Translations under genes and position numbers: made by a program
Shown here: positions 1-64,000 of the stretch, one piece after another
How the letters are laid out: each line of letters opens with the position of its first letter
Position numbering within the stretch: position 1 is the stretch's first letter
IMG/VR virus record: IMGVR_UViG_3300035670_000067
Coordinates: 46,385 to 110,384 of that record
DNA: 64,000 nt
Source: a virus
Direction: 5' to 3' (one strand)
The notes under the pieces: generated by a model
Database searches by the model: none
Seen by the model: the letters and a program-made list of their open reading frames with translations, nothing else
What the model was told of the DNA's origin: nothing

Positions 1-84
1 TTTTTGTTCAACTGCTAAACTGGATAAATCCCAGCAAAGACGTCTCTGATAATTGTGACACAATAATAGGATCTCTATTTTCAT
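1..84 (-). CDS. 5' part of a gene cut by the left window edge
   Basis: An ATG at 84 has GAGG four bases upstream and follows the stop of the preceding gene by a few bases. The 28 visible codons begin MKIEILLLCHNYQRRLC, the short hydrophobic strand plus polar turn that often opens a GT-A sugar transferase. The neighbours are sugar-transfer genes, so the same role is likely, but too little is visible to assign a family. Confidence 0.6.
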   Translation of the reverse strand, partial: MKIEILLLCHNYQRRLCWDLSSLAVEQK

Positions 85-90
85 GTTACC

Positions 91-1668
91 TCACGGAGTT
101 AGATATTGTCTGAAGTTGTGTTTGACGATTCTTCGTTTGCCGCCAAGTCTTGTTATGACATACCATACAAGAGTGTCTTGGGAAGGTATTGGCATCTTAC
201 CGCCGCACATCCGCGCTAGATGCTTTGTGAAGGCTGTTTTTTCAATCGAGAAAAACGTACAAATTCTTTTGTGGCGATGCTTAGGCTGTTCTATCTTCAG
301 CCCACTAAATAGAGGCTTTGTCTTATTGAAGTCTGGCAGCTTGTCTGCCCACCAATCTAATAGATGAAGCCAGTGGATTCCATTTTTCTCATAAATCGGA
401 TCATGTTTAATCTTAGTGTATCCCCAAGGTGAAGCTGTCAAGGTTGCGTCCCACGCTTCTTCGGGAATTTCTATTTTATCACACTTTGGCGTCACATCGC
501 AATCCATCTTTATCCAATATCTAGTCTTTACATTTTTCGCAACACCGAAAACAAATGCGCTGAGCATATGCTCTTTGTCTGACAAATCTGAAGAGTTCGG
601 CCAAGTGATAACGCGAGTGCTGTTGTCTACTTCTGTAATAACAAAATCAATACATTTGCTGTCAGCAAATACAATCTTTTTCATATGTTTGATAGGTTCG
701 ACATTCTGCCAAAGTTTCCAATTCTTCAAGAAATGATGTAAATACTTATTATTGACTGCTGTTACTAATGTACAAAGATCCGCATTATTGTCTTTCTCTT
801 GCAACCACTTTTCTACTGAGCTATCGTGAAAGCAAGAATGCTCAATATCAATGAATCCATTCTCTCGCATCTCAGAATATGTCTTTTTCCAATATTCGCA
901 ATTCTTATATCTACCGACATGCTTGTGTCCATGATAATGTATAATCTTTGTATCTTTGGTGACTGTTCCAAATCTAACAGATTCGCCCCATTCTGTGCCA
1001 GCCAATCTATGCTCTACAAGAGGAAGCATTAGCTGACACGCTATTTCGTCAACTATTCTAGTCGTACAGCGCTTCTCATACCCGCGCTGACATATCTCAT
1101 TCCATTTTTCTAAGGCTGGATCACCACTAATCCAGCCATTGATGCCCGTGTTTATTGCCGCGCCATAGGCTAACGCGCCAGCTATTAATTCAGGGCAAGC
1201 CTTCTTCCAAGCGTTTATTCTACGTGAAATAGAACTACCAGTTGTTTTCCAATTCGCAAAATTCCCTGTAACAAATCCATTAGCTGCTATCATCATGAAA
1301 TATTCATCTATTGGATTCAAAACAAGTGTATCGGCATCCAGAAACATCACTAAATCAAAATTATTCACATAGCGATGTAATGTTGGCTTTATGCTCAGCG
1401 GATAATCATTAGATTCTGGCATATAAGCGGTGAAACACTTGAGCTCTTTCAATTTTGAAAGGAACCAGTCGTCCTGCAACCCCTGTAACAGAACAACTAT
1501 ACTTCCATTCCAAACCTTGCGCAATGAATAGATGCTAACAAGCATCCTCAAGCAGCATTTTGTTCCACGATTGAAATAGATTACTGTCTTACTGCATGTT
1601 AAAGAATCTAACATATTTTCTTCCATCAATAACTCGTTTAATGATGTTTCTTTGGTTGTAGCACTCAT
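91..1668 (-). CDS. Two-domain glycosyltransferase
   Basis: A 525-residue protein whose first half has the layout of a nucleotide-sugar transferase of the GT8/GT-A type. It has an N-terminal beta strand (KTVIYFNRG) and a metal-binding DxD motif in FLDADTLVLN near residues 109-118. The second half has a separate strand ending in WIKMDCDVTP, which looks like a second GT-A-type domain. The start at 1668 is chosen because AGAGGAA lies about six bases upstream. It overlaps the upstream gene by 80 bases, and internal Met codons at 1626 and 1614 are alternatives. It sits in a run of sugar genes downstream of the capsid gene, so it may glycosylate the virion or modified DNA (inference). Confidence 0.8.
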   Translation of the reverse strand: MSATTKETSLNELLMEENMLDSLTCSKTVIYFNRGTKCCLRMLVSIYSLRKVWNGSIVVLLQGLQDDWFLSKLKELKCFTAYMPESNDYPLSIKPTLHRYVNNFDLVMFLDADTLVLNPIDEYFMMIAANGFVTGNFANWKTTGSSISRRINAWKKACPELIAGALAYGAAINTGINGWISGDPALEKWNEICQRGYEKRCTTRIVDEIACQLMLPLVEHRLAGTEWGESVRFGTVTKDTKIIHYHGHKHVGRYKNCEYWKKTYSEMRENGFIDIEHSCFHDSSVEKWLQEKDNNADLCTLVTAVNNKYLHHFLKNWKLWQNVEPIKHMKKIVFADSKCIDFVITEVDNSTRVITWPNSSDLSDKEHMLSAFVFGVAKNVKTRYWIKMDCDVTPKCDKIEIPEEAWDATLTASPWGYTKIKHDPIYEKNGIHWLHLLDWWADKLPDFNKTKPLFSGLKIEQPKHRHKRICTFFSIEKTAFTKHLARMCGGKMPIPSQDTLVWYVITRLGGKRRIVKHNFRQYLTP

Positions 1669-2434
1669 TTAACAATTCCTCTGCTGCCTCTTCATGCTCT
1701 AAATGTACCTTCAGTGTCTCTATAAATTTTTTCAACAAATCGAACTGCTCTTTGCTTATCCCAGTAACACACTCTTTCACTTCACCAAAATCAAATCTAA
1801 TTGGATCGCATCTTATTGAACTATCATTGTCGCCTATAAGATTCTGTATAACTAACACTAATTCCATCAATGATAAAGTGCTGATATCTGGGATTTTATT
1901 GCTCGTGACACAATCTATGAAATTATCTAACTCTGCAAATTTGATTCTTGTCAACGGATTATCTGTAACAATGTAAGATTTATTTATCAGCAATGATAGC
2001 GCGATATTGCACACCGTTGTATCAGTCCTCATTGATGAACAAAATCCATATAAGCTTGGAACATCAATTATATTTATTCTTGAACCGCTAATAGACGAGC
2101 AGTTGTTATGTTCTGATTTGAATAAAACAAATCGCTTGTATTTCTTGGATCTAATGATATCTAAACACTTTACATTCAATGCATGTAAATATCCTACGAA
2201 GTCTTGCTCTTTCCACAACTCTTCATAATCCAGTATAACACACCAATATATCGTGTCATACTCTTCTTTTATTTCGTAATTTAGAATATCACAGATTTCA
2301 AGATTTGCAACATCAATATCGTTGAATTTGTGGTATAGATTTATATCTACACCATCTACTTTTCTTAAATTGCCAATATTGGAAAATATCTTATATCCAA
2401 CATTCCCCAATGCTCCAATCACCAGATCTTTCAT
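1589..2434 (-). CDS. NAD(P)-binding epimerase/dehydratase-like protein
   Basis: A 281-residue protein opening with a Rossmann nucleotide-binding loop, VIGALGNVG (residues about 6-14), followed by VDGVDIN, an acidic end of strand 2 typical of NAD binding. A YGF stretch near residue 133 may replace the usual catalytic YxxxK, which I do not see clearly, so catalysis is uncertain. The family resembles extended SDR sugar-nucleotide enzymes. Its start overlaps the end of the upstream glycosyltransferase by four bases (ATGA) and its end overlaps the next one, so the three genes are probably translated together. Confidence 0.65.
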   Translation of the reverse strand: MKDLVIGALGNVGYKIFSNIGNLRKVDGVDINLYHKFNDIDVANLEICDILNYEIKEEYDTIYWCVILDYEELWKEQDFVGYLHALNVKCLDIIRSKKYKRFVLFKSEHNNCSSISGSRINIIDVPSLYGFCSSMRTDTTVCNIALSLLINKSYIVTDNPLTRIKFAELDNFIDCVTSNKIPDISTLSLMELVLVIQNLIGDNDSSIRCDPIRFDFGEVKECVTGISKEQFDLLKKFIETLKVHLEHEEAAEELLNECYNQRNIIKRVIDGRKYVRFFNMQ

Positions 2435-3606
2435 AGTAGATTAAACACCTTTCTACATTCTATTTGATTAGCTTCGTAAAACAGTCTTGTGTTAATATCA
2501 TTAGCCATATTGGGATCATGCATTCTGGTGGCAGATTCTTCATGAATACCCATGGCTTCTGCGCAATACCAAATTGATACACCGCGCTTCTTAGCTCTAA
2601 AACAGAAATCAACATCATTGCAGTCACCATAGTATTGTTCATCTAATCCATTAAGCTCTTTGTACAGATCTACATTTATAAGGGCACAGGCGAAGGTGAC
2701 GGCATTTACCTCTCTGGTTGGATAAAAACACTTATCATGTTTTTTACCGCGTCCAACATGCTCAAACAAATTGTTTCCATCACCCATAATGATACCGGCA
2801 TGTTGATACCTAAAATCTGGATAATACAAGGAAGCGCCAACTATGCTCGCATTTTCTTCATGGCAAGCACAAAGCATCTCATTTATCCAATCAAAATGCT
2901 CCATCATATAGACATCATCGTTTAGAAGAAGAACGTACTTATATCTGCCTTCGATATGACGATGTATGATAGTATTATTCAAATGACTGAAATTAAACCT
3001 GCTTGTATTCTCAAACATATCAACAGAATAGCGCTGTCCGTACATTTCATTGTATCTCTTCAAAAAATCTTGATCGCCATAAAATCCAAGGTATGGCGTC
3101 CCACGCTTTATGCATCCCAGACATTTATCTAATCTTGTAGAATTGGAACTAAGAATTACAATTGCCACATCTTCATCTATATGTCTCGTGTGCGCATATC
3201 TGTCTCCGCAGAAACCAGATATTTTAGTTGCGTTTCTTCCTTCTATCGCATGCGAAAATTGTATTTCGTTCTGTACTATGCCACGATATTCTCTTATCAC
3301 TGATATTGTTGCTTTGCCCGCCAACACTGCCGCCACCATTGCACACCAAGACCTGTCTGAGAACATATTACGACGGGCTAAGACCACCACTGGCACACCA
3401 GCCCCGCCCCCCAGCCCCGCCCTACTTGTGAAAACGTTTACCGGGGTCTTTATACCATTCTTTTTCTTGTAATAATCGAAAACTATAATATCTGCCTTAG
3501 ACTGTTCAGCTATATAAAACAACTCTTGTTCTTTGTTTGACGTATCATAAATTCCGTCAGTCCTAACTAAAATTTCCCAGTCTTGATTGTGTGTTATCAT
3601 TTTCAT
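2431..3606 (-). CDS. Family 2 glycosyltransferase
   Basis: A 391-residue protein whose C-terminal 260 residues carry GT2 signatures: LLLNDDVYM (metal-binding DD), YQHAGIIMG, and GLDEQYYGDCNDVDFCFRA, where the acidic EQ/D-VD block normally holds the catalytic base. The first 110 residues are unusual and hold a glycine-rich patch coded by an abrupt C-rich run (about 3400-3423). It is the first gene after the capsid terminator on this strand, so it heads the sugar cluster. The exact start (3606 or 3600) is uncertain because no strong ribosome site is visible. Confidence 0.8.
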   Translation of the reverse strand: MKMITHNQDWEILVRTDGIYDTSNKEQELFYIAEQSKADIIVFDYYKKKNGIKTPVNVFTSRAGLGGGAGVPVVVLARRNMFSDRSWCAMVAAVLAGKATISVIREYRGIVQNEIQFSHAIEGRNATKISGFCGDRYAHTRHIDEDVAIVILSSNSTRLDKCLGCIKRGTPYLGFYGDQDFLKRYNEMYGQRYSVDMFENTSRFNFSHLNNTIIHRHIEGRYKYVLLLNDDVYMMEHFDWINEMLCACHEENASIVGASLYYPDFRYQHAGIIMGDGNNLFEHVGRGKKHDKCFYPTREVNAVTFACALINVDLYKELNGLDEQYYGDCNDVDFCFRAKKRGVSIWYCAEAMGIHEESATRMHDPNMANDINTRLFYEANQIECRKVFNLL

Positions 3607-3633
3607 AAAAGAAATAACCTTATGGACGAAAAT

Positions 3634-3670
3634 AAAAAGGCCGGTGGATTTGATAATCCACCGGCCTTTT
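3634..3670 (-). terminator. Rho-independent terminator after the capsid gene
   Basis: A perfect stem of AAGGCCGGTGGATT and its complement with a four-base loop, flanked by T runs on the minus strand. It lies just beyond the capsid gene stop and separates the virion operon from the sugar genes. A-rich sequence on the other side makes it potentially bidirectional. Confidence 0.9.
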
Positions 3671-3681
3671 AGCGTGGTCGG

Positions 3682-4668
3682 TTAGAAGGAGACTGTCGTG
3701 CTCAGATTGTCGATCTCGCAGGTCATATCTGTCCGATTGAACTGGAAGGCGATACGCTCACTGGTAACGTACTTCCGCTGATCGGATTCGATGACTTTAT
3801 CAGATTCGAGTTTGATGCGCCGACGATCACCAATCTCGCAGGCTTCACGATGCATGACCACCGCGTGACCTGACGGAGCGTTAGCGAGTTCGTACACACG
3901 AACGCCATAGATGGTGGTCAGCATACCATCTGACTCACCAGCTGAGCCAAGACCAGTGATGAAGCTCGCCAGAGCCAGACCAGTCATGCTCGTGTTTTTG
4001 AAGTTGGTGTTTGACCGAATATTCGCAGCCTGATCGGGAGGAACGATGCAGATCAGACGGCTCTTGTTGCGACCATATTTCCCAAGGTTATAGATCGCGT
4101 TATTAACCATGTCTTCATCGAAGGCGGCACCACCGCCAGCGACTTCTGACGCACCAGATTCATTGGCAACGGTGAAGATACCGTCAAACGCAAGACGCGA
4201 ATCACGGATATACCAGTTGGCGGTTGTCGCGGACTCAGGCGTCGGCGCAGTAGCGGTGTGATCAACATCGCCCTGGAGGAACGCCAGTTCTTCCGCCTCA
4301 GCAATAGCATCGGCGAAGTCCTGCAGAACCTGAGCCACAACGTCAGGCTGAGAATCTTCGATAGCTTCTTCGTCAATCATGACGTAAGCCATCAGTTTCT
4401 TAGCCGTCCATGTGACTGAAGTCGCCGCATAGCTTGTCAGCGTAGCGGTCGTACCATCAGGAATATAGTACGCTGAACCGCCGCTAGTTCTCTTCGGCTT
4501 GGTCCATGTGCGCGAAGGCATGGTGAATGACGGGACCAGTCTACGAATCAGGTTGCGTTCGCGAACGAACTCGATCACCTGATTCGCCAGAGGCGTCGGA
4601 AGATAAGCACTGATGCTGGACCCAGAGGTCGCAACTGACAGTGCCTTGCGGATAAGCTCGACACTCAT
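3682..4668 (-). CDS. Major capsid protein (HK97 fold)
   Basis: A 328-residue shell protein of the HK97-fold phage major capsid family. Typical features are the N-terminal arm with PTPLANQVIEFVRE, the E-loop region rich in Ala/Ser/Thr (residues about 60-80), AYVMIDEEAIEDSQPD, the acidic spine helix DAIAEAEELAFLQGD, and the C-terminal strands with HREACEIGDRR and RIAFQFNRTD. Codon use is noticeably more GC-rich than in the flanking genes, as expected for a very highly expressed gene. It lies directly downstream of the prohead protease and ends in a strong terminator. The start has AAGG about ten bases upstream. Confidence 0.95.
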   Translation of the reverse strand: MSVELIRKALSVATSGSSISAYLPTPLANQVIEFVRERNLIRRLVPSFTMPSRTWTKPKRTSGGSAYYIPDGTTATLTSYAATSVTWTAKKLMAYVMIDEEAIEDSQPDVVAQVLQDFADAIAEAEELAFLQGDVDHTATAPTPESATTANWYIRDSRLAFDGIFTVANESGASEVAGGGAAFDEDMVNNAIYNLGKYGRNKSRLICIVPPDQAANIRSNTNFKNTSMTGLALASFITGLGSAGESDGMLTTIYGVRVYELANAPSGHAVVMHREACEIGDRRRIKLESDKVIESDQRKYVTSERIAFQFNRTDMTCEIDNLSTTVSF

Positions 4669-4689
4669 TGTTTTTATTCCTTGTCTTTG

Positions 4690-5235
4690 TTACTTCTGGG
4701 TCGTTGACGCTAACAGAAGACCAAAGTAAACACTGGTCGCTTTACTCTGCTCTTCCTTGCTTAACGCCGCAAACTCATCAGGATTGCCCTTCAGAGCATT
4801 GCCGTCGCCAAGCAGATGGAGAACGTATTTGACAGTTTCGGGATCCGAAGCGTCCTTGAGAACTTTCTTGATCTTATTAGGATCGGGCTGTTCTGAGGAC
4901 TGTTCGCTTTTCTTGCCAAGCTGGGCGGTGAGAGCGGCAACGCTCTTAACCAGTTCAGCCATGACAGGATTTTCTGTCTCAAATTTCTTCTGCGCAGCGG
5001 CTTTCGCAGCATCCGCTTCCTGTTTCAGTTCTTCAGCTGTCTTGGCTTTCTGAGACAGAGCAGTGATCGCATCAGCAAGCTGTTTCTGCGAAGCAGCAAC
5101 AGTATCCACAAGCGCTTTCATCGCAGCAACAGAATCAGCAACAGGCTTAATCTGTTCTGCGACCATTGTCTTCGCCTTTTCCTCAGAAACGCCACTCGGC
5201 GTCGGCTGAGGAACTTTATCGGTCTTGGTGGCCAT
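4690..5235 (-). CDS. Nested scaffold protein (internal in-frame start)
   Basis: An in-frame ATG at 5235 inside the protease/scaffold gene is preceded by AAGGAGAAACAT, the best ribosome site in the operon. The product (181 residues, starting MATKTDKVPQPTPSG) is the coiled-coil scaffold part without the protease. Known precedent: lambda and several siphophages produce scaffold from an internal start. Inference from the site and the domain boundary; the protein itself is not demonstrated. Confidence 0.65.
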   Translation of the reverse strand: MATKTDKVPQPTPSGVSEEKAKTMVAEQIKPVADSVAAMKALVDTVAASQKQLADAITALSQKAKTAEELKQEADAAKAAAQKKFETENPVMAELVKSVAALTAQLGKKSEQSSEQPDPNKIKKVLKDASDPETVKYVLHLLGDGNALKGNPDEFAALSKEEQSKATSVYFGLLLASTTQK

Positions 5236-5796
5236 ATGTTTCTCCTTGTTAGAGATCTTGTTTTGCAGTGATTTCCCGGTTGCTTCTAAAATAGAAGCTG
5301 CGGGATTTGCTGGTAAACCTACAACGCTAACTTCAAAAAGTTCCATTTCTTTGATTCTATACTCAGTAATACTTCCTGTGTCAGGATCTTCCACCCTTTC
5401 CACTCTCTTTACACGCAATCTGATGGACATTGAATTTAGAATACCTTCTTTAATTTTAGTCCAGATATCATCAACATCATTTGCCTTGCTAAACTTCACG
5501 GTAACGATAAGACCTTTATCGTCCACCTCGGTCTTCACAACCTTGCCAACCGGCTTGTCTGTGTCGTGATTGAAGAATACCGTGTTGGCACCGGGCTGTA
5601 ATAGATCTTTTTCAGATTTCTTCCAAGCTTCGAGTGTAATGACGTCACGAACACGATCTTTGACAATAGTACCAGCATATCCAACAAGAATTCTATCACC
5701 ACCCTTTTCACTCACACCCTTTATCTTAAAAAGACTGTCAATAGCTTTATTCACGTCTTTTTCAACAGATTTCTTGATCTTCATTTTCTTTTCCAT
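4690..5796 (-). CDS. Prohead protease fused to scaffold (HK97 protease family)
   Basis: A 368-residue fusion. Residues 30-170 match the HK97-type prohead serine protease (family U35/S78): His77 in FNHDTDKPVG, Ser124 in NSMSIRLRV, and Glu155 in LFEVSVVGLPANPAA are the expected catalytic residues. Residues about 190-368 are Lys/Gln/Glu/Ala-rich, predicted coiled coil, as in scaffold domains. An internal ATG (residue 188, at 5235) has a perfect AAGGAG seven bases upstream, so a separate 181-residue scaffold is probably made from the same frame, as in lambda C/Nu3. The start overlaps the portal stop as TAATG. Confidence 0.92.
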   Translation of the reverse strand: MEKKMKIKKSVEKDVNKAIDSLFKIKGVSEKGGDRILVGYAGTIVKDRVRDVITLEAWKKSEKDLLQPGANTVFFNHDTDKPVGKVVKTEVDDKGLIVTVKFSKANDVDDIWTKIKEGILNSMSIRLRVKRVERVEDPDTGSITEYRIKEMELFEVSVVGLPANPAASILEATGKSLQNKISNKEKHMATKTDKVPQPTPSGVSEEKAKTMVAEQIKPVADSVAAMKALVDTVAASQKQLADAITALSQKAKTAEELKQEADAAKAAAQKKFETENPVMAELVKSVAALTAQLGKKSEQSSEQPDPNKIKKVLKDASDPETVKYVLHLLGDGNALKGNPDEFAALSKEEQSKATSVYFGLLLASTTQK

Positions 5797-7358
5797 TACT
5801 CGCCTAAGAGGTATAGATTGCGATAGTGGTTACTTACTTTGACTTCCTTCAAAAGCATATCAATCATAGTAGCTAATTTTTCTTGATTCCCGTCAAAATG
5901 CTTTTCACAAATCTTTAATGTCTGAATAAATCCGTATATGAGTTGTTTTTCTTCATCAGTAAAGGTGGACATAATGGTGTCATTAAAAACATTGTCTGTA
6001 TTTAGACGCTCTTTTGCACACTTCACAATCAGAGATAAAGCAGAATCAACAATATCCTTCTTGGGTTTCTGCTGAGTCTGTTGACCACTACCCTGTCTGG
6101 AAGGCGGCACTATTCTGCCAGATGGATCAACTTGCCCACCGCCAGGAAGAATATTAATCGGCGTATCACCCCATGGAACTTTAGACATACCCTTCTTAGC
6201 GCGTCTTTCATTAATGACTATAACGCCATTTCTAAGATCGTCACTATCTATTCTCCCTTCTGTCTCTGCATCTTCAAGATCGATAGCGCCAAACTCTAAC
6301 TTTAGATCCATAAAACCAAAACCGTCTTCTATGATCTCTTTTGTATAAGCGTAAGCTTCTTTATTCAATATAGGTTTTAGCGCACCATTCTTATAAATGC
6401 GAACTTGTTCTGCAGAATTCAATTTGCCGGTAGTCTCATCAACTATACCCATGATGAATGGCTGCATCTTGAAAACAGCAAAAATTCTATTTCTTATTTC
6501 CTTGCCATATTCAGAGAATTCCATATCTTTATTATTGAGCGCTATTCTAACCCAACTCAGCTTATCACTATTCGTAATAAATGTCCTATGTGAATTACTT
6601 GCCCCCTTAAACTTAGATTCCCAGTATTCTCTGAATTTCTTTAATTCTGTTCTGCTTAATCCAGGAACAGTCAAAACACCGCGAGCCTCTGCGCCATTGA
6701 TAAAATTGTTCGAATTGTAATTAGCTCTGAGCAGATCTGTTGCCACACTATTCGCGACAACGTCTATTGGCTTTAATCCGTATGGTGTAGAACTCATGGG
6801 CAAGATGTTCAGAAGAATTATTTCGTCCTTATCAAACTTAGGCGAATCTTCTGTAACGATCCCATTAGAAGTCTGTATGTAAGTATTCTTTTCGTAAAGA
6901 TTACCACTTTTGTCTGTTCTTATTTTGATCGAAGCAGATTTTATCGCATAAATTTCTCTAAGAAGTTTCTGCCGCTTAACCTTTTCTATTGTACCGTATC
7001 CCCATATCAGAAGATCACGTAAGAACTTTTCTCTTATTTCTCTAAACGACTCTTTGTTTAGATTGGGGTCGTTCAAGAATTCTGTGACGACTTCTATACG
7101 GCTCTTTACTTTACCATCTATCTTTTGGTCTTTGTCCTTAGGCACTATTGACCAATTTGTCTGTGTGCAATCGTCAACTATTCTGTTGATCGTAGCAAAC
7201 AGCCATTCATTCGCATGATATAATTCAAAGGCGTCACTATTACTTACTCTGATGAACATTTCTTGGATAGGTGCGCCACTACGCACAAACCCATCTATTT
7301 CGCCAGATGCATCTTTTATAATCAGCCCGGTCGCTTCTGATAACGTCAGTCTTTTCAT
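5796..7358 (-). CDS. Portal protein
   Basis: A 520-residue protein of the HK97/lambda-type portal family, which forms the dodecameric ring through which DNA is packaged. Supporting features are HANEWLFATINRIVDD near the N terminus (the conserved entry helix), the long acidic/aromatic wing, FRKYWE-like helices around residue 240, MQPFIMGIVDETTGKLNSAEQ (the common portal G-V-x-E-x-x-G region), and a Gly/Pro/Gln-rich C-terminal segment before a final helical domain. It lies between terminase and protease, the standard order. Its stop overlaps the protease start by one base. Confidence 0.92.
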   Translation of the reverse strand: MKRLTLSEATGLIIKDASGEIDGFVRSGAPIQEMFIRVSNSDAFELYHANEWLFATINRIVDDCTQTNWSIVPKDKDQKIDGKVKSRIEVVTEFLNDPNLNKESFREIREKFLRDLLIWGYGTIEKVKRQKLLREIYAIKSASIKIRTDKSGNLYEKNTYIQTSNGIVTEDSPKFDKDEIILLNILPMSSTPYGLKPIDVVANSVATDLLRANYNSNNFINGAEARGVLTVPGLSRTELKKFREYWESKFKGASNSHRTFITNSDKLSWVRIALNNKDMEFSEYGKEIRNRIFAVFKMQPFIMGIVDETTGKLNSAEQVRIYKNGALKPILNKEAYAYTKEIIEDGFGFMDLKLEFGAIDLEDAETEGRIDSDDLRNGVIVINERRAKKGMSKVPWGDTPINILPGGGQVDPSGRIVPPSRQGSGQQTQQKPKKDIVDSALSLIVKCAKERLNTDNVFNDTIMSTFTDEEKQLIYGFIQTLKICEKHFDGNQEKLATMIDMLLKEVKVSNHYRNLYLLGE

Positions 7359-7386
7359 CTACAAGTCTCCATAGAGCCTATATCTG

Positions 7387-9663
7387 TCAATCAATCCCAC
7401 TAATATTCACATCACTAAATTCAATGGCAACTTGTGAAGTCTGGTTTATTTCGCAATTATAAACTGATCCGAAAATACTATCTATAACGTCTTTCCCATA
7501 ACCGGTAGGATGATCAACTTTGTTGCCCTTCAAATATTTCAAATGTCTGGATTCTCTTGCGAAAATATAATCATAAGGATATTCAACTCTATTTTCAACA
7601 AAACAATTCTTTGCTTTTACTGGAACTTCATCTGTTCTGTCAAGCGAAAGTAAATCTGTATCTATACCTCTATCTTCAAGCGATTGCTTGAACATGTGAG
7701 AGTTGTAACTGTCTGCTGTTATCTTGGCAATCTTGAATCCGCGCTTCAATAATGCCATGACAATATATTGCAAGATTCCGGTATAGTATATCTCACCATT
7801 TTTCAGCAATCGCACATCAACTTTATCAGATGGATCTATCCATCCTATGAAATCAAGTTTGATTAGTGGCTTATCTTGCCACATTTCATCATCATCTACA
7901 TCTTTAGGCTTTTCTTCTTTTGACAGATCTTCAGTCAACGGATCTGGCTCATTCATCGCTTTAGAAAACTCTTTGTTTTCGAGCGGATCGACTCTAACCT
8001 TGACCCAGCCAACGCAATGAGTTAGTGAAAATGCGGTTTTATCCTTATTCTTCGATAAGTCGAAGTGCATATAGTAATCTGCTTCTATATCAGGAGTAAA
8101 CCAGTCAGCAAACGCACCATTCCCACGATATGGATTAGCAGTACAATTTTCATATTCTCTGCAAGCATACTTATTCTGTGTCAATGCTCTTTTCTGATAA
8201 ACCGGACACTGCCTGCATGTCTCGCAAACATTCTTATCGACAAATTCTGGGTCTCCCCAAAATGTCTCTATAACACCCATCGGCACAGCACCGAAATCTC
8301 GCATAGTCCTGCGATAATCTCGTTCAAGCTGCTGCTTAAAATCGTCTTTTGTCAACTTAGGATGTATTTCCCAAGTTGCCTTCTGAACAGCGTATGCGCT
8401 TTTGTTCGTTTCAGAGATTCTTTTTAATTCATAGAACTTATGCATCACGAAGTCGTCGTCATACCGCGGTGTCGTAATTCCGATCATTTTATAATGTTCT
8501 GGAAATCTAGTCTTGCACGAACCAAATGCTGCTTCCCAACATTCTTCCGCCTTTGATTCTCCAGAGTCATCGTCTGTTCCTCCAGAAGAAGCCAAGAAGA
8601 ATGCTATTTCGTCACCAACCCATTGAAGAGTGTTGTACCCAAGCCACCCAAAGGCTTGGGAGTTGCCGCTCAACGCAACCAAATTCTTTTGAAAGAAAAC
8701 TGCTTGAACACTCGGGGTGTCATATTTCTTTTCAAACCAAGCACAATTCTGCAAATGACCAAGAAATTCTTTGAAGAATACGTTCTTTGCTTGATTTTCG
8801 TTTCTTGCAACGTTGATGAAATATATGGGAGATCCCGGTGAAAGACCATAATATGACTGTGGGCTATACATGCACAAGCAACGATATATTCCATAAAGGT
8901 GTATAATACTAGAGATGAAGTCTTTACCACTATTTTCAGGATATAATCCATTAGCGCAATAATTGTGATATGGATGGTCGCAGATTATATCATAGACCAA
9001 TTCTGTTTTTCTAGGTTGGATGGATTCTAGACTAACCCAATGTATATTCGCAATGTGTTTATGTCGAGCTTCTGCAATTTCTGTCGGATTAATCGTCGGC
9101 GACAAAAATGTTCGCGGTGCCGCCATATAATCTCCAATAGACATCTTAGATATCGGAATTTTTCCCTTTCCTACAACATCTATGTTATGTTCATCTGTTG
9201 CATCGAGATACATCCCATTAGAAAACGTGTATCTCTTTGTTTTTTGTAATCCTCTGGCAACGCACAACCCCTTATTCCAAATTTCTTTATTATTTTCATC
9301 TCTGCTCTGGACAATAACCATTTGCCCGCACAACGATGACATTTTTCTAGGGCCACCATTTGTCCAAATTATTGTTTCTCCAGAAAGACAACCTTTTCCT
9401 AATAATAACAAAGCCTCACGCACTTCAGGTTTTGTAACTTCTACAGCAATTTCCATAATTTTAGGACGACAACCGCGACCAGTTCTAGGATTGAATTTAC
9501 AATTTAGATATTCTTTACTCTCTATAAATTCTACGATGTCTACAGGCTGTGTTTCCCAAATATCTTCTGGCGATGTCCCTATAGAGTGCGCCAAATATTT
9601 GAATGGATCAGCAACAAATTGATTTTCGTGTCCTCTTGAAATCTTGCGTGATTGTGCTGGCAT
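7387..9663 (-). CDS. Terminase large subunit interrupted by an intein
   Basis: A 758-residue precursor. After removal of residues 92-244 the two exteins join as LLLGKG-SGKDF, a complete Walker A loop. Walker B is LQWVGDE (residues about 346-352). The C-terminal RuvC-like nuclease begins at MHFDLSKNKDKTAF, whose Asp is the expected metal ligand, after a cysteine cluster (CETCRQCPVY and beyond) that may bind zinc. The mature 605-residue enzyme is a normal size for an ATPase-nuclease that packages DNA. Without splicing the P-loop is broken, so packaging should depend on the intein. The start overlaps the preceding stop as TAATG. Confidence 0.95.
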   Translation of the reverse strand: MPAQSRKISRGHENQFVADPFKYLAHSIGTSPEDIWETQPVDIVEFIESKEYLNCKFNPRTGRGCRPKIMEIAVEVTKPEVREALLLLGKGCLSGETIIWTNGGPRKMSSLCGQMVIVQSRDENNKEIWNKGLCVARGLQKTKRYTFSNGMYLDATDEHNIDVVGKGKIPISKMSIGDYMAAPRTFLSPTINPTEIAEARHKHIANIHWVSLESIQPRKTELVYDIICDHPYHNYCANGLYPENSGKDFISSIIHLYGIYRCLCMYSPQSYYGLSPGSPIYFINVARNENQAKNVFFKEFLGHLQNCAWFEKKYDTPSVQAVFFQKNLVALSGNSQAFGWLGYNTLQWVGDEIAFFLASSGGTDDDSGESKAEECWEAAFGSCKTRFPEHYKMIGITTPRYDDDFVMHKFYELKRISETNKSAYAVQKATWEIHPKLTKDDFKQQLERDYRRTMRDFGAVPMGVIETFWGDPEFVDKNVCETCRQCPVYQKRALTQNKYACREYENCTANPYRGNGAFADWFTPDIEADYYMHFDLSKNKDKTAFSLTHCVGWVKVRVDPLENKEFSKAMNEPDPLTEDLSKEEKPKDVDDDEMWQDKPLIKLDFIGWIDPSDKVDVRLLKNGEIYYTGILQYIVMALLKRGFKIAKITADSYNSHMFKQSLEDRGIDTDLLSLDRTDEVPVKAKNCFVENRVEYPYDYIFARESRHLKYLKGNKVDHPTGYGKDVIDSIFGSVYNCEINQTSQVAIEFSDVNISGID
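8932..9390 (-). other. Mini-intein inside the terminase P-loop
   Basis: This 153-residue in-frame insertion begins with Cys92 (block A: CLSGETIIW) and holds the block B TxxH motif (ATDEHN, Thr156/His159). Block F is VYDIICDHPYHNY and the end is Asn244 followed by Ser245. It lacks any homing endonuclease domain (no LAGLIDADG or HNH blocks, and no room for one). The residue before the final Asn is Glu (PEN-S) rather than the usual His, as in a minority of active inteins. It sits exactly between GKG and SGKDF of the Walker A motif. Confidence 0.9.
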
Positions 9664-9893
9664 TAGAACTTACCAAATGTCACGATATTGTTTAAGAACA
9701 AACGATAAACAAACGATCCCTTCATACCCAATAATTCTTTGTCGATCTGCACACGCAAATCAGCAAATGGTACAGAAATCAATTTCATTCTATATATTCT
9801 CAACTTTTTACTACGCAGCGATTCATCTACTTCATTAGAAGACATATACTTGAAATATAATCTGAGATATTTTCTAAGTTTTGACATCTTCAT
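9663..9893 (-). CDS. Small unknown protein between terminase genes
   Basis: 76 residues, strongly basic at the N terminus (KLRKYLRLYFKYM) with a second basic stretch (RSKKLRIYRMK). No family is recognised. It overlaps the upstream gene by 20 bases and its stop overlaps the terminase start (TAATG), so it is translationally coupled to terminase and may act with it. Confidence 0.6.
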   Translation of the reverse strand: MKMSKLRKYLRLYFKYMSSNEVDESLRSKKLRIYRMKLISVPFADLRVQIDKELLGMKGSFVYRLFLNNIVTFGKF

Positions 9894-10701
9894 GTGACAC
9901 TTCTATCACTTTGCCAACGCCAGAAGTAGTTTTGACACTAGCTTCCATAAGTCCTCTGCGTATTGCAGATTGGACTTCTGTATCCTTAACATGTAATCCT
10001 ATCAGCTCAACTATAGTTCTAAGAATAATCTTGAATCCGTCAGGCGTCAAGAAAAAGTCTGATTTTCTTTCGACTTTATCTATTCTCTCTATTGACTTGC
10101 CTATTGAGTCAACCAATCTGGATATTCTATCTATTACCTGCCCATCAGTAAGTGAAGTTTCATTATCCACAATTTCTTTGATCAGAAAGAATTTCTCACC
10201 ATTTCCCAAATGCTCTGCGGATAACGTCTCTTCTATGGCCTTAAGAAGTTTGTTGGGATTCTTTACTGGCTTATGCCTACTGAACCTATCTATGTATTGC
10301 GTAAGCATAACGCGCAGTGTGGCTAATTCTTTCTTGTGATCCAAAATATCTGGATCATTAATGAAAACAGTTAACACATCTGCCAATTGTTCGGTATACA
10401 CACCCTTATACTTATCTAAGGCGGATGCAGTCCCGCTAACTAAGGCTCTCGTATTTGCTCCACCATGGAATCTACAATATAAACTTCCATCAGATGCTGC
10501 TCTTTTACATCTAACTTTAGGCAGATCATATAACTTTTTATTCTCTTCGTCTCGCTGATGCTTCATCCTAAAGCATCGCAACTTGCCACCCTTTACTCTA
10601 TGTTCAATGGGAATATCTTCACCAGACATCCCTATAAGATGCCCGTGTTCTTTATAAAGTTGGCGTCTTGCCTTCTTTTCTTTTGCAAAGTCTCTGGTCA
10701 T
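9874..10701 (-). CDS. Probable terminase small subunit or DNA-binding packaging protein
   Basis: 275 residues with a Cys-x-x-His-Gly-Gly motif (LYCRFHGGANTRA, near residue 77) preceded by KVRCKRAASDG. This putative metal-binding element is common in phage proteins located next to large terminases and in HGG-type small terminases. The rest is helical with many charged residues. The position just upstream of terminase supports a packaging role. Assignment rests on motif and position, not on a full-length match. Confidence 0.6.
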   Translation of the reverse strand: MTRDFAKEKKARRQLYKEHGHLIGMSGEDIPIEHRVKGGKLRCFRMKHQRDEENKKLYDLPKVRCKRAASDGSLYCRFHGGANTRALVSGTASALDKYKGVYTEQLADVLTVFINDPDILDHKKELATLRVMLTQYIDRFSRHKPVKNPNKLLKAIEETLSAEHLGNGEKFFLIKEIVDNETSLTDGQVIDRISRLVDSIGKSIERIDKVERKSDFFLTPDGFKIILRTIVELIGLHVKDTEVQSAIRRGLMEASVKTTSGVGKVIEVSHEDVKT

Positions 10702-10747
10702 GTTTCTTTCCGTCTAATAGAAAGAATAACCAGCTGGAACAATCTAA

Positions 10748-11155
10748 TTAGTTCTTAGTTAACCATTCAAATATGGCTCTTATAACAGCCATCAATGTAA
10801 CCGCTGATATTCCACTTCCCGCCACTACAGCGGCAGTTCTTTTCCTACTTGGTTTTCTGCCGCGCAGCCATTCTATATCCCCCTCCATTTTCAAAATCTT
10901 TTTAGAAATACAGATATCGTTAACTTCCATTTTCTCAATTTGTCCACTCATAGAATCTATTTGTCCACGCATATTATCTATAGAAGTCTTATGTCCCTCT
11001 AACATCTGCCTTATACCGACCACCCTACCCAAGGGATCGCCAACAATCGCTTCCTTTAATACGTTTAACGAATCATCTATACTATCAAACCGTCTATCGC
11101 CGGATTGCTTATGTTCGCGACATTCTTTTATAGATACTGGGCGATCATCAGACAT
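10748..11155 (-). CDS. Coiled-coil protein with C-terminal membrane anchor
   Basis: 135 residues. Heptad-like helices run through residues 20-95 (repeated IDSMSGQIEKM-type segments), then basic RGRKPSRKR, then one hydrophobic span (AAVVAGSGISAVTLMAVIRAIF). This layout resembles haemolysin XhlA-like or lysis-associated membrane proteins of phages, but the family is not certain. The stop lies in the gap before the small-terminase candidate. Confidence 0.6.
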   Translation of the reverse strand: MSDDRPVSIKECREHKQSGDRRFDSIDDSLNVLKEAIVGDPLGRVVGIRQMLEGHKTSIDNMRGQIDSMSGQIEKMEVNDICISKKILKMEGDIEWLRGRKPSRKRTAAVVAGSGISAVTLMAVIRAIFEWLTKN

Positions 11156-11745
11156 TAGGTGTTCTTATCTATGTGTTCGTACCATTCTAATCTAACATTC
11201 GTCAAATTTGAATTTGTTCCTGAAGTTAGTCTAAGCAAGTACTTTGTATTTCTCTTCAAGATCAATTCTTCATCATTTCTAACTATCGAAGCTGATCTGG
11301 CTTGCGCTGATGCACCACCGCCCTTATAAGTATGGATCAACCTTCCATCTGTTGAACCGCCAGTTATTCCCTTGTGAATAGTGACTGTCGCAGCAGTCGA
11401 ACTATTCCTATTATTATTTCCAACAGTTTGTAAAGTAGTTCCAACTCTATCTGAATCTTCATATAAATCAAATTGCGTTATAGCCGAACCATCTAAATCA
11501 AACAACATATGAGCATATTTGGTTGAATTCGGTGTAGTGATCAAATAAACCTGAGCTTCTGAACTATTCAGTGCTACTGAATCGGTATAAATGAAGTGAG
11601 ATCCTGCATGGATCTCATGATGCGCGTAATCTATTATCTGAAGTGTATTCGTAGTCTTATCAACGCCAGAAATCCCATTAACCCATTTAATCCCACCAAT
11701 AATCAGTGGTTTTATGAGTCTTTCTATAGCTGTTGATATCACCAT
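11155..11745 (-). CDS. Probable virion structural protein
   Basis: 196 residues, rich in beta-type Ser/Thr/Gly/Asn sequence, with an N-terminal helix (ISTAIERLIKPLII) followed by IDYAHHEIHAGSHF and a conserved-looking middle (HMLFDLDGSAITQFDLYE). This kind of sequence is frequent in short decoration or tail-associated proteins of large phages. Its start overlaps the stop of the upstream 94-aa gene. Function is inferred from location and composition only. Confidence 0.6.
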   Translation of the reverse strand: MVISTAIERLIKPLIIGGIKWVNGISGVDKTTNTLQIIDYAHHEIHAGSHFIYTDSVALNSSEAQVYLITTPNSTKYAHMLFDLDGSAITQFDLYEDSDRVGTTLQTVGNNNRNSSTAATVTIHKGITGGSTDGRLIHTYKGGGASAQARSASIVRNDEELILKRNTKYLLRLTSGTNSNLTNVRLEWYEHIDKNT

Positions 11746-12029
11746 TAATCTCCCATGTAATCATTGGCACCGAGGTATGAATTGGGACTAAAAGCGAAAT
11801 ATGCAGCCGCGCCAGCCATATCGCTTCTTCTTGCCCAACGAATAATGGTATCATTTCCTACAGTGTGCGTTCTGCGAACCGCCCATTCTGAAGTTGCTCT
11901 ACTGGTCCCAACGTCTGCAAAGAATTCATAAACATAATCAACACCGCTGATTGTAACTTCAACAGTGACTTTATCAATAATGTCAGCAAACTGATTACCA
12001 ACACTATTGAAAATCTTAGGCTTTGACAT
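11745..12029 (-). CDS. Unknown small virion-module protein
   Basis: 94 residues with alternating hydrophobic strands (VEVTISGVDYVYEFF) and an aromatic, Arg-rich middle (RWARRSDMAGAAAYF). No family recognised. It is coupled to the following structural gene by a one-base stop/start overlap, so a virion role is plausible. Confidence 0.55.
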   Translation of the reverse strand: MSKPKIFNSVGNQFADIIDKVTVEVTISGVDYVYEFFADVGTSRATSEWAVRRTHTVGNDTIIRWARRSDMAGAAAYFAFSPNSYLGANDYMGD

Positions 12030-12067
12030 TGTCTTATCCTTTTACAGAAAAATCTGTCATGCTCTGA

Positions 12068-12256
12068 TTATTTGATAACTTTCTGATCTTCAGCACCAAC
12101 AACTTTCTTTGCTGCTTCTATTCTATCCTGTGTTGGAATTTCGTATTCTTTGCGCTGTCTGAATTCTTCTTGCTTGCCTCTGTTCCAGAATTTGGTCGGA
12201 CGAAAATATCCAACAACTCTACTAAACACTTCGCATTCTCTTCCGCACTTAGCCAT
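12068..12256 (-). CDS. Stand-alone glycyl-radical domain like the C terminus of anaerobic RNR (NrdD)
   Basis: 62 residues starting at an ATG that overlaps the upstream stop (TAATG). The core CEVFSRVVGYFRPTKFWN followed by GKQEEFRQRKEY matches the C-terminal glycyl-radical loop of class III ribonucleotide reductase, where Gly in VVGY carries the radical. Only one Cys pair (CGREC) of the usual zinc site is present. No catalytic NrdD domain is encoded beside it. It could be a spare part that repairs a cleaved host enzyme, as GrcA/YfiD and T4 Y06I do for pyruvate formate-lyase, or a remnant. Function is inference. Confidence 0.7.
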   Translation of the reverse strand: MAKCGRECEVFSRVVGYFRPTKFWNRGKQEEFRQRKEYEIPTQDRIEAAKKVVGAEDQKVIK

Positions 12257-12678
12257 TAGAGTAATCCTTGTCTTTGGAATCTCATTAGCTTTTCTCTGAG
12301 GGTTGTTCTTGCCATGTTCAAACATGCCGCTAAATCTGAAATGCTTACCGTATCGCCATGTTTCTTATATAACTGTAGAACTAACTCATCTATTCTTTTG
12401 CGGGCAACGTTTACCTTATGAATTCGTTCCAGTCTTTCTATCGGCGTCTCTGCATCGGCTAATCCCGTAACGGTTCTTGAAAATCCATAATTCGTATTTA
12501 ATGTTTTCTTTCTAAGACCAGAACCCAACTTATTTATGACTTCAAGTTGTTTCGTGATCTCTCCACTCAATTCTTTGAATATTTCTGAAGTTAAACTTTC
12601 AGCGCTTATTTCAGGAACAGATTGACTTTGCTTGCTTGAGGGATCTGACATAGTGTCTTTCGAACGGCTCTTCATCAC
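12256..12678 (-). CDS. Helix-turn-helix DNA-binding protein
   Basis: 140 residues. The last 35 residues (VSISDLAACLNMARTTLREKL and on) form a Fis/HTH_8-like helix-turn-helix, and the middle is a long charged helix (ERLERIHKVNVARKRIDELV). It may be a small-terminase-like recognition protein or a regulator of the virion operon. The start is either 12678 (GAGG upstream) or 12651. It overlaps the end of the phosphoesterase gene by up to 68 bases. Confidence 0.65.
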   Translation of the reverse strand: MMKSRSKDTMSDPSSKQSQSVPEISAESLTSEIFKELSGEITKQLEVINKLGSGLRKKTLNTNYGFSRTVTGLADAETPIERLERIHKVNVARKRIDELVLQLYKKHGDTVSISDLAACLNMARTTLREKLMRFQRQGLL

Positions 12679-13447
12679 CCTGCCTCAGTAATATGCCGCC
12701 AAACTGCGGATTATGATTTTTCCCGGCGGTTCTGGAAACAAACGGCGTTTTCATCTGCCAGCCGGGTGTCACTATAGATAACCCAGTGATTGTATTTGTC
12801 GGAATACCAACTGAAATATATCTATGTCTGTGACTTCTAACTACAACATCAGAACGCTTTTCTCCCCATCTCATCTGATTAGCCCAGACTTCCGTTATTT
12901 CACCCATCGGTCCAGATGATTCATAAGCCTGCCTTGATGTTGTTCCAATATGATGTGCTATGTTCACATTCCACCTGCCAACATCAATGAAAATCATCTG
13001 TGGTACTTCATCGCCATCATATTTGTCAGCCTTCAAACAATCTGCAATCATTCTGGCTATTTCAGCAGACTGCCCGTCATGTACTTCTGTGCCGGCAGTC
13101 ATCAAGAACTTGTTTACTTTCTTGTTATGCCTAATCGGCTCTAGAATCTCAATCGCTGTATTTTTGTGATCATTCAAGTCATGACTGAATTGTGTTATGG
13201 AATTGTGATGTCTGTTATCTACAACATCACCATTTACCACAATGGAATAACCCTCACCCTTAGTCACATCTGGAACCCATTCATTCCAGAACTCTTCCCA
13301 ATACTGATACAATAATAACTGAAATCTATTAGGCATGTATTTTCCACCACCGACCAATGTAATTCCATTTTTAGGACACATGCCGAATTTGCATCCGCCG
13401 TGTAAATCGCTAATGATAATGAGATTATTTGTCTTCTGCGTTTTCAT
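12611..13447 (-). CDS. Calcineurin-like metallophosphoesterase
   Basis: 278 residues with the metallophosphoesterase motif set: IISDLHGG near the N terminus (D-x-H), VVNGDVVDNRHHN (GD-x-x-D), TAGTEVHDG, AHHIG, and SHRHRYISVG (G/S-H-x-H). These residues bind two metal ions in this superfamily, which cleaves phosphoesters in nucleotides or nucleic acids. Large phages often have such a gene next to packaging genes. The substrate is unknown. It is the first gene of the leftward virion operon, after a 220-base intergenic region. Confidence 0.85.
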   Translation of the reverse strand: MKTQKTNNLIIISDLHGGCKFGMCPKNGITLVGGGKYMPNRFQLLLYQYWEEFWNEWVPDVTKGEGYSIVVNGDVVDNRHHNSITQFSHDLNDHKNTAIEILEPIRHNKKVNKFLMTAGTEVHDGQSAEIARMIADCLKADKYDGDEVPQMIFIDVGRWNVNIAHHIGTTSRQAYESSGPMGEITEVWANQMRWGEKRSDVVVRSHRHRYISVGIPTNTITGLSIVTPGWQMKTPFVSRTAGKNHNPQFGGILLRQGDEEPFERHYVRSLKQAKSICS

Positions 13448-13669
13448 AACCTTCTCCTAGGACAACAGTTATATCAATCTGTAGCGCATCTAGAGATAAA
13501 AAGTTATTGAACGCTGTAACAAATGCGTTTTAGCCGCTCTAACACCACGCCCCACCCCGGCACATAGGCCAGCCCGCCTATTTGCGTCTAGACAGCCCCA
13601 AAAACGTTCTAGAAGCCGTTCCCGCCGTTGGCTGGTGCGCCACCTAGCCAACGGCACAGCAAAAACCAC
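13448..13669. promoter_or_regulatory. Non-coding regulatory gap upstream of the virion operon
   Basis: No gene. The stretch holds several TCTAGA-centred words (about 13487, 13587 and 13608), an AAATGCGTTTTAG word (13521) shared with other intergenic regions of the window, and an unusually C-rich run (about 13540-13560). It ends in a strong hairpin. It probably contains the promoter of the operon that starts at 13447, but no clean sigma70 site is visible. Confidence 0.45.
13624..13655 (-). terminator. Hairpin downstream of the 88-aa gene
   Basis: A ten-base perfect stem (GCCGTTGGCT with its complement) encloses a loop that is itself palindromic (GGTGCGCCACC). It lies just after the stop at 13670, and in minus-strand direction a terminator role is likely although the T run is not at the canonical place. 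Confidence 0.6.
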
Positions 13670-13936
13670 CTAAGCTATGATCTTATCGCCCTTTGCTTCC
13701 ATTATCGGCATGACTCTATCTGAATTAACCCAAAACGCGCCATTCCTTCCATCCTTGAGCTTCAGCATAATGCCGCTTGGTGAAATATCAACTATCTTGA
13801 CTCTTACTGGCTTCTTTTCATCGCACAGTCTGACGATGTAAGATTTGCCGCGTTTGATCTCAATAGTCTTCTCTTCAATCTTCACATCTGTACCGTTCTG
13901 CTTCTCTTCCATCTTCTCTTCCATCTTCTCTTCCAT
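13670..13936 (-). CDS. Unknown 88-aa protein
   Basis: It begins with three MEEK repeats, then a highly charged helix, then a compact beta-type domain (SYIVRLCDEKKPVRVKIVDI and MLKLKDGRNGAFW). The end resembles small SH3/Tudor-like folds but no family is recognised. It stands alone between two strong hairpins, so it is probably transcribed as a single-gene unit. Confidence 0.6.
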   Translation of the reverse strand: MEEKMEEKMEEKQNGTDVKIEEKTIEIKRGKSYIVRLCDEKKPVRVKIVDISPSGIMLKLKDGRNGAFWVNSDRVMPIMEAKGDKIIA

Positions 13937-14017
13937 TTTGATTCACTTTCTTGTTCGATTTTCCAATAGCTAATACTTGTTATATTCCGGCTGCCATTAC
14001 GGTAACGGCGACGGCTT

Positions 14018-14056
14018 CGGTTATATAGGCCGCCCCCTTAGGGGCGGCCATAACCG
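14018..14056 (-). terminator. Strong hairpin in the gap upstream of the 88-aa gene
   Basis: The outer stem GGTTAT/ATAACC and the inner nine-base stem GGCCGCCCC/GGGGCGGCC close on a four-base loop. There is no clear T run, so it could terminate by Rho-independent or processing mechanisms. The rest of 13937-14229 holds no gene. Confidence 0.55.
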
Positions 14057-14182
14057 TATGTCGGCGCGGACGTTTTTTGAGAGAAATTGAACATTTTCCA
14101 TCTTTCCTTTCCACTGAATCTCCAATCCGATGTACGATTTGCCAGCCGGTGACTAATATCTATTACATAGAAGTCTAGAATA

Positions 14183-14210
14183 GGTGGTAGCCCTTTAAGG
14201 GGCTACCACC
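14183..14210 (-). terminator. Hairpin downstream of the 167-aa gene
   Basis: Stem GGTGGTAGCCC with its exact complement and a short A/T loop, twenty bases beyond the stop at 14230. Probable transcription terminator on the minus strand. Confidence 0.65.
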
Positions 14211-14229
14211 TAACGGCCACAGCATTTGA

Positions 14230-14733
14230 CTAGCCGGCGATGATCTTTTTCTTCTTTTTCTTGAGGATCTTGATGCCTTCGGCAGGCTTGATCACAGCTT
14301 CTGCTTTCGGCATATAAGTGTCCTCTTTCTTCACGAAATACTCAGCAGGAATGCTGAATGTCCACACATCGCCATCCTTTGTGAGAGGACAAACGATGCG
14401 TTCACCAATCTTCTTCGCGTCACGGAAGTAACCGCGAAGATAGATTTCATTGTTCCAGAAGAAAGAACCAAGCCACAAAGCAATCTGCCGAGCCTTTGTA
14501 ACTTTGGTCTTCCACATGCCTTCGGGATTAACAGAAATGGCGAACTTGGTCTTATCTTCATCATCCGTCAAGATGTCAAAACAGACCGGTTCGCCCTTTT
14601 TGAAACCCATCTTACGAACAGCGTGATTGTTAATCGCACTGTTGCTTTTCCCGGTGTTCAGAATGAGTGCCGGGAAGTCAACAGCACCACCAAATGAGTT
14701 CCGAGGGACCTTATCGAGCTTCACAAAAGCCAT
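14230..14733 (-). CDS. Unknown 167-aa protein with lysine-rich tail
   Basis: A soluble-looking protein with a beta-rich core (FPALILNTGKSNSAINNHA, KTKFAISVNPEGMW) and a C-terminal ILKKKKKKIIAG tail. No family recognised. The composition is more GC-rich than its neighbours, like the capsid gene, which suggests high expression. It is followed by a hairpin terminator and preceded by a good AGGAG ribosome site. Confidence 0.65.
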   Translation of the reverse strand: MAFVKLDKVPRNSFGGAVDFPALILNTGKSNSAINNHAVRKMGFKKGEPVCFDILTDDEDKTKFAISVNPEGMWKTKVTKARQIALWLGSFFWNNEIYLRGYFRDAKKIGERIVCPLTKDGDVWTFSIPAEYFVKKEDTYMPKAEAVIKPAEGIKILKKKKKKIIAG

Positions 14734-14755
14734 GTTTTTTCTCCTGTTTTATGTT

Positions 14756-15127
14756 CTAGTTTTGCTCAAAACCGTCTTCTTTTTGATCAACTTTTTCTGT
14801 TTTCTCTTCGTTTTTTACCTCTTCTTTCGTCGTTTCTTCTGCGATTTCTTCGTCTTTCACAAGCATCGGCTTAGGCATCAAACGTGCTCGGTTGATGCCA
14901 TTTGTCCCCTTTGACTTGCCATATTGTGAAAGACTTTGAATGAATTGTTCCTTGTCAAAACTCTTGTGATTTCCAATTGTGACAATGTCATGATTATCTC
15001 TGACCGCCACGGCTAACGTAGCAAGTAGACCAATCATCTCATCGCGGCTCATAAACCGGACAGCAACTGGAACTTCAACCGAGTTGACAAGAATTTCCTG
15101 ATTACCATCGATCGTCTTAACGAGCAT
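14756..15127 (-). CDS. Unknown 123-aa protein with acidic tail
   Basis: The first 85 residues look folded (ILVNSVEVPVAVRFMSRDEM; AVAVRDNHDIVTIGNHKSF) and the last 35 are almost all Glu/Lys/Thr/Val (EEIAEETTKEEVKNEEK). No family recognised. Its start overlaps the epimerase end by 11 bases, so it follows the epimerase on one transcript. Confidence 0.6.
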   Translation of the reverse strand: MLVKTIDGNQEILVNSVEVPVAVRFMSRDEMIGLLATLAVAVRDNHDIVTIGNHKSFDKEQFIQSLSQYGKSKGTNGINRARLMPKPMLVKDEEIAEETTKEEVKNEEKTEKVDQKEDGFEQN

Positions 15128-15968
15128 TTTGATAAAACTCCACTTGTGATTTTATGAGTTCTGTAATGCTTCTCTGTTGCGTGTGAATGGATTTCCATGT
15201 CGGACAGCATTCCAATTTTAATGGATCATACGGTGGGAGCTCCTTATATTGTGGGTTTGCTTGTTTATTTGTGACCAGTTCGACTATCTTCAGGAGATCA
15301 TCTAAAGAGATACTTTGTCCAGTGACATTGGAAATTGTTGATGTCTTACTATCTATCTTTTCAACAATGGCGTCTACGATTTTCAGCACATCAACAAATT
15401 CTCTAATCGGCGAGCGTCCGCGTTTTCTGTAGATCGTCAAGGGTTCTCCATACAGAACATGTCTAATCATCCGCGGAATGATGTGAGTCTCGTTGATGTG
15501 CGCTTCGCCATACTGCCCACTTGCGCCAGTAACATTGAAAAATCTCAAAATATTGTATTTCGTAGAATACCTCTTAACTAGAAGTTCCTGCATCAATTTG
15601 GTCATACCATAGTGGTTTATAGGCTCTAAACGACTTTCTTCCGTTATCATATCTTTTTTATTGCCATAAACTGAACAAGAAGAGGCTAAAATAACCGGGC
15701 AACGGTAACGGGCAAGCAACCGCCGCAGTTCAATTACATTGTTTTCGAAGTATTCATACGGCTTTTCTTCGCCTTCCGAAACGTATGCGTATGATCCTAA
15801 GTGAATAATTAGATCCGGTTGATTGTGGATATCAAGCGAATATGGAATGGTTGGATTCAAATTATAATGCCGTCCGCCGGTGTCGAAGAGCATTAGCTGG
15901 TGATTCTTCAATCTTTCGCAGAGGAACTGTCCGATGTAGCCCTTGTGTCCGATGATAAGAATTTTCAT
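15117..15968 (-). CDS. NAD-dependent sugar epimerase (GalE-like SDR)
   Basis: 283 residues from the ATG at 15968, which has AAAGG eight bases upstream; upstream in-frame codons look like untranslated leader. It opens with ILIIGHKGYIG (the NAD-binding G-x-x-G-x-x-G loop). It also has the SDR catalytic triad region ASSCSVYG with YGMTK, and NVTGASGQYGE in the substrate loop. It probably interconverts UDP-hexoses for the glycosyltransferases encoded elsewhere in the window. A second Rossmann enzyme of this kind lies at 1589-2434. Confidence 0.88.
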   Translation of the reverse strand: MKILIIGHKGYIGQFLCERLKNHQLMLFDTGGRHYNLNPTIPYSLDIHNQPDLIIHLGSYAYVSEGEEKPYEYFENNVIELRRLLARYRCPVILASSCSVYGNKKDMITEESRLEPINHYGMTKLMQELLVKRYSTKYNILRFFNVTGASGQYGEAHINETHIIPRMIRHVLYGEPLTIYRKRGRSPIREFVDVLKIVDAIVEKIDSKTSTISNVTGQSISLDDLLKIVELVTNKQANPQYKELPPYDPLKLECCPTWKSIHTQQRSITELIKSQVEFYQNAR

Positions 15969-16662
15969 TTTAGGAACCTTTTGTGTTGTGCATTGTGCAT
16001 TGTACAAAGGTAATAACACTGCAAAAAGCCATGTTTGCCGCATAACTGCAAAAAAAACATGCCGTATTGTGCCGTGCCGTATTGCCGCAAAACTGTGTAT
16101 TGTTTCGTTTTTATGAAATCTGTTCTATAGAATTTGGATCTTGAGTCTGTAAATGGAATCAAGTGATCAAAGATTCAGCAGTCTATGAATCATTCATCTG
16201 TAGAATCTTAGATTCAATAGTTTGTTCAGTTCTTATGAGGCGGGTGTGCCCCCCCAACAAAAAGTTGCTATTTGAAAATAAAAGAATTCAAATTATTCTC
16301 CATATATACCCCAGGTAAGGGGCATGGTTGTAGGTTATATGGATATTCAAAATTTCCGGACGTCTTTTTGGAAATCTGGATTTGCAGTGCCACATTGTAC
16401 CGCGCCGTATTGTACAAAGTAATTCGTAACCGATTTGTGTATAAACGAAATCGGCTTGAAAATTTGTCATATAATCCGGGAGGAATTGTGTATAAACGAA
16501 ATCGGCTTGAAAATTTGTTATATAACTTTGGTATCGTACAAAGTAATTCGTAACCGATTTGTGTATAAACAAATTTAAGCCGAATTTTTGTTATATGTTT
16601 GTGGGGGAATATCACACGCCGGCCAAAGGCTCCCCCCGCCACAAGGGCGGGGGGGCATCGCA
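15969..16662. repeat. Non-coding repeat region with two interleaved direct repeats
   Basis: No gene is supported. A 35-bp sequence starting GTACAAAGTAATTCG is present identically at 16412-16446 and 16536-16570. A second, about 38-bp, sequence starting GTGTATAAACGAAATCGG occurs at 16437-16474 and 16488-16525, overlapping the first. A third, diverged copy lies at 16561-16600. The AT content and spacing resemble iteron-like binding arrays. The left part (15990-16100) repeats short words such as GCCGTATTG. Confidence 0.6.
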
Positions 16663-16821
16663 TTAGGCCATACGGCCAGCAGCAAATTCGCCGGGGGCGA
16701 GGCGAACTTCGACGTTAGCCCGCGCGTTGATAGCGCGGGCGTAACGGCGGGTTTCGCCGCTCGCAATGCGAGCGGCGAGCCGCGCAGCGCGGCTAGGCTT
16801 GCTGGGACGGGGGGTACTCAT
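16663..16821 (-). CDS. Basic Arg/Ala-rich 52-aa protein
   Basis: ATG at 16821 with ACCGAAAG upstream, the ribosome-site word shared by most genes of this accessory region. The product starts MSTPRPSKPSRAARLAARI and holds about eleven Arg and fourteen Ala in 52 residues, so it may bind nucleic acid. The coding DNA is about as GC-rich as its two upstream neighbours and very unlike the phage average. No family recognised. A C7/G7 hairpin (about 16631-16655) follows the stop. Confidence 0.55.
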   Translation of the reverse strand: MSTPRPSKPSRAARLAARIASGETRRYARAINARANVEVRLAPGEFAAGRMA

Positions 16822-16864
16822 ACTTTGTCTTTCGGTTGAGGGGTTGTGGGATTATGGGGCGGGG

Positions 16865-17119
16865 TTACATGTCCGCCACTTCGACCGCCATTACGGCAGC
16901 CTTGGCGGCGGCGGCGGCCATATCTTCATTGCCGCCGTCAATGGCATCGGCGGCGGCGGCGAGCAAGGCCGCCGTAGCCCTGAAGGCTTGCCACTGGAAA
17001 AGCGTCCCCCGTTCTTCTAATGTCTTGAAGTAGGCGGCGGCGGCAGCGTAGGCGGCGGCGGCGCCGAATTCGGCGCGCAGTGTTTCATCCAGCATGGCCA
17101 GTAACAATTTGCGATACAT
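16865..17119 (-). CDS. Alanine-rich 84-aa protein
   Basis: The start at 17119 is chosen because ACCGAAAGG lies about ten bases upstream. The product (MYRKLLLAMLDETLRAEFG first) is about 35 percent Ala and predicted wholly helical, with runs such as AAAAYAAAAAYF and MAAAAAKAAVMAVEVADM. The DNA is dominated by GCC/GGC codons. No family recognised. It may be one of a set with the 207-aa gene upstream, which shares the Ala-rich style. Confidence 0.6.
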   Translation of the reverse strand: MYRKLLLAMLDETLRAEFGAAAAYAAAAAYFKTLEERGTLFQWQAFRATAALLAAAADAIDGGNEDMAAAAAKAAVMAVEVADM

Positions 17120-17155
17120 GACGATTCCTTTCGGTTTTGGGATTAGGGGGAATGT

Positions 17156-17184
17156 GGGACCGGGCGGCAATGCCGCCCGGTCCC
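17156..17184 (-). terminator. Perfect 13-bp hairpin after the VPPT-repeat gene
   Basis: GGGACCGGGCGGC and its complement around an AAT loop, a few bases beyond the stop at 17191. A strong terminator-type stem without an obvious T run. Confidence 0.7.
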
Positions 17185-17190
17185 GTTGCG

Positions 17191-17814
17191 TTACTTAAGG
17201 TCCGGGTTCGCCGCCGCCCATTCGGCGGTGGCTTTGAGCATGGCCACCGCCACGGCGGCGGCATCAATCGCCGCCGTCAGTGGCATTGGACGGACCCGCG
17301 CCGCTACTTCCGCCACAAGGGTGGCGGCGGCGGTGGCGTCTTCGTTGCGCATGGTACGCAACGCGGCAAGGCCAATGCCTTCCAACCCTTCACGGGTAGC
17401 GGCATCGCCTGCGGCGATAGCGTACAGGCCCGATACCTTGCCGGACTCACTGTAGGCGCTTGGAGAAGCGCCGGGAGCGGCCTTTCCAGTGGCAGCTCGC
17501 GCCGTCCACACTTCTTGCCATGCATGGCGAGCGAGGCAAGCGCCCTTGAGCGGGGAGCCCTCGACACTCACCGCTACCTTCAAGGCGGCCGCCGGGAAAG
17601 CGGCGGCGGCGGCGAAGTGCAGGAACCCCGCCGCCGCGTTTGCGGGGCGAGCGGCGAGGGTGGCAATTGCCAACACTTTGGCATCAGTGTTGGCGGCGGG
17701 CACCGTGGGCGGCACCGTGGGCGGCACCGTGGGCGGCACCGTGGGCGGCACCGTGGGCGGCACCGTGGGCGGCACCGCCGCCTTGCTTTGCTTGTTTTGC
17801 TTCTTACTGTTCAT
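17191..17814 (-). CDS. Alanine-rich protein with VPPT tandem repeats
   Basis: 207 residues. After MNSKKQNKQSKAA come six tandem Pro-Pro-Thr-Val units coded by six exact copies of a 12-bp repeat (17701-17772), then an Ala-rich helical body. The body contains FLHFAAAAAFPAAALKVAV and a C-terminal helix with AAAVAVAMLKATAEWAAA. ACCGAAAGG lies upstream of the ATG. The Pro-Thr linker suggests a flexible stalk between a basic tail and the helical domain. The copy number could vary by slippage. No family recognised. Confidence 0.6.
   Translation of the reverse strand: MNSKKQNKQSKAAVPPTVPPTVPPTVPPTVPPTVPPTVPAANTDAKVLAIATLAARPANAAAGFLHFAAAAAFPAAALKVAVSVEGSPLKGACLARHAWQEVWTARAATGKAAPGASPSAYSESGKVSGLYAIAAGDAATREGLEGIGLAALRTMRNEDATAAATLVAEVAARVRPMPLTAAIDAAAVAVAMLKATAEWAAANPDLK
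17701..17772 (-). repeat. 12-bp tandem repeat, six copies
   Basis: Unit CACCGTGGGCGG on the plus strand, six perfect copies in frame with the 207-aa gene, coding for Pro-Pro-Thr-Val. Confidence 0.95.
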
Positions 17815-18203
17815 GGTACTGTTCCTTTCGGTATGGCGGCATTCAATCCACCTAACATTACCGCCATATCGCTAGGTGGGGCTAGGCGGCACTTGCAGCC
17901 TAGCCTATTGCTTTCCCGCGCCTTATGGTGGGGGTCCGTGGGTCAGCTGCTATCAAAGAACGCCGGATATTCTGCAATATCCGCCACTAAGATACTGGAA
18001 TAGTAGGGAAGCGCAAATCGCTTTTTGCGAAATAAAATAAATTCTTTTTCGCTTGACAAGTGAGGAATTGCGAATTCGCCAGTAAACAGTAGGGTTTTTG
18101 AGCGATTTTGCCCCTTTTTGGCGGCGAAATTGGCGGCGAAATTCCTGCTTTTTGCCGCTTTTCGGCGGTGCATCTTTTTGGACAAATGGCGGCGGCGGCG
18201 AAT

Positions 18204-18314
18204 TGCCGCCACCATTGCCGCCACCATTGCCGCCACCATTGCCGCCATTTCGTATCGTTGCCGCCACCATTGCCGCCACCATTGCCGCCATTTCGTATCG
18301 TTGCCGCCACCATT
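18204..18314. repeat. GCCGCCACCATT short tandem repeat cluster
   Basis: Seven or more copies of GCCGCCACCATT or its variant, interrupted twice by GCCGCCATTTCGTATCGTT, giving a higher-order unit of about 43-55 bases. A single similar word occurs inside the glycosyltransferase gene near 3327. Function unknown; possibly replication slippage. Confidence 0.85.
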
Positions 18315-18374
18315 ACAAGGTGAGAAAAAAGAAATTGTTGCAAGGTGAGAATTGGCATGGCGTATGCAATGCAT

Positions 18375-18526
18375 GAAACATGCCAATTCGGCAACGTAGC
18401 AGGAAACATGCCAATTCGGCAACGTAGCAGGAAACATGCCAATTCGGCAACGTAGCAGGAAACATGCCAATTCGGCAACGTAGCAGGAAACATGCCAATT
18501 CGGCAACGTAGCAGGAAACATGCCAT
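18375..18526. repeat. 28-bp tandem array, five full copies plus a partial one
   Basis: Units start at 18375, 18403, 18431, 18459 and 18487 with a truncated sixth at 18515; all five full copies read as identical. Each unit holds the dyad TGCCAATTCGGCA. The 28-bp period is not a multiple of three, so it is not coding. Identical head-to-tail dyad-bearing units are the usual form of plasmid and phage iterons or of partition (centromere) sites. There are no spacers, so it is not CRISPR. Confidence 0.9.
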
Positions 18527-18834
18527 GTTTACGTATAATCGCAAATCGCAATTTGAAATCGCAAATCGCAATAATTTCGCATTGTAGTTTGTGGCGCAAA
18601 GCGCTTTGCTCAATATATATACTTAGGTTCCGCAGTCCGTTATCTGGATCTGATTCACGGTCTTTATTCTGAGATCTAGAATCGTTTTTAGTGCTCGCAA
18701 CTCTGGATCCCGCTCCCGGGTCGCCCCATCTACCAGATCCCGATTCAATATATATAGTCCGGGATTCCCGAATCCGGTGGCCCGGCCAGATCGGGATTCC
18801 ATATTATATATAGAGAATCAATATATATAGATTT

Positions 18835-18990
18835 GGAATTTTCTAAATCCCGGAGCCGCGGACGAGTCTGGAATCAGTATTATATATTGCGGTTTGCAAT
18901 GCCGCATTGCACATTGCGATTGTAAATCGTAAATCGCAATGTCACATACAAAAAGAAAAACCGCAATCGGTTTTTGCCGATTGCGGTTTG
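18835..18990 (-). repeat. 155-bp 3' module, copy 1, with terminator
   Basis: Starts GGAATTTTCTAAATCCCGGA and runs through CGGAGCCGC, TATTATATATTGCGGTTT and TTGCGATTGTAAATCGTAA to a hairpin (18958-18989, stem AAACCGCAATCGG). It ends at the stop codon of the 121-aa gene. Two further copies lie at 19704 and 20509, each directly downstream of a gene. Confidence 0.85.
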
Positions 18991-18993
18991 CGA

Positions 18994-19359
18994 TTAGAAT
19001 CGCACAATCACCGCCGCGATTTCGCGCTCCAATTCGCGAACATATGCGCAACGTTGAAACGCCATTGCATCGCACGCATACCCATATGCGCGTTCCGTCA
19101 ATCCGCGTGTATTGATTGCGGATTCGAAATTCGCAACCTCCATCACATTGTGGAGTTTCTCCACAATGAGCATTGCACGATCATACACGAATTGGCGATA
19201 TGCCAATTCGAATAGCTTAGGATGCATGTTTTTGTAAACGCGAAATGAGAATTCGCCAGCATCCATTGCATATTGCAATGTATAGCTAGGATGCTCAAAT
19301 TCACGGCATGGCATTTCTTTCACGTCACGAAACACAATTCGCCGCTTTTTGCTTCCCAT
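18994..19359 (-). CDS. Unknown 121-aa accessory protein
   Basis: The ATG at 19359 has ACCGAAAGGG upstream; in-frame codons further up lie in the promoter. It starts MGSKKRRIVFRDVKEMPCR, and the rest is helical with many aromatic and charged residues (LFELAYRQFVYDRAMLIVEKL). No family recognised. It has its own sigma70-type promoter with 5' hairpin and ends in the 155-bp module. The layout matches the 105-aa gene upstream. Confidence 0.6.
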   Translation of the reverse strand: MGSKKRRIVFRDVKEMPCREFEHPSYTLQYAMDAGEFSFRVYKNMHPKLFELAYRQFVYDRAMLIVEKLHNVMEVANFESAINTRGLTERAYGYACDAMAFQRCAYVRELEREIAAVIVRF

Positions 19360-19404
19360 TGCTTTGCCCTTTCGGTTATGGCGGTGTGATTGCCGCCTAC
19401 GCAT

Positions 19405-19432
19405 ACCATAGCCACACAATAGCGCAGTACAA
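19405..19432 (-). promoter_or_regulatory. Promoter of the 121-aa gene
   Basis: Minus strand TTGTAC, 16 bases, TATGGT. The transcript begins with a GGCGG/CCGCC stem-loop before ACCGAAAGGG. Confidence 0.7.
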
Positions 19433-19533
19433 GCAATTACCATTATTTACTTTGTGCCATATTGCAATGCCAAATGCTGAATCTGTAAACCGCAACTGCT
19501 AACAGATCCGGAATCGGTATTGCGCTGGCTGAC

Positions 19534-19551
19534 TCAGGATCGCGATCCTGA
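19534..19551. repeat. 18-bp perfect palindrome with two GATC sites
   Basis: TCAGGATCGCGATCCTGA, in the gap between two accessory genes. Candidate binding or methylation-sensitive site. Confidence 0.8.
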
Positions 19552-19703
19552 ATCCCAAGTAAGATCCCAGATTGGTTTAGCGTTTACTGATTCGCGATCG
19601 TAACCCGTCCCATTCGGCCTGCGCACCAGTCCCCCAGTCCAACGGAGGATCCCGAATCAATATTATAAGTCGGTAAGGATCTGGATTTGGTATTTACTGA
19701 TCT

Positions 19704-19858
19704 GGAATTTTCTAGGTTCCGGAGCCGCAGACGGGTCTGGAATCCATATTATATATTGCGGTTTACAATGCGGCATTGTACATTGCGATTGTAAATCGTG
19801 AATCGCAGTGTCGTATATAAAAAGAAAAACCGGAATCGGTTTTTGCCGATTGCGGTTT
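19704..19858 (-). repeat. 155-bp 3' module, copy 2
   Basis: About 90 percent like copy 1 and closer to copy 3. It ends in a hairpin (19827-19858, stem CCGATTGCGG region) abutting the stop at 19863. Confidence 0.85.
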
Positions 19859-19862
19859 GTGA

Positions 19863-20180
19863 TTACATTGCTTCCAGTTCAATACAAATCGGCAACCCCT
19901 CATCGTGCAACCTAATCACGAGACGAAAATCGGTTTTGCACGCATTAAGACTCGGCAACGTAGTGATTTCCCATCCCGGATGGGAAATCAACAATCGCAA
20001 TTGCAAATTGCGAACCAATTCCCGCGGTTCCTTGTGGCCGTACTTATTGCAAAACCGCGCCGCGTTTTGCAATACGGTTTCGACTTCCGGCCCGACAACC
20101 AGAAGCGAGGTGATATGCTCATAACCCATGTAGTTTTCTCCCCACACCTCGATTTCCATACTTCGCTTGTTTCGCTTCAT
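19863..20180 (-). CDS. Unknown 105-aa accessory protein
   Basis: Start MKRNKRSMEIEVWGENYMG at 20180, after ACCGAAAGGG. The product mixes a beta-like start with a central helix (VETVLQNAARFCNKYGHKEP) and ends VIRLHDEGLPICIELEAM. No family recognised. A single-gene cassette with its own promoter, 5' hairpin and 3' module, like its neighbours. Confidence 0.6.
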   Translation of the reverse strand: MKRNKRSMEIEVWGENYMGYEHITSLLVVGPEVETVLQNAARFCNKYGHKEPRELVRNLQLRLLISHPGWEITTLPSLNACKTDFRLVIRLHDEGLPICIELEAM

Positions 20181-20227
20181 GTTTCGTATCCCTTTCGGTT
20201 GTGGCGGCGTTATTGCCATCTAAGCAT

Positions 20228-20255
20228 ACCATAGCCTTGCCGTAGTGTAGCGCAA
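20228..20255 (-). promoter_or_regulatory. Promoter of the 105-aa gene
   Basis: TTGCGC, 16 bases, TATGGT. The leader holds a GGCAATAACGCC stem-loop before ACCGAAAGG. Confidence 0.7.
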
Positions 20256-20366
20256 GCGAATTTGACCATTTACTTTGTAGTAAATCGTAAATTGCAATAC
20301 GGCATTGTAAATTGCAATACGGCATTGTAATCCGTAATCCATAATCCATAATCTCAATACGATCCC

Positions 20367-20437
20367 GAATCGGTTTTAGACTAACCGATTCCCGATCAAT
20401 AAGTGCGATCCCGAATCGGTTTTAGGCTAACCGATTC
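20367..20437. repeat. Pair of direct-repeat hairpins
   Basis: Two near-identical stem-loops (20367-20391 and 20413-20437) with stem GAATCGGTT/AACCGATTC and a seven-base loop, each preceded by GATCCC. They lie in the gap before the third 155-bp module. Short direct repeats of GCAATACGGCATTGTA precede them (about 20290-20330). Confidence 0.8.
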
Positions 20438-20508
20438 ATGATCGTATCCGGTCCTATTCGGCCTACTCCCCGGTCTGGTAGAGGATCCGGATTCGGCATT
20501 ATGGCTCC

Positions 20509-20666
20509 GGAATTTTCTAAGCTCCGGAGCCGCAGACGGGTCTGGAATCCATATTATATATTGCGGTTTACAATGCGGCATTGTACATTGCGATTGTAAA
20601 TCGTGAATCGCAGTGTCACATACAAAAAGAAAAACCGGAATGGCAACTTGCCATTCCGGTTTTTTA
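20509..20666 (-). repeat. 155-bp 3' module, copy 3, with strong terminator
   Basis: Very close to copy 2. It ends in a clean bidirectional terminator (20629-20666: AAACCGGAATGGCAA stem with T runs both sides) right after the stop at 20667. Confidence 0.88.
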
Positions 20667-20969
20667 TTACCTTACGCAAATCTGATTGTCGTCTAGGTAT
20701 ACGACAATTTCAATATCAGATTCTATGTCGCCAACGTATACCGGTTCCGGCGCGTTATGCCGTATTGCGAATTGCAATAGCATAGCGGCAAAACATTGCA
20801 TATCGTGAACTACTCTTTCAGATTGCGAAAAACGTGCACGATTGTCAAATGTCCATCGTGCACATTCTTCTTCAATCGCCTCAGCAAATGTTTCGCCGTC
20901 AAGTGTCACATTGAAGATTAGAATTTGCTCTTGCTCTTCACAAACCCGCACCTTGCAAGCCGTTCCCAT
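20667..20969 (-). CDS. Unknown acidic 100-aa protein
   Basis: Starts MGTACKVRVCEEQEQILIF, then a helix (FAEAIEEECARWTFDNR), then a long middle helix and an acidic beta end (DIESDIEIVVYLDD). Predicted soluble and acidic. AAGGAATCGTAAC serves as both ribosome site and upstream stop, so it is coupled to the 77-aa gene. No family recognised. Confidence 0.6.
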   Translation of the reverse strand: MGTACKVRVCEEQEQILIFNVTLDGETFAEAIEEECARWTFDNRARFSQSERVVHDMQCFAAMLLQFAIRHNAPEPVYVGDIESDIEIVVYLDDNQICVR

Positions 20970-20970
20970 G

Positions 20971-21204
20971 TTACGATTCCTTATTTGTGATTTGTGATTC
21001 CATAAGCATATTGCACATTTGCATAATAGCTTCCATTGCCGTATTGTAGTATCGGCAGAATTTATCGTGATCTACGTTTCCCGGTAGCCCCAAGGCATCC
21101 GGCCCATTAGTGTCATTTACGACACTAATAGTTTTATTGCAAGTTACGATACACGATTCGTTGTTGGTATCGTCAATGTAAAATTCGGCTATGGTATTGA
21201 ACAT
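20971..21204 (-). CDS. Unknown 77-aa protein, paralogue of the next gene
   Basis: Acidic, with ALGLPGNVDHDKFCRYYNTA near the C terminus. The following helical end aligns with the upstream 73-aa protein (AGLPASVNREEFGTQLSIA), suggesting a tandem duplication. No family recognised. Second gene of a three-gene unit read from 21432. Confidence 0.6.
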   Translation of the reverse strand: MFNTIAEFYIDDTNNESCIVTCNKTISVVNDTNGPDALGLPGNVDHDKFCRYYNTAMEAIMQMCNMLMESQITNKES

Positions 21205-21210
21205 TGCTAT

Positions 21211-21432
21211 TTACTCTTTGGCTTCGTCAATCATATCACGCATGGCGGCCAATGCGCCAAGCGCGATTGACAATTGCGTACCGAATTCCTCGCGATTCAC
21301 GCTTGCCGGCAATCCTGCAATGCGAAATCCGGGACAACAAAACATAACCGTGATTTGCGATTCACGGTCAAACGACACCGTAGCGGTGTCGTCCTCGATT
21401 TCGTTGACCTCATACTTGTGCTGCTCAAACAT
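21211..21432 (-). CDS. Unknown 73-aa protein, paralogue of the 77-aa gene
   Basis: Starts MFEQHKYEVNEIEDDTATV, beta-rich first half, then IAGLPASVNREEF and a C-terminal helix. It has a clear promoter and ACCGAAAGGGG ribosome site. Shared layout with the downstream gene points to duplication and divergence. Confidence 0.6.
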   Translation of the reverse strand: MFEQHKYEVNEIEDDTATVSFDRESQITVMFCCPGFRIAGLPASVNREEFGTQLSIALGALAAMRDMIDEAKE

Positions 21433-21459
21433 AGTGTGCCCCTTTCGGTTAGGTACTAT

Positions 21460-21487
21460 ACCATAGCTTCGCCGTAGTGTAGCGCAA
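21460..21487 (-). promoter_or_regulatory. Promoter of the 73/77/100-aa unit
   Basis: TTGCGC, 16 bases, TATGGT, followed by a small GGTA/TACC stem-loop. Confidence 0.7.
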
Positions 21488-21489
21488 GC

Positions 21490-21900
21490 AATCCCAGCAA
21501 TGTATTTTGTGGCGTATTACAATACCAAATACTGAATCTGTAATCTGTAACCCGCTACCATCTGCTGATCTATAATCGTAACTTAATCTACTGAATCACG
21601 ATCGCAGTGGGGGATCGTGATTCAACAGTTACTCTTATGATTCCTGATCGTGAGTCGCACCCGTACCGTCCAAGGCACTCCCCCTGTATTCACACCCTGA
21701 TCCTCTTTCTATAACTATAATCTTAGATCACAACACTAAATGGTGGTTTGCGCTCACTGATCAATTATTGGCTCCCACTCCCTAATCGTTGATCTATATA
21801 TATACGATCAAGATTCACCGTTCAATATCATATATAATGATCTTCTTCCATTCTGGATCGTATTTCTGTATTCGCCATCCGCCTCATGCCCCAAAAAGAA
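21490..21900. other. Non-coding GATC-dense island
   Basis: No gene on either strand. From 21541 to 21880 I count eleven GATC sites in 340 bases, where about one would be expected by chance, plus many GATTC/GAATC words and TATATATA runs. See the finding on GATC islands. Confidence 0.7.
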
Positions 21901-21922
21901 GTGGCGCGGGTACCCGCGCCAC
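21901..21922 (-). terminator. Perfect 22-bp palindromic terminator
   Basis: GTGGCGCGGG-TA-CCCGCGCCAC centre, followed on the minus strand by TTCTTTTT, seven bases after the stop at 21929. Rho-independent terminator. Confidence 0.85.
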
Positions 21923-21928
21923 TACCGT

Positions 21929-22249
21929 TTACCGGCAGTTTTGCTGCTCGCAGTAAGCCGTCCCGCGATGCTCCCACTCGCTCGACTTCTGGAACCGCAC
22001 CTTGCCGTGCGGCTTACGGAATCCGCTACCGTTCGCGTGGCACCGGATAGCGGCGATTCGCGGCATGTTGGCCGGGGCGATATCGTGGCCGGTCGCTTCC
22101 GTCTGTTCCAGGCACACTTCCCGGAGGTCAAACGGCCTGCCATCCACGAACACCAGCTTGGGCTTCCAGCCGGTAATGAATCCGGTGGCTTGCAGTGCCA
22201 TCAGTGCCCCGGCATCCTTGTAAACCTTTACGTGCTGACCGAGTTCCAT
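21929..22249 (-). CDS. Unknown 106-aa protein, paralogue of 41221-41562
   Basis: A beta-rich start (LGQHVKVYKDAGALMALQA) is followed by a C-terminal motif PANMPRIAAIRCHANGSGF, then KSSEWEHRG. The same motif occurs in the 113-aa protein encoded 19 kb away. Single Cys and His residues in IRCHANG could bind metal. Function unknown. It has its own promoter and a perfect palindromic terminator. Confidence 0.65.
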   Translation of the reverse strand: MELGQHVKVYKDAGALMALQATGFITGWKPKLVFVDGRPFDLREVCLEQTEATGHDIAPANMPRIAAIRCHANGSGFRKPHGKVRFQKSSEWEHRGTAYCEQQNCR

Positions 22250-22296
22250 GTGAGTCTCTCCTTTTGGGTTGGTGCGGCGTTTTTGCCGCTACCAGT

Positions 22297-22324
22297 ACAA
22301 TAGCCCTAGCCAGCATTGGAACAA
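22297..22324 (-). promoter_or_regulatory. Promoter of the 106-aa gene
   Basis: TTGTTC, 16 bases, TATTGT. The leader begins with a GCGGC-AAAAAC-GCCGC stem-loop. Confidence 0.7.
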
Positions 22325-22588
22325 GTGGGTAGAAGTTTTTGTTTTTGTCTTGTTTTCTTGGAGAGTCGCGGCCTCCCCGCCCCGATCCCGATTCATATCT
22401 TATTATCTTGATAACTCCCCTTGCCCCTCCGCCCCGATCCCGATTCATGTAATCTGAATACGATCGTTGGATATCCAAGGAATCTCAATACGAATCTTCA
22501 ATAGATCGCAATATATAGGGATGATCGCGAATCCACGCAATATATGGCGAATCCGCAATATAGATCCGCTCACAATATAAAAGAAAAT

Positions 22589-22625
22589 GGCGGAGGTCAC
22601 TCGCTGACACAGCGCGACCTCCGCC
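22589..22625. terminator. Ten-base stem hairpin
   Basis: GGCGGAGGTC with its complement. On the minus strand it is followed by ATTTTCTTTT and would terminate the 69-aa gene transcript. On the plus strand it is followed by ACCGAAAGGAG and an ATG, like the 5' hairpins of other cassettes. Confidence 0.75.
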
Positions 22626-22647
22626 ACCAACCGAAAGGAGTCCGAAC

Positions 22648-22677
22648 ATGAGCATGGATATGGAGAGGACGTATTAG
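22648..22677 (+). CDS. Nine-codon mini-ORF with consensus ribosome site
   Basis: Plus-strand ATG with ACCGAAAGGAG upstream, the exact ribosome word of this region's genes; product MSMDMERTY. A hairpin precedes it and another (ATATGGAGAGG stem, 22659-22691) overlaps its end. It may be a leader peptide or the scar of a gene deleted between start and terminator. Expression is unproven. Confidence 0.35.
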   Translation: MSMDMERTY

Positions 22678-22695
22678 GCCCTCCCCATATAAGAA

Positions 22696-22905
22696 CTAAC
22701 AAAACAGAATGGCTACCGGCATGTTTTCCGTGAGGTTTGTACCTCCGGTCATGACCACGTTACGCGGCATTGTGATTTCCACGATGACCTTGTGCGTGGC
22801 CACCATGTATCCATTCTGTGAAGGCATCAGCTTGCCTACGAATCTCAGGCTGTTGTGGTCCAGCCGAACGTCCACGGTCTTGTTGATAAATGATAGCAGA
22901 CTCAT
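22696..22905 (-). CDS. Unknown 69-aa protein
   Basis: The start at 22905 is set by AGAGG nearby and by the upstream stop at 22914. It begins MSLLSFINKTVDVRLDHNS and has strong beta alternation (LRFVGKLMPSQNGYMVATH; KVIVEITMP). Small beta-barrel-like; no family recognised. Second gene after the 90-aa protein. Confidence 0.6.
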   Translation of the reverse strand: MSLLSFINKTVDVRLDHNSLRFVGKLMPSQNGYMVATHKVIVEITMPRNVVMTGGTNLTENMPVAILFC

Positions 22906-22913
22906 GTGAACCT

Positions 22914-23186
22914 CTACTTGAAGTTGGCGATCTTGCGCCAGGCATTCGGGCCGAGGCCGTTGATAAGCTCCTGGAACAGCCACAAGCCGTTGACCAGAGC
23001 GTAGCAGTGGCCGGTGTCCGTGAACACCCAGTAGACCTTGTTCTCGAACACCCGGCCAATCTCGTCGTAGAGTCCCTCGTCTTTGGTAAGCCGAACGTCA
23101 GCCCGCTTGGCCTTTTTCAGCGTCAGGCTAACCTGGACCTTTTCTGCAGCCCTGATTGCATCGGCTGCCCACTGTGGGATTTCCAT
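22914..23186 (-). CDS. Unknown 90-aa protein
   Basis: ATG at 23186 after ACCGAAAGGG; starts MEIPQWAADAIRAAEKVQ. The MEIPQ-aromatic opening recurs in the 151-aa protein at 30942-31397, so the two may share an N-terminal module. The central VYWVFTDTGHCYALV and LFQELINGLG look folded. No family recognised. Confidence 0.6.
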   Translation of the reverse strand: MEIPQWAADAIRAAEKVQVSLTLKKAKRADVRLTKDEGLYDEIGRVFENKVYWVFTDTGHCYALVNGLWLFQELINGLGPNAWRKIANFK

Positions 23187-23240
23187 GTTACTGCCCTTTC
23201 GGTTGAGCATAGGCGCGGCACCATTGCCTTGCCTGCCCTT

Positions 23241-23268
23241 ATTATAGGCCGCCACGCTTATCATGCAA
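23241..23268 (-). promoter_or_regulatory. Promoter of the 90/69-aa unit
   Basis: TTGCAT, 16 bases, TATAAT. Confidence 0.75.
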
Positions 23269-23511
23269 GCGGCCAGATAAACTCTTTATTGTCTGGTTTT
23301 TCTGGTAGATCCGGCCTATTATCTGCCGTTGTGGCCAGTGTACCCTATAAGATTACCCTGTAGGACGCATTTTAGAGCCCTCTAGATGTACCCTGTTTGC
23401 TGGCCTAGCCTACCATGGGCAACTAGTTTTGTGTGCTCAAAACACGGTCACAACGCATCCGCGGCCGGCGCAGGATCCAGATTCACCGTCCATTTCCTCA
23501 ACAAATAAAAA

Positions 23512-23532
23512 GGCCCGGAGTGAATCCGGGCC
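23512..23532 (-). terminator. Terminator of the 73-aa gene
   Basis: GGCCCGG/CCGGGCC stem with TTTTTATTT following on the minus strand, six bases after the stop at 23538. Confidence 0.88.
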
Positions 23533-23537
23533 GGTTG

Positions 23538-23759
23538 TCAGACGTGCATGACCTGTCGCATATGGCCGTACAATCCGGTCAGGCCACAGTAGACCTCGCT
23601 GACGTCGCCGTTTGCCAGTGCCGTTTTCGCGTATTCCAGGAACGGCTTGCACCCGTCGTCCCTGAGCTGCGTCGCCAGAAGCTCGGCGTTGGCGACGTCC
23701 TTCTGGGCCTCCGAAATCGTGGGCGGGGTGATGTCAACCTTGTACGTTGCGAATTCCAT
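23538..23759 (-). CDS. Unknown 73-aa protein
   Basis: ATG at 23759 after AAGGAGG. It starts MEFATYKVDITPPTISEA and is mostly helical afterwards (KDVANAELLATQLRDDG). No family recognised. It is coupled to the 45-aa membrane gene just upstream (stop at 23762) and ends in a clean terminator. Confidence 0.6.
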   Translation of the reverse strand: MEFATYKVDITPPTISEAQKDVANAELLATQLRDDGCKPFLEYAKTALANGDVSEVYCGLTGLYGHMRQVMHV

Positions 23760-23761
23760 GG

Positions 23762-23899
23762 TCAGTCCTCCTTGTTGCTGGGGCCGGGCCGCTTGATTCC
23801 GGCGGCATCATCGTCCTTGTCAATCATGCCGGCCCAGATTACGCCGCCGCCCCAGATCAGAGCGCACAGGATTAGCAAGCAGTACCACAGAGAAGACAT
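23762..23899 (-). CDS. 45-aa single-span membrane protein
   Basis: ATG at 23899 with TGGAGG seven bases upstream. The hydrophobic span WYCLLILCALIWGGGVIW is followed by an acidic DKDDD and a basic tail ending PSNKED. The layout suggests a type I small membrane protein. It is the first gene after its promoter. Confidence 0.6.
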   Translation of the reverse strand: MSSLWYCLLILCALIWGGGVIWAGMIDKDDDAAGIKRPGPSNKED

Positions 23900-23949
23900 A
23901 CAGACCTCCATCGGTTGTTTGGGTAAGGCGTTTTGCCTTACCTGCCACT

Positions 23950-23977
23950 ACTATAGGTGCGGCCAGTATTGGAACAA
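23950..23977 (-). promoter_or_regulatory. Promoter of the 45/73-aa unit
   Basis: TTGTTC, 16 bases, TATAGT, then a GTAAGGC-AAAAC-GCCTTAC 5' stem-loop. Confidence 0.75.
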
Positions 23978-25119
23978 GTGGTTTGAATAAATCTGTTTGT
24001 CTTTATTATCGGTGTCCGGACCTCCGTCCCGATCCAGATTCACATTCTAGTATCGTATCCGGAGGCTCCGCTAGGATCGTGAATTGGGGTCCCCGAATGA
24101 TCCGGATTCAACCATACCGAAATAGGATCTTGATATTATAAGACGATTCCCGATCTTACTTCTATGTCGCGCATATATATTCAAGATCGTGAAATATATA
24201 ACTGATTCTAACTCTCTAGGATGCATCAGATCTTTGATCTGACAATCCTAGAAAGAAAAAGAAAAAATCTATAAAGCTACATTGTAACTTTGCACCATAC
24301 TATTATTTCACTATTTACAAATCACAATATCACATTTTACATTTTATTTTGCGGCAACTGGCAATACCACTATTTACAATACAGACTCCATATCTAGAAA
24401 CCAGAACATCTTCCCAGATCTCTTTTGTATAGCCCCCATTATATATGGCACACATACCCAACATATGGATTCATGATATCCGTATTCTAGAATCATCTTT
24501 ACTTTGTGCAACTGGCAATACGGCATTGTAGCAATCGGCAACTGGCATTGCGGCAAACTGCAATCGGCAACGCTACTTTGTGCAACTTTTTCTGTAAAAC
24601 AGACTCTAGATATCTGTGAAACCGAAACGGTATCTTTTTATGTAAACACGGGCGGGGCAATATGTTACGTCACAGAAAGAGTCGTTTTCTATGACCAGAT
24701 CCGGTCAAATTTGTGTATAAAAACGGTCTCAGATCTTTCAAAAACATGATCATGAATCCGTATTTGAAGTGGAATTCCTCTCCCATCCTAAATATTTCGG
24801 TAAACTTTTCTCACGATTCCGGTAATTTTTCTCACGATTTCGGTAACTTTTTACAGATCCCCATCATTTTTTGTAATTTCTTTACAGATCTACAATCCCT
24901 TTGAAACTTCTTTACAATCCGACAAGATTACCGAAAGATCAGAGGTACTGTTACCCTATACCATACGCTCTCTCATCATATCATATCATCATATAGAAGT
25001 AGATATATGAGAGCCTATCTCTTTTGCTTTGTTTTTGTTGAGAGCCTCCCACCTCTTCCATATAGATAATCAGCAGAAACTAATTTGATTCTCTGATTTT
25101 TATAGGGCGGCCCGCCACT
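23978..25119. repeat. Long non-coding AT-rich stretch with degenerate repeats
   Basis: No convincing gene on either strand. The first 280 bases hold many GATC sites. At 24505-24580 the words GCAACTGGCAAT and CGGCAACG recur. At 24798-24860 three tandem units of about 21 bp start CGGTAA, two of them continuing TTTTCTCACGATT. The right end (24960-25060) has TCATATCATATCATCATAT runs. Confidence 0.6.
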
Positions 25120-25317
25120 TCAGGAATCTAACAAAGAACATCCACATGCTGAACAAATCATTTCCTCAATATGATCATCAGAAGCGAATATAGGGTGAAT
25201 CTCATTTCCTTCTGAATCAACATCTTCATCCTCACTGATCTCCCACTTTTGCATAGCGCAATCAACACAATAGATGTCAGCATCTCCGGAATAACCAAGA
25301 ATAGTCCATGCTTTCAT
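25120..25317 (-). CDS. Small zinc-ribbon protein
   Basis: 65 residues with two Cys pairs, YCVDCA and ICSACGC, separated by an acidic stretch (EDEDVDSEGNE). Probably binds one zinc ion. Such micro-proteins are common in early regions of large phages. Last gene of a five-gene unit; its start overlaps the preceding stop (TAATG). Confidence 0.65.
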   Translation of the reverse strand: MKAWTILGYSGDADIYCVDCAMQKWEISEDEDVDSEGNEIHPIFASDDHIEEMICSACGCSLLDS

Positions 25318-25478
25318 TAGACATCTTTCTGAATTTCTTGCGCGAGATCGTTGATTGTTACATTAGCTTGATTTGCTATAATGGCGAGCTCCTGCATCGC
25401 CGAAATGTACTTATCTAGCGGCAGTTCAAAGAAACGCACCCGTACAGCATAGAACAGACAAAGGAGTTCTTCAGACAT
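25317..25478 (-). CDS. Unknown 53-aa helical protein
   Basis: ATG at 25478 overlaps the beta-helix gene stop by eight bases (ATGTCTGA). It starts MSEELLCLFYAVRVRFFEL, all helical, followed by INDLAQEIQKDV. A longer open frame upstream lies in the repeat array and is a shadow. No family recognised. Confidence 0.5.
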   Translation of the reverse strand: MSEELLCLFYAVRVRFFELPLDKYISAMQELAIIANQANVTINDLAQEIQKDV

Positions 25479-26100
25479 AGGATTTCTCAGAACTGTTAAT
25501 CTGTTCTTCTCCACCGAAAATGCTTTGACCGCAAACCTGGCTTTCGCCGAAAACATGAACATTCCCAAAGATTCGAGCATATCCGTAGACATGAGCGTTA
25601 TCGTGGATGTGAGCATTTCCAGAAACATTCGCATTTTCAGAGATGCGAGCTTCCTCGTAGACCCAAGCATTACCGAAAATGCGAGCTTCGTTGAAAACCT
25701 GAGCGTAGCCCATGACGCAAGCCTTATCATTGATAAGAGTTGCATCATAGACACGCGCATAACCGAAGACACGAGCGTGACCGAAGACACGGACATAATC
25801 ATAAACGCGAGCGTGACCAAAGATTGCGGCTTGCTCAGAGATGCAAGCAGCATCTTGGACTATGGCATATTCATAGATGCGAGCGTTTCCGTAGATCTGA
25901 GCGTCGTTCATGACCCGAGCTTCTCCATAGACCTGAGCATTTTCGCGAACCCAGCAGTCGCCGTATTGACTAAGATTCCGTTCCGATTCGATCCACCCGC
26001 CGAGATCGCCAGCCTTGACGTCATCGAAATTATGCAACGCACGGATGCGGCGAAGCTTCGGAAAATCTGGGTGGGTTTCGTGAAGGATTTCGTACTTCAT
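25471..26100 (-). CDS. Repeat-rich beta-helix protein, family member 1
   Basis: 209 residues. A conserved N-terminal cap holds MKYEILHETHPDFPKLRRIR and DLGGWIESERNLSQYG. About 23 hexapeptide-like repeats of the form N/H-A-x-V-Y/F-G follow, the pattern of parallel or left-handed beta helices. These repeats are more diverged than in the other copies. The cap is near-identical to five other genes in the window. The function of these phage proteins is not established; a structural or adhesive rod is possible. Third gene in its unit. Confidence 0.7.
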   Translation of the reverse strand: MKYEILHETHPDFPKLRRIRALHNFDDVKAGDLGGWIESERNLSQYGDCWVRENAQVYGEARVMNDAQIYGNARIYEYAIVQDAACISEQAAIFGHARVYDYVRVFGHARVFGYARVYDATLINDKACVMGYAQVFNEARIFGNAWVYEEARISENANVSGNAHIHDNAHVYGYARIFGNVHVFGESQVCGQSIFGGEEQINSSEKSYV

Positions 26101-26273
26101 TTTTGATTACCTTTCTGCTGAAGCTCTTGCTGAAGTTCTCGTTTCATATCTCGAAGACGCTGCATACCGTCTTTGTCATCTTCATGAGAAGCGGCGCAAA
26201 CTCGGTTTTTGGCAATCAAGTAAAACCAAGAATCTCCGCCACCAATCATCTTTGTGATTTTGATGTCTTCCAT
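26097..26273 (-). CDS. Unknown 58-aa protein
   Basis: ATG at 26273 after GAGG; starts MEDIKITKMIGGGDSWFYL and ends in a charged helix rich in Gln/Glu. Its stop overlaps the beta-helix start (ATGA). No family recognised, but the spacing and ribosome site support it. Confidence 0.6.
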   Translation of the reverse strand: MEDIKITKMIGGGDSWFYLIAKNRVCAASHEDDKDGMQRLRDMKRELQQELQQKGNQK

Positions 26274-26281
26274 TGATTACC

Positions 26282-26557
26282 TCACTCGATGATGGTGGTA
26301 ACTTCGGGGATGCTTGCCGTGGTGTGAAGCAGATACCACTTGCCATTGTCAAACATGGCGTACACGGGAAGTTCTTCAACAAGGTTGAACTCGTAGAACA
26401 TGGCGCTCATGGTTGGCTTGATGTCGCTGGTTGCTGCGATGAGTTCTCGAATAGTGGCCGGATCATCCGCTGGCATACAATCCACAATGTCCGGGATAAG
26501 GTAGTGATACTGCTCGTGCTTCTGCAGCTTGTTCTTTGCCCATTTGATTACGTTCAT
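26282..26557 (-). CDS. Unknown 91-aa protein
   Basis: First gene of a five-gene unit. Amphipathic start (VIKWAKNKLQKHEQYHY), then a negatively charged middle and a beta-like end (LPVYAMFDNGKWYLLHT). No family recognised. Transcribed from a near-consensus promoter. Confidence 0.6.
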   Translation of the reverse strand: MNVIKWAKNKLQKHEQYHYLIPDIVDCMPADDPATIRELIAATSDIKPTMSAMFYEFNLVEELPVYAMFDNGKWYLLHTTASIPEVTTIIE

Positions 26558-26603
26558 TGTGAACTCCTTGTTTGTGTTGTGTAGCCTTTGTGCTACTGCC
26601 CTT

Positions 26604-26631
26604 ATTATAGCTGTTCTTGGCCTTCTTGCAA
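26604..26631 (-). promoter_or_regulatory. Promoter of the 91-aa/beta-helix unit
   Basis: TTGCAA, 16 bases, TATAAT. Confidence 0.8.
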
Positions 26632-26818
26632 ACTACCGGATAAAGTCTTTGTTGTCTTGTTTCTACGGAAGAATCAGCCAATTTGTGTATGACCAGAATG
26701 TTCTTGCAATTTACTGATCAGTCTGTAGATCTTTCAACTAAAATGCGTTACGTTTGCTTGCTCTATTGGAGCCAGAGTTTAGTGGCCAATATAATCTAGT
26801 TGCGAGGAATCATTTAGA

Positions 26819-27286
26819 TTAATCCTTTACACTAAGATTTCCGGAGACCTGAGCGTTGCCGCAGACCTGAGCGTTGCCGCAGACCCGAGCGTTTTCGTGG
26901 ACACGAGCGTTGTCGAAGACCCAAGCGTTTCCGTAGACCCAAGCGTTTTCGCAGACATGAGCGTTTCCAGAGACCAGAGCGTTGCCGAAGACCCAAGCGT
27001 TTTCGCAGACACGAGCGTTTTCGCAGACACGAGCGTTGCCGAAGACCCAAGCGTTTCCGTAGACCCAAGCGCTGCCGGAGACCTGAGCGTCGTCGAAGAC
27101 CTGAGCGTTTCCGTAGACCTGAGCGTCTCCGTAGACCCAGCAGTCTCCGTACCGGCTAAGATTCCGTTCCGATTCGATCCAGCCACCGAGGTCGCCGGCC
27201 TTGACGTTACCGAAATCCTGCAACGCACGGATACGGTGAAGCTTCGGGTTGTCCGGGTGGACTTCGGTAGTGATTTCGTACTTCAT
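26819..27286 (-). CDS. Repeat-rich beta-helix protein, family member 2
   Basis: 155 residues: the shared cap (MKYEITTEVHPDNPKLHRI; GDLGGWIESERNLSRYG), then about 18 regular units of the type NARV-C/F/Y-E/G coded by near-identical 18-bp DNA repeats. The regularity at DNA level indicates recent expansion by slippage or recombination. Single-gene cassette with a promoter and the GTCTAGAG paired elements upstream. Confidence 0.75.
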   Translation of the reverse strand: MKYEITTEVHPDNPKLHRIRALQDFGNVKAGDLGGWIESERNLSRYGDCWVYGDAQVYGNAQVFDDAQVSGSAWVYGNAWVFGNARVCENARVCENAWVFGNALVSGNAHVCENAWVYGNAWVFDNARVHENARVCGNAQVCGNAQVSGNLSVKD

Positions 27287-27322
27287 TTCAGTTTACCTTT
27301 CCGGCTTGGTTTGCCTAACCGT

Positions 27323-27350
27323 ATTATAGCCTGTCGGCATTATCCTACAA
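27323..27350 (-). promoter_or_regulatory. Promoter of beta-helix gene 2
   Basis: TTGTAG, 16 bases, TATAAT, with a GGTT-AGGCA-AACC 5' stem-loop. Confidence 0.75.
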
Positions 27351-27394
27351 GCTACTGGAAAATGTAATTTGTTTCTAATCTGTTGGATTGTTGC

Positions 27395-27472
27395 AGACCG
27401 TTCTAGACGCGTTTAGGCTGTTACTGGCGTACCAGTGTACCCGCCGCCCACTGAAGCTGTCTAGAGTGGTCT
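27395..27472. promoter_or_regulatory. Paired inverted GTCTAGAG elements, site A
   Basis: Left arm AGACCGTTCTAGAC (27395-27408) and right arm GTCTAGAGTGGTCT (27459-27472) face each other across exactly 50 bases. The same arrangement occurs at 29291 and 35744. Confidence 0.7.
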
Positions 27473-27523
27473 ATAGCGTGTCTATTGGCATATCATATAG
27501 GGCTAGGCTATTGGCGGCACAGC

Positions 27524-28048
27524 CTACTGTCTTATAATCGTATTATCGCAAATGGTTGAGTCATCCTTAATTCTAGCAGTTCCACAGACTATTGCATTTT
27601 CATGTATTCTAACGTATCCACCGATAATGACTTGTTCGTAGACGTGTGCGTTATCGAAGATCTTAGCATTACCAGAAATCCACGCATCACCGTGTACTAT
27701 GGTATATCCATAGATTTCAGCATATTCTTGAATTAAAGCGCGTTCATAGATTCTTGCGCATCCATGAACAAGTGCATTATCTTGAACTACAGCATTCCCC
27801 CTAACAGAAGCATTTTGGAAGACTCTTGCAAAACTGAGAATCTTTGCATGGTCACTAACCTGAGCTCTGTCGTAGACTTGGGCATTTTCATAAACCCAGC
27901 AACTTCCGATCTGGCTAAGATTATATTCAGACTCGATCCAACCGCCATAATCTCCAGCCTTGACGTGCCCAAAATCCTTCAACGCGATAATGCGTCTAAG
28001 TTTCGTGTTGAGGGGGCAGATTTCCGGAGTTATCTTGTATTTGTCCAT
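27524..28048 (-). CDS. Repeat-rich beta-helix protein, family member 3
   Basis: 174 residues from the ATG at 28048, two bases after the upstream stop. The cap has diverged (MDKYKITPEICPLNTKLRR; GDYGGWIESEYNLSQIG) and the repeats are irregular (YENAQVYDRAQVSDHAKIL). It is likely an older copy that has kept its frame. Last gene of a five-gene unit. Confidence 0.7.
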   Translation of the reverse strand: MDKYKITPEICPLNTKLRRIIALKDFGHVKAGDYGGWIESEYNLSQIGSCWVYENAQVYDRAQVSDHAKILSFARVFQNASVRGNAVVQDNALVHGCARIYERALIQEYAEIYGYTIVHGDAWISGNAKIFDNAHVYEQVIIGGYVRIHENAIVCGTARIKDDSTICDNTIIRQ

Positions 28049-28049
28049 G

Positions 28050-28322
28050 TCACACCAGTGGGTGATATTTACATGTTCTACGTTCTGCTTCAGACGGAGG
28101 TTCGGGTAGATCAACCGAATCTTCCACTGGCATCCAAAATGTCACATCATTAGAAAGAAATCCTTCATTGTTGTAGAATTGATCAAGAACAACTTTCCCA
28201 CGTTTTGTTGTGCAGAACTGTCCCCTGTAGACCATGCCAAATACTTCAAACCAATAGAATACATGCTGGTATTCTTTCGGTTGTTCTTGGTCTATTCTAC
28301 GCCATTTGTTAGACATGTTCAT
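28050..28322 (-). CDS. DUF551-like small protein
   Basis: 90 residues from 28322. It starts MNMSNKWRRIDQEQPKEYQ and ends VTFWMPVEDSVDLPEPPSE, close to the conserved ends of DUF551 (start W-x-x-I with a later P; end VTHWMPLPEPP). Function of the family is unknown; it is widespread in phages and prophages. A second, more diverged relative lies at 63573. Confidence 0.65.
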   Translation of the reverse strand: MNMSNKWRRIDQEQPKEYQHVFYWFEVFGMVYRGQFCTTKRGKVVLDQFYNNEGFLSNDVTFWMPVEDSVDLPEPPSEAERRTCKYHPLV

Positions 28323-28323
28323 G

Positions 28324-28536
28324 TCATCCCTTGAAGTTGATTTTGCGTAGGATTCTCGCAGCGGCGAGCGTATCAATTCTCAACAATGCTGGAACTGATG
28401 ACAATTCATCGAACTCTGCCAACACGCATCCGGTTTGTGATTGAAATTTACATACGAGTTCACACGCTTCAGCGTGTTCTTTCATCTCGTATTCTCGGTT
28501 ACAGAGTTCACAGACATACAGATTCCTTTCGCGCAT
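28324..28536 (-). CDS. Small zinc-finger protein
   Basis: 70 residues: YVCELCNREYEMKEHAEAC is a C2H/C-type single zinc finger, followed by a helical tail. Preceded by AGAGG. Likely nucleic-acid or protein binding; role unknown. Confidence 0.6.
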   Translation of the reverse strand: MRERNLYVCELCNREYEMKEHAEACELVCKFQSQTGCVLAEFDELSSVPALLRIDTLAAARILRKINFKG

Positions 28537-28548
28537 GATGATACCTCT

Positions 28549-28653
28549 TCAGCTTTGTGCGAGTTTATACAATACCAAGATGATGAAAAATATGATAAAG
28601 CAACCTACGCAACCTTCGCCGCCACCGTCATGGTGATAGATATCAAGACGCAT
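28549..28653 (-). CDS. 34-aa membrane micro-protein
   Basis: ATG at 28653 after AAAGGAA. It starts MRLDIYHHDGGGEGCVGC, then a single hydrophobic span (FIIFFIILVLYKL). Its stop is 13 bases before the next start. Very short, so moderate confidence. Confidence 0.5.
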   Translation of the reverse strand: MRLDIYHHDGGGEGCVGCFIIFFIILVLYKLAQS

Positions 28654-28696
28654 TGCTTATTCCTTTGTTACTTAAGGACCGACACTCAGATATCCA

Positions 28697-29179
28697 TTAG
28701 TCAGTGAAAATTCCTTCCAACAAATATTCCTTACTACAGACCCGAGCGTTTCCACAGACCCGAGCGTTACAGAAGACACAAGCGTTTTCGTAGACCCGAG
28801 CGTTTTCGTAGACCCGAGCGTCTCCGTAGACCCAAGCGTCTCCATAGACCCGAGCGTCTCCGTAGACCCGAGCGTCTCCGTAGACCCAAGCGTTTCCGTA
28901 GACCCAAGCGTTTCCCATGACCTGAGCGTTTTTGGAGACCTGAGCGTTTCCCATGACCTGAGCGTTTTTGGAGATCCGAGCCTCGTCGTAGACCTGAGCG
29001 TCTCCGTAGACCTGAGCGTCTCCGTAGACCCAGCAGTCTCCGTACTGGCTAAGATTCCGTTCCGATTTGATCCACCCGCCGAGGTCGCCAGCTTTGACGT
29101 CACCGAAATCCTTCAACGCACGGATACGGTGAAGCTTCGGATTGTCCGGGTGGGTTTCGGGAAGGATTTCGTACTTCAT
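28697..29179 (-). CDS. Repeat-rich beta-helix protein, family member 4
   Basis: 160 residues: cap (MKYEILPETHPDNPKLHRI; GDLGGWIKSERNLSQYG) and about 17 highly regular 18-bp-coded units (NARVYGDARVYG type). Near-identical DNA to member 2 over the cap. First gene of a five-gene unit. Confidence 0.75.
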   Translation of the reverse strand: MKYEILPETHPDNPKLHRIRALKDFGDVKAGDLGGWIKSERNLSQYGDCWVYGDAQVYGDAQVYDEARISKNAQVMGNAQVSKNAQVMGNAWVYGNAWVYGDARVYGDARVYGDAWVYGDARVYENARVYENACVFCNARVCGNARVCSKEYLLEGIFTD

Positions 29180-29217
29180 TTCGGTTTACCTTTCCGGCTT
29201 GGTTTGTTGCCAGTAGT

Positions 29218-29245
29218 GTTATACTGCTCAAACCATATCAAACAA
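29218..29245 (-). promoter_or_regulatory. Promoter of beta-helix gene 4 unit
   Basis: TTGTTT, 16 bases, TATAAC. Confidence 0.65.
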
Positions 29246-29290
29246 GTAGCTTGAAAACACAAATAAACTCTCTTCTATTAGAACTATTAC

Positions 29291-29368
29291 AGACCCTTCT
29301 AGACCGTTTGTTGTGCGCTACTAGTAGCCAAGTATGGCGGTACCGCTGACTTTTGTCTAGAGTGGTCC
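29291..29368. promoter_or_regulatory. Paired inverted GTCTAGAG elements, site B
   Basis: AGACCCTTCTAGAC (29291-29304) and GTCTAGAGTGGTCC (29355-29368), again exactly 50 bases apart. The right arm is followed by ATAATAGGTCTG, the left arm on the minus strand by GTAATAG. Confidence 0.7.
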
Positions 29369-29432
29369 ATAATAGGTCTGTTGGCTATTCTTAGGCTGGT
29401 TACACTAGGCAGCCCAGTAAACAGCCATGACA

Positions 29433-29726
29433 TCAGTCCATCTTGGAAATGTTCAACAACTTGTCAATTTCTTGACTGTTAGTGCGCATTTCGTCTCGTA
29501 TCTTATCCAGCAGGTTATCCTGGTGTTGGATTTCTTCGTTCAATTCAATTTTCTTATTGTTGATCGCTATGAATTTCTCATTCAAGTGAGTCTTCTCCTG
29601 AATGAGCTCGAGATAGGCACACAGGATATCTTGCGCACATTGAGGGCACAGCGTTCCAATATTCTGAATCTGAACATTCGGCATTGCGAATTCGGAAAGT
29701 TCGGCCTTACATTTAGCACAGTTCAT
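29433..29726 (-). CDS. Zinc-ribbon plus coiled-coil protein
   Basis: 97 residues. The N terminus has NCAKCKAEL and TLCPQCAQD (two Cys pairs, one zinc), followed by a long charged coiled coil (LIQEKTHLNEKFIAINNKK and on). AGGAGACAATC precedes the ATG. Could dimerise through the coil; role unknown. Confidence 0.65.
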   Translation of the reverse strand: MNCAKCKAELSEFAMPNVQIQNIGTLCPQCAQDILCAYLELIQEKTHLNEKFIAINNKKIELNEEIQHQDNLLDKIRDEMRTNSQEIDKLLNISKMD

Positions 29727-29768
29727 GATTGTCTCCTTAGTAGCTTGTGGACTGTTTTCGTTAGACTT

Positions 29769-30080
29769 TTACAATTTCCCGGAAATAAAAGCATCTCCAG
29801 AGATTCGGGAAGAACCAGAAACCAAAGCGGAACCACAGACCCGAGCGTTTCCACAGACCCGAGCGTTACAGAAGACACAAGCGTTTTCGTAGACCCAAGC
29901 GTCTCCGTAGACCCGAGCGTTTCCGGAAACCCAGCAGTTACCGTCCTGGCTAAGATTTCATTCCGATTCGATCCACCCACCAAACTCACCAGCTTCAACA
30001 TTGCCAAAACTCTTGAGCGCACGGATACGGCGAAGCTTCGGATTGTCCGGGTAAGTTTTGGCAGTGATTTCGTACTTCAT
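29769..30080 (-). pseudogene. Beta-helix family member 5 with an in-frame TGA
   Basis: The cap starts MKYEITAKTYPDNPKLRRI and reads to GGWIESE (codon 40). Codon 41 is TGA (29958-29960), where the other members have CGG or a sense codon. Downstream the frame is intact for 62 more codons of NARVYG-type repeats to a TAA. No frameshift is present, so it is either a pseudogene with one nonsense codon, a gene making a 40-aa cap, or a read-through gene. It keeps its own promoter. Confidence 0.75.
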
Positions 30081-30129
30081 TCTGGTTGCCTTTCTGTGAA
30101 AATATAGACTTTACCGTTTGCCTAACCAT

Positions 30130-30157
30130 ATTGTAACACTTTCCAGCTATCTTACAA
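30130..30157 (-). promoter_or_regulatory. Promoter of beta-helix copy 5
   Basis: TTGTAA, 16 bases, TACAAT. Confidence 0.65.
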
Positions 30158-30200
30158 ACAGTTGGATAAAGTGTTTATTGTCAGCGTTTAGATTATCTTG

Positions 30201-30273
30201 AGCCAATGGTCGGATTTGAACCGACGACCGGTTGATTACAAATCAACTGCTCTACCGACTGAGCTACACTGGC
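30201..30273 (-). tRNA. tRNA-Thr (UGU)
   Basis: Full cloverleaf on the minus strand: acceptor GCCAGTG/CATTGGC, D arm GTAGCTCAGTCGG, anticodon loop TTTGTAA, T arm GTTCGAATC. Reads ACA. The CCA end is not encoded. Confidence 0.9.
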
Positions 30274-30292
30274 TTTTCACAACTGCGAACGA

Positions 30293-30378
30293 TGGTGTCT
30301 GGAGAGGGACTCGAACCCTCACTTCCTTACGGAAAGCAGATTTTAAGTCTGCTGCGTATGCCATTTCGCCACCCAGAC
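30293..30378 (-). tRNA. tRNA-Leu (UAA)
   Basis: Class II tRNA with a long variable arm (TTTCCGTAAGGAAG), acceptor GTCTGGG/TCCAGAC, anticodon TAA, encoded CCA. Its 5' end directly abuts the CCA of the tmRNA, so the two need cutting from one transcript. Confidence 0.92.
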
Positions 30379-30719
30379 TGGTGGACCTGTCGGGAGTTGA
30401 ACCCGAGTCCTATATAGCTTCTACAATGAAGTTGTTACATGCTTGTTCAATCGTTTATGGTACGATTAACAGAACCATGACTGTCTTTCCAGTCCGTCAT
30501 TCGTATCTCTTCCGACTGTCACCCGGAACCACCGGGATCGTCAGGCTGATTTACTGCTCAGCGAGCGAAGCAGGCTCCGTTAGGCCGCGAGGGCCACGGG
30601 AGCGGGGAAGGACAGAACGGGTTTGGCAGTTCTGTTTTGACCGGAGTTTTGCGAGGCCAACGGTCATCCTCGGCATGAATTCATTATCTCCACTATACAG
30701 TCGAAACCTTTTCAGGCCC
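30379..30719 (-). ncRNA. ssrA: Transfer-messenger RNA (tmRNA)
   Basis: A 341-base RNA with the tRNA-like ends of tmRNA: 5' GGGCCTG pairs with 3' CAGGTCC before an encoded ACCA, and the T arm is GGGTTCAACTCCC. The 5' half has GGTTTCGAC and CATGCCGAGG...TTGGCCTCG, matching pseudoknot 1 of E. coli tmRNA. Aligning to E. coli places the resume codon at GCC (30625-30627). The tag frame then reads AKPVLSFPAPVALAA and TAA (30580-30582). tmRNA frees stalled ribosomes and marks the product for proteases; the ALAA end is the usual protease signal. Confidence 0.92.
30580..30627 (-). CDS. tmRNA tag-peptide reading frame
   Basis: 15 codons, AKPVLSFPAPVALAA, ending LAA-stop as in nearly all tmRNA tags. It is proline-rich and longer than most bacterial tags (usually 8-12). 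The resume site is inferred by alignment to the E. coli layout. Confidence 0.75.
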   Translation of the reverse strand, partial: AKPVLSFPAPVALAA

Positions 30720-30728
30720 ATTGATTGA

Positions 30729-30911
30729 TCACTTACTGATTGTAATCGCTCTCGCGATACAATACGGAATAACGGCCATACCGACCGCTTGCGCTGAAGC
30801 GCCGGCTTGCTGAACAGCGTTGGCTTCACCAGAAATGCTCAGCAAACTGAGCAATCCAATCACCGCAAACACACCGGCGATAGTCCAAACGATTCGGCCA
30901 AACGTCTTCAT
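30729..30911 (-). CDS. 60-aa membrane protein
   Basis: Starts MKTFGRIVWTIAGVFAVIG, a hydrophobic span, then SISGEANAVQQAGASAQAV and a second moderately hydrophobic stretch (GMAVIPYCIARAI). AAAGGAG precedes the ATG. Possibly a holin-like or envelope micro-protein. It is co-transcribed with the downstream tmRNA. Confidence 0.65.
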   Translation of the reverse strand: MKTFGRIVWTIAGVFAVIGLLSLLSISGEANAVQQAGASAQAVGMAVIPYCIARAITISK

Positions 30912-30941
30912 ACTGACTCTCCTTTGTTTGTGGAATAGAAC

Positions 30942-31397
30942 TTAGTTGTTACCGGGACAGAGTGCTTTGTCGTGAGCGGCAGGACAGAAGACCTTGTTAT
31001 TCTTTCTGTCAAAATGAAGGCGACCGCCGCAATGTTCGCAGACAAACCCATTGGCATATCGCTTCGCATAGGAAGGAGCAACACGCGCAATCCTGTCCGC
31101 ACACTGCATCGGCGTCAATCGAATAATGTGACGATTGACGTAAGTGGTTCCGGGAACCTTAACGCGCCGATACGTATTGAGCTGATCGCCAAGCGACCAT
31201 CGCCTATTAACCTTGGACAGATACCGCCGAACCACACCATGCGGATAAATCACGTAGAACTCGGGCCTGCCCGGGAGCTTGACCGCGACACTGCCGAACT
31301 TCTTGTGACCCTTTCCAGTCACATCCTGGAACCCTTGATTCACCAGGAAGCTCTTGGCCGTTTCCATCTCTTCTGCCGTGTACTGGGGGATTTCCAT
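30942..31397 (-). CDS. Unknown protein with C-terminal zinc ribbon
   Basis: 151 residues. Starts MEIPQYTAEEMETAKSFL, with a middle of basic beta segments, and ends FVCEHCGGRLHFDRKNNK then VFCPAAHDKALCPG, a CxxC plus Cys/His/Cys zinc ribbon. May bind nucleic acid. The MEIPQ opening is shared with the 90-aa protein at 22914. First gene of the unit carrying tmRNA, Leu and Thr tRNAs. Confidence 0.65.
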   Translation of the reverse strand: MEIPQYTAEEMETAKSFLVNQGFQDVTGKGHKKFGSVAVKLPGRPEFYVIYPHGVVRRYLSKVNRRWSLGDQLNTYRRVKVPGTTYVNRHIIRLTPMQCADRIARVAPSYAKRYANGFVCEHCGGRLHFDRKNNKVFCPAAHDKALCPGNN

Positions 31398-31435
31398 AGG
31401 ACACCTTTGGTTATGGTTTTGTGTGGCACAGTACC

Positions 31436-31463
31436 ATTATACCACTTCAAAGTTATCTTACAA
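31436..31463 (-). promoter_or_regulatory. Promoter of the tmRNA unit
   Basis: TTGTAA, 16 bases, TATAAT. The 5' leader holds a GTGCCAC-type stem. Confidence 0.75.
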
Positions 31464-31492
31464 ATGGGCTGATTTTATTTGTTTGTGTCTAG

Positions 31493-31566
31493 TAGGCCCG
31501 ACTGGACTTGAACCAGTGACCCGCGGCTTATAAGACCGCTGCTCTAACCAACTGAGCTACGAGCCT
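31493..31566 (-). tRNA. tRNA-Ile (UAU)
   Basis: Acceptor AGGCTCG/CGGGCCT, anticodon stem GCGGT with loop CTTATAA, anticodon TAT, T arm GTTCAAGTC. Reads AUA directly; most bacteria use a lysidine-modified CAU anticodon instead. CCA not encoded. Confidence 0.88.
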
Positions 31567-31573
31567 AGAGAAA

Positions 31574-31759
31574 TCAAGCCTTATCGAAAATGGTGTCCTG
31601 GCATTTCTGACAAATGCCAGAAATCTTATATTCGCGCTTAGACCGTTCGTCACGGAAAGACTTTTCAGTAACATCACAGCCACAGAAAACACACTTATCC
31701 ACAGCGATAAACTTGTTAGCGAAGATCCGAATCGGATTTGTTACTTCGGTCGTTTTCAC
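31574..31759 (-). CDS. 61-aa zinc-ribbon protein (GTG start)
   Basis: GTG at 31759 with AAAGGAG upstream; no suitable ATG, and the reading frame upstream runs into tRNA-Glu. KCVFCGCDV and ICQKCQDTI form a four-Cys zinc site. It sits between tRNA-Glu and tRNA-Ile. Role unknown. Confidence 0.6.
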   Translation of the reverse strand: MKTTEVTNPIRIFANKFIAVDKCVFCGCDVTEKSFRDERSKREYKISGICQKCQDTIFDKA

Positions 31760-31781
31760 ACTAGCTCCTTTCGTTGAGTTT

Positions 31782-31858
31782 TGGTATCCCCAACGGGGTT
31801 CGAACCCGTAGCCTTCAGGATGAAAACCTGATGTGGTAGCCACTTCCACCATGGGGAC
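31782..31858 (-). tRNA. tRNA-Glu (UUC)
   Basis: Acceptor GTCCCCA/TGGGGAT, anticodon loop TTTTCAT, T arm GTTCGAACC, encoded CCA. Confidence 0.9.
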
Positions 31859-31861
31859 ATT

Positions 31862-31938
31862 TGGTGCTCCGGCCGGGATTTGAACCCGGGACTCCGACAT
31901 TAAAAGTGTCGTACTCTAGCCAACTGAGTTACCGGAGC
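31862..31938 (-). tRNA. tRNA-Lys (UUU)
   Basis: Acceptor GCTCCGG/CCGGAGC, anticodon loop CTTTTAA, T arm GTTCAAATC, encoded CCA. Three bases from tRNA-Glu. Confidence 0.92.
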
Positions 31939-31945
31939 TCCTTTC

Positions 31946-32248
31946 TTAGGTGTGGACTTGCCAAGTAACCATGTGAGGCATTTCCTTAGCCATCTCATGA
32001 TTATGGCAAATCACGCCACCGTTGAATAGAAAATGGTCTTTCCCGCGAATTGCGTTGAAGGTGAACGAATATGGTGCAAAGTCCTTGAACAAAACGATGT
32101 CAATGTTGCGACGTTCGAGCCAAGAGTTCCCGTACATGTCAAGGTACTGCAGAGTACCAAGGAACTTCTTGTAGATTTGGTCGTTCTTTTTGGCCCAATC
32201 CATGATGGATTCGAAGTATTCCTTGAGGTCTTCGCAGACGATTAGCAT
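31946..32248 (-). CDS. DUF4120-like protein
   Basis: 100 residues with IVLFKDFAPYSFTFNAIRG and GGVICHNH...VTWQVHT. This is the same order as the conserved DFAPYSF, GG-x-x-x-H and W-x-I/V-H-T ends of DUF4120, a family found in phages and gut bacteria with unknown function. Its start overlaps the upstream zinc-ribbon gene by seven bases. Confidence 0.6.
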   Translation of the reverse strand: MLIVCEDLKEYFESIMDWAKKNDQIYKKFLGTLQYLDMYGNSWLERRNIDIVLFKDFAPYSFTFNAIRGKDHFLFNGGVICHNHEMAKEMPHMVTWQVHT

Positions 32249-32397
32249 GACTTCACCCCAGCCTTTTCGAGCTCGCGGTGCATCTTAGAAAGAGCAAACT
32301 TGTATCCCTTGATGATACACCAGATGCACTTGCCCTTGGCGACTTCGATTTCCCGCCTTTCGAGCTTGACCCCGCACTTTTGGCACGTTGCTTCCAT
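32242..32397 (-). CDS. 51-aa zinc-ribbon protein
   Basis: ATG at 32397 after AAGGAG. ATCQKCGVKL and GKCIWCIIKG provide a four-Cys site, followed by a charged helix. First gene after its promoter. Role unknown. Confidence 0.65.
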   Translation of the reverse strand: MEATCQKCGVKLERREIEVAKGKCIWCIIKGYKFALSKMHRELEKAGVKSC

Positions 32398-32446
32398 AGA
32401 ATGAACTCCTTTTTGTTTGTTGCCATGGTTTACTGGCAACGGTACT

Positions 32447-32474
32447 ATTATACCACATCTGGCGGCGGAAGCAA
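32447..32474 (-). promoter_or_regulatory. Promoter of the 51/100-aa and tRNA unit
   Basis: TTGCTT, 16 bases, TATAAT, then a GTTGCC/GGCAAC 5' stem-loop. Confidence 0.75.
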
Positions 32475-32497
32475 GCAGCAAGAAAAACTTTAGTTTT

Positions 32498-32767
32498 TCA
32501 TTCTTCTTTGAGTCTTGAAAAACTCAACTGATCTTCATCAATGTGACATTTGTATGTATTCGTTTCATTTTGTGGACCGCCGACTTTGATGATGAAATTG
32601 CACTGGTCAATCAAGTTCCAAGTGATCACATATAATCCAAGATTATGCTCTCGAATGAATTTATCCAGTGTTGTCATAATCTCAGAACAGACTTGTGGTG
32701 CGTCTTTGTCGGTTGAAATTGCTTCTTTTTGCAGGCTAATGAGCCGAGCCAATCTGCTGATATTCAT
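32498..32767 (-). CDS. Unknown 89-aa protein
   Basis: The start at 32767 (MNISRLARLISLQKEAI) is preferred; the extension upstream lies inside the lysozyme gene. Helical first half, then GLYVITWNLIDQCNFIIKV. No family recognised. It ends the unit that starts at 33758. Confidence 0.55.
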   Translation of the reverse strand: MNISRLARLISLQKEAISTDKDAPQVCSEIMTTLDKFIREHNLGLYVITWNLIDQCNFIIKVGGPQNETNTYKCHIDEDQLSFSRLKEE

Positions 32768-33155
32768 GTCGCACTTTCTCCCAGTATGGCTTTGTCGACC
32801 TCTTCTTATATCCATCTGGTCCACCATTCCACATCCTAGCGAACACTTCATTAGTGGGAGCTGAACCAGTTCTGCGCTGATATACGCGACCGTAATGAAG
32901 CAAGTATGTATGACAGACCATTTTAGCTTTCACTGGATCAAACATGTCTTGGTGTGAAAAATTCAATCCAGTAATTCTATTGAAGTCTGTTACCACCTCA
33001 ATATGAATCTGCAATAAGCCGATAGCCTTGCCGTTATCGCCTATCGCTTGGCTGTTGTTCCGAGATTCCACTCGACTCATCGCTCTCACCAATCTTGCCG
33101 ATGGCTTTGTTACGATTTCTCCAGATACTAATACAAGCGGCGACAGCGCGATCAC
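32736..33155 (-). CDS. Lysozyme/transglycosylase-like cell-wall enzyme
   Basis: The region from RAMSRVESRNNSQAIGDN through AIGLLQIHIEVV to MWNGGPDGY has the order of the lysozyme-like (SLT) fold. It shows catalytic Glu in RVES, G-x-Q in IGLLQI and a late WNGG-P-x-G. The family cleaves peptidoglycan during lysis or entry. The start is unclear. GTG at 33155 has AAGGTG upstream and gives a short hydrophobic N terminus (VIALSPLVLVSG), but overlaps the previous gene by 122 bases. ATG at 33080 is an alternative, and the frame stays open to 33266. Confidence 0.7.
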   Translation of the reverse strand: MIALSPLVLVSGEIVTKPSARLVRAMSRVESRNNSQAIGDNGKAIGLLQIHIEVVTDFNRITGLNFSHQDMFDPVKAKMVCHTYLLHYGRVYQRRTGSAPTNEVFARMWNGGPDGYKKRSTKPYWEKVRHEYQQIGSAH

Positions 33156-33237
33156 GCTTATCACCTTCAGCAATGCGGGTTGAAACACAAGCCCGCATGA
33201 AATCTTCCATGTTGTCATAGTCGTTTGGATTAGGCAT
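33034..33237 (-). CDS. Unknown 67-aa protein with C...C-S-W-R motif
   Basis: Starts MPNPNDYDNMEDFMRACVS and continues RDRAVAACISIWRNR. The spacing of F-M-x-x-C and R-A-V-A-A-C-x-S-x-W resembles a short motif found in many phage proteins (R-A-A-V-C-x-S-x-W), function unknown. Its 3' half overlaps the lysozyme gene in another frame. Confidence 0.55.
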   Translation of the reverse strand: MPNPNDYDNMEDFMRACVSTRIAEGDKRDRAVAACISIWRNRNKAIGKIGESDESSGISEQQPSDRR

Positions 33238-33244
33238 ATTTTTC

Positions 33245-33469
33245 TCAAGTATCGCAAGGGCCGCATTCGTGAGGGAACTTGCCGCCCAGCAAGTGGATCT
33301 TATGCCAGATTTGCATTCCAAGCTTCCAAGCAATGATGGCATCTTCCATTGACATACCTTCTGAATTGATGTCGTCATCAAGCCTATCGTGAAATTCTTC
33401 CCAAGCTTGATCGCCATTGATTTGTGGTTCTCGGCCAGTAACTCCCGGTGGGAAATTGTTCCCGCTCAT
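33245..33469 (-). CDS. Unknown 74-aa acidic protein
   Basis: Starts MSGNNFPPGVTGREPQING, acidic middle (FHDRLDDDINSEGMSMED), ends with HECGPCDT. No family recognised. Two bases separate it from the upstream stop. Confidence 0.55.
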   Translation of the reverse strand: MSGNNFPPGVTGREPQINGDQAWEEFHDRLDDDINSEGMSMEDAIIAWKLGMQIWHKIHLLGGKFPHECGPCDT

Positions 33470-33471
33470 GG

Positions 33472-33594
33472 CTAGCTCTTTCGCATGGAACCCGGCTTGT
33501 GATACATGTTAGGATAACGAGCATTTCGCTGCATCTTCTCCTCGAAATCCCTCTGCCGATTCTCAAGCCGCTTCTGACGCATCTTGTACTTCAC
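33472..33594 (-). CDS. 40-aa basic protein (GTG start)
   Basis: GTG at 33594 overlaps the previous stop (GTGA) with GAGGGG upstream. The product VKYKMRQKRLENRQRDF is very basic and helical. A start at the internal ATG (33582) is also possible. Possibly nucleic-acid binding. Confidence 0.5.
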   Translation of the reverse strand: MKYKMRQKRLENRQRDFEEKMQRNARYPNMYHKPGSMRKS

Positions 33595-33758
33595 TTAGAA
33601 TTTCCCCTCTTGTTACGACCGCGTCGCGCCACTCCGCTCGGCGTAGCACACGTACACGGATTGAAACGAACGCATCCACAATTCTCGCAATTGTATTTGC
33701 GAACGGTGCCATCAGCAGACCTGCGGATGAGAGACTTGAGACCCTTCGAGTTTTCCAT
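33591..33758 (-). CDS. 55-aa cysteine-rich basic protein
   Basis: ATG at 33758 after AAGGAAAG. YNCENCGCVRFNPCTC carries five Cys in a compact zinc-type cluster, with a basic tail (VARRGRNKRG). First gene of a six-gene unit ending with the lysozyme region. Confidence 0.6.
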   Translation of the reverse strand: MENSKGLKSLIRRSADGTVRKYNCENCGCVRFNPCTCATPSGVARRGRNKRGNSK

Positions 33759-33799
33759 TTTCTTTCCTTGTGCTGAGGTTATGGTTTGGTAACACGCCT

Positions 33800-33827
33800 A
33801 TTATAGCCTGTCTTGCTTTTCACGCAA
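33800..33827 (-). promoter_or_regulatory. Promoter of the lysozyme unit
   Basis: TTGCGT, 16 bases, TATAAT, then a GTTACC-AAACC-ATAAC 5' stem. The word GCGGTCTATA lies just upstream, like one arm of the paired elements. Confidence 0.75.
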
Positions 33828-33874
33828 GCGGTCTATACACTTTTGGAATTCTTTGTTTGTTGCTGTAGTTAATA

Positions 33875-34204
33875 TCAACCCTGTACACAAGCTTTTTCTT
33901 CAACTCGTACCTCCGCATATTCTTTGTTTAGGATAGCCTTTCCCATCCTCCAGCGTCCCTTATCACCCATGCTAGGCCAAGAGATCACGAACAAATATTC
34001 GCTAGGTATGACCTGCATAATCGGCATCTTAGTGAGCGGTTCTTCTTCAACACGCGCTACGAAGGTGGTGGTCCTTGGATAATGCAAATCCCTAAAGGAT
34101 GTCTCCGCAGATTTGACTACATATAGACTTCGCATTTCGCTTCCATTATGATAAACGAAGTGCATCAATCCTTCTTTGACAACCAGATTTCCGTGATATT
34201 GCAT
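33875..34204 (-). CDS. Unknown 109-aa protein
   Basis: Beta-rich, with VKEGLMHFVYHNGSEMRSL and PSEYLFVISWPSMGDKGRW. No family recognised. Three bases after the upstream gene. Confidence 0.6.
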   Translation of the reverse strand: MQYHGNLVVKEGLMHFVYHNGSEMRSLYVVKSAETSFRDLHYPRTTTFVARVEEEPLTKMPIMQVIPSEYLFVISWPSMGDKGRWRMGKAILNKEYAEVRVEEKACVQG

Positions 34205-34207
34205 TGG

Positions 34208-34549
34208 TCACTCCCAAGGGAACGGGCGCTTGATGTTCATAGTTTCTAGCGTACTATCCCATTTATCTGGAACATTTGCTTCCAGAAAATATGCATATTG
34301 AGATTCCTTTTCACTTTCCGGATTGTATCTTACCGCAACTTCACAATAACTTCCGAAATCGTGCGGATATGTAACAATCTTGAGATAAGCGTCACCGGGT
34401 GGTTCGCCAAAAAGTTTCAGCAGAAAAAGCTTGAATCGCCTGCATTCTTCTCGCATTTCTTCGATATACGGCACATCGCTTATTACTTGCACACACGGTT
34501 CGTCATGCGGACTGCAACCGATTTCCAATGTTTCAAGCATACTCAACAT
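34208..34549 (-). CDS. Unknown 113-aa protein
   Basis: ATG at 34549 after AAAGGAAG. Helix (EEMREECRRFKLFLLKLFG) and beta stretches (LKIVTYPHDFGSYCEVAVR). No family recognised. It overlaps the upstream gene by 17 bases. Confidence 0.6.
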   Translation of the reverse strand: MLSMLETLEIGCSPHDEPCVQVISDVPYIEEMREECRRFKLFLLKLFGEPPGDAYLKIVTYPHDFGSYCEVAVRYNPESEKESQYAYFLEANVPDKWDSTLETMNIKRPFPWE

Positions 34550-35186
34550 CACAGTCTTCCTTTGTTGGAGGATTACGGAATATTCTACCTAGGAAATATG
34601 GCTCACTCTCGCGTTTATAAGAAGTACAGACGATCTCCCACTGCTTTATAGAAAATGGCGATTCGTATTTTCTGTTGTCAGGCTCGAACAGCCATCTATT
34701 CAGTTGTTCTGCTAAGCTCTTCCTGAGATTACTACGGAAGGTCTTTACTTTCAGCAACTGAATGCATTTGAAAAGTTGCCAGTTATCAACTTTCAATTCT
34801 CGTAATGGCTGAACATATTTTTCGCCTAGTTCGTTCTGCACGTATTCAGTGAATGCTTTGTGTCCGTGCATCCACTTAGACAATTGTTGTCCGCGCAAAT
34901 AAGCTTGATAGAACTTTTTGATGGTTTCCGATGCGTCTACGCTCGCGTGATTCATGTAAGTCCACGCTCGCGTAGTGGCGTATTCTATATCGAAGAATCC
35001 GCAATTCTCTTGGTCCCACACAACGGCGAAGAAATCACTATCATCGTAACCGTTGTGCTCATAAGTTCTGACAACACAACCTTCATATGCTGTTCGTTTA
35101 TACATGATCCGTTCTTGTGCTGTGCCCTTGTCAACTACGACAGGTTCAGCACCAGGACTTTCAGAACAATTGTAGACTGTTACCAT
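34533..35186 (-). CDS. Unknown 217-aa protein
   Basis: Starts MVTVYNCSESPGAEPVVVD. The middle (DDSDFFAVVWDQENCGFFD; EYATTRAWTYMNHASVDA) and the helical C-terminal half look like a folded enzyme or binding protein, but no family is recognised. First gene of a three-gene unit. Confidence 0.6.
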   Translation of the reverse strand: MVTVYNCSESPGAEPVVVDKGTAQERIMYKRTAYEGCVVRTYEHNGYDDSDFFAVVWDQENCGFFDIEYATTRAWTYMNHASVDASETIKKFYQAYLRGQQLSKWMHGHKAFTEYVQNELGEKYVQPLRELKVDNWQLFKCIQLLKVKTFRSNLRKSLAEQLNRWLFEPDNRKYESPFSIKQWEIVCTSYKRESEPYFLGRIFRNPPTKEDCDVEYA

Positions 35187-35212
35187 AGGATGCCCCTTTT
35201 GTTGGCAACGTT

Positions 35213-35240
35213 ATTATAGCTCTTCGCTGCTATCCTGCAA
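35213..35240 (-). promoter_or_regulatory. Promoter of the 217/113/109-aa unit
   Basis: TTGCAG, 16 bases, TATAAT, then a GTTGCCAAC inverted repeat. Confidence 0.75.
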
Positions 35241-35253
35241 ACGCCAAGACAAA

Positions 35254-35400
35254 TTAGTTACAGGCTAGTATCGTTATCACAAACGTGATAGAGATAAAGC
35301 CAAACATCAATGCTACTACTCCATATATAGCGATTCTTTCATCATATTGAACAATTTGTCGATCAAGTTCCTTAATATCTGATTCTGAGTATATTTTCAT
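35254..35400 (-). CDS. 48-aa membrane micro-protein
   Basis: ATG at 35400 inside the end of the upstream gene. The product has an acidic/polar start (MKIYSESDIKELDRQIV) and a C-terminal hydrophobic span (VVALMFGFISITFVITILA). No strong ribosome site, so translation would be coupled. Moderate confidence. Confidence 0.45.
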   Translation of the reverse strand: MKIYSESDIKELDRQIVQYDERIAIYGVVALMFGFISITFVITILACN

Positions 35401-35680
35401 GCATGATATAGTTTTGACCATTCACGCAGAAAACAGGCTCATCAGTATTCCACTCTCTCACTACTACTGGTACATGACAGAATTCCCAAATGAAATGTTT
35501 GATGAGTCTTCGTGTTACTTGATTGATATGTTCCGGATTACGTCTTATCGTAATCTGTTTCTTATCAACTTCAAGCACAAGGAACTTGTAGAAGTACACC
35601 TTAGTCTGTTCGCCATAAACGACTGAAATATGCCGTTTATGCCGTACAGAATTAATCCTAATCTGTTCAGGAGAAAGCAT
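35372..35680 (-). CDS. Unknown 102-aa basic protein
   Basis: Beta-type segments (HISVVYGEQTKVYFYKFLV) and basic patches (KKQITIRRNPEHINQVTRR). No family recognised. Promoter region upstream carries the paired elements of site C. Confidence 0.6.
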   Translation of the reverse strand: MLSPEQIRINSVRHKRHISVVYGEQTKVYFYKFLVLEVDKKQITIRRNPEHINQVTRRLIKHFIWEFCHVPVVVREWNTDEPVFCVNGQNYIMHENILRIRY

Positions 35681-35743
35681 ATTGTCACCAACACCTTTTG
35701 GCCATGGCGCACCATAGCCAGATTATGGCGTAAGACCCATTAT

Positions 35744-35820
35744 AGACCGGCTCAGACAGGCTTTAGCTTGCGCAGGCTAACACTACCCATACCACAAGCA
35801 AAATGCGTCTAGAGCGGTCT
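35744..35820. promoter_or_regulatory. Paired inverted GTCTAGAG elements, site C
   Basis: Left arm AGACCGGCTCAGAC (35744-35757) and right arm GTCTAGAGCGGTCT (35807-35820) with 49 bases between. On the minus strand the left arm runs into GGTCTATAATGGG, a possible -10 for the 102-aa gene. Confidence 0.65.
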
Positions 35821-35836
35821 ATAAACGTTTCAACAG

Positions 35837-36058
35837 TTAGGACTTTTCACCTTTCTTAACCAGAATAGGCTTCGTACATTTGAAAACAGGCGCAAGAAGC
35901 TTTGCCGCTCTCTTGAAGTCCGCTACTGTTGGTGAATATGCGTGGTCCGTTAATTTCCTGTCTGGTGGCAGATAAGCCAACAGCGGGTTCATTTCTATCC
36001 AATGGCCGAAGTCAGCAAATGGCTGCAACGCCTCCATGACTTCTTTAGGATAATTCAT
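35837..36058 (-). CDS. Unknown 73-aa protein
   Basis: Starts MNYPKEVMEALQPFADFGH and ends with a basic tail (KPILVKKGEKS). ATGA overlap with the upstream stop. No family recognised. Confidence 0.55.
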   Translation of the reverse strand: MNYPKEVMEALQPFADFGHWIEMNPLLAYLPPDRKLTDHAYSPTVADFKRAAKLLAPVFKCTKPILVKKGEKS

Positions 36059-36738
36059 GGCGACACCGGGCTTCTGTCTTCACTGGCTTCGGGAGCGGGT
36101 GCCGAAAGATCAACGTCAAAGACGTATCCCTTTTGAGCCTTGTACTGATTAAGCACTTCTGACATGGCTTGATACACGTTAGAATTCGCATATGCAAGTA
36201 AGTCCAGTTTCCATTTTACAGTTTCCATAAGCCACTGATGAAAGTCAACCAGTGCGAAGATTTCACCATTGACATCAACGCGCCCATCCGTGATGGTGTA
36301 AGTGTTGTTATCAACGAGGACATTGCCAGTTTCAGAATTCAGCAGACAAACCAAATCTACATATGTTTGGAATATGTAGAGCTCTTTGGCAGGGAACGAA
36401 TAGCCGCGCAATTCTGAAGCCGAGACACCGGATGCACCAGAGAAATCGCAACGAAGCTTGTACGTCTCGGAAACGAGATTTTTTACATCGTTTCCAAACA
36501 ACGTAACGATCTGCTCACGTATTGATTTCTTCCATGGCGCATACACTGGAATGTAACTGAGAATGCCAGCTTCCAATTCCAACTTACTTGGAATCGCGTC
36601 TAGCGTGACAGCACCAGTCATCATCCCAGAACGTGCAAACAGATTAACACGATTGTCAGTTTTCACTGTTTTCAGGAATTCAAACAATCGCATCATCCTG
36701 TGTAGGTAGTGATAGCTTGTATGTCGTCTTGTTTTCAC
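36055..36738 (-). CDS. Unknown 227-aa protein
   Basis: Mixed alpha/beta protein with TITDGRVDVNGEIFALVDF in the middle and LLAYANSNVYQAMSEVLNQ near the C terminus, ending in a disordered SAPAPEASEDRSPVSP tail. No family recognised. Coupled both sides by four-base ATGA overlaps. Confidence 0.6.
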   Translation of the reverse strand: MKTRRHTSYHYLHRMMRLFEFLKTVKTDNRVNLFARSGMMTGAVTLDAIPSKLELEAGILSYIPVYAPWKKSIREQIVTLFGNDVKNLVSETYKLRCDFSGASGVSASELRGYSFPAKELYIFQTYVDLVCLLNSETGNVLVDNNTYTITDGRVDVNGEIFALVDFHQWLMETVKWKLDLLAYANSNVYQAMSEVLNQYKAQKGYVFDVDLSAPAPEASEDRSPVSP

Positions 36739-37022
36739 TTCTTAGCTTCCTTGTGCATGACACGCACCTTCTTGGCGAAGAATAGAACAGTATCTGTTCC
36801 AACATAGACTTCTAGTAACTTCAATGCTTCCATGACGTTACCAGAATTTATGCTATCGCACATCTGTTCGTACGTGTCTTCTTGGATTGGAGGATAAGCA
36901 TCGCATAACACCCTGAGTTCAGTTTTAATCCAGAACCCAAGTGTATGCTCTTTGAACGGCAACTTCACTGCTACCGAAGTAAGCTCAGCAATATGCCGTC
37001 TTCGCATGAATTGAGTAAGCAT
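36735..37022 (-). CDS. Unknown 95-aa helical protein
   Basis: Starts MLTQFMRRRHIAELTSVAV and is helical throughout (EQMCDSINSGNVMEALKLL). No family recognised. Sits after the terminator of the acidic-tail gene, so it should have its own promoter, which I cannot see clearly. Confidence 0.55.
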   Translation of the reverse strand: MLTQFMRRRHIAELTSVAVKLPFKEHTLGFWIKTELRVLCDAYPPIQEDTYEQMCDSINSGNVMEALKLLEVYVGTDTVLFFAKKVRVMHKEAKK

Positions 37023-37040
37023 GTTGTATAAAATGATAAT

Positions 37041-37066
37041 GCGGGGCGGTCCTTAGACCGCCCCGC
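37041..37066 (-). terminator. Terminator of the acidic-tail gene
   Basis: GCGGGGCGGTC/GACCGCCCCGC stem with a four-base loop, 14 bases after the stop at 37081. Confidence 0.75.
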
Positions 37067-37080
37067 ATTTCTTATTCTGC

Positions 37081-37938
<858 letters not shown>

Positions 37939-37992
37939 AGTGAGTTACCCTTTTATTGAACGTTATGTGAGGCGCTTGCCTTACATGGTGCT

Positions 37993-38020
37993 ATTATACC
38001 ACCGTCTTGTTTTCTTGCAA
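37993..38020 (-). promoter_or_regulatory. Promoter of the acidic-tail gene
   Basis: TTGCAA, 16 bases, TATAAT with TGG before the -10 (extended -10). An AGGC-AAGC-GCCT stem follows. Confidence 0.8.
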
Positions 38021-38057
38021 CCGGCCGGACAATGTTTTTGTTATCAATGCCTCCTTA

Positions 38058-38657
38058 TTATCCGATCAACCAACCCTGAGATTCAGTTGTTCCATACTCA
38101 CTGATATGGTGAGCGTGTTCAGTCACGAATCTATCAAAGGCGGGTTTCGGACTATCATATGGGGTTCTGCCGAATATATTCAGATTCAGTCCATAATCAT
38201 CAACTATCATAACTCCGCCTTCCTTCAGAATTTGGAATCCAATAGTCATATCAACATAGGCGTCCATACAATTGTGATTCCCATCAACGTATATCACATC
38301 GAATTCATCATTGTGCCCATAAGCATGAAGCAAATATGTCAACGAATCACAAACCAAGAGTTGGAATTTGTTGCCTAACGGTTCAAGATTTGCTTTCGCA
38401 GTCTCTTTGATGATGTCACGTTTAGCCATCAAATCCGAGCTTCCGAAAATATACGGGTCAACACCAATCCCACGAGCACTATCTGCTGTGAAAATATTGT
38501 TCATCATCCAAATAGCAGAACGACCCTCGAAAACGCCGATTTCTAGATATCGAACTTTCTCTTTACCGACAAATTGCTTGAGCAATTTGCTCCACAATTT
38601 TGTCTTTTTATGAACCCAATTGCGTGAAAAATGCGGTTCATGCTTTGGAGTTTCCAT
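38058..38657 (-). CDS. Class I SAM-dependent methyltransferase
   Basis: 199 residues with motif I YLEIGVFEGRSAIWM (SAM-binding loop), an acidic strand-2 end in IGVDPYIF, FDVIYVDGNHN (motif IV) and GGVMIVDDYG (motif V region). Similar to the Methyltransf_24 group, which often methylates sugars. AAAGG precedes the ATG. It could act on sugars added by the glycosyltransferases (inference). Confidence 0.82.
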   Translation of the reverse strand: METPKHEPHFSRNWVHKKTKLWSKLLKQFVGKEKVRYLEIGVFEGRSAIWMMNNIFTADSARGIGVDPYIFGSSDLMAKRDIIKETAKANLEPLGNKFQLLVCDSLTYLLHAYGHNDEFDVIYVDGNHNCMDAYVDMTIGFQILKEGGVMIVDDYGLNLNIFGRTPYDSPKPAFDRFVTEHAHHISEYGTTESQGWLIG

Positions 38658-39012
38658 TATAGTCCTTTCTCTTATACCTATATTCGGACACTACTGGTCC
38701 CAGCCATTTCAATAACTCACGGAATGACGGGAACTGTTTGAATTTATTGTTTCCGCGTCCTTTGTTCAGTACACCTTGTGTCGCACCAATTGATGTATCG
38801 TGTGGAGCAATACACCTTCTTATCGCGCCAGAAGAAGCGATAACATAATACACACGAGCCTTATATTCATTGCCCTTATATTTCCGTTTTGCAGTTACTC
38901 GATTATCCAATAGATGAATTGATTTACTTCTTATACTGGATAACTCGAGATTATACCTGAAACAGAAAGCAAAAAGTTCGCTACGCTCTAAGAGATTCTG
39001 CAAATTTATCAT
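38638..39012 (-). CDS. Unknown 124-aa basic protein
   Basis: Contains RAKRKY-type basic strands (VTAKRKYKGNEYKARVYYV) and FREVLKWLGP-like helix (SFRELLKWLGPVVSEYR). No family recognised. It overlaps the genes on both sides. Confidence 0.55.
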   Translation of the reverse strand: MINLQNLLERSELFAFCFRYNLELSSIRSKSIHLLDNRVTAKRKYKGNEYKARVYYVIASSGAIRRCIAPHDTSIGATQGVLNKGRGNNKFKQFPSFRELLKWLGPVVSEYRYKRKDYNGNSKA

Positions 39013-39316
39013 GTCGTTCTTCCCATCCGATTTCGTTGTACCTTATTTCTTTTTCTGCATGAGCTTTGATTTCTTCGAACGTTCGATACTTTTCCATCCA
39101 AGCGTATTGTTTTATCGCTTCTGCGGCAGCGTTCTTTAGAGCATTAAGAGTTCCATCCTTACATATCATGTAGATGTGATGATAGTTGTCATCACCACGG
39201 CAATAGAATGTCGCATCCCAGCCCGGAGCTGAAAGCATTGCTTCGCGCAATTTTTGGAAATCTTCTTCGGTCCAGTTGAGAATCTGTTTACAGATGGTGA
39301 GCGGATGAGCGGCCAT
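38981..39316 (-). CDS. Unknown 111-aa protein
   Basis: Helical start (LNWTEEDFQKLREAMLSAP), then YHHIYMICKDGTLNALKNA and a long charged helix. No family recognised. It ends overlapping the next gene by 32 bases. Confidence 0.55.
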   Translation of the reverse strand: MAAHPLTICKQILNWTEEDFQKLREAMLSAPGWDATFYCRGDDNYHHIYMICKDGTLNALKNAAAEAIKQYAWMEKYRTFEEIKAHAEKEIRYNEIGWEERHDKFAESLRA

Positions 39317-39317
39317 A

Positions 39318-39527
39318 TTACCTCCTACTTATAAATGGAACTATTTTAGTTGGCGAATTCGCAAGATATCCAAATCCATTTATCAGAAACGCATGTTTAT
39401 CGGCAGTGATCATTTGCCCGCTTCCCCATAAATTGAAATCTAATGCCGGAATGATGTACTTCTGTGCCTTAGCAGTCTCAATCCTTTCCATTGGAAAACA
39501 CGATGTATGAGTAATGTATTTTTCCAT
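39318..39527 (-). CDS. Unknown 69-aa protein
   Basis: Starts MEKYITHTSCFPMERIETA, beta-type end (AFLINGFGYLANSPTKIV). One base separates it from the beta-helix gene stop and from the next start. No family recognised. Confidence 0.55.
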   Translation of the reverse strand: MEKYITHTSCFPMERIETAKAQKYIIPALDFNLWGSGQMITADKHAFLINGFGYLANSPTKIVPFISRR

Positions 39528-39528
39528 T

Positions 39529-40239
39529 TTACTTGGACTTACCCTTCCGACTTTCCTTTGATTTGCCGGTAATCGTACCGATTACGATCTTCTTGTTCAC
39601 AATAATTGCACTCCTACAGATATGAGCAAATCCTCCAATGACAGATTTGCCACAAACCTTAGAATCACCACTGACTATGGCGTCATGTTCGATTATCGCA
39701 TTTTCAAGCACACGCGCTCTTCCAGAAATAATGGCACGGTCTCGAATTGTTACATCGCCATAGACATTAGTACATCCATTAACATAAGCGTATCCGCAAA
39801 CATTTGCTCTGTCACCAACGAAAGCTGTATCGTAGATTTTGGCGCGTCCGTACACTCTTGCATCACCGCCGACACTTCCCTGTCCATAGATCATAGCATA
39901 TTCGAAAACACAAGCATTACCAAACACCTGAGCGTCACCAAACACCTGAGCGTCACCGTACACCTGAGCGTCACCGTACACCTGAGCGTCGCCGTAGGCC
40001 AGAGCGTTACCGGAGACCCAAACATCGCCGGAGACCCGAGCGTCATCGAAGACCCAAGCGTTCCCGGAGACCTGAGCGTTCCCGTAGACCCAAGCGTTTC
40101 CGTCTTTGCTAAGGTTTTGTTCCGATTCGATCCACCCACCGAGATCGCCAACTTTGACATCACCGAAACTCTTCACCGCACAGATGCGATGAAACTTTGG
40201 ATTATCCGGGTGGGTTTCGGCAATGATTTCGTACTTCAT
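39529..40239 (-). CDS. Repeat-rich beta-helix protein, family member 6
   Basis: 236 residues, the longest copy: cap (MKYEIIAETHPDNPKFHRI; GDLGGWIESEQNLSKDG), a regular block of 18-bp-coded repeats (AQVYGDAQVYGDAQVFG), then about 15 diverged units with transferase-like hexapeptides (YDTAFVGDRANVCGYAYVN). It lies 10 kb from the other copies and heads its own unit. Confidence 0.72.
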   Translation of the reverse strand: MKYEIIAETHPDNPKFHRICAVKSFGDVKVGDLGGWIESEQNLSKDGNAWVYGNAQVSGNAWVFDDARVSGDVWVSGNALAYGDAQVYGDAQVYGDAQVFGDAQVFGNACVFEYAMIYGQGSVGGDARVYGRAKIYDTAFVGDRANVCGYAYVNGCTNVYGDVTIRDRAIISGRARVLENAIIEHDAIVSGDSKVCGKSVIGGFAHICRSAIIVNKKIVIGTITGKSKESRKGKSK

Positions 40240-40272
40240 ACTTGCTGCCTTTCATAGTTGGTACCTACCATT

Positions 40273-40300
40273 ATTGTACCCTTCTTATAGCATCATGCAA
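40273..40300 (-). promoter_or_regulatory. Promoter of beta-helix gene 6 unit
   Basis: TTGCAT, 16 bases, TACAAT. Confidence 0.65.
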
Positions 40301-40484
40301 ACGCCCAGATAAAATAAGCACCAATCTCATTCTAGTTACAAATCAGTAAAAAGAGGCTCGAACTTCCTCATTAACACCTTATTTCCACTATCATAGTCTT
40401 GGGCATCACCGTAGCAATGTCTTAGTGAAAATGTAGAACTCTCGGCGCAACAAGGATACGTCCAGTCACCTGACGCTGAACCTC

Positions 40485-40572
40485 TGGCGGAGAGAGTGGG
40501 ATTTGAACCCACGGTACATCGCTGTACTCCAGTTTTCAAGACTGGCGCTTTCAACCGCTCAGCCATCTCTCC
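40485..40572 (-). tRNA. tRNA-Ser (UGA)
   Basis: Class II with a long variable arm (GTACAGCGATGTAC), acceptor GGAGAGA/TCTCTCC, anticodon loop CTTGAAA, encoded CCA. Confidence 0.92.
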
Positions 40573-40580
40573 GTAATCCT

Positions 40581-40781
40581 TTACTTATCGTTCCACTTGA
40601 ATGTTGGCTGATTCATTGTTTCGTTTTCATACACGACATAACTTGCGTATCCTCTCAACACAGCTTCTCTTCTCGTCTTTTGTAACAAACTATCGAATCT
40701 AAACATCAAAACCACTATAAACGAAAACGCCACAGCTATCGGAACAAGCATGAACCACAATAGAGAATTTTCGCTTTTCAT
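40581..40781 (-). CDS. 66-aa membrane protein
   Basis: One hydrophobic span (LWFMLVPIAVAFSFIVVLM) then a charged tail with AVLRGYASYVVYENETMNQ and F-K-W near the end. The R-G-Y-A...W-x-W/K ending recurs in many small phage proteins of unknown role. Lies between tRNA-Arg and tRNA-Ser on one transcript. Confidence 0.65.
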   Translation of the reverse strand: MKSENSLLWFMLVPIAVAFSFIVVLMFRFDSLLQKTRREAVLRGYASYVVYENETMNQPTFKWNDK

Positions 40782-40799
40782 TTTTTGCTCCTTTGTGAG

Positions 40800-40876
40800 T
40801 GGCGTCCCCAGCAGGACTTGAACCTGCGACCCGCAGATTAGAAATCTGCTGCTCTATCCAGCTGAGCTATGGGGAC
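40800..40876 (-). tRNA. tRNA-Arg (UCU)
   Basis: Acceptor GTCCCCA/TGGGGAC, anticodon loop TTTCTAA, T arm GTTCAAGTC, encoded CCA. Reads AGA. Confidence 0.92.
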
Positions 40877-40924
40877 GCTATTGAATACCAGTGAATTCTA
40901 CATATAACATTACGGTCGTGCCAT

Positions 40925-41155
40925 CTACTCCCTTATCTCATGCCAAATGAAATTCCCACAAGTAAGGCGTGGAGCATTACAGGTCACTTTCTCCTCGACA
41001 AAGAATGCACACCCACGACAGTCTCCCATGATATCTCTTTTCATACGATCTTCTACTGCTCGATATTTCTTTCCATCTAAGACGATAATTTCACCCAGAG
41101 AACGTTGGACTTTGCTCTCTGCCAACTGACGTGGACCTAAATCATCCCAAGACAT
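40925..41155 (-). CDS. 76-aa cysteine-rich protein
   Basis: GKKYRAVEDRMKRDIMGDC, then CRGCAFFVEEKVTCNAP and CGNFIWHEI: five Cys in the spacing of a small phage family that often has K/R-Y-x-A followed by C-x-x-C-x-F. Possibly metal binding; role unknown. Confidence 0.62.
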   Translation of the reverse strand: MSWDDLGPRQLAESKVQRSLGEIIVLDGKKYRAVEDRMKRDIMGDCRGCAFFVEEKVTCNAPRLTCGNFIWHEIRE

Positions 41156-41220
41156 AGATACTTACTCCTTATTCCAACTTAGTGGAGGTCATACATTCTC
41201 TACTACGAAGTTTTACTTCA

Positions 41221-41562
41221 TTACAACCCCCATTCTAGAAGAGCGTGTTCGACACTATTCTGCCGGCGCACACCACGATGCTCCCATACGCTACTCTTAC
41301 GGAATTTGATTTTGCTGTGAGGTCTTGTGAAGCCAACCCCATTCGCCTTACAGCGGATATGCTTAATCCGTGGCAGGTTTGCTGGCTTCAGTTCATGAGC
41401 ACAAGTTTCACACTGTTCGAAGATATTCGAGTTCGTTTTGAATATCTTGCCCTCCACCTTCACCTGATGAACCAGAAGTTGTTCGACAAACCCGCGATGC
41501 AGCTCAACCAGTGAACCGTTTGGCATTTCAGCCCAAACTCTTACGTACTGGCCTAGACGCAT
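41221..41562 (-). CDS. Unknown 113-aa protein, paralogue of 21929-22249
   Basis: Ends with PANLPRIKHIRCKANGVGF, then RKSSVWEHRG, the motif shared with the 106-aa accessory protein. It also has a CETCAHEL Cys pair absent from the other copy. N-terminal half is beta-rich (LGQYVRVWAEMPNGSLVEL). Role unknown. Confidence 0.65.
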   Translation of the reverse strand: MRLGQYVRVWAEMPNGSLVELHRGFVEQLLVHQVKVEGKIFKTNSNIFEQCETCAHELKPANLPRIKHIRCKANGVGFTRPHSKIKFRKSSVWEHRGVRRQNSVEHALLEWGL

Positions 41563-41590
41563 ATTATTCTCCTTTTGTGTTGGCGTGTTT

Positions 41591-41618
41591 ATTATAGCAC
41601 GCTACACACTTCTTACAA
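41591..41618 (-). promoter_or_regulatory. Promoter of the 113-aa paralogue
   Basis: TTGTAA, 16 bases, TATAAT. Confidence 0.75.
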
Positions 41619-41649
41619 AACGTACGAATGCTTTTGTTTTTCTGTTTTA

Positions 41650-41994
41650 TCAATATCCAGACATCGCCGCAAACTGGTCGTAGACCGAAGCCTTAATCCT
41701 TTTCCAATTGGGTATGAACACACTTCCATCACATTCACATGGTCTAGCTTTCAATTGATCAAATGAGCACTCCCATATAGAAGAATATGAAGTGTACCCA
41801 TCGCAATCGCGTCCTTCGGTCAACATCATATTCAGAAGTCTCTCACCACCCGCATCATAAAAGAATTCATGTCCCTCTCCGTGAAACCCCTCTTCGGTCG
41901 GCGCTCTGTGGTAATGAACTATTCTTTCATCTGGCTTCAACGTTAGCTTTACCAGCCCACCATTCAGCCACGTCCAGAATCGTATGTTCTTCAT
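41650..41994 (-). CDS. Unknown 114-aa protein
   Basis: VKLTLKPDERIVHYHRAPT and TEGRDCDGYTSYSSIWECS, a pattern (beta strand with K-L-T-L, then G-R-D-C-D-G) found in many small phage proteins of unknown role. Preceded by a long structured leader. Confidence 0.62.
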   Translation of the reverse strand: MKNIRFWTWLNGGLVKLTLKPDERIVHYHRAPTEEGFHGEGHEFFYDAGGERLLNMMLTEGRDCDGYTSYSSIWECSFDQLKARPCECDGSVFIPNWKRIKASVYDQFAAMSGY

Positions 41995-42130
41995 ATTTAC
42001 TCCAAGTGGAAAGTAAAATCTCCCACGCTGGTCTGGCTCCAGCTATCCTGTTGGCAGCAGGACGCAACCACTGGGAGACTGGGAAGTCCCGCACACTTGG
42101 CGGGAAAGCTACTTGCGCCGCCATTATAAT
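41995..42130 (-). ncRNA. Structured leader RNA candidate
   Basis: The untranslated region before the 114-aa gene can fold as a closing stem CTCCCA/TGGGAG (42020-42025 with 42072-42077) around two hairpins (TCCTG/CAGGA and CTGG/CCAG), a three-way junction. A separate GACT-GGGA-AGTC hairpin lies upstream. A TATAAT box near 42126 and two direct repeats of TAGAACACGTTTA (about 42138-42171) precede it. Riboswitch, sRNA or simple leader cannot be told apart by eye. Confidence 0.4.
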
Positions 42131-42213
42131 ATGGCTTTAGAACACGTTTACAATGGCATAGAACACGTTTATTTAGTCTGGTAGGGTACTGGCACGTTAG
42201 ACCAGTTGGAACA

Positions 42214-42777
42214 TTATGCCGGGGTCTTGTAACCTTCCTTATCATAGTCCATAAGGATGTTGATCCCGAACGCTAATTGTTTGACTTTTCTCACAGGATC
42301 TCTATTATCTTGGAAGCAGAATAATTTGTGCCCCAGCAGGATTCTAATGCACTGACTCGTATTCCAATATTGTCTAACGAAATAGAACATGAAACAGTTA
42401 TCGCACAGTATTAGAACCGAACCACTATGTCCTTCTGGTTTATTAGCAGTTTTCGTATCTCCCATAATATACACGAGATTTCCAGGAAGTACACCAAGAA
42501 CCTCATATCCATAAGTGTTGATCGGGTTGCGCCACAGCCATTGTATCTTACGCCATTTTCTGTTGTAATCCGGAACATCTCTTTTCCAAGCATTGCCGCC
42601 AGTGAGATCATCATTCAATGTCTCAAACCATCTAAAGAATTTGGGCAATCTGTTATTCTTCTCAAACTGTACTAAGATCACAACAAGCGGAAAGCTAACA
42701 ATCAACAACGGAACACAAGATAAGTATTTCAAGAACCACACGACTATCAATTTCAGCAACAGCATTGAATTTTTCAC
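42214..42777 (-). CDS. Membrane protein of DUF7338 type
   Basis: 187 residues: two near-continuous hydrophobic spans at the N terminus (LLLKLIVVWFLKYLSCVPL; LIVSFPLVVILV), then FRWFETLNDDLTGGNAW, RKIQWLWRNPINTYGYEVL and a soluble tail with Cys residues. The N-D-D-L-T-G-G...R-N-P order matches a common phage membrane family of unknown function. Followed by no terminator of its own. Confidence 0.68.
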   Translation of the reverse strand: MKNSMLLLKLIVVWFLKYLSCVPLLIVSFPLVVILVQFEKNNRLPKFFRWFETLNDDLTGGNAWKRDVPDYNRKWRKIQWLWRNPINTYGYEVLGVLPGNLVYIMGDTKTANKPEGHSGSVLILCDNCFMFYFVRQYWNTSQCIRILLGHKLFCFQDNRDPVRKVKQLAFGINILMDYDKEGYKTPA

Positions 42778-42797
42778 GCTACTCTCCTTAATAGAAA

Positions 42798-42825
42798 ACC
42801 CGGAGGGCTATTAGCCCTCCGGGTC
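42798..42825 (-). terminator. Terminator of the serine-tail gene
   Basis: ACCCGGAGGGCTA stem with complement, followed by TTTTCT on the minus strand, downstream of the stop at 42853. Confidence 0.88.
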
Positions 42826-42852
42826 CGGATGGGATGGGTGGGAGGGACCGGG

Positions 42853-43536
42853 TTAGGACTGTGAACTGGACGAAGACGAACTGAAGCTCTGTGAAGAATA
42901 AGTGCTGGACGAACTTGAAGAAACAGAGAGGCTTGAGCTCGATGAACTTGAGCTCGATGAACTTGAGCTTGATGAACTGTGTTCAGAACTGGAACTTGAC
43001 GAACTGTCACCAGAAGTCGAAGAACTGGATGAACTGGACTGACTGGAGGCAGACTGGCTAGAAACCGAGGTTGAGCTCGAGCTTGAATAGCCACTAGGTT
43101 CGCGCGACGTCGAGCTCGAAGACGAACTTGACGAACTTGACGAACTTGACGACACTGATGCGGCGGTTGACGAACTTGACGATTCCGAAGTAACATCTGT
43201 GCCAAGCGAACTGATAGCGAGACGGCGAGGGCCACCCCATCTGCCAGCTTCCGACATCAGATAGACTTCAGCATACGAGGCCTGATCGACAGCAAAGGCT
43301 ATGACGCCATTGTTGTCAATAGTCAGACCAGCGGTTTTCGCCGTCTGTGAAACGCCAGCGATAGCATTGCCAGTGGTCCGATCAACGCTCTTCAGATAAG
43401 TTGCTGACAGCAACCCAGAAGATCCGTGAAGTAACGCATTGGCGTAAGTATCGTAGACGTTAACGATCTTACCAACTGAACCGGCACCATCAGCTTCAGA
43501 ATGCCCGCAGTTGAGGTATATCAGTTTGAATGCCAT
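42853..43536 (-). CDS. Virion-like protein with a long polyserine tail
   Basis: 227 residues. The first 110 align with the neighbouring 106-aa protein (DGAGSVGKIVNVYDTYANAL; LTIDNNGVIAFAVDQASYA; EAGRWGGPRR). The last 110 are about 75 percent Ser in blocks coded by varied Ser codons and GAACTTGAC-type repeats. Such tails act as flexible linkers or surface brushes. GC-rich codon use and a strong terminator suggest high expression, so a decoration or fibre role is plausible. Confidence 0.68.
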   Translation of the reverse strand: MAFKLIYLNCGHSEADGAGSVGKIVNVYDTYANALLHGSSGLLSATYLKSVDRTTGNAIAGVSQTAKTAGLTIDNNGVIAFAVDQASYAEVYLMSEAGRWGGPRRLAISSLGTDVTSESSSSSTAASVSSSSSSSSSSSSSSTSREPSGYSSSSSTSVSSQSASSQSSSSSSSTSGDSSSSSSSEHSSSSSSSSSSSSSSSSLSVSSSSSSTYSSQSFSSSSSSSQS

Positions 43537-43559
43537 GAGGCATCCTCCTCACGTTCGAG

Positions 43560-43880
43560 TTACTGGACCACAACGCGGATCGGACCACTCTGGCGACCAG
43601 CGACTGAGATCAGGAACACTTCGGTATATTCAGCATCGTCAACATAGAAGCGGATCAAGCCGTTATTGTCAATGGTGACACCAGTGGTTTTCGCAACCTG
43701 AGTGATAGCCGCACCCTGAGCGCCAGTGAGGACTGTGGCGGCGTAGATGGTGCAGAGACCATCTTCGCCATGCGTAAGAGCATTAGCATAAGTATTATAG
43801 ACGTTCACAATTTTGCCGACCACTGAAGCGCCATCGGCTTCAAGATAATCACACTTCATATTTATCAGTTTGACAGCCAT
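43560..43880 (-). CDS. Virion-like protein, tail-less paralogue
   Basis: 106 residues, close to the N-terminal domain of the serine-tail protein (DGASVVGKIVNVYNTYANAL; VTIDNNGLIRFYVDDAEYT; GRQSGPIRV). Probably a small beta-sandwich, like capsid decoration proteins. The pair arose by tandem duplication followed by gain or loss of the tail. Confidence 0.68.
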   Translation of the reverse strand: MAVKLINMKCDYLEADGASVVGKIVNVYNTYANALTHGEDGLCTIYAATVLTGAQGAAITQVAKTTGVTIDNNGLIRFYVDDAEYTEVFLISVAGRQSGPIRVVVQ

Positions 43881-43941
43881 TTGAATCTCCTGTACTTTTC
43901 AGTTAGTTGAACGACTTGCCTTATGGCAACTAACGAATAAA

Positions 43942-44319
43942 TCAATCCTTATCCAAAGACCATCGTATATCTACAACAGATTTTACACCATATTTCTTTG
44001 TCAGAGTATTCCGTCTTTTCAATGACACGGCACTATTTTTAGAAGCACACTTGCGCGAACAAAAGGCACCATATCCCTTATTGAATCCTCGAAATCTTTT
44101 TACTAACCCAGAACACTCTACACATTGCGGATATTCAGTTATGTCGTGAATATACCTATATGCACGTTCACAAAATGGAAATTTGTCATTCTTGTTATAT
44201 TCCATAATTGCACTATACAAATCTGGATGTTTGAATCTAATGACGTTATAAACATGTTGAGTTCCAAACCGAGCTATCAATTCTTGTAATAGGAGATCAA
44301 TGATGGATTTATCAATCAT
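43942..44319 (-). CDS. Truncated zinc-finger endonuclease-like protein
   Basis: 125 residues from ATG 44319 (AAAAGGG upstream). PFCERAYRYIHDI, YPQCVECSGLVK, GYGAFCSRKCASKNS and RRNTLTKKYGVKS follow the order of the zinc-binding front part of large phage homing-type endonucleases (DUF7487-like). Those proteins go on for hundreds of residues with the catalytic part, which is missing here. It is probably a remnant or a stand-alone zinc protein. Its start overlaps the divergent rightward gene. Confidence 0.5.
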   Translation of the reverse strand: MIDKSIIDLLLQELIARFGTQHVYNVIRFKHPDLYSAIMEYNKNDKFPFCERAYRYIHDITEYPQCVECSGLVKRFRGFNKGYGAFCSRKCASKNSAVSLKRRNTLTKKYGVKSVVDIRWSLDKD

Positions 44320-44881
44320 ATATCGCCCTTTTGTTTCAACGGAAAGATCGGTGAATTGCTTGTCAGAATTCGATTTGGCTAACACGATTCAATTCTTAGG
44401 CCAATCGTTACGCGCCATATTAGAAAACAACGAAGACTTCATAAACAATCATGAATCATTGGCTTACTATGTGAATAATGGCCCAGATGTGAAATTCTTA
44501 TACAGATATTACAGATTTGCTAGAAATCGTTGGCTTTCTCTTGGTGGTGAAAAGATAGATTGGCTTTCTGCGGAAGAGCGCGAATGTATTTGTCAACATC
44601 ATGGTGGAGAAGTTTCTTGGACTCCAGAAATGGCAAACGTTCACAAATTTGCATTATTAGAACGTGATCACTTTTGGTATCAGAGATTCTTTGTAGAAGA
44701 ACCGTTTGCTTGGCGCTATCGTAGGCTTAGAGACACTAGGTTGTTCATTAATGGTAATCCAACAACTCTTTCCACAGAGGAACTAGAAGAAAAGACCTAT
44801 GAAATCTCTAGATCAGATATTGAAACTTATACGAAAAGGCTCAAAGCAGAAGAAAAGCAGCGTAAGAAAAAAGAAGATTGA
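44300..44881 (+). CDS. Unknown 193-aa rightward protein
   Basis: First of only two long plus-strand genes. AGGAG lies 4-7 bases before the ATG-ATG pair. Aromatic and charged, helical (VKFLYRYYRFARNRWLSLG; FVEEPFAWRYRRLRDTRL), with a Lys/Glu-rich tail. No family recognised. Its first 20 bases overlap the divergent zinc-finger gene. Confidence 0.6.
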   Translation: MMDLSIIYRPFVSTERSVNCLSEFDLANTIQFLGQSLRAILENNEDFINNHESLAYYVNNGPDVKFLYRYYRFARNRWLSLGGEKIDWLSAEERECICQHHGGEVSWTPEMANVHKFALLERDHFWYQRFFVEEPFAWRYRRLRDTRLFINGNPTTLSTEELEEKTYEISRSDIETYTKRLKAEEKQRKKKED

Positions 44882-45242
44882 AAAGAATAAAGTAAACTAT
44901 CCGTGGATAAAGCGTGAATATAGTTGTCGTGCTAAGGCGTATATGGCGTTCTTAGTAGACACGCACAATATCAGCGGAACATCTAGATCTACTAAGAAAG
45001 CGTTCAGGAAATTCGTATACCCAAGATTAATTGAAAACTTTCCTGATTTGTTCCGTTTAGTTTCGGAATACTACAGATCCAGAAATCGCTCTATCACTGA
45101 AGAACATTTTATCGAAATAGCGTATGCTAGGATGGTGAACATGTACAACGCCAACCTTACCGTCAAGCGTAAGGAACATCCTCTCAATTCTGGCAACAAA
45201 TGTCTTAGATTAGCTTATCTTGGGCTCAAGAAAGATCTTTAG
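44799..45242 (+). CDS. Unknown basic 147-aa rightward protein
   Basis: It overlaps the previous gene by 83 bases. The start is uncertain (44799, or 44940 inside). Very basic N terminus (RKGSKQKKSSVRKKKIEKN), then RAKAYMAFLV-type helices and a Tyr/Arg-rich middle. Likely nucleic-acid binding. Its 3' end overlaps the sialidase-like gene end by 33 bases (convergent). Confidence 0.55.
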   Translation: MKSLDQILKLIRKGSKQKKSSVRKKKIEKNKVNYPWIKREYSCRAKAYMAFLVDTHNISGTSRSTKKAFRKFVYPRLIENFPDLFRLVSEYYRSRNRSITEEHFIEIAYARMVNMYNANLTVKRKEHPLNSGNKCLRLAYLGLKKDL

Positions 45243-46238
45243 ATCTAACTCATTTATCTTATTTACGATATTGAGCTGTTCGTCCAAAACGAGAAGAGTT
45301 ATATGTCTATCGGCGAACTCCACGCCTGGGATATATTCTGTGAACACTATTACATAGCGTCCATTTTGAGTTTTTGTAACATACGGATAAGAGCCGCAGA
45401 CTTCTGATAATTGATATATTTTGTCGTTCTTCTTCCTCGCTTCTTCACCAACGGCTCTTATAGATAACTGCTTTCGTGATATACAAGCGTTATACACAAT
45501 CCACGGATCTTCACCAACATTGAACAGACAAACACTTTCTGAATAATTCTTTATGAAATCAAACGGTTTATCGTTTGAACGAACTATTTCGTTTTTCCCA
45601 ATATAACTGATTTCAGTATCTGGCACATCCCAGACTATACTGTTCCACATCGGTCTTAGTGTGAATAAAAGTCCTTGCTTGTGCTGGATTATGGTTGGCT
45701 GTATTGTTTTCACCTTACTGGATCTAAGGATCAACTTCCTGGAAACTTCATAATGATCTTGATTCATCCAATTTGAGTTCGCTTCTAAAATAAATCCACA
45801 CCCAAACCATTCGTCATAAGCTGGAATATACGTAGTTTCTCCAATATGTATCGGCGGATTGCGAACACCCAAATAATTCAGACGATAATTTTCTATTGCC
45901 CCATCCGTATAAGTATCGTTTTCACCTTCACCAAGATCATAGAATAACAGATCTGTATACCGCCATTTGTATCTTGGTGCATACGCCACCGCTTCATCTC
46001 TGAATATGTTACAGGCCAAAATCAAATGATTATTGTGAACAAATAAAATTGGATTCCCAGTACCGTAATTGAAGTGCCACAGGATTTCCATATTCTCCAT
46101 GCTTGGCCATTCAATACGTCCAACAACAACGTGCTGATCTTCTGCGCCTTCGGATGAACCGATATAAAACGCTACATACAGATATTCACCAAATTCGCAA
46201 ACACTTGCGCTATGAGCACCCATCTCGATTTCGTTCAT
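45210..46238 (-). CDS. Sialidase-like (BNR/neuraminidase fold) protein
   Basis: 342 residues. HSASVCEFGEYLYVAFYIG and SSEGAEDQHVVVGRIEWPS near the start, GNPILFVHNNHLILACNIF, and later GSYPYVTKTQNGRYVIVF fit the six-bladed propeller seen in BNR_2 sialidase-like proteins. There, H-x-S and G-x-E-G/D mark blade ends. Possible roles: removing host surface sugars, or handling the phage's own glycans. Catalytic Arg triad not traced by eye. Starts four bases inside the next upstream gene. Confidence 0.65.
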   Translation of the reverse strand: MNEIEMGAHSASVCEFGEYLYVAFYIGSSEGAEDQHVVVGRIEWPSMENMEILWHFNYGTGNPILFVHNNHLILACNIFRDEAVAYAPRYKWRYTDLLFYDLGEGENDTYTDGAIENYRLNYLGVRNPPIHIGETTYIPAYDEWFGCGFILEANSNWMNQDHYEVSRKLILRSSKVKTIQPTIIQHKQGLLFTLRPMWNSIVWDVPDTEISYIGKNEIVRSNDKPFDFIKNYSESVCLFNVGEDPWIVYNACISRKQLSIRAVGEEARKKNDKIYQLSEVCGSYPYVTKTQNGRYVIVFTEYIPGVEFADRHITLLVLDEQLNIVNKINELDLKIFLEPKIS

Positions 46239-47080
46239 TGTAGAAAAGACTCCGTTGCAGTTTTCATAAAATCACAATATTGATTGAGCCACCATGAGAT
46301 ATCCGTGACGTTTATTGGAATCTGCTTATAGAATAGATTGATGATTAGGTCGTCAAGCTGATTACTCCAACGTTTGAAGAGACCATTGCTTAGGGCTAAC
46401 GTAGGCTTGCCACACAAATACGCTTCATAAAGTAACGTAGAATTTAAACCTATCACTTCATCACAAAATGAAATGGCTTCTCTAGACGTAATTGAATCTG
46501 CAACACGTATGCGAGGATGAGATCTAACGTTATAACTAAGACATCTTGGGTGAGGTTTTACAAGTAGAAAGCTGCCTGGTCTAATTTCCAAAACATGTTC
46601 AACAAAAACGTTCATATCTTTTATTTCGGAATCCCTCATTATCTGAACATCATCTTCTAGCTGTAATGGAACCAGAACATGATTGCTCTTTGTGTTAGAG
46701 ATTCCTTTTCTATATTTATTCTTCAGTTGAGCCAATTCTTCATATTGTAATTGATTTGGGACAATGTCAAGCTTTTCCATTAAAGAAGACTTAGCACAAA
46801 TGCCACTTCTATCTATATGATAATGTTTATCCTGTGGAAGCCAGCCAACTTCAAGAATAGCATGTGGAATCCTAGCTTCCACAATTCTATTCAGCATTCG
46901 CTCTGTTTGATAACTTGCCCCGTTCCATATAAAGGCAAACTGATATTTCTTAACATCTACACCATCTGGATTCACATCAACATTCCAATCAACCGTACCT
47001 CTCATTTGCATATATTCAAGAAATCTTGGCAACCAGACCGCTCCGTGCCTTTTGCATGGAGTGTAGACTAATATCTTCAT
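46235..47080 (-). CDS. Capsule-polysaccharide-type glycosyltransferase
   Basis: 281 residues with VLVPLQLEDDVQIMRDSEI, FLLVKPHPRC and DEVIGLNSTLLYEAYLCGK. This is the order found in capsular polysaccharide (KpsC/KpsS-like, PF05159) and related sugar transferases. Stands in the second sugar cluster. Confidence 0.7.
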   Translation of the reverse strand: MKILVYTPCKRHGAVWLPRFLEYMQMRGTVDWNVDVNPDGVDVKKYQFAFIWNGASYQTERMLNRIVEARIPHAILEVGWLPQDKHYHIDRSGICAKSSLMEKLDIVPNQLQYEELAQLKNKYRKGISNTKSNHVLVPLQLEDDVQIMRDSEIKDMNVFVEHVLEIRPGSFLLVKPHPRCLSYNVRSHPRIRVADSITSREAISFCDEVIGLNSTLLYEAYLCGKPTLALSNGLFKRWSNQLDDLIINLFYKQIPINVTDISWWLNQYCDFMKTATESFLQ

Positions 47081-47607
47081 TGTTCTCTCAACGCTATAAA
47101 TGAAGTGTCTTGATCATCATGCGTACATGATTGGATGTCCATAAAGATTCCTCTGTCCGCCAAGTGTTGAACCAACGCATGGAAAGCATCCGGCAATATC
47201 CGCCAACAGTCTATCGGATATCTGTGTATTCCTCTTTTATGGGGAACAGTGATAAACAGAATGCCACCGACATCAACAGTTCTGCACAAGGATTCAAACA
47301 ATATCCATGGATATCTGCAATGCTCCAATGTTTGATGACACATGACAACATCGGCACAATCTATTCCGATATCATGCTTGTCCCATATGGCGTCTATGAA
47401 ACGCTTATCCAAGACGATATCAACACCCTTGCCAGCTTGGATATCTACACCGATATATTTGAATTTTTCAACTGGAAAAAGATCTCGCAAGTTGCCATTA
47501 ACATCCAAACTTCCAACTTCAACCACAGTTGACTTAACGTCAGAATTCCAATATTCTAGATATTTGCGAACAAAATCTTTAGTCCAATTTCTTATAGCGT
47601 CATGCAT
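47077..47607 (-). CDS. SAM-dependent methyltransferase
   Basis: 176 residues: TVVEVGSLDVNGNLRD (SAM loop), YIGVDIQAGKGVDIVL, ADVVMCHQTLEHCRYPW (motif IV with H-x-x-E-H), GGILFITVPHKRG. Typical of class I methyltransferases in polysaccharide clusters. Overlaps both neighbours by four bases or lies within three. Confidence 0.82.
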   Translation of the reverse strand: MHDAIRNWTKDFVRKYLEYWNSDVKSTVVEVGSLDVNGNLRDLFPVEKFKYIGVDIQAGKGVDIVLDKRFIDAIWDKHDIGIDCADVVMCHQTLEHCRYPWILFESLCRTVDVGGILFITVPHKRGIHRYPIDCWRILPDAFHALVQHLADRGIFMDIQSCTHDDQDTSFIALREQ

Positions 47608-47609
47608 GG

Positions 47610-47903
47610 CTACTCCACAGGTTCTAGAAAGATGTCACCATCTTTCATGGTGAAATCATATTGCGGCAAATCTTCGATATCATCAGTCCCAGTTAGAACA
47701 AAACATTCAGAAACTCCAATCATATTGAATTTATTATTAGATGTTTCCAATAATCCTATTGGATGGAATACTTGATATAGCGCGGAAGCTATATACCAAT
47801 TCTTACGATCTAACAAAATATCTGCCGGTATCCAAACCTTCCCTGCCGGCACCGCCATTCCGTCATCGTCCGGAATAATATTTTCAAATGGGAAATCAAT
47901 CAT
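47610..47903 (-). CDS. Unknown 97-aa acidic protein
   Basis: Acidic beta-type protein (FENIIPDDDGMAVPAGKVW; GVSECFVLTGTDDIEDLP). No family recognised. Located between a methyltransferase and a glycosyltransferase, so possibly part of the glycan module. Confidence 0.55.
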   Translation of the reverse strand: MIDFPFENIIPDDDGMAVPAGKVWIPADILLDRKNWYIASALYQVFHPIGLLETSNNKFNMIGVSECFVLTGTDDIEDLPQYDFTMKDGDIFLEPVE

Positions 47904-48514
47904 ATATCCAACCTATTCGGCATCTTACCCCAGATTTGAAGATATCTTTTTCTATCATTTTCCCATATCCACTTTTTATCTCTATTTGATTTTGAATAAC
48001 CGTAATGATAAACTTGACTACGATTGTGTTGTAAGATCTTTTTATTCAATCCCATCACGCGCATCAACAAATCCCAATCAGCATATGCCACCTTGAAGGA
48101 TTCATCAAATTTGCCAATATCTTCGAACAAACTTTTCCTAATAAAAAACATATTGCATGGCATAAGTTTCTTTTCAGTAAATTCTTCGTTACCTTCAACA
48201 GGAGTACTTTGATTCGTCGAAACAGGAAACACCAACCCAACATCTTCTTCAAACGTTTTCTCAGCCATTCTATTCATATCGACATGAACATCTATATCAA
48301 AATCCATGAAACACAATATCTCGCGTTGCGCTTGATTTGCTAATCTATTCCTAACGATTGGCAGATTTACTTTAGATATCGTATTATCAAATGTAATCCA
48401 TTCACCACCAGAATCTATAACGTAAGAATGTAATTGAAAATGTAAGGTCTTATAGCGCTCTCTTTCTGCGGCTATATTATAGTATTGAACAATGATAAAA
48501 CTAATTGGCACCAT
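47900..48514 (-). CDS. Family 2 glycosyltransferase
   Basis: 204 residues: ISFIIVQYYN opening, NRLANQAQREILCFMDFDI with DFDID as metal site, MPCNMFFIRKSLFEDIGKF and ESFKVAYADWDLLMRVMGL as the GT2 acceptor end. Shorter than most GT2 enzymes but complete in motifs. Confidence 0.8.
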   Translation of the reverse strand: MVPISFIIVQYYNIAAERERYKTLHFQLHSYVIDSGGEWITFDNTISKVNLPIVRNRLANQAQREILCFMDFDIDVHVDMNRMAEKTFEEDVGLVFPVSTNQSTPVEGNEEFTEKKLMPCNMFFIRKSLFEDIGKFDESFKVAYADWDLLMRVMGLNKKILQHNRSQVYHYGYSKSNRDKKWIWENDRKRYLQIWGKMPNRLDI

Positions 48515-48524
48515 TTTTCTTCTC

Positions 48525-48908
48525 CTACTTAAATCTTAGAAAGTGATAATCGTCCCAGTTAAATTCTTCGTCAAACGAAGTGAATAAGCTTCTATCATCT
48601 ATATAAATGTCTGCGAATATTTTACGCGGATACCATTCGTATTTGAGATGTCCATCTCTACAATTTTCATTTATTGAATCAAATGTCAGTCCTTGTGTCT
48701 TACAGAATTCCACTGCCGAATCTAACAATTTTCTATCGGAAGTGTTTTCTCTGCATGTCCACAATACAATCTTATCACCAACACTACGTCTTGCAATAAG
48801 CCAATCAAATAGCTTCTTGTTTGGAATATATGTAGATATATCGTCGCTCAATTTTCCATATGGAACTTCCTTGATAAGTGTTCCATCAAAATCTACTGCG
48901 ATTATCAT
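48525..48908 (-). CDS. HAD-family phosphatase-like protein
   Basis: 127 residues starting MIIAVDFDGTLIKE (D-x-D nucleophile motif), then VLWTCRE (motif II Thr), and FADIYIDDRSLF (motif IV DD). A small HAD enzyme, frequent in phages, probably acting on nucleotides or sugar phosphates. Overlaps the glycosylase start by four bases. Confidence 0.82.
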   Translation of the reverse strand: MIIAVDFDGTLIKEVPYGKLSDDISTYIPNKKLFDWLIARRSVGDKIVLWTCRENTSDRKLLDSAVEFCKTQGLTFDSINENCRDGHLKYEWYPRKIFADIYIDDRSLFTSFDEEFNWDDYHFLRFK

Positions 48909-49756
48909 TTCAGTATTTCTTTCAGCTTTTTCAGATCTTCTGTAAACAGCTTTCGCTTATCTGGTTTATTCATGTTGAGTGGACTGGGATGCAATAGCGG
49001 AAATACTTTGCCATATTCTGTTTCGTAAACTTTACCGTGACAATCTGTTATTGTGCGGTCATTGCCAAGCAAAGCCTTCAATGCGAAATTGCCAAGAGTC
49101 ACTATGATCCTTGGCTTCATTATCTCAATTTCTTGTTTTAGATATGCGAAACAATTTTTGATCTCTGATGGAACTGGCGCTCGATTGCCTTCCGTAAAGC
49201 ATTTCACCACGTTCGTAACATAAAGCTCTTTCCGCGGCACTCCAACATGCTCTTCAAACATTTGATCAAAGAACTGGCCAGAACGACCAACAAACGGTCG
49301 CCTGATTTTAGTTTCTTCCTTGCCAGGATTCTGACCAACAATCATAATCTTGGCCCTTACACGCATACTACTAAAAACGTTTCCAGGATATCCTTCTACG
49401 AATTGTCCACCGATATTGCATTTCTTGCAACTGAGACATGAGGCTTTTACCCTTTTCAACATATGCTTTCTATACAGATTTTCCTGAGGCTTCATGGAGC
49501 AGTCATCCATATCTATCCAGTGGAATTTTCCATCTATTGGACTATTGAGGAGAAACCATGTCCGGACCACATCTACAGGTTGAACAGGTTGTTTATCTTC
49601 CATCTCCATTTTATATTGTTCATCATCTTCATCCTCGTGAATATATGTCACATTTGGATCCGGCTTTATCTGCCCTAAATGCTCAACATCTATTTTGTAA
49701 ACAGGATAAAATTTATCCTTTAGGAACCACTCGCTATTCGTTACTTTGACTTCCAT
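48905..49756 (-). CDS. Uracil-DNA glycosylase, family 4-like, with N-terminal extension
   Basis: 283 residues. The first 85 are an acidic extension. Then CLSCKKC begins a four-Cys iron-sulphur site, IMIVGQNPGKEETKIRRPF holds the uracil-binding G-Q-N/A-P-G motif, GRSGQFFDQMF the helix, YVTNVVKCF the next Cys, and LLHPSPLNMN the active-site H-P-S/H. It removes uracil from DNA or polices dU in a phage with altered thymine metabolism. Confidence 0.85.
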   Translation of the reverse strand: MEVKVTNSEWFLKDKFYPVYKIDVEHLGQIKPDPNVTYIHEDEDDEQYKMEMEDKQPVQPVDVVRTWFLLNSPIDGKFHWIDMDDCSMKPQENLYRKHMLKRVKASCLSCKKCNIGGQFVEGYPGNVFSSMRVRAKIMIVGQNPGKEETKIRRPFVGRSGQFFDQMFEEHVGVPRKELYVTNVVKCFTEGNRAPVPSEIKNCFAYLKQEIEIMKPRIIVTLGNFALKALLGNDRTITDCHGKVYETEYGKVFPLLHPSPLNMNKPDKRKLFTEDLKKLKEILK

Positions 49757-50772
49757 CTCTCCATCATCCTTTCCAGGAATGGCTTACTTTCTGCACCTCC
49801 GCTGTTCAGAATATCTATAAGCATACTTCCACTACACTTACCGGGATCTTTATCTTTGGGTAAGATGCTAGTTAATTCAAATGTCGGCATGAATTCTGAT
49901 AACTGCTCTACAGCGGCTTTTGTTCCAGTTATCCCAGCGTCATCATTATCGAACAACACGTAAGCTTTCCTGAAATTCTCAGCAATTAATTTCAGCTTAC
50001 GCGAACTAGTGCCGTGCCCCATAGCACACACTACGCCAAAGCGTTTACTCATTTTTTCATTTTTCAGTAACGCACACACGATCTGATAAAGATCAAAAGC
50101 GCCTTCTACCAGAACTACATCCCTTTTGCCAAACGCTTGATCAAATCCGTACAGTAATTGATTGAAATCTACATTACTTGGATGCAAGGATTTCCTTTTT
50201 GCGTTCTCATCAATTGATCTATCGTTAAACGTCAAGAGTTCGCCGCCTATGAAAAGCGGCATTATGATCCTACCAGCTTCCCGTCCACTATTACAATAGA
50301 ACAATTTGTACATATTTATGATATACGGTATGTTCAGAACATTGTGGTATTTCTTTTTCCTTTTTTCTAAGTAATCATACATTGGTTCTTGATTGGGAGC
50401 TCTGTCTGGCAAATAACTTCTTGGTATCTGCGATTCTTGTTTTACAACGGTCCTAATCTTTTTTATCCGCTGAATGAGAGCTGAAATATTGCAGACGTCA
50501 AGGCTTGTGTGCTTGCAGAGAAGCTTCTTTGCCTTATCTAATCCAACTCCACTAACTAATGATACAAGTCTAGCTAGATTCCCATGCACGTGACAACTGA
50601 AACAATTGAAGAATGGATCTGCTTTCTTGAAGTTTACTCTAAAGCTACTTTCATTATTCCCACCGTGAATAGGACAATTCAGCCTTATCTCATCCTTCAA
50701 TGGCTTTATGCCAGTACAGCCATTGTCTTCTAAGAACTGGAGAATATAATCATATGGATCTAATTTATTCAT
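49741..50772 (-). CDS. DnaG-type DNA primase
   Basis: 343 residues from ATG 50772. The zinc domain is RLNCPIHGGNNESSFRVN with FNCFSCHVHGN (CHC2 type), and the Toprim catalytic core is VVLVEGAFDLYQIV (E) with AYVLFDNDDAGITG (D-x-D). No helicase domain is fused. It makes primers for phage replication. Upstream stop lies two bases away. Confidence 0.88.
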   Translation of the reverse strand: MNKLDPYDYILQFLEDNGCTGIKPLKDEIRLNCPIHGGNNESSFRVNFKKADPFFNCFSCHVHGNLARLVSLVSGVGLDKAKKLLCKHTSLDVCNISALIQRIKKIRTVVKQESQIPRSYLPDRAPNQEPMYDYLEKRKKKYHNVLNIPYIINMYKLFYCNSGREAGRIIMPLFIGGELLTFNDRSIDENAKRKSLHPSNVDFNQLLYGFDQAFGKRDVVLVEGAFDLYQIVCALLKNEKMSKRFGVVCAMGHGTSSRKLKLIAENFRKAYVLFDNDDAGITGTKAAVEQLSEFMPTFELTSILPKDKDPGKCSGSMLIDILNSGGAESKPFLERMMERWKSK

Positions 50773-50773
50773 G

Positions 50774-51052
50774 TCACTTACTATAGAATTCCTTTTCCCG
50801 CTTTTCTGCATCTCTTCTGGCTAAATGCTTAAGTCTATTTCTTTCAGCGTTTGCCCAGTATGAATCTGGCTTATTGCTGATATCACCCATCCCTTCAGCA
50901 AATGTGAAAAACATTCTGTCAGCGATGATTCGTTTTGTTGTTTTGGCGTGACATCTTGTGCATTGAGGCTTGAAAATATCTCTATTTTCCATGGAAACAT
51001 TGTGCCAATCGAATTTATTCCCACACTCTAAACAACGATAAGTGTACGTCAT
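50774..51052 (-). CDS. Zinc-ribbon protein (FmdB-like)
   Basis: 92 residues from ATG 51052 (ATGA overlap). YTYRCLECGNKFDW and FKPQCTRCHAKTTKRI match the FmdB-type zinc ribbon; the rest is a basic helix. Possibly an accessory of the primase with which it is coupled. Confidence 0.68.
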   Translation of the reverse strand: MTYTYRCLECGNKFDWHNVSMENRDIFKPQCTRCHAKTTKRIIADRMFFTFAEGMGDISNKPDSYWANAERNRLKHLARRDAEKREKEFYSK

Positions 51053-52353
51053 CTTATGTTCTCCAGTTCTTGCCATAAATGGCTTGTTGATATTTGATAA
51101 TTCCCTTGATTCACCTGTTCGCGCATCCGTTCACGAATTTCATCGGATTCATTTTTCATTATGGATTCTACTTGTTGGCAATGAACGAACTTAAACGGCA
51201 AACGGACCGGTTTCCCTAAAATAGCATTAGCGCGATACATTATTTCTCTATCTTCAAATCCCCATCCCTTCAATTGACTGTGGAACCCTCCTATCATAAC
51301 ATAAGCGCTCCAATCAAAGAACACACTGCCACCAGTAGCATCAGGAACAACAGCACCGTCGTATTCCACATTAGAATAGCACATTCCATATGAATTCTTG
51401 CAAGACAACATCGAATTAATCCAGCTCTTATCTGAGCAATACAAATCTCTGTCTTGGAATATATATTTGATTGCATATCTTCCTGCTAAAAATCCGTGAT
51501 TGAATAATATGCCTCTACTTGGCATATCATATGGATATCTTACATCAACTCCAGTCATCGTAGGATAGCCACAATTTCCACACACTATTCTAGTTTTTAT
51601 ATCTTCGATATCAATCAGATTTTCTATGGCTTTGTCGTATTTGCCATACACTGGAATGATCATAACAGCTGGATAATTTTGTTTCAGTAAATCAACAGTC
51701 TTCCTCTTATTAGTATCGCTAACATAATGATCCGCTATATCAACTCCATTACAAGATATTCTGTGGATACCACAAATATCTTCATGCTGTAGATATATCG
51801 GCTGAGTGTATTTACTCAAACATTCTAGTGTATCCCCACTTCTTTCATACGGTTTTTGTATTTCGTTTTGATGACTGCGCACAAAAGCCGTAGAGGCAAT
51901 TAACAGGCTGGGGTGTATATAACCCCTAGTGTGCCGCACACCGGCCAAAGACGCACCCTGTAACGCGTCTTGAAGCCTTTCTAACCAGTGCCTATGCAAC
52001 ACCATACAGTCTGAGTCTAACAGAACAAATTTTTCTGTCTTTATGCCTTCCAATAACCTAATTATTCCGCGCTTGTGGTTATCGGAACCTCTAACAGTAT
52101 TGTCATTCTGCATGAATTCTAATTCGTTTATGATATGGTGCTGATGAAGAGTTCTCAGCACCGGCCGCATATCTTCATACATATCATCCATCATATACAC
52201 CAAGTTTATCGTAACATTATTCAAATCAACATTAGTGATTAGACTATGAAGGAAACATTCCAGTACTAGACGTGAACCGTGTAGTACTGACACAACAGTT
52301 ATTTGTTGCGTCTCTTTTTCTGGAGTCTTTTTTTTAATGTATCGAAGTAGCAT
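51049..52353 (-). CDS. Two-domain glycosyltransferase with galactosyltransferase-type C terminus
   Basis: 434 residues. The first domain is ITVVSVLHGSRLVLECFL with FVLLDSDCMVLH as GT-A metal site. The second has FQDRDLY as metal site and GGFHSQLKGWGFEDREIMY, the Glyco_transf_7C signature. A bifunctional or chain-extending enzyme for the glycan module. It lies in the replication region, next to the primase. Confidence 0.82.
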   Translation of the reverse strand: MLLRYIKKKTPEKETQQITVVSVLHGSRLVLECFLHSLITNVDLNNVTINLVYMMDDMYEDMRPVLRTLHQHHIINELEFMQNDNTVRGSDNHKRGIIRLLEGIKTEKFVLLDSDCMVLHRHWLERLQDALQGASLAGVRHTRGYIHPSLLIASTAFVRSHQNEIQKPYERSGDTLECLSKYTQPIYLQHEDICGIHRISCNGVDIADHYVSDTNKRKTVDLLKQNYPAVMIIPVYGKYDKAIENLIDIEDIKTRIVCGNCGYPTMTGVDVRYPYDMPSRGILFNHGFLAGRYAIKYIFQDRDLYCSDKSWINSMLSCKNSYGMCYSNVEYDGAVVPDATGGSVFFDWSAYVMIGGFHSQLKGWGFEDREIMYRANAILGKPVRLPFKFVHCQQVESIMKNESDEIRERMREQVNQGNYQISTSHLWQELENIR

Positions 52354-52796
52354 TCTGCATCAACAAGATTCATAAACGCATTCTTCTCAAAGTCTTCCCA
52401 AGTTAATCCACTAACATCACCATATGAAAAGACATTAAAGTTCTTGCCTTTCCACAAGACGGTACAGCCGCCATCACCTGAAAGTGTAACATATCTAACA
52501 TCTGTTCTGTTACTGAAGCTGACAACACTTTTCCAAATAGGGCCACACCAATCAGACCCTCTTCGTTTCTGTATTTGCTGAAAAGCGTTGGTGGGATGAG
52601 TTCCAAATACCAGAACCTTACAACGTTCGCTACCGGCGACGAGACAGCCATTTATCAAATCTATACATAAATCCATATCTGTAGATCTAATGATGTATAG
52701 ATCTCCATTAGGTGCAATATCTGTGAGTCTTCTGACTTCACACTGTATAGGATATCCGCTTTCTACGAATTTGATAAGAATTTCACTTGGCTTCAT
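52299..52796 (-). CDS. Unknown 165-aa protein
   Basis: Contains CEVRRLTDIAPNGDLYIIR, CKVLVFGTHPTNAFQ and a Lys/Arg-rich tail (KKRLQKKRRNK). No family recognised. Its end overlaps the glycosyltransferase start by 55 bases. Confidence 0.6.
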   Translation of the reverse strand: MKPSEILIKFVESGYPIQCEVRRLTDIAPNGDLYIIRSTDMDLCIDLINGCLVAGSERCKVLVFGTHPTNAFQQIQKRRGSDWCGPIWKSVVSFSNRTDVRYVTLSGDGGCTVLWKGKNFNVFSYGDVSGLTWEDFEKNAFMNLVDAECYFDTLKKRLQKKRRNK

Positions 52797-52797
52797 G

Positions 52798-53013
52798 TTA
52801 TCCTCTGTGTTCCTCTTTGCATTGTTCTATGGCACTGAATCCGCATTCAAATCCCGAATCATAAGCTTGATTTAACAAATCACAGAAATTGTCTGCTTCC
52901 AATTTTTGATGCGATTCAAATATCATAATGCGCTTTCCAAGCATTTCAATCACCCATCTATCATCTGGAACACCCAATACCACTAAGCGTTCCACAGAAT
53001 ATGTTTTACCCAT
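52798..53013 (-). CDS. Unknown 71-aa protein
   Basis: Starts MGKTYSVERLVVLGVPDDR, helical end (ADNFCDLLNQAYDSGFECG). No family recognised. Between two closely spaced genes. Confidence 0.55.
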   Translation of the reverse strand: MGKTYSVERLVVLGVPDDRWVIEMLGKRIMIFESHQKLEADNFCDLLNQAYDSGFECGFSAIEQCKEEHRG

Positions 53014-53016
53014 TTT

Positions 53017-53211
53017 CTATGATCCTTCCTGTTTGCTTGGTGTCGTTGTCTCGGAAGTCAGTAATGCTCTTAACAAGTTCAGCTGTTTTTCTGACAACTT
53101 AATGCGATGCCCTTCTTCATATTCATACTGTTGTCCGCATTTGCTACACATCCAATCAAGGTATGACTGTACAATATTTTCAGCACCACAAACATCACAG
53201 TTGATCTTCAT
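53017..53211 (-). CDS. 64-aa zinc-ribbon protein
   Basis: ATG at 53211 shares ATGA with the upstream stop. NCDVCGAEN and WMCSKCGQQYEYEEGHRI are a four-Cys ribbon, then a leucine-rich helix. Role unknown. Confidence 0.62.
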   Translation of the reverse strand: MKINCDVCGAENIVQSYLDWMCSKCGQQYEYEEGHRIKLSEKQLNLLRALLTSETTTPSKQEGS

Positions 53212-53456
53212 AACAATGTCCATCCTATCGGATTTGCTGGCGGTGTCACGGCACGGTATAGCGGCCAGCACACACGTTCAAACCAAAGAGTGTATGGTCC
53301 ATAACACGACCCAGAGTCATCATAGCGAGCGAATGTAGCTGAAGCGCAGAAGCCAACACCCCACCCATGCCACCAAACAAACAACGTCCGCAGTTCAACA
53401 ACCGCACAGAACCAACTTCGGATAACGTTCTCAATGTTATTCATGATCTTTATCAT
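53208..53456 (-). CDS. Unknown 82-aa aromatic protein
   Basis: Tryptophan-rich (LFVWWHGWGVGFCASATFA; TLWFERVCWPLYR). GGAG upstream of the ATG. May be membrane associated. No family recognised. Confidence 0.55.
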   Translation of the reverse strand: MIKIMNNIENVIRSWFCAVVELRTLFVWWHGWGVGFCASATFARYDDSGSCYGPYTLWFERVCWPLYRAVTPPANPIGWTLL

Positions 53457-53471
53457 CGCGGAAACTCCAAG

Positions 53472-53690
53472 TTACGGTGGACCGATATGCCGATCATCAC
53501 CGCCTTCAATCTCTCGCATGGCAGCACATAGACGCTCTTGCTCCGCCCGCCACTCTGCGGCTTCGACGCGTTCAAGACGGTCGTCTTCGTCTGCCTTGGC
53601 TAGGTCGCGATAACTCCGTGTCCTGTGCGACCACCGCTTGCCTTTGCGCGGATACGCACTCTCGTCCGGTTCCCGATAATCGTCACTCAT
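53472..53690 (-). CDS. Unknown 72-aa charged protein
   Basis: Very charged (RKGKRWSHRTRSYRDLAKA; DEDDRLERVEAAEWRAEQE), helical. No family recognised. ATGA overlap with the upstream gene. Confidence 0.55.
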   Translation of the reverse strand: MSDDYREPDESAYPRKGKRWSHRTRSYRDLAKADEDDRLERVEAAEWRAEQERLCAAMREIEGGDDRHIGPP

Positions 53691-53896
53691 CGCGGGGACT
53701 CCTTTGGAGATAGCTTATTGTCGGACGATGAAATCATTTTCATGTATACGCTGATTTCTTCCTCGCACACATCGCACAGCCGGCCAATCGGCAGCTTCAT
53801 GGCGCGAGCATCTTTCTTGCCCAGCCGGCATTGGTGTCTGTTTCCCAAAGCCATCCGCAAGATCATACGCACACGGTGTTTTTCAGCGCGTGTCAA
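53687..53896 (-). CDS. Unknown 69-aa basic protein with Cys pair
   Basis: Basic first half (RAEKHRVRMILRMALGNRH), then RLCDVCEEEISVYMKM. No family recognised. Confidence 0.55.
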   Translation of the reverse strand: MTRAEKHRVRMILRMALGNRHQCRLGKKDARAMKLPIGRLCDVCEEEISVYMKMISSSDNKLSPKESPR

Positions 53897-54174
53897 TTCT
53901 CACCTCTCTTCACCTTCCAGTTTTGGAACGCTGGATCATTCATGCAGTATCCGTATAGACCGGGGACAACGTTCTTAATGAACCACTGCACGTCTATCTG
54001 CACTGGATCTACGCGCTCAACATATCTTGCCGGTTGCGGAACTGCCAATCGCAGACGAGACGGCAATTTGGAAAAGTCAAGATCGACAATCATCCCTCCC
54101 TCTTCCACAGAGGCGCGGATTCTTTTCGCTAACTGATACGCGATTTCACGAATAACTGTTTCATTGTCGAGCAT
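53893..54174 (-). CDS. Unknown 93-aa protein
   Basis: Starts MLDNETVIREIAYQLAKRI; ends PGLYGYCMNDPAFQNWKVK. Mixed alpha/beta. No family recognised. ATGA overlap with the next gene. Confidence 0.55.
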   Translation of the reverse strand: MLDNETVIREIAYQLAKRIRASVEEGGMIVDLDFSKLPSRLRLAVPQPARYVERVDPVQIDVQWFIKNVVPGLYGYCMNDPAFQNWKVKRGEN

Positions 54175-54179
54175 ATATT

Positions 54180-54353
54180 CTACTTCTGCTCTTCAATCCC
54201 GCGAACCCGGTATGATTGAATATCGTAATATCCGCCATTCATATTAGTCTTTTTGTCTGCATATTTACGAGCAGCTTCTTCGGTTGCGAACACCGCTTCA
54301 ACAACAAATTCTCCGCCTGTACTGTGCGACACGACCCAGACAGTTTGAATCAT
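54180..54353 (-). CDS. Unknown 57-aa protein
   Basis: ATG at 54353 overlaps the upstream stop (ATGA). Starts MIQTVWVVSHSTGGEFVVE; compact beta-alpha-beta appearance (ATEEAARKYADKKTN). No family recognised. Confidence 0.6.
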   Translation of the reverse strand: MIQTVWVVSHSTGGEFVVEAVFATEEAARKYADKKTNMNGGYYDIQSYRVRGIEEQK

Positions 54354-54544
54354 TTGTTATTTCCCCTTTGCTGCTTCGCGAATTGTTCAGACAATCGATC
54401 AATCTTTAAGCCCTGCCGAAATTGTTTATTCAAGTGTTTCAGTCTGGCTCTTGCGTGATTTATTTCCATTACAACTTCTATACGATTCAATCTATTACCT
54501 TCATTAATGGCCAAGATAACTTCTTCATACGTAACTTTTTTCAT
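54350..54544 (-). CDS. Unknown 64-aa helical protein
   Basis: All helical and basic (VVMEINHARARLKHLNKQF; KIDRLSEQFAKQQRG). No family recognised. First of a run of eight coupled small genes that reads down to 52798. Confidence 0.55.
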   Translation of the reverse strand: MKKVTYEEVILAINEGNRLNRIEVVMEINHARARLKHLNKQFRQGLKIDRLSEQFAKQQRGNNK

Positions 54545-54565
54545 GTGGAAAATTCCTTACATTGT

Positions 54566-55279
54566 TTACAGTGACATATCGTAATAACCACTCCTGACAC
54601 CGCGCCTTCCAGATCTCAATTCAGATTGGCATTTGTCTTTCCATTCCTGATAGCCAAGATCGTTTTCGACTGGGTGAGTCACATAATTCTTGGTATCTAC
54701 ATAAACCGGGATGTTCTTAGACATGGCAGCATTCCACAATGACGCTTCGTTGCCGCCATATAATGATCCTGTAGCAAACATGCCAAGCTCAATAAATAAT
54801 GAAGTACGTATGGTTAACCCTGCCCCAGCTACGCCGCGCAAGCAAGTTCTAAACACTTTGTAATGTTCCATTTCTTCAAAGATTGAATGTATTTTTTCGT
54901 AACAGTGACACCTATTGGTAAATTGTTCTGGAACGACAATGGCTTTGTGATTTATTGCGAAATCAAACAGATCTCTCAAAGTTCCCCTATGTACAAGTAT
55001 GTCAGCGTCAGACACACAGGCAACTGATTCAATATCTTCTTTCAGCAAAACTCCCATCATTGTATTAACGCCAACGGCCTTCCCGACATTCTTACCAAAT
55101 GTGAAGACTCTAGTGAAATCACATCTTTCTAACGTTACTCTTGTGTTCAAATCGTTTGGACTATTGTTCCAAATCCAAACCTCATCTACTTCATCCAGCG
55201 AATGTTTCAGCGTTTCAAGCGATTGACGCAATGAATCTGCTTTATAGTAAGTTGCGAACATATAGACTTTTTTCATCAC
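54566..55279 (-). CDS. Family 2 glycosyltransferase
   Basis: 237 residues: YMFATYYKADSLRQSLETL opening with VWIWNNSPND, FTFGKNVGKAVGVNTMMGV, VSDADILVHR as metal site, and LFIELGMFATGSLYGGNEA as the acceptor end. It is coupled to the Dam-type methylase by a four-base overlap. Confidence 0.82.
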   Translation of the reverse strand: MMKKVYMFATYYKADSLRQSLETLKHSLDEVDEVWIWNNSPNDLNTRVTLERCDFTRVFTFGKNVGKAVGVNTMMGVLLKEDIESVACVSDADILVHRGTLRDLFDFAINHKAIVVPEQFTNRCHCYEKIHSIFEEMEHYKVFRTCLRGVAGAGLTIRTSLFIELGMFATGSLYGGNEASLWNAAMSKNIPVYVDTKNYVTHPVENDLGYQEWKDKCQSELRSGRRGVRSGYYDMSL

Positions 55280-55953
55280 CAGTTTCCCTTACAGTACCAA
55301 TCTTTTCTTTCTTCTGAGCCACCAGTCCTGATCCTGGGCACTCGCTTAGTTAACCAACACACCCATTCATTAGAAATGGCTTCTATCGGGCATTGATAAG
55401 TCAATACGTAGGGGACTTCCAGCTTCTTAATCCATTTAGTGAATGTTTTGATGTTTAGATCTTCGACACCATAATTCCCGTCGGTGCCCAAATAAGGCGG
55501 ATCAATAAACAGAAAATCTCCGTCTTTCTGTTTATACGTCCTGTAAGACCCGTGTATAAATTTCCAATTATGAATTTTACGCATAGCGATTTTTGTATCT
55601 TCTACAGGCAACCTATGCTGCGGATATATCATCCAAGATGATAACTGACCAACATAAATTCCAGCCAAATTCACTCGAAGATAATCGCGCGCTTCTTCTC
55701 TTATACTAAGCGTCTTGACACTGATCTTATCTCCTTCGTAAACACGCAAACCATCTAAATCGGGCATAGTCCTCAACCATCTCAACATAGATATCAGGCT
55801 TTTGTTCAGATCTATACACAAAGCTGAATAATCGTACTGTAGTGAAAACGCGCACGAACCACAAAACGGCTCAACTATCCTTTTAGTTCCCTTGGGGAAT
55901 TGAATGCTTGGAAATTTTGCTTTATTCCCAGAATATTTGAATAGCCTATACAT
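55276..55953 (-). CDS. D12-class (Dam-type) adenine DNA methyltransferase
   Basis: 225 residues: FKYSGNKAKFPS opening, RIVEPFCGSCAFSL (SAM-binding F-x-G-x-x-x), and FLFIDPPYLGTD (catalytic D-P-P-Y). The order is that of Dam and restriction-related N6-adenine methylases. The target is not visible from the sequence, but GATC is a common target of this class and GATC is strongly concentrated in the accessory region. Overlaps the next gene by eight bases. Confidence 0.88.
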   Translation of the reverse strand: MYRLFKYSGNKAKFPSIQFPKGTKRIVEPFCGSCAFSLQYDYSALCIDLNKSLISMLRWLRTMPDLDGLRVYEGDKISVKTLSIREEARDYLRVNLAGIYVGQLSSWMIYPQHRLPVEDTKIAMRKIHNWKFIHGSYRTYKQKDGDFLFIDPPYLGTDGNYGVEDLNIKTFTKWIKKLEVPYVLTYQCPIEAISNEWVCWLTKRVPRIRTGGSEERKDWYCKGNW

Positions 55954-57094
55954 TCAGCATCTCCACAGAAACCCTTTCATACGAAGCGTTGTCTTTCAGC
56001 GCATTGTGTCGTATCCAATAATAGGCAGCCAACTTCATATCTGTATTGCGCAGATTTCTGAATACATTCTTATATTCGCTGTAGAATTGTATTGGATCCA
56101 TTTTCTTGGCCGCAGCATATATCGCCATATAATACAGATCTTCACCCATCACATTTCTAGAAAAAGAAGTGCGCAATCTGTTAAGATTACAATCTAAATC
56201 TTCTTCCCATAGAGATTGCACATACTTTACGAACCGCTTTGCTTCGCTGATATTGTAATAACAGTCATCGCCAATAAATGGTTCATATGTATTTACCGGA
56301 ATGCAATAATGCGGCACATTCGCCATCAAAATCTTTTTGAGCCTATCCTTCATATTTTCATAAACATGAAGAGAACCGGCGAAATGATAATAGCGACCGA
56401 CACCCACCCCCAAGATGCGCGACAGCATACCCTGAATGAAAGAAAATTCAAACACATTGATTTGTGAAAATCCAAACAGTAAATCGTTCGATCTCATAGT
56501 AACGAAGCAATCAAGCTTGCCGTTATTGATCTTATATTGAATGTAACCAGTGCAAGGATAATCCAAACTATCTCCAGCACGACAATCCTTTGCCGGATCC
56601 CAAATTGACATCACCGCCCGCTTACTGGTCGGATCCGCTTTCAGCGTTTCACAAACATATTGTATTTGATCAACGCTTTTCAAATTCGTAACTGCGTAAT
56701 TTTCTACTGCCCTATTTTCAATGGCGCTAGCCTTATAGAATCTGCTGTATTCAACATCGCTTAACCCATAGGAACGACGCAGCCTTGGCCCATAGCCCGC
56801 CCGCCATTGCACCCCGTCATCAGCATATTGCGGCGCTCTAGGTAAGAAGTGCTTTAGAACTGAAACATCTCTATCTCCACTAAGAACCCATATAGTTTCA
56901 AACAAAGAAGCAAATGGATTTCCATGTCTTTCCACCACAAGCGGAATGCGATATGGCCCAACGATTTGAATCATCATTGGTGAAACTTCAAAGATATAAT
57001 TGGCTGATGCTCCAACTCTTTTTACCTCGACCCTTTCACCATGAACGTCTATCATCTCCACTGCCCACAAAAACGCTTGTGTCATGTCAATCAT
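55946..57094 (-). CDS. Thymidylate-synthase-family enzyme, candidate dUMP hydroxymethylase
   Basis: 382 residues, long for ThyA. Catalytic Cys in LDYPCTGYIQYKI; phosphate/nucleotide region MRSNDLLFGFSQINVFEFS; HFAGSLHVYEN near the end. In ordinary ThyA the middle motif is R-S-x-D-x-x-L-G-L-P-F-N. The form here, with F-S and an extra residue before I-N, is closer to the diverged phage branch that includes dUMP and dCMP hydroxymethylases. The two genes upstream fit an hmdU pathway. Activity (methyl or hydroxymethyl) must be tested. Confidence 0.75.
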   Translation of the reverse strand: MIDMTQAFLWAVEMIDVHGERVEVKRVGASANYIFEVSPMMIQIVGPYRIPLVVERHGNPFASLFETIWVLSGDRDVSVLKHFLPRAPQYADDGVQWRAGYGPRLRRSYGLSDVEYSRFYKASAIENRAVENYAVTNLKSVDQIQYVCETLKADPTSKRAVMSIWDPAKDCRAGDSLDYPCTGYIQYKINNGKLDCFVTMRSNDLLFGFSQINVFEFSFIQGMLSRILGVGVGRYYHFAGSLHVYENMKDRLKKILMANVPHYCIPVNTYEPFIGDDCYYNISEAKRFVKYVQSLWEEDLDCNLNRLRTSFSRNVMGEDLYYMAIYAAAKKMDPIQFYSEYKNVFRNLRNTDMKLAAYYWIRHNALKDNASYERVSVEMLNV

Positions 57095-57807
57095 TATTGA
57101 TTCCTTTCATGTCTGTTAGCTACATCTGCCCAATCGTTATTTTCAGTTACCGAACCTGCATATTCAATAACCGGCGGCTTTTTGAGATCTTCGAATTTAT
57201 ATGTACTGGCCAGATTTTCTATGAAGTTCTTAATCTTAAGCTGCCAATCGGTTCTCATTTTACTATTGAAAAAGTAAACATCAGCATGTGATCTTATTAT
57301 CGGATAAAACGATTCGGACTTATGCCGCGACGCTTCGTTTGTACTTCTTGGATCATCCGTATCTATGAAAACCAAAGTAAATCCATTATTCTTTACATAT
57401 TCTAATTCTGCAGGACGCCTTACATCCTTAATGCAGAACCCAAGCCTAACCGCTCCAAGTTCTTGCATTGTTTCGCGCAAACGAATGAACTCTTCTTGCA
57501 CTGAATCAACAAACACTCCGGGATAGATTTCTGGCAACATATCAAATGCCTGCCACACCATGCGCGGAGTATATTGCACCTTCGTTTCTGGATTAGTGTA
57601 AACTATCCTCGTCTCTTTCTCTGAACTTTCGTAATCAAACTGCATAAATCCAAATATGGATTTAACTATTTTCTTGAGCTGATCGCTAAAGCTAGCCACA
57701 GTAAAGCAATATTCCATTTCAAGCGTGTCTGTGACAGTGTCCTTACCTGAATATTTTGGACCACTGAATGCCAATTTCGTTACAGATATAACATTTTCTT
57801 CACCCAT
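57094..57807 (-). CDS. Deoxynucleoside monophosphate kinase (T4 gp1-like)
   Basis: 238 residues from ATG 57807 (eight-base ATGGGTGA overlap). Walker A is FSGPKYSGKDTVTD, followed by VASFSDQLKKIVKSIFGF and RMVWQAFDMLPEIYP, the conserved series of phage dNMP kinases. It would raise hmdUMP or other dNMPs to diphosphates for DNA synthesis. Confidence 0.82.
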   Translation of the reverse strand: MGEENVISVTKLAFSGPKYSGKDTVTDTLEMEYCFTVASFSDQLKKIVKSIFGFMQFDYESSEKETRIVYTNPETKVQYTPRMVWQAFDMLPEIYPGVFVDSVQEEFIRLRETMQELGAVRLGFCIKDVRRPAELEYVKNNGFTLVFIDTDDPRSTNEASRHKSESFYPIIRSHADVYFFNSKMRTDWQLKIKNFIENLASTYKFEDLKKPPVIEYAGSVTENNDWADVANRHERNQ

Positions 57808-58837
57808 TGTGCACACCTAGGATCTTTGCGACATGCAGCATGTTCGCAGGTTTGTTGTATTTATTGAATGTCCACTGAGCGGGTTTCCAGCTAACATCTC
57901 TATTCGCGTCTATGCTTCTAGCCCATCCGTCTCTGGACATATATCTATTACGAGGCCGCCCGCGATCCTCATAAGCTTTCATGTATTTGCTAAACTCACA
58001 AAGACAATTTTCCAAGGACATTACAGTAAGATAAGGATACGGCTGATCCTCAAATGTTTTCAGAAAATCTACATCGTAAAGTCTAGAATTCTTTAACTGA
58101 TTATTACGCAACCAATAATTCAACTCTTCGTATCCATTATCTTCTATGGTCTTTTCGGTAAACAACTCATGCAGTCCGCGTTTAGCCCCCGGTCCATCAA
58201 TAACAAAGTCATCTTCTCCAAACTTAGTACGATCTGAATAGCTTAAATCTACTGCAATCTGATATCCTAAGAACGGCCCTATCCCCTGAATGCTACGCAG
58301 ATAATAGTAGCATTCTTCCATTGATTTGTCGAACGCGTCACGTAAACAGCCAGACTTTTCATCATCATTGAGCTGATCGGTTATTTGCCCAAGCAACAAA
58401 GAAATTCTTGTAATCTTATCCATACCAAATCCGAACATACTGTACCCGCTGACAGTAAACGCATTGGTGAAAACATTTTCATTAGCTGATAAATTCAATA
58501 GTCTTAATCGCAACCCTTCTTGATCATATTTTCTGTAATCTGGCATATGGCCATGATACAGAAATGTCTCTATCTTGTTGAACAATCTGTATAAGACATG
58601 ATTAAAGAAGAACGAAGCATCATCAACATATTCTTGCTTCTGCAACCATTCTGTCACAAATCTAGTGCCGCGGTCTAATTCGCGGAAGATATTGGTGAAT
58701 TTGAAATCTGCTAATATTGGATCTTTAGTCCAAGGTGGTGGAAGGTTTTGTAGTTCTTTTCTTTTGTATATTTCGTGTCGTTCTGCTATGAATTTCCAAA
58801 ACAAACCCATATTTTCTTTATAATAGAATACTGACAT
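57800..58837 (-). CDS. 5-hmdU DNA kinase-like protein (HMUDK/thymine hypermodification family)
   Basis: 345 residues. FWKFIAERHEIYKRKELQN, PPPWTKDPILADFKFTNIF, RELDRGTRFV and later SIQGIGPFLGYQIAVDLSY and DGPGAKRGLHELF follow the helical domain family of phage 5-hydroxymethyl-dU DNA kinases and alpha-glutamyl/putrescinyl thymine pyrophosphorylases (families studied in ViI, M6, SP10 and phi W-14). These enzymes activate hmdU in DNA for replacement by amines or sugars. No P-loop is seen here, so it may work with a partner. Confidence 0.75.
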   Translation of the reverse strand: MSVFYYKENMGLFWKFIAERHEIYKRKELQNLPPPWTKDPILADFKFTNIFRELDRGTRFVTEWLQKQEYVDDASFFFNHVLYRLFNKIETFLYHGHMPDYRKYDQEGLRLRLLNLSANENVFTNAFTVSGYSMFGFGMDKITRISLLLGQITDQLNDDEKSGCLRDAFDKSMEECYYYLRSIQGIGPFLGYQIAVDLSYSDRTKFGEDDFVIDGPGAKRGLHELFTEKTIEDNGYEELNYWLRNNQLKNSRLYDVDFLKTFEDQPYPYLTVMSLENCLCEFSKYMKAYEDRGRPRNRYMSRDGWARSIDANRDVSWKPAQWTFNKYNKPANMLHVAKILGVHNG

Positions 58838-58840
58838 AAA

Positions 58841-59302
58841 CTATTTCCACCAATGAGGAGTTTCTCTTTTTGTCCAAACAGCCAGATGCCTTTTGCATTC
58901 TATCATATATTGTCTATTCGACTTTATTGGCTCCAACTTTTCATAACCAGATTGAGTTAAGAAATACAATTTTCCATCAGGTAATTCTAGCGGATGTTCT
59001 TCTACCCATTCAAGAATCCTGCCGCAACTATGTTCGTTGCCATATCTGTAGTAATGTTCAGCAAATATGCACCAGCCTAGCCTAAGCGCGAACTTAAAAT
59101 TTTCGCTATTTTCATAAACCCATCTTTGAACACGTATATTCATGCGCTTATCTAATTCTCTGTACGGCATATCACCATCATATCCATTCCGGTGATATGC
59201 CGTACAAAGCAACTGAGCAATTTCTAGCAGAATCTTCATGTGCCTGTCCATGTAGTATTCGGCACACTTGCGAGGATTCTTGTCTAGAAAGAAAATATTC
59301 AT
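58841..59302 (-). CDS. Conserved phage protein of unknown function
   Basis: 153 residues starting MNIFFLDKNPRKCAEYYMD, then HMKILLEIAQLLCTAYHRN and ending HLAVWTKRETPHWWK. This opening (D-x-x-P-x-x-C/A-A) and the C-terminal W-x-K-R-x-x-P-x-W recur in a phage family with no known activity that often sits in nucleotide-metabolism modules. Here it lies between the hmdU kinase-like gene and a DNA methylase. Confidence 0.65.
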   Translation of the reverse strand: MNIFFLDKNPRKCAEYYMDRHMKILLEIAQLLCTAYHRNGYDGDMPYRELDKRMNIRVQRWVYENSENFKFALRLGWCIFAEHYYRYGNEHSCGRILEWVEEHPLELPDGKLYFLTQSGYEKLEPIKSNRQYMIECKRHLAVWTKRETPHWWK

Positions 59303-59847
59303 CGGGTCACAGATTTAGATTTGAAATCTACTATATCAACCGATATACTATCTATTTTCAATCTCTTACACACCCTTTCGACTGTTCTGCTACCAGCGCA
59401 TGGATCGTAAACAATCCCACGACCCGGCCAATGATTTCTTATAAGCCTTTCAATAAGACTTTCTGGTTTTTTCCAAGCATGTTCATCATTTCTAAATAGC
59501 CGGTCAGTAAAAATTCCAGTTCTATTACTCCAATGCAATTGTTCTGTAAATGATAATCCATAACACGCCATTACTTCTATAAAACGACTGTATCGTTTTA
59601 TGGTATTCTTTGTTGATTCTGGCTTTATCCAGTGCAGCAGTTGTTCCGGCTTAAATGGTAAATTCCAAACATCATCGGGCCACATGAAAATGATTGAAGG
59701 AATATCCTTTTCAACAGCCATGGAAACCAGATCACGCACATCTTCACTACCATACACAGGATCTGCTATCATCAAAGTGACTTCTTTAGTGGGCAGATTA
59801 TCCTGCCAACGTCCAAGAAAAAACACGTTATTAGCAATTCGCTTCAT
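59299..59847 (-). CDS. DNA methyltransferase-like protein (N4/N6 type)
   Basis: 182 residues from ATG 59847. VTLMIADPVYGSEDV holds the catalytic block as D-P-V-Y rather than D-P-P-Y. HAWKKPESLIERLIRNHWP and GIVYDPCAGSRTVERVC give the K-P and SAM-binding motifs in permuted order (beta class). The Val for Pro is a conservative change, so it may be active or diverged to another base. Confidence 0.7.
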   Translation of the reverse strand: MKRIANNVFFLGRWQDNLPTKEVTLMIADPVYGSEDVRDLVSMAVEKDIPSIIFMWPDDVWNLPFKPEQLLHWIKPESTKNTIKRYSRFIEVMACYGLSFTEQLHWSNRTGIFTDRLFRNDEHAWKKPESLIERLIRNHWPGRGIVYDPCAGSRTVERVCKRLKIDSISVDIVDFKSKSVTR

Positions 59848-59867
59848 ATCGCATTCCAATCGCAGAT

Positions 59868-61145
59868 TTACTTATCGTCTCTTATCTCAACAAACTTTGG
59901 CAGAAGCAATGAAGGCAGACCCTTATCGTTTGTTGAAATGGCCATGTAAACAACACGCGCCACCTTGCCTATAAGCGCCGTTCTTTCAGCCCACATTTGC
60001 TTCAACTGCTCTCGATTGAAACCCTTAACGCCGCAGTGAACTTGCACTCCGTTGAAGTCAACCACAACTGCGCCAAGATGTTCTGCCCAGCTTTTCTTAC
60101 CTTCAACAACATCAACAATCTTCAAATCAGCGTCTTCTTCAACCTTCAGTTTGACCCAAGCATTGGAACGCTTGAATTCATACTCTGACGCCGGGTCTTT
60201 GGCTATAGCGCCTTCGTGTCCAAGTTTAATCTTTTTCCTGAACAGCGCAAGCAGTTCTTCTTCACTGTTTACTGTCTTGTGCTTAGAATACGCAACGCGG
60301 AATTTCTCAGTTTCCTTGTTTTCTGCGTGGAAAGCTTTGATGGCGTCCTTCAACATACTCTTTCTGCGAGCTAACTGTGTTGGACAACGATGCTTAACCC
60401 AATTGCCAATTGGCATGAAGTCCCAAACAGTATAGTTCAGCACCGTAGCGTCATAGCTGGAATCTGCCAGCTTAGGAATCTTTTTGGATATCCTAAAGTC
60501 CTCGAGATGATCACCAGTGTTACCACTCACTTCACCGTCAAAGACGACTGTATTCCCGGCAGCAATACCAATCAATTCCTTATCGAAGATGTGCAGATTT
60601 TCTACCGGCAAGCCATTACGGCTGTAGTAATCAACACGATCAATATGCACAAACGCAATGACACGCTTACCGTTTCTTTTGGTCTCGACGAAACAGGGAT
60701 ACCTAACCTTAGAATAATCCTTATTCGCCAGTTGCACATCGAACGATGGGATAAGATTTGGAACAATCTTATTGGCTATTGTCTCGCCTATGCCACAATC
60801 CAAATCCTTCTTGAGAATACATTCCAAAACCATCTGCTGGTCAGGATTTAGATGAGCGCTGCTTTTCTTGATAGCTTCCTTAGCACGATCGCCAGTAAGT
60901 TCGCGAGTACTCAACATATCCAACAATCTGAACATAACCAAAAGATTATGCTCAAAATCATCAGTATCGATCGGCTCGCTGAGTTCAAATTGCTTAACGC
61001 CAAACGTTATGTATGGCGAACATGCGTACTTCAGCACATCTGAAGCTCGCATGGTGTGGCTCAAATTCTGACGCCACAAATCAATCTTTTCTGTTGGCGT
61101 CAGTTCTTTACTCTTACGGATAAGTTCAGCGGGATTGATCATCAT
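59868..61145 (-). CDS. ATP-dependent DNA ligase
   Basis: 425 residues from ATG 61145 (AAGGGTGAAG upstream). The adenylation motif I is CFVETKRNGKRVIAF (catalytic Lys in K-R-N-G). TVVFDGEVSGN is motif III, GHEGAIAKDPASEYE motif IV and WVKLKVEEDADLKIV motif V. The C-terminal domain has AVVVDFNGVQVHCGV. Seals nicks in phage replication and repair. Confidence 0.9.
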   Translation of the reverse strand: MMINPAELIRKSKELTPTEKIDLWRQNLSHTMRASDVLKYACSPYITFGVKQFELSEPIDTDDFEHNLLVMFRLLDMLSTRELTGDRAKEAIKKSSAHLNPDQQMVLECILKKDLDCGIGETIANKIVPNLIPSFDVQLANKDYSKVRYPCFVETKRNGKRVIAFVHIDRVDYYSRNGLPVENLHIFDKELIGIAAGNTVVFDGEVSGNTGDHLEDFRISKKIPKLADSSYDATVLNYTVWDFMPIGNWVKHRCPTQLARRKSMLKDAIKAFHAENKETEKFRVAYSKHKTVNSEEELLALFRKKIKLGHEGAIAKDPASEYEFKRSNAWVKLKVEEDADLKIVDVVEGKKSWAEHLGAVVVDFNGVQVHCGVKGFNREQLKQMWAERTALIGKVARVVYMAISTNDKGLPSLLLPKFVEIRDDK

Positions 61146-61512
61146 CTTCACCCTTTCTATCTGACCAACGAATAGCAACGCCTTCGTCAATCATGTATTC
61201 GTTGAAGTTATACCATTTCTTGCACCGTTCATCGAATGCATACATGTCGACGAGATAATACAACTGCCCCTCAACACAGTCGTATATCTTAACGAAGACC
61301 TGCTGCCCTCGGCCTAAATGCTTTGCAAAGAATTTCTTCGCCGCTTCCTTATCTTCGATATACAGTCTGTTCAATTTGAGATGAGTTGAAACAACAACAT
61401 TCAAACCAAGATGAACATCGAGATAAACGATATTGGCGCAACGATAAGCGTTCCAGTTAGCCTCTCTGTAACAAGCGTCAAACAGGGTTTCGCGCATATT
61501 ATCTGAATCCAT
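61126..61512 (-). CDS. SNase-like small protein
   Basis: 128 residues: IVYLDVHLGLNVVVSTHLK, then LNRLYIEDKEAAKKFFAKH, QQVFVKIYDCVEGQLYYLV and FNEYMIDEGVAIRW. The order (strand with D-x-x-L-G, R-L, K-x-F-x-x-x-x-L, final N-x-x-M-x-x-x-G-x-A) is that of staphylococcal-nuclease-fold proteins. The usual catalytic Arg/Glu pair is not evident. Overlaps the ligase start by 20 bases. Confidence 0.62.
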   Translation of the reverse strand: MDSDNMRETLFDACYREANWNAYRCANIVYLDVHLGLNVVVSTHLKLNRLYIEDKEAAKKFFAKHLGRGQQVFVKIYDCVEGQLYYLVDMYAFDERCKKWYNFNEYMIDEGVAIRWSDRKGEDDDQSR

Positions 61513-61513
61513 T

Positions 61514-62515
61514 TCACACCTTTATTTTAGTTGAAGTGTGGGCTGTTCTGTTTATATTAACTCCAATCTTACGTAAGATTGGCACAACATCTACTGTTCT
61601 TAGTTCCAAATTTCTAACTAATGCCACAACATTACTCACCTCTACTTTATCTGACATGTTTACTTGATTGAACATTTCTTCTAAGCGCTTCAAATCATCG
61701 GCGCTGTATTCTTCATTCTGTGTCCTGATTCTCAACAACTTCTTGCTTTTTACAACCTGCTTCCAATTTTTCAATAACTGCAAGCGATACTGCTCTGAAA
61801 TTGGCGTTTGTTTCGCAATAAGTCTTTCCTTCAGAACCTTCAACTTAAACCCGGCATCACTCAATGCCGCGATTGCTTTCACGGCACCAAATCTGAATTT
61901 TTTCAACTTCATCTTTTTCTGGTCTACATCACAAGCGCCGGGGATAAAGTCTCCCTCTTGACCACATAAGGCATCAATCAAAATGGATTGTTTAGGCTTC
62001 ATAGAATGCTCAGCATAAAAGCTACGAAGTGAATATATCATGTCTTTGCATGGCCTGTATATCTTCACCTGACTATTCAATAACTGGTAATAGTCTTTGT
62101 CATCACTATATATGATAACGGAATGACCTTCTGCCGCAAACTTATTAGCAAGCCAGCCCACAACATCATCAGCTTCTATACCTGTAATCGCAGCCTGCTT
62201 TATTCCAAGCACTTCCAGATAATCTCTGGTCGCGTCAAGCTCCTTGAAATAGTCGCCAAGATCTTTGTATTTCCTATTCTTTTTGTACAGTGGCCAGATT
62301 GTTCTGCGCCACTGATTGCCGCCGCCAACATCCCAAGCGACTATCATTTTGTCAACTTCTCTGGACTTTACAAATGTATCTATGGATCTCAGTAACCCAT
62401 AGATTACAGTGGTGGGCATTCCTACACTGTTTGTCAGCGGTTGTCCCTTTTCTGAAAAAGAACTATAAATTCTGAACGCCAAATTGTTCCCATCTATAAC
62501 GACAACCTTCATCAA
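61514..62515 (-). CDS. 5'-3' exonuclease / flap endonuclease
   Basis: 333 residues: VVVIDGNNLAFRIYSSF, IVAWDVGGGNQWRR, ITGIEADDVVGWLANKF, SDDKDYYQLL and CGQEGDFIPGACDVDQ match the metal-binding Asp/Glu series and helix-hairpin-helix start of phage 5' nucleases (T4 RNase H, T5 D15 and DnaPol I N-domain). Removes RNA primers. Confidence 0.88.
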   Translation of the reverse strand: MMKVVVIDGNNLAFRIYSSFSEKGQPLTNSVGMPTTVIYGLLRSIDTFVKSREVDKMIVAWDVGGGNQWRRTIWPLYKKNRKYKDLGDYFKELDATRDYLEVLGIKQAAITGIEADDVVGWLANKFAAEGHSVIIYSDDKDYYQLLNSQVKIYRPCKDMIYSLRSFYAEHSMKPKQSILIDALCGQEGDFIPGACDVDQKKMKLKKFRFGAVKAIAALSDAGFKLKVLKERLIAKQTPISEQYRLQLLKNWKQVVKSKKLLRIRTQNEEYSADDLKRLEEMFNQVNMSDKVEVSNVVALVRNLELRTVDVVPILRKIGVNINRTAHTSTKIKV

Positions 62516-63006
62516 TCAACTCCCAAGATGAGAGGCAATCCCTTTGGGTCAACATACCCGCCAGTAGCCACCAAACTATTCGCTTCTTGAGTATTCAGAC
62601 TATTGATTTTCTTGTTAAATCTCTCAAACGCAGATAAACAAGCAAACACATTGAACTGTAAAATCCTCATTTCTACAATGATATGCTTAACATCTTTTCT
62701 ACAGTTTTCCATCACTTCTTTCAGTACAGCCATCACATTATTTCTGCAGATGGAAAGGTTCCCCTCTATACTTTCCTTTTCATCCACATCCCAAGAGTAT
62801 GTTGCGATATGTCCATTCTTATACCTGATGCGAAGGTCTATCTCCCATTCGTATTGTCCATCAGTCATGCGCTGGCATCTTTCAAAGATATCGCATAAAT
62901 TATCGAATATGACATCTAACTTTCCAGTTGGTTCCATCAAATACTGATGAACACCAAACGGTCTGAAAATAACTTCATTCTTGGGCACCTTGCTAATGCG
63001 CTTCAT
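62512..63006 (-). CDS. Unknown 164-aa protein
   Basis: Starts MKRISKVPKNEVIFRPFGV, mixed strands and a long helix (NVMAVLKEVMENCRKDVKH). No family recognised. First gene of the exonuclease-ligase unit, with its own promoter-like box. Confidence 0.6.
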   Translation of the reverse strand: MKRISKVPKNEVIFRPFGVHQYLMEPTGKLDVIFDNLCDIFERCQRMTDGQYEWEIDLRIRYKNGHIATYSWDVDEKESIEGNLSICRNNVMAVLKEVMENCRKDVKHIIVEMRILQFNVFACLSAFERFNKKINSLNTQEANSLVATGGYVDPKGLPLILGVD

Positions 63007-63043
63007 TTTTCTCCTGTGAACGTTAGTTGTTGGTTACTGGTAT

Positions 63044-63071
63044 ATTATACCACACAGATACAGGCTTACCA
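63044..63071 (-). promoter_or_regulatory. Promoter-like site of the exonuclease unit
   Basis: TGGTAA, 16 bases, TATAAT; weak -35 but the usual spacing. Confidence 0.6.
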
Positions 63072-63073
63072 AT

Positions 63074-63589
63074 TCAATAGACGCTTTGGATTTTCCTTTT
63101 TATCTTCTCGCGCTTCACCCAACTAGTTACCCCGAATTTAGTCCACATCTTTATCCAGTTCCCACCATTATCTATCAACTCTAGCACCATTTTTTGCTTA
63201 CGCTTAGAAAGCTTAGACAGAATATCTTTGAGATCTATCATTTCTTTCTGAGCCGCTGGGATCTTTTCCAAATCTGTGTAATAATCGCTATCATTATCGG
63301 AATTGTTGGGAGAATTCTTATATCTGTTGATGTAAGTATAAGTCTCCTTCTGCATAGTCCGTATGCGATTCTTGGTCGCTATAAACAAGAATCGTAGATA
63401 CTTATTATCTTCTTCATAATAATCTTCGAAATGCTTGAAGAAGATTATGACTGCTTCTTGTATCAATTCTTCATCTGTTGCAGTCCAAAACCCACACTGT
63501 TTTCTCAATTTCTTTGTTTGAGAAACAAGTTTAGTTTTTATTCGTTCGAATATTTTATGCGAAGCTAGGACATTATATTGCGTCATCAT
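63074..63589 (-). CDS. Sigma-70-like transcription factor
   Basis: 171 residues. ATDEELIQEAVIIFFKHFE, then YLRFLFIATKNRIRTMQKE resembles region 2 (core and -10 binding). After an Asn/Asp-rich linker, LKDILSKLSKRKQKMVLEL starts a region 4-like part. It could direct host polymerase to phage promoters such as the GTCTAGAG elements (inference). Overlaps the upstream gene by 17 bases. Confidence 0.65.
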   Translation of the reverse strand: MMTQYNVLASHKIFERIKTKLVSQTKKLRKQCGFWTATDEELIQEAVIIFFKHFEDYYEEDNKYLRFLFIATKNRIRTMQKETYTYINRYKNSPNNSDNDSDYYTDLEKIPAAQKEMIDLKDILSKLSKRKQKMVLELIDNGGNWIKMWTKFGVTSWVKREKIKRKIQSVY

Positions 63590-63806
63590 CTGACCTTACT
63601 GCATTTGTTCGGCTCTCAATCCCATCTGGTGGATTCACCCTCATCCAATGAGTAGCATCACGAATACAAGAATATCCGCTTCCATGAGGATACCAATATG
63701 AACCGTCTTTATGACGAATCATATTTACACATCTTCCATATTGAGCGCTCCAAATATCTGTTGGAACATCATCAATTGGACATGTCTCAATCGGTTGCCA
63801 ATTCAT
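63573..63806 (-). CDS. Diverged DUF551-like 77-aa protein
   Basis: Starts MNWQPIETCPIDDVPTDIW and has RDATHWMRVNPPDGIESR, the W-x-P-I...A-T-H-W-M-x-x...P-P frame of DUF551 relatives. Function unknown. Confidence 0.65.
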   Translation of the reverse strand: MNWQPIETCPIDDVPTDIWSAQYGRCVNMIRHKDGSYWYPHGSGYSCIRDATHWMRVNPPDGIESRTNAVRSDDDAI

Positions 63807-63872
63807 TTAGCCTCCCATGCTGCATTAGCCCTATTATATGCCCGTAGGATACCATTTACAACCCCGTAGAAA

Positions 63873-63918
63873 TAAAAAAAAACCCCGCCCCCAGCATTGG
63901 CTACCGAGGGCAGGGTGT
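63873..63918 (-). terminator. Terminator of the gene entering from the right
   Basis: ACCCTGCCC pairs with GGGCGGGGT, followed by nine T on the minus strand, 20 bases beyond the stop at 63938. Confidence 0.92.
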
Positions 63919-63937
63919 GACCGCTTACTACGGTCTT

Positions 63938-64000
63938 TTACTCTTCGTCATCGTCATCGTCATCTTCGTCGTCGGCGTTGGCGTCATCAGCCTCTTCGAC
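63938..64000 (-). CDS. 3' end of a gene with an acidic tail, cut by the right edge
   Basis: The last 20 codons read VEEADDANADDEDDDDDEE, then TAA. The acidic end and terminator arrangement resemble the gene at 37081-37938. The body lies outside the window. Confidence 0.75.
   Translation of the reverse strand, partial: VEEADDANADDEDDDDDDEE

Follow-up and report, generated by a model that had tools for sequence, protein, structure and literature searches.

The window analysed here comprises 64,000 bases (bases 46385-110384 of a virus record of 110,384 bases in all), and the record is that of a tailed phage: portal, capsid and protease families were found in the window, and the phage terminase is about 23-28% identical to terminases of Streptomyces, Gordonia and Rhodococcus phages. 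The minus strand carries nearly all genes of the window. Between about 13 and 44 kb lies an early-type region of small genes together with seven tRNAs and a tmRNA, and within it are three intergenic sites, A (27383-27484), B (29279-29380) and C (35732-35832), each in the gap between genes of the same strand. The element GTCTAGANNGGTCTRTA occurs twice per site, on opposite strands, the copies being separated by 50, 50 and 49 bases at A, B and C, respectively, which confirms the positions and spacing of the three facing pairs described in a first-pass annotation (Table 1).

Table 1. Features of the three sites and of the genes downstream of them (positions in the window)
Feature	Position	Strand	Description
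Site A left arm	27383..27408, 17-base element 27392-27408	-	GTCTA half-sites at offsets 0, 10, (weak) 21
Site A spacer	27409..27458	.	50 bases; sequence without likeness to B spacer (11/50)
Site A right arm	27459..27484, 17-base element 27459-27475	+	GTCTA at offsets 0, 10, 21
Site B left arm	29279..29304, 17-base element 29288-29304	-	
Site B spacer	29305..29354	.	50 bases
Site B right arm	29355..29380, 17-base element 29355-29371	+	
Site C left arm	35732..35757, 17-base element 35741-35757	-	diverged at bases 5-8
Site C spacer	35758..35806	.	49 bases
Site C right arm	35807..35832, 17-base element 35807-35823	+	
gA	26819..27286	-	155-aa YdcK-type beta-solenoid repeat protein; downstream of site A
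gA leader	27287..27311	-	24/25 identical to gB leader
gA promoter-like boxes	27323..27350	-	TTGTAG, 16 bases, TATAAT
gB	28697..29179	-	160-aa paralogue of gA, 67% identical; downstream of site B
gB leader	29180..29204	-	24/25 identical to gA leader
gB promoter-like boxes	29218..29245	-	TTGTTT, 16 bases, TATAAC; below promoter-scan threshold
gC	35372..35680	-	102-aa protein, no known family; downstream of site C

Statistics, anatomy and conservation of the paired elements

A motif scan of the whole genome, which the first-pass annotation had proposed, places the pairs far beyond chance and finds no more copies in the record. Where 0.30 matches would be expected, a search for GTCTAGAGNGGTCTATA allowing up to 3 mismatches yields 6 in the window, a count reached in 0 of 100 shuffles; five of these are paired elements and the sixth is a site at 23371. 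In C the left arm has diverged (GTCTGAGCC...); it lies more than 3 mismatches from GTCTAGAGNGGTCTATA and was picked up by a looser pattern. Under a matrix built from the six paired elements, these score 22.1-27.9 and the next best position in the whole 110,384-base record scores 15.7; likewise, GTCTANNNNGGTCTA, with at most 1 mismatch, has no further copy in the whole 110,384-base record beyond the three sites. Because A and B are related, a second matrix was trained on A and B only, with C as an independent test: the right arm of C ranks 5th (24.1), directly below the four training elements, and pair C reaches 36.5 at spacing 49, compared with 17.8 for the best other pair in the record (spacings 45-55) and 23.7 for the best pair in 60 simulated first-order Markov genomes (spacings 20-90). 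The paired sites are not due to chance. By itself, an inverted repeat this good and this widely spaced is nothing rare; the rare feature is that the same arms and spacing recur three times. The related single elements also listed in the first-pass annotation do not stand out in this way: those at 23374 and 13585 score 16.3 and 16.0 with a 26-base matrix and may be chance matches, simulated genomes reaching a maximum of 19.4 with a 19-base matrix, and the element near 33825, partly coincident with a -35 box, is even weaker.

Each arm consists of GTCTA, five bases and GTCTA, that is, of tandem half-sites one helical turn apart, plus a weaker third half-site at offset 21, a better description than that of a single 14-17-bp element given earlier. 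Over the six arms, 29/30 half-site letters match at offset 0, 27/30 at offset 10 and 21/30 at offset 21; the mean of 3.5/5 matches at offset 21 compares with shuffled maxima of which 99% are at most 2.83, and it was reached in 0 of 5000 cases at a fixed offset. Two clear repeats are present in 6/6 arms, and the third is supported over all arms together, not by C alone, its signal coming partly from the related sites A and B and being tied, in C alone, with two other offsets among 43. If one turn is taken as 10.5 bp, the centres of corresponding half-sites in the two arms are separated by 5.1-5.2, 7.1 and 9.1-9.2 turns, near-integral distances that would put the half-sites of both arms near one face of the DNA.

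A and B are paralogous cassettes, duplicates in part. The first 150 coding bases of gA and gB are identical at 136/150 positions and the arms at 15/17 and 16/17, with spacers of exactly equal length; the spacer sequence, at 11/50, is at chance level, and the promoter regions agree at 14/31 in an ungapped comparison that does not align them box to box. That arms and spacer length were held and the rest drifted argues for function, and is the strongest argument of this analysis. Site C has arms and spacing of the A/B type without a shared gene, leader or promoter. Since A and B are partly duplicates, the sample amounts to about two independent sites.

A promoter search seeded with six similar boxes returned ten sigma70-like members on the minus strand and 0 on the plus strand, all ten between 23.2 and 41.7 kb, with the B promoter as a weaker eleventh; among this class, only the A and B promoters have the pair. 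The near edge of the array lies at -67 (A) and -68 (B) from the inferred transcription start, equal within 1 base, and both promoters lie outside the motif, 32-33 bases beyond the array. Between pair C and gC the promoter scan gave no sigma70-like promoter of the A/B class, so the earlier statement that the pairs lie upstream of sigma70-type boxes holds at A and B and fails at C. No relatives of gC were found in phage records or viral contigs; its structure prediction reached a mean pLDDT of 78 in one of five models, and a fold search with the model gave nothing at an E value of 0.001 or lower.

Candidate binding proteins and occurrence in other genomes

Six family profiles were run on the whole record, the left 46 kb being covered by these family searches only. 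HTH_17, MerR_1, HTH_3 and RHH_1 had no match over the cut-off in the whole record, and HTH_17, MerR_1 and Phage_integrase had none there even with E allowed to rise to 1, a search that divergent proteins could escape. Among the matches listed by Pfam and PHROGs scans, which covered 67 and 32 proteins of the window, respectively, no regulator passed the cut-off; ten candidate proteins scanned singly likewise gave nothing over the cut-off.

No close relative emerged when 26500-36800 was compared by megablast with 50,697 phage records, and searches with TerL and DNA ligase found no close viral contig. The TerL alignment reached 598 contigs, of which 80 were kept, with more than 50% identity in 2/80; a refined alignment comprised 15 contigs at 28-67% identity, and the refined TerL search of genome contigs found no relative. 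In 13 of the 15 TerL-related contigs (L118 and L120, 28%, left out), the motif was represented by one unpaired 1-mismatch match only; the sequence of these contigs comes mainly from the structural region, with no early genes in common in the flanks, so the result does not speak for absence of the motif. A first pair pattern had 0 matches in viral contigs. A looser one, which matches all three sites, had a match in one viral contig, a match that falls inside a long ORF and was set aside as chance. No site-bearing relative was found in IMG/VR, so a footprint from other genomes is absent.

In genome contigs, the looser pair pattern met 29 stretches: 27 in a Chloroflexota MAG (58.5% G+C), one in Crossiella and one in Rhizobium. 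The MAG contains 29 copies of one dispersed repeat, homogeneous and built on a different unit; 7 of the copies are in stop-free frames of at least 150 codons. About 11 chance events were expected for the pattern in 257 Gb of genome contigs and three independent events were seen; since a repeat family that is palindromic will match the two arms simultaneously and the events do not exceed the chance expectation, the MAG was not taken as the host. Its repeat, for which no link to the phage was seen, was judged coincidental. The Crossiella site lies directly before a regulator gene, presumably of the GntR type, and GTCTAGANNGGTC is matched by both of its arms and nowhere else in that genome; it was left as a coincidence. 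Searches of open-licence PMC papers listed none recognisably on this motif.

Competing explanations and comparable systems

That the arms pair in a transcript, as a processing site, terminator or structured leader, is unlikely. Long stems are indeed predicted at all three sites, whichever strand is folded (z -2.4 to -5.8), and readthrough from upstream genes is possible, but good folding is expected of any inverted repeat, the minus strand has no T-tract after the sites, and the elements of A and B precede the promoter, outside the mRNA of the next gene. Moreover, the arms change singly, with compensatory positions at 1/19 between A and B and none between A and C or B and C; arms within one site are alike at 14, 15 and 14 of 19 positions, arms across sites at 12-15, and right arms agree best among themselves (16, 16 and 16 of 19). 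This pattern may be read as that of protein sites of unequal strength, in DNA and not RNA, and the lack of co-variation favours DNA binding over a hairpin. Attachment sites and centromeres also have tandem arm-type repeats on opposite strands, and on this likeness the sites might serve a recombinase, transposase, partition or packaging protein instead of a transcription regulator. This is improbable, as the Phage_integrase profile has no match in the record, the A and B spacers agree in sequence no more than by chance, and there are three separate copies, each before a gene, clustered in one early-type region; on the same grounds, the packaging or recombination sites considered in the first-pass annotation find no support. 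A functionless leftover of duplication, to which the gene and leader common to A and B could point, is very unlikely, because the flanks are at chance level and the arms and spacer length are kept, and because C has the arms though its gene, leader and promoter differ.

Divergent promoters for a phage-encoded sigma factor, another earlier proposal, fare worst and are extremely unlikely. TATAAT-like bases do stand at the end of some arms and the ORF at 63074, then named as the sigma factor, is weakly sigma-like, but that end is not kept in all arms, only three sites occur in 110 kb, none of them near structural genes, and the local genes are on the minus strand, so that plus-strand arms face no convincing gene. 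The same boxes were not found before many genes of one temporal class. Furthermore, ORF 63074-63589 matches Sigma70_r2 at E 0.077, below the cut-off, Sigma70_r4 has no match in the record, and the structure model of the ORF is unusable (mean pLDDT 42) and has no solved relative. More credible, if still doubtful, is a sub-case of the operator reading in which the phage uses a host regulator, such as a direct-repeat binder, for its early promoters. The host-like character of the phage promoters and the lack of a recognised regulator from the searched families in the phage record are in its favour; against it, the sole genome with many matches, the Chloroflexota MAG, has no seen link to the phage.

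Known systems supply partial parallels. The nearest look-alike is ESAS of cluster K mycobacteriophages, comprising paired imperfect 17-bp inverted repeats in intergenic positions before a subset of non-structural genes, suggested to be operators of a regulator that is not known; its spacer is mostly 4-13 bp (12-14 bp in the later paper), the promoter is inside the motif, copies are more numerous, and it is linked to a 13-bp start-associated sequence, SAS (PMC3203893, PMC11373665, PMC12699233). The phage sites share the paired imperfect repeats of about 17 bp, the intergenic location and the position before non-structural genes. Unlike ESAS, they have spacers of 50, 50 and 49, and a sigma-A-like promoter that lies outside the motif at A and B and is not seen at C; in addition, SAS (GGGATAGGAGCCC) has 0 matches in the window with at most 2 mismatches. 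On spacer, SAS and promoter position, the phage sites are not members of that family.

In the Apl operators of phage 186, short direct repeats lie 10-11 bp apart in one direct-repeat arrangement, 7 at pR-pL and 5 at attP, and Apl, an excisionase with an integrase partner, bends DNA (PMC7498355). The phage arms resemble them in their direct repeats spaced by about 10 bp, two of them clear in every arm, and differ in being opposed; no excisionase or integrase was found here, the HTH_17, MerR_1 and Phage_integrase profiles at E up to 1 giving neither the small winged-helix protein nor the integrase expected of an Apl/Cox/Xis-type system, though divergent ones could escape them. BldC of Streptomyces forms head-to-tail multimers on AT-rich direct repeats of 9 bp, about one helical turn apart (PMC5859096); the repeats here are also about one turn apart and, unlike the BldC sites as described there, form an opposed pair. 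A BldC-like protein was not found in the phage.

By analogy, the nearest mechanism may be the RcoLS20 double operator of Bacillus plasmid pLS20. Its operators OI and OII are described as clusters of a short motif (CAGTGAAA) on opposite strands (except one OII copy) across a 75-bp spacer, with cooperative binding, evidence of looping and a loss of control upon a 5-bp insertion; the regulator is known, a single locus is involved, and one operator overlaps divergent promoters (PMC4207663). Two motif clusters on opposite strands at a fixed short spacing recur in the phage, whereas the phage sites are 49-50 bp apart, occupy three loci, place the arrays upstream of the promoter and, in the searches made here, have no recognised regulator.

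A proposed double-operator model

The paired elements form a genuine and clearly delimited cis element that most likely acts as a double operator. We regard it as fairly probable that the opposed arrays serve as operators for an oligomeric protein that regulates the downstream gene and forms a short loop or wrap; we infer that a protein binds, oligomerises, loops or wraps the DNA and controls transcription. Each site presents two GTCTA half-site arrays on opposite strands, and their 49-50 bp gap turns all half-sites towards almost one face of the helix. Both arrays would probably be occupied by a DNA-binding protein with sequence specificity and head-to-tail oligomerisation, and the two oligomers would meet where the spacer is bent or wrapped. 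The complex at A and B would lie between about -67 and -169 relative to the inferred start and may regulate a host-type (sigma70-like) promoter and thereby gA and gB as small accessory genes; at C it would act on gC via another geometry. Of the roles suggested in the first-pass annotation, operators for a looping regulator, be it a repressor or an activator, stand as the best reading of the paired arrays; the binding protein was not found. Counting against this explanation, C is without a visible promoter of the A/B class and its third half-site is not distinct, and 50 bp makes a short loop unless the DNA bends.

A bolder reading, in our view a long shot, would make the sites a control module of a new kind: an unrecognised regulator family would nucleate two opposed head-to-tail filaments on phase-locked GTCTA arrays, closing a DNA ring of about 100 bp upstream of accessory genes and possibly reading hypermodified thymines in the half-sites, so as to tell phage from host DNA.

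The outcome is a sound but modest cis-regulatory find, resting on about two independent sites. Three near-identical double operators, in which spacing is kept and spacer sequence is not, constitute a compact, testable target for studies of regulation in a phage lineage without a close cultured relative in the searched collections; with its fixed 50-bp gap, the arrangement also opens the looping idea to direct testing. Should the sites be bound by a phage protein, that regulator would be one which the profile libraries used do not recognise.

YdcK-type paralogues, promoters and tmRNA

The YdcK-type beta-solenoid proteins form a paralogous family with 18-base repeats, encoded throughout on the minus strand and including one short remnant. 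The GTTTGYARGATA...GCTATAATA promoter class comprises ten members, in several of which ATAAANNNTTTAT stands directly upstream of the -35 box. The phage also encodes a tmRNA (Rfam, 123.9 bits) with the tag AKPVLSFPAPVALAA, which tRNA genes adjoin. The protein at 37081-37938 has an extended tract of Glu-Asp repeats at its C terminus. The two overlapping plus-strand ORFs, of a kind rare in this otherwise minus-strand genome, had no family match in the protein family search.

Features in the window (gA and gB, genes downstream of double sites A and B)
Feature	Position	Strand
YdcK-type paralogue	25471-26100	-
YdcK-type paralogue gA	26819-27286	-
YdcK-type paralogue	27524-28114	-
YdcK-type paralogue gB	28697-29179	-
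YdcK-type paralogue	29958-30080	-
YdcK-type paralogue	39529-40239	-
Promoter class	23240-41620	-
tmRNA	30379-30719	-
Glu-Asp repeat protein	37081-37938	-
Overlapping ORFs	44300-45242	+
Nucleotide/putative DNA-modification genes	55946-58837	-

Bacterial repeats matching the pair pattern

Chloroflexota MAG JAADII01 (contig stretches L128-L150, L152-L154, L156) carries a dispersed palindromic repeat of GTCTANNTTGGTC units with a 20-base period, counted 29 times in those stretches. In Crossiella sp. S99.2, a GTCTAGANNGGTC pair with 49 bases between (contig stretch L151, 4235-4309) directly precedes a regulator gene, presumably GntR-like; these are that genome's only two such elements.

Nucleotide metabolism and possible DNA modification

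The group of nucleotide and putative DNA-modification genes encodes a thymidylate-synthase-like protein and a deoxynucleoside monophosphate kinase. Among 32 scanned proteins, one, probably the product of gene 57800-58837 (-), matched the 5-hmdU DNA kinase domain with an E of 9.4e-62. Because these three functions are encoded, the phage DNA may contain hypermodified thymine.

Follow-up and report, generated by a model that had tools for sequence, protein, structure and literature searches.

A one-piece, tag-bearing tmRNA gene abutting tRNA-Leu in an uncultured tailed phage

Stalled ribosomes are freed by tmRNA, an RNA that also marks unfinished proteins for destruction. A published survey found it in 402 of 18,146 phage genomes (PMC9004378), the tRNA arrays of mycobacteriophages include it (PMC5966550), and huge phages have been reported that encode SmpB as well as tmRNA (PMC7162821). 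Like the RNA described here, the phage tmRNAs of Streptomyces phage Gilson, Mycobacterium phages Kumao, Bxz1 and Wildcat, and Bacillus phage G have a tag frame (PMC4131195).

The tmRNA locus examined here lies in a 110,384-bp IMG/VR virus record of an uncultured tailed phage, possibly incomplete, in which portal, terminase and capsid matches place the locus within the phage genome. Positions are those of the window, the whole 64,000-nucleotide stretch of this record that was analysed. The features of the locus, with the support for each in brackets, are as follows.

30200..30273, minus strand: tRNA-Thr(UGU), without encoded CCA (ARAGORN, Rfam, sequence)
30293..30378, minus strand: tRNA-Leu(UAA), encoded CCA, zero bases after the tmRNA CCA (ARAGORN, Rfam 56.3 bits, sequence)
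30379..30719, minus strand: one-piece tmRNA gene (ssrA), 341 nt, encoded CCA (RF00023, ARAGORN, G3:U70 acceptor)
30447..30478 (tmRNA 242-273), minus strand: last pseudoknot, at the PK4 position, AUGGU/ACCAU plus UUAAUCGU/ACGAUUGA (second-ranked H-type pseudoknot)
30580..30627 (tmRNA 93-140), minus strand: tag frame from resume codon GCC to stop TAA, AKPVLSFPAPVALAA (sequence, fold)
30638..30672 (tmRNA 48-82), minus strand: PK1, CGAGG/CCUCG plus UGACCG/CGGUCA (top-scoring H-type pseudoknot)
30729..30911, minus strand: ORF of 60 aa with a hydrophobic stretch at the N-terminus, lying upstream of the tmRNA with 9 nt between its end and the tmRNA 5' end (ORF list, translation)
31492..31938, minus strand: tRNA-Ile(UAU), tRNA-Glu(UUC) and tRNA-Lys(UUU), upstream of the tmRNA (ARAGORN, Rfam)

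The tmRNA gene was called in the window by both ARAGORN and Rfam, the latter as a full-length match to RF00023 (model positions 1-374 of 374) scoring 123.9 bits, where the cutoff is 47, with an E-value of 6e-48; no tmRNA was called in 30 Markov-random 64-kb sequences of the same dinucleotide composition. The acceptor stem GGGCCUG/CAGGUCC carries the alanine-type G3:U70 pair and is followed by ACCA. An earlier note on this DNA had read a tmRNA with tRNA-like ends and an encoded CCA from the letters alone and proposed a covariance search, and both calls and the high score bear that reading out. The interval that it gave, 30293-30719, takes in tRNA-Leu plus the tmRNA, the tmRNA itself occupying 30379-30719. 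The two tRNA halves follow in the standard order, 5' then 3', so this is not the two-piece, permuted form. As regards a possible ssrA attachment-site remnant, the gene is complete and located inside a tRNA cluster. The middle of the RNA fits RF00023 poorly (average posterior 0.60), and when H-type pseudoknots were ranked by an exhaustive search of the tmRNA, PK1 and PK4 were clear; a plausible PK2 (CUGCU/AGCAG) can be read by eye, and PK3 is ambiguous. The likeness of the first pseudoknot to that of E. coli, put forward in the same note, stands as a match but is not specific, the general Rfam consensus being matched as well. We conclude that the tmRNA gene is real and apparently complete.

The tag frame runs GCC AAA CCC ... 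GCC TAA and translates as AKPVLSFPAPVALAA followed by a stop, with a hydrophobic C-terminus. Of the three frames only that of the GCC codon is plausible, as had been proposed; the other two give no tag-like end. The resume region reads AACU|GCC, which puts an A at -4 relative to the resume codon, the main determinant of the frame in E. coli (PMC2481249), and AACU also precedes the resume codon in one comparator contig (L066). An A stands at position -3 too, so some misframing is possible. The tag is 69% GC, compared with 43% for the window, and the end of its frame folds into a GC-rich hairpin, which may explain the GC-rich, proline-containing codons.

Whether the tag is unusual is another matter. 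Tags in the tmRNA calls that we gathered span 8 to 33 residues, both extremes being single ARAGORN calls and the longest from a bacterial MAG; that of Mycobacterium phage Kumao has 31, and that of B. subtilis has 15 counting the charged alanine (PMC7430163, PMC4342826). Tags at least this long are common in phages and bacteria, and the description of the tag as unusual, long and proline-rich survives only in its three prolines among 15 residues, its length and C-terminus being unexceptional. Aligned with the B. subtilis tag, AKPVLSFPAPVALAA is identical at 8 of 14 positions, and none of 2000 shuffles of its first eleven residues scored as well, although the B. subtilis reference was picked after the tag had been seen, so that the likeness is a lead on origin and no proof. 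The tag may also resemble cyanobacterial tags, whose sequences did not turn up in our literature search.

tRNA genes flank the tmRNA on both sides. The claim that tRNA-Leu begins at the base after the tmRNA CCA proved exact, the spacer being zero bases by ARAGORN, Rfam and the sequence itself; a tRNA pair in Gordonia phage Sixama offers a precedent for zero spacing, and in L060 a tRNA-Thr follows the tmRNA after 8 nt. On the other side, the short distance to the end of the 60-aa ORF suggests a shared transcript, so this ORF is possibly co-transcribed with the tmRNA.

No family match to SmpB, SspB or ClpP was obtained in the 110-kb record, itself possibly incomplete, so these partners would have to be the host's. 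The gene is most probably a conventional trans-translation RNA, an intact phage ssrA that would use host AlaRS, SmpB and Clp proteases. It would probably be transcribed together with its neighbours and then excised by host tRNA-processing enzymes; since tRNA-Leu abuts the tmRNA, a single RNase P cut at the tRNA-Leu 5' end could yield that end and, directly, the tmRNA 3' CCA end. Host AlaRS would charge the tmRNA with alanine, and the charged RNA, bound to host SmpB, would enter ribosomes stalled on broken mRNAs, where the stalled product would gain alanine plus AKPVLSFPAPVALAA, the VALAA end of which would direct it to Clp-type proteases of the host. The phage, which also brings tRNAs of its own, would probably gain by keeping ribosomes in circulation through the infection. 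What the sequence shows is the gene, its structure, the tag frame and the arrangement; every step from expression and processing through charging and tagging to degradation, as well as the benefit, is inferred, and so are the roles suggested earlier, ribosome rescue during host shut-off or redirected proteolysis.

Redirected proteolysis would mean that the phage tag, having no host adaptor-binding part, sends tagged proteins to a different protease or has them degraded at a different rate, in favour of the phage. The tag begins AKPVLSF, unlike the ANDENY-type tags, SspB was not found in the phage record, and the literature discusses the differing tags of extra, phage-derived tmRNAs (PMC9569102). 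However, VALAA is the conventional protease signal, B. subtilis Clp proteases recognising the ALAA motif (PMC7430163), and any contrast with the host's own tag is hypothetical; we consider this reading unlikely. It is very improbable that the RNA acts as a decoy, tying up SmpB and so blocking trans-translation in the host: a TLD-only form of phage RNA does inhibit tmRNA, and trans-translation in E. coli is blocked by a short RNA that resembles tmRNA, of the type known from mycobacteriophage DS6A (PMC4131195, PMC11915505), but the present RNA has a messenger part, pseudoknots, a tag frame and a stop codon, none of which a decoy needs. Although ssrA often serves as an integration site, and the ssrA copies on viral contigs in our pattern scan are mostly of the E. 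coli type, which we read as attachment-site captures or prophage flanks, there is very little chance that this gene is a functionless passenger recently captured from a host, given that it is structurally complete, lies inside a phage tRNA cluster and has a tag absent from every genome in the genome-contig scan, where the AKPVLSFPAPVALAA protein pattern had no match.

The reading that we prefer, conventional trans-translation with host partners, also draws on 14 comparators. These were phages whose polymerase, terminase or portal is related, tmRNA T-arm matches, and viral contigs found by tmRNA pattern. A tmRNA scored above the cutoff in 10 of the 14, which is not a frequency, as the comparators were chosen partly for carrying tmRNA; SmpB was detected in none of them. 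Phage matches in blastn of the tmRNA were short and mostly confined to the T arm and 3' end. Close relatives of the phage were found neither by terminase or thymidylate synthase scans of viral contigs nor by specific tmRNA patterns. Three routes to a host were tried and set aside. The tag pattern, as noted, had no match in the genome-contig scan. One Spirochaetes MAG matched the tmRNA 5'-end pattern, and no host is drawn from it because its ARAGORN tag is unlike AKPVLSFPAPVALAA; among phage proteins, the best matches of polymerase, terminase, portal and kinase reach about 32% identity or less, and their hosts conflict.

The record also encodes a UvsX-like recombinase, a helicase and a DnaE-type polymerase, together with at least seven tRNA genes; U34 is present in all seven tRNAs of the window, which fit the phage's favoured codons, AUA and AGA included. 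Two ORFs share the polymerase, which lies outside the window (record G000, L004:11264-15955). The N part closes with an extension of about 95 residues that starts with Cys, and the C part opens with about 43 residues ending HN before SHA, an arrangement that looks like a candidate split intein; a 324-aa ORF with a weak DUF559 match lies between the two parts. At window 54566-58837, members of the thymidylate synthase and 5-hmdU DNA kinase families, a dNMP kinase-like protein, a D12 DNA methyltransferase and a glycosyltransferase occur together, which suggests hypermodified thymine in the phage DNA. The longer thymidylate synthase match is at window 55946-57094, and the ORF at L004:16401-17375 matches that profile at positions 60-133 only. 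A group of similar proteins is encoded at window 25471-29179 and 39529-40239, three members matching the YdcK beta-solenoid repeat, and the viral contig locus L110 has many stretches similar to this group.

The locus is a clear but ordinary case, many large phages carrying tmRNA, and by itself it leaves established knowledge unchanged. Its contribution is a clean phage tmRNA whose tag was unmatched in the genome-contig scan, from a phage for which no close relatives were found, and one more data point on why phages have tmRNA without SmpB.

Among described systems, the tmRNA of Methylophilales phage Melnitz is likewise phage-encoded and has been proposed to aid host take-over, but it is permuted, in two pieces, and has a glutamine riboswitch (PMC9004378), whereas the tmRNA here is in one piece and no riboswitch reached the Rfam threshold in the window. 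The B. subtilis tag, (A)GKTNSFNQNVALAA, 15 residues with the charged alanine, shares K, SF and VALAA with AKPVLSFPAPVALAA; its ssrA is bacterial, whereas the present one-piece ssrA is phage-encoded, in a record where SmpB was not detected. The first-pseudoknot sequence here is like that of the E. coli-type copy in L007, and the likeness to the B. subtilis tag, noticed post hoc, does not fix the host. Kumao and Gilson are like the present record in that SmpB was not found; the tag of Kumao, with its 31 residues, differs from AKPVLSFPAPVALAA, as does that of Gilson, ANSNFALAA, and in Gilson, as here, the tmRNA lies beside tRNA genes.

Follow-up and report, generated by a model that had tools for sequence, protein, structure and literature searches.

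Among the phages that carry rebuilt thymine in their DNA are the Delftia phage phiW-14, whose DNA contains putrescinyl-thymine, and the Pseudomonas phage M6 (Yuavirus), in which the modified base is 5-NedU. In the Bacillus phages SP10 and SBSphiC, the 5-hmdU DNA kinase is a single protein of 637–652 amino acids (aa) in which a helical domain (HMUDK_hel) is fused with a P-loop kinase, and in SBSphiC a gene of the thymidylate synthase (TS) family adjoins it; fusions of these two parts occur in SBSphiC (652 aa) and in the viral contig L034 (615 aa). SPO1 has a hydroxymethylase (gp29), and neither SPO1 nor M6 has a kinase of the phrog_139 family. For phiW-14, HmdUTP and hydroxymethyluracil synthase have been reported (PMC5977210).

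Here we analyze a 64,000-nt stretch of DNA (hereafter the window; positions 46,385 to 110,384 of the 110-kb record IMGVR_UViG_3300035670_000067) from a previously unseen tailed phage, in which a first-pass annotation had pointed to three overlapping genes as a likely thymine-hypermodification operon. We propose, with a probability of roughly 0.7, that these genes make up the central part of an hmdU module in this phage, which would bring about hmdUMP synthesis, phosphorylation and the action of a helical-domain protein on hmdU in DNA.

Results

Genes for a portal, a major head protein, a prohead protease, a tape measure and a baseplate wedge mark the record as that of a tailed phage, and it also has genes for a DnaE-type polymerase and a DnaB helicase. 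No DNA similarity was found between the window and phage records, and single-sequence searches in viral contigs returned no close relatives of either the 345-aa helical-domain protein or the TS-family protein described below. The record is a linear contig and may be incomplete.

ORF coordinates together with family matches confirmed the presence of three overlapping genes on the minus strand, running from 58837 to 55946. These encode a 345-aa HMUDK_hel protein (57800–58837), a T4 gp1-type deoxynucleoside monophosphate (dNMP) kinase (57094–57816) and a 382-aa TS-family protein (55946–57094). The kinase and TS genes overlap by 1 nt, and the helical-domain and kinase genes by 8 nt if the kinase starts at the ATG at 57807, in which case the overlaps of 1–8 bases originally described are borne out, or by 17 nt if it starts at a GTG. 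The same minus-strand run continues, with overlaps of 8 nt and then 4 nt, into a gene for a D12-class adenine DNA methylase (55276–55953; PF02086, 43 bits) and a gene for a GT2-family glycosyltransferase (54566–55279; PF00535, 31 bits), both of which are only putative members of the pathway. Because one strand of the whole record is densely packed with genes, the overlaps alone carry little weight. Just upstream of the helical-domain gene lies a minus-strand gene for a 153-aa phrog_624 protein ('DNA binding protein'; 58841–59302; E 1.4e-25), relatives of which were present at 6 of 80 helical-domain loci from viruses. Farther along the minus strand is a gene for a uracil-DNA-glycosylase-superfamily protein (48905–49756; PF03167, 127 bits), a possible helper that may clear plain uracil; relatives lie no more than 10 kb from the helical-domain gene at 12 of the 80 viral loci. 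Among the proteins scanned, which represent part of the genes, no dTTPase, dUTPase or dCMP deaminase was recognized.

The 382-aa protein belongs to the TS family (PF00303, 84.6 bits; phrog_5131, E 2e-60), as would an ordinary thymidylate synthase in a phage with normal T in its DNA. That reading is nevertheless very improbable. In particular, the catalytic Cys146 (ThyA numbering) is kept, within DYPCTG, but ThyA Trp80 and His147 are not, and NCBIfam thymidylate synthase models score 22–77 bits on this protein against cut-offs of at least 108. Position 177 is Asn in enzymes of the uracil type and Asp in those of the cytosine type, such as T4 dCMP hydroxymethylase. The window protein has Asn at this position, as do ThyA and the SPO1, M6, ViI and phiW-14 proteins, whereas T4 gp42 has Asp. 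The diverged active-site block described in the first-pass annotation, FGFSQINVFEF, is indeed present, and before Asn177 there is a one-residue insertion that is shared with SPO1, M6, ViI and phiW-14 and is absent from E. coli ThyA and T4 gp42 (the block reads FGFSQIN in the window, FGTGSIN in phiW-14, WGMSSIN in ViI, WGAYGAN in M6 and WGTFGAN in SPO1). At two positions, Thr at 147 and Met at 165, the window protein is like cytosine-type hydroxymethylases; T4 gp42 also has Thr at 147, where the four known dUMP enzymes have Asn. In a quick tree with long branches and moderate support, the window protein groups with hydroxymethylases, namely those of phiW-14 and ViI, together with two bacterial proteins encoded at loci with the helical domain (SH-aLRT 93, a placement short of decisive), and E. 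coli ThyA is set apart by a branch of 2.38 with a support of 100. Alignment with dUMP hydroxymethylases thus reveals an active site of the hydroxymethylase type (Cys, Asn177, the insertion and a replaced His147), and the prediction that the window protein is a dUMP-hydroxymethylase-type enzyme is supported. Taken together, the active-site signature, the position in the tree and the overlap with a dNMP kinase gene, as in ViI and phiW-14, make hmdU synthesis well supported as a prediction.

The kinase, which would comprise 240 aa from the GTG or 237 aa from the ATG, has the P-loop GPKYSGKD and matches both PF21448 (27.7 bits, just over the cut-off of 27.1) and phrog_139 (E 3.7e-23), for which the strongest match among the 40 records searched was that of T4 (225 bits). 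The earlier identification of a phage dNMP kinase therefore holds, with the family (T4 gp1-type), the SGKD of the P-loop and a placement like that in ViI and phiW-14 all in agreement. (Note that profiles for hmdU-DNA kinases and for thymidylate-kinase-like (TMK-like) partners, the latter scored with a clean TMK profile, gave −0.5 and 0.7 bits, respectively, and either identity was rejected for this kinase on these profile scores.)

A profile search of the 345-aa protein against HMUDK_hel, which had been set beforehand as a check, gave a strong match (PF18723, 209.4 bits; cut-off 25 bits). All 13 residues that never vary among 60 relatives are retained (R20, F47, N49, R52, D55, F189, D197, G215, G217, G221, C280, E281 and K284), and the gene is thus under selection. 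The predicted structure (pLDDT 86.8), which has an HhH-glycosylase-like fold, matches that of the SP10 '5-hmdU DNA kinase' (E 1.7e-12); matches to solved structures are all weak, the best being to the 5-PmdU glycinyltransferase 8z2n (E 0.018) and to archaeal and bacterial 8-oxoguanine glycosylases. Unlike the SP10 and SBSphiC proteins, however, the window protein consists of the helical domain alone, without a P-loop, and is not a catalytic P-loop kinase. Its assignment to the hmdU DNA kinase family accordingly stands for the helical domain and not for the P-loop kinase part. Across 74 viral loci, a TS of the same type occupies 34 of 567 gene slots within four genes of the helical-domain gene and 11 of 1050 slots farther off (Fisher p 2.5e-8, with kinship among the loci ignored), and the association between the two genes exceeds chance.

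We searched the 110-kb record for the P-loop hmdU-DNA kinase and the amino acid:DNA transferase and found no match to PF18748 or PF18724, respectively, at E values up to 10; nor was there a match to wider home-made profiles for the transferase, or to a wider home-made profile for the kinase in all six frames of the record. Among the reference phages, ViI and M6 were positive for both families and phiW-14 for the transferase. The lack of a PF18748 match would be too strong as proof that there is no kinase, since this model misses hmdU-DNA kinases that the wider profile detects at two other loci (L031 and L039), and likewise misses phiW-14 gp36, an aligned kinase homologue. Given this insensitivity, and a contig whose ends may not be those of the genome, the phage could carry out full hypermodification of the ViI/M6 type, with the missing kinase and transferase either in an unsequenced part or too diverged to detect. 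We are doubtful of this, as the wider profile is also without a match and the 110 kb seem to cover most of the major functions in replication and structure. The same two negative searches fit a phage that makes hmdU only, replacing thymine as in SPO1, in which the helical protein would be a leftover or otherwise employed and there would be no further derivative; SPO1 itself has its hydroxymethylase without a phrog_139 kinase. Against this stand the overlap of the helical-domain gene with the kinase gene and the selection evident in its 13 retained positions, and we consider it unlikely. The first-pass annotation had proposed hmdU or a further derivative. As predicted from the TS active site, the tree, the placement of the kinase and the HMUDK_hel match, hmdU in DNA is the best reading; a further hmdU derivative is plausible but unproven, because the P-loop kinase and transferase were not detected in the record.

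A sugar-bearing base, suggested originally by the many glycosyltransferases, found no specific support. Under such a scheme, the GT2 protein encoded at the end of the run would glycosylate hmdU in DNA, and the position of its gene in the same overlapping run as the TS and D12 methylase genes, together with further glycosyltransferase-like genes in the phage, is in keeping with this. Nevertheless, searches around 160 helical-domain loci and in 50,697 phage records gave no relative of the GT2 protein, the D12 methylase gene lies between its gene and the trio, and the remaining sugar genes belong by their matches to capsule or epimerase families, pointing to surface sugars; glycosylated hmdU is thus improbable.

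The helical domain is also found in cells, although not as an ordinary chromosomal gene, being sporadic there (4 of 369 gammaproteobacteria). At 21 of 78 bacterial and archaeal loci it forms one protein with a TMK-like enzyme or is encoded beside it, and a TS of the same type is present at 11 of these 21; a kinase, a helical domain and a hydroxymethylase are thus a recurring trio. The bacterial cassettes (for example L138, L148 and L161, and L120, where the parts are fused) resemble the window in that a nucleotide kinase, a helical domain and a hydroxymethylase-type TS adjoin, and differ from it in their TMK-like, often fused kinase, in their cellular hosts and in the ImmA/IrrE, MazG and ACP genes that accompany many of them. 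(A predicted model of a TMK-helical fusion, with a pTM of 0.57, is too uncertain for the mutual orientation of its two parts.) The cellular trio ties thymine-modification genes to a possible defense role. Among the domains of experimentally validated defense units, the DefensePredictor paper includes a 5-hmdU kinase and a thymidylate synthase, and the key to the same figure names dNMPk as well (PMC13092281); a DNA-similarity search for the E. coli defense unit of that paper gave a tRNA match alone. The window trio might, on these grounds and given the company that the bacterial loci often keep (ImmA/IrrE, HTH, MazG or ACP genes), be a phage-borne relative of an anti-phage cassette and not genome-modification machinery. 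We regard this as highly improbable: the record has no match to TMK, ImmA, MazG or ACP, the window helical protein falls outside the cellular clades, and the order of the window genes matches that of hmdU phages.

Discussion

Our findings suggest that a phage without a close sequenced relative should be added to those in which rebuilt thymine is likely. In its DNA, hydroxymethyl-uracil most likely replaces thymine wholly or in part, with further work on the base thereafter. In the hmdU module that we propose, the TS-family enzyme, judging by its active-site residues and place in the tree, would move a hydroxymethyl group from methylene-tetrahydrofolate onto dUMP, yielding hmdUMP. The gp1-type kinase, given its family and placement, would convert hmdUMP to hmdUDP, a host nucleoside diphosphate kinase would then produce hmdUTP, and the phage DnaE-type polymerase would insert hmdU opposite A. 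Finally, the 345-aa HhH-glycosylase-like protein may hold hmdU in finished DNA and offer its hydroxymethyl group for phosphorylation, and the partner that transfers the phosphate could be either the overlapping dNMP kinase or an unrecognized protein. A more specific and rather speculative version is that the gp1-type kinase and the helical protein, whose genes overlap, constitute a split hmdU-DNA kinase, in which a nucleotide kinase has taken the place of the usual P-loop subunit, in parallel with the bacterial TMK-helical fusions. If so, and if an amino acid:DNA transferase is lacking, the modified base would be phosphorylated hmdU, or else would bear a side chain added by an unrecognized enzyme.

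The window gene set departs from the pathways worked out for ViI and M6. Like the window, the Salmonella phage ViI (Vi01) has a dUMP-hydroxymethylase-type TS gene that overlaps a gp1-type dNMP kinase gene, and it has an HMUDK_hel protein (280 bits); unlike the window, it has a P-loop hmdU-DNA kinase gene adjoining the TS gene as well as an amino acid:DNA transferase, and about 50 kb separate its helical-domain gene from the TS gene. M6 has a separate HMUDK_hel gene (gp55) near its TS gene (gp58), as the window does, but in M6 gp55 adjoins a P-loop kinase gene (gp54) and a transferase (gp51) is present; in this comparison, the window TS protein shows 28% identity in its closest phage match. In phiW-14, the TS has the motif FGTGSIN..FEF, the gp1-type dNMP kinase gene follows directly (abutting or overlapping) and an HMUDK_hel protein is named in UniProt, the difference from the window being the presence of the transferase. 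The helical domain of the hmdU DNA kinase is thus paired with three types of kinase, namely the classical P-loop kinase of phages, the TMK-like and often fused kinase of bacteria and archaea, and, here, the product of a gp1-type gene, which makes it directly testable whether the helical domain serves as a DNA-binding adaptor for a kinase or is an enzyme by itself.

A hydroxymethylase-type thymidylate synthase paired with a dNMP kinase

The first-pass annotation had proposed a thymine-hypermodification operon at positions 55946–58837, and its three overlapping minus-strand genes were present as described, each with Pfam and PHROG matches. The first in transcription order (58837–57800) encodes a 345-aa protein that, as the annotation had anticipated, matched HMUDK_hel (PF18723), the helical domain of 5-hmdU DNA kinase (209 bits). 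It overlaps by 8 (or 17) nt the gene for a P-loop kinase (57816 or 57807–57094; DNMK just above cut-off, phrog_139 E 3.7e-23), which in turn overlaps by 1 nt the third gene, encoding a thymidylate synthase (TS)-family protein (57094–55946; TS Pfam match 84.6 bits). Genes for a D12 methylase and then a GT2 glycosyltransferase lie downstream, the first overlapping the TS gene by 8 nt and the second overlapping the methylase gene by 4 nt.

We aligned the TS-family protein with E. coli ThyA, T4 gp42, SPO1 gp29, M6 gp58 and the enzymes of ViI and phiW-14. In ThyA numbering it retains Cys146, Arg127, the RS-D169 block, His207 and Tyr209, but lacks the His147 and Trp80 of ThyA; at position 177 it has Asn, as in the uracil enzymes, where T4 gp42 has Asp; and it shares one extra residue ahead of Asn177 with SPO1, M6, ViI and phiW-14, but not with ThyA or T4 gp42. 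The active-site block that had been called diverged is therefore a hydroxymethylase signature, and its nearest equivalents are those of phiW-14 (LFGTGSINPFEF) and of a bacterial protein from L156, a locus with a helical-domain gene (WFGFSAINIFEW). A quick tree placed the protein in one group with the phiW-14 and ViI enzymes and two bacterial sequences (SH-aLRT 93), with ThyA separated by a long, fully supported branch. Because Thr147 and Met165 resemble the cytosine enzymes, and because the best solved-structure match was the CMP hydroxymethylase MilA, we can only infer uracil specificity.

A search of the whole T4 record with phrog_139 returned a protein (225 bits) that we take to be gp1; ViI and phiW-14 each have one protein that matched the family. 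The dNMP kinase gene of phiW-14 starts at the TS stop codon, and in ViI the P-loop hmdU-DNA kinase, TS and dNMP kinase genes follow in that order, each overlapping the next. HmdUTP has been reported in phiW-14-infected cells, via a phage hydroxymethyluracil synthase (PMC5977210). That the window pairs the two genes likewise is the strongest single argument for hmdUTP production. Together with the TS signature, this pairing makes the proposed synthesis and incorporation of hmdU likely (probability roughly 0.8).

The helical protein and possible further modification

The helical protein keeps every one of the 13 positions that do not vary across 60 relatives. Its model is confident (pLDDT 86.8, pTM 0.84), and its best viral structure matches include the SP10 '5-hmdU DNA kinase' as well as proteins named for the helical domain. 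Because it weakly matched the solved structures of 5-PmdU glycinyltransferase and 8-oxoguanine glycosylases, and because profile comparison linked it to the amino acid:DNA transferase family (E 3.7e-5), it belongs to that fold family. The window protein has no P-loop in its sequence; in SBSphiC the domain is fused to a P-loop hmdU-DNA kinase (652 aa, TS adjoining), as it is in viral contig L034 (615 aa), whereas in M6 the two are separate neighbours. In two further loci, two tandem P-loop hmdU-DNA-kinase genes lie upstream of the helical-domain gene (L038, 2091–3307; L040, 3091–4313), which suggests two successive phosphorylations.

Searches of the record at E up to 10, and others with wider profiles across its six frames, recovered neither a P-loop hmdU-DNA kinase (PF18748) nor an amino acid:DNA transferase (PF18724). 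ViI and M6 carry both, and phiW-14 has the transferase. Of 34 helical-domain viral records, PF18748 matched 5 and PF18724 matched 4, although both models lack sensitivity and many of the records are fragmentary; absence from this linear, possibly incomplete record is therefore only suggestive. Of the further hmdU derivative that had been proposed, we keep one part: the helical protein probably processes hmdU in DNA further, but a defined side chain or sugar is not supported by present evidence. The idea of a sugar-bearing base had come from the many glycosyltransferases; the sugar-related genes of the window (15117–16043, 46235–47080, 47900–48514, 51049–52353 and 54566–55279; epimerase, capsule-synthesis-like and glycosyltransferase-like) are scattered and not clustered with the three genes.

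A uracil-DNA-glycosylase-superfamily gene (48905–49756, minus strand) adjoins a DnaG-like primase gene; of 80 viral loci, 12 have a relative of the glycosylase close to their helical-domain gene.

The phage and its other genes

The record is linear (110,384 bases, of which the window covers 46385–110384) and, judged by its portal, major head protein, prohead protease, tape measure and baseplate wedge genes, is a tailed phage; it also encodes a DnaE-like polymerase, DnaB helicase, UvsX and SbcCD. The portal gene showed ~25% identity to known phages, a DNA-similarity search of 50,697 phage records with the three genes gave no match, and neither comparison revealed a close relative. A complete tmRNA gene (window 30379–30719, minus strand; Rfam RF00023, 124 bits; tag AKPVLSFPAPVALAA) adjoins tRNA genes, seven of which lie within ~11 kb. 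A 171-aa protein (window 63074–63589, minus strand) faintly matched Sigma-70 region 2; its Binary_toxB match (20 bits, below cut-off, 31 residues only) is probably spurious.

Left of the window (record G000:C1, 11264–15955), the DnaE-type polymerase gene is broken up: an HNH-type homing endonuclease ORF separates its two ORFs. The first of these closes with an intein-like N part (FNR/CVEENQLVL...) and the second starts with an intein-like C part (...VTHN/SHACAYA), which weakly match complementary parts of Pfam Intein_splicing; the arrangement resembles a 'fractured gene' of the split-intein kind. Directly downstream (10411–11271) is a gene for a 286-aa protein with a very long Glu/Asp/Ala-rich repeat run. 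Adjoining the DnaB helicase gene, 16401–17375 encodes a second TS-family relative that matched the phage TS profile over ~70 residues (58 bits, E 9e-18; 0 of 200 shuffles matched); it has no catalytic Cys region and may be an inactive TS-like partner.

Comparison with cellular cassettes

The helical domain is sporadic in cells (4 of 369 gammaproteobacteria). Among 78 cellular loci that carry it, 39 have ImmA/IrrE genes; 12 encode a fusion of the domain with a thymidylate kinase (TMK)-like kinase (L120, L122, L139 and L151 among them), and in 9 such a kinase is adjacent. The fusions often sit in cassettes alongside ACP, HTH, ImmA/IrrE and MazG genes plus a second TS-like gene. Both 5-hydroxymethyluracil kinase and thymidylate synthase have been reported as domains found in validated defence units (PMC13092281). 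As 11 of the 21 loci with the TMK-like kinase also have a hydroxymethylase-type TS, kinase, helical domain and hydroxymethylase are a recurring trio, whose kinase is TMK-like in cells but of the gp1 type in the phage studied here.
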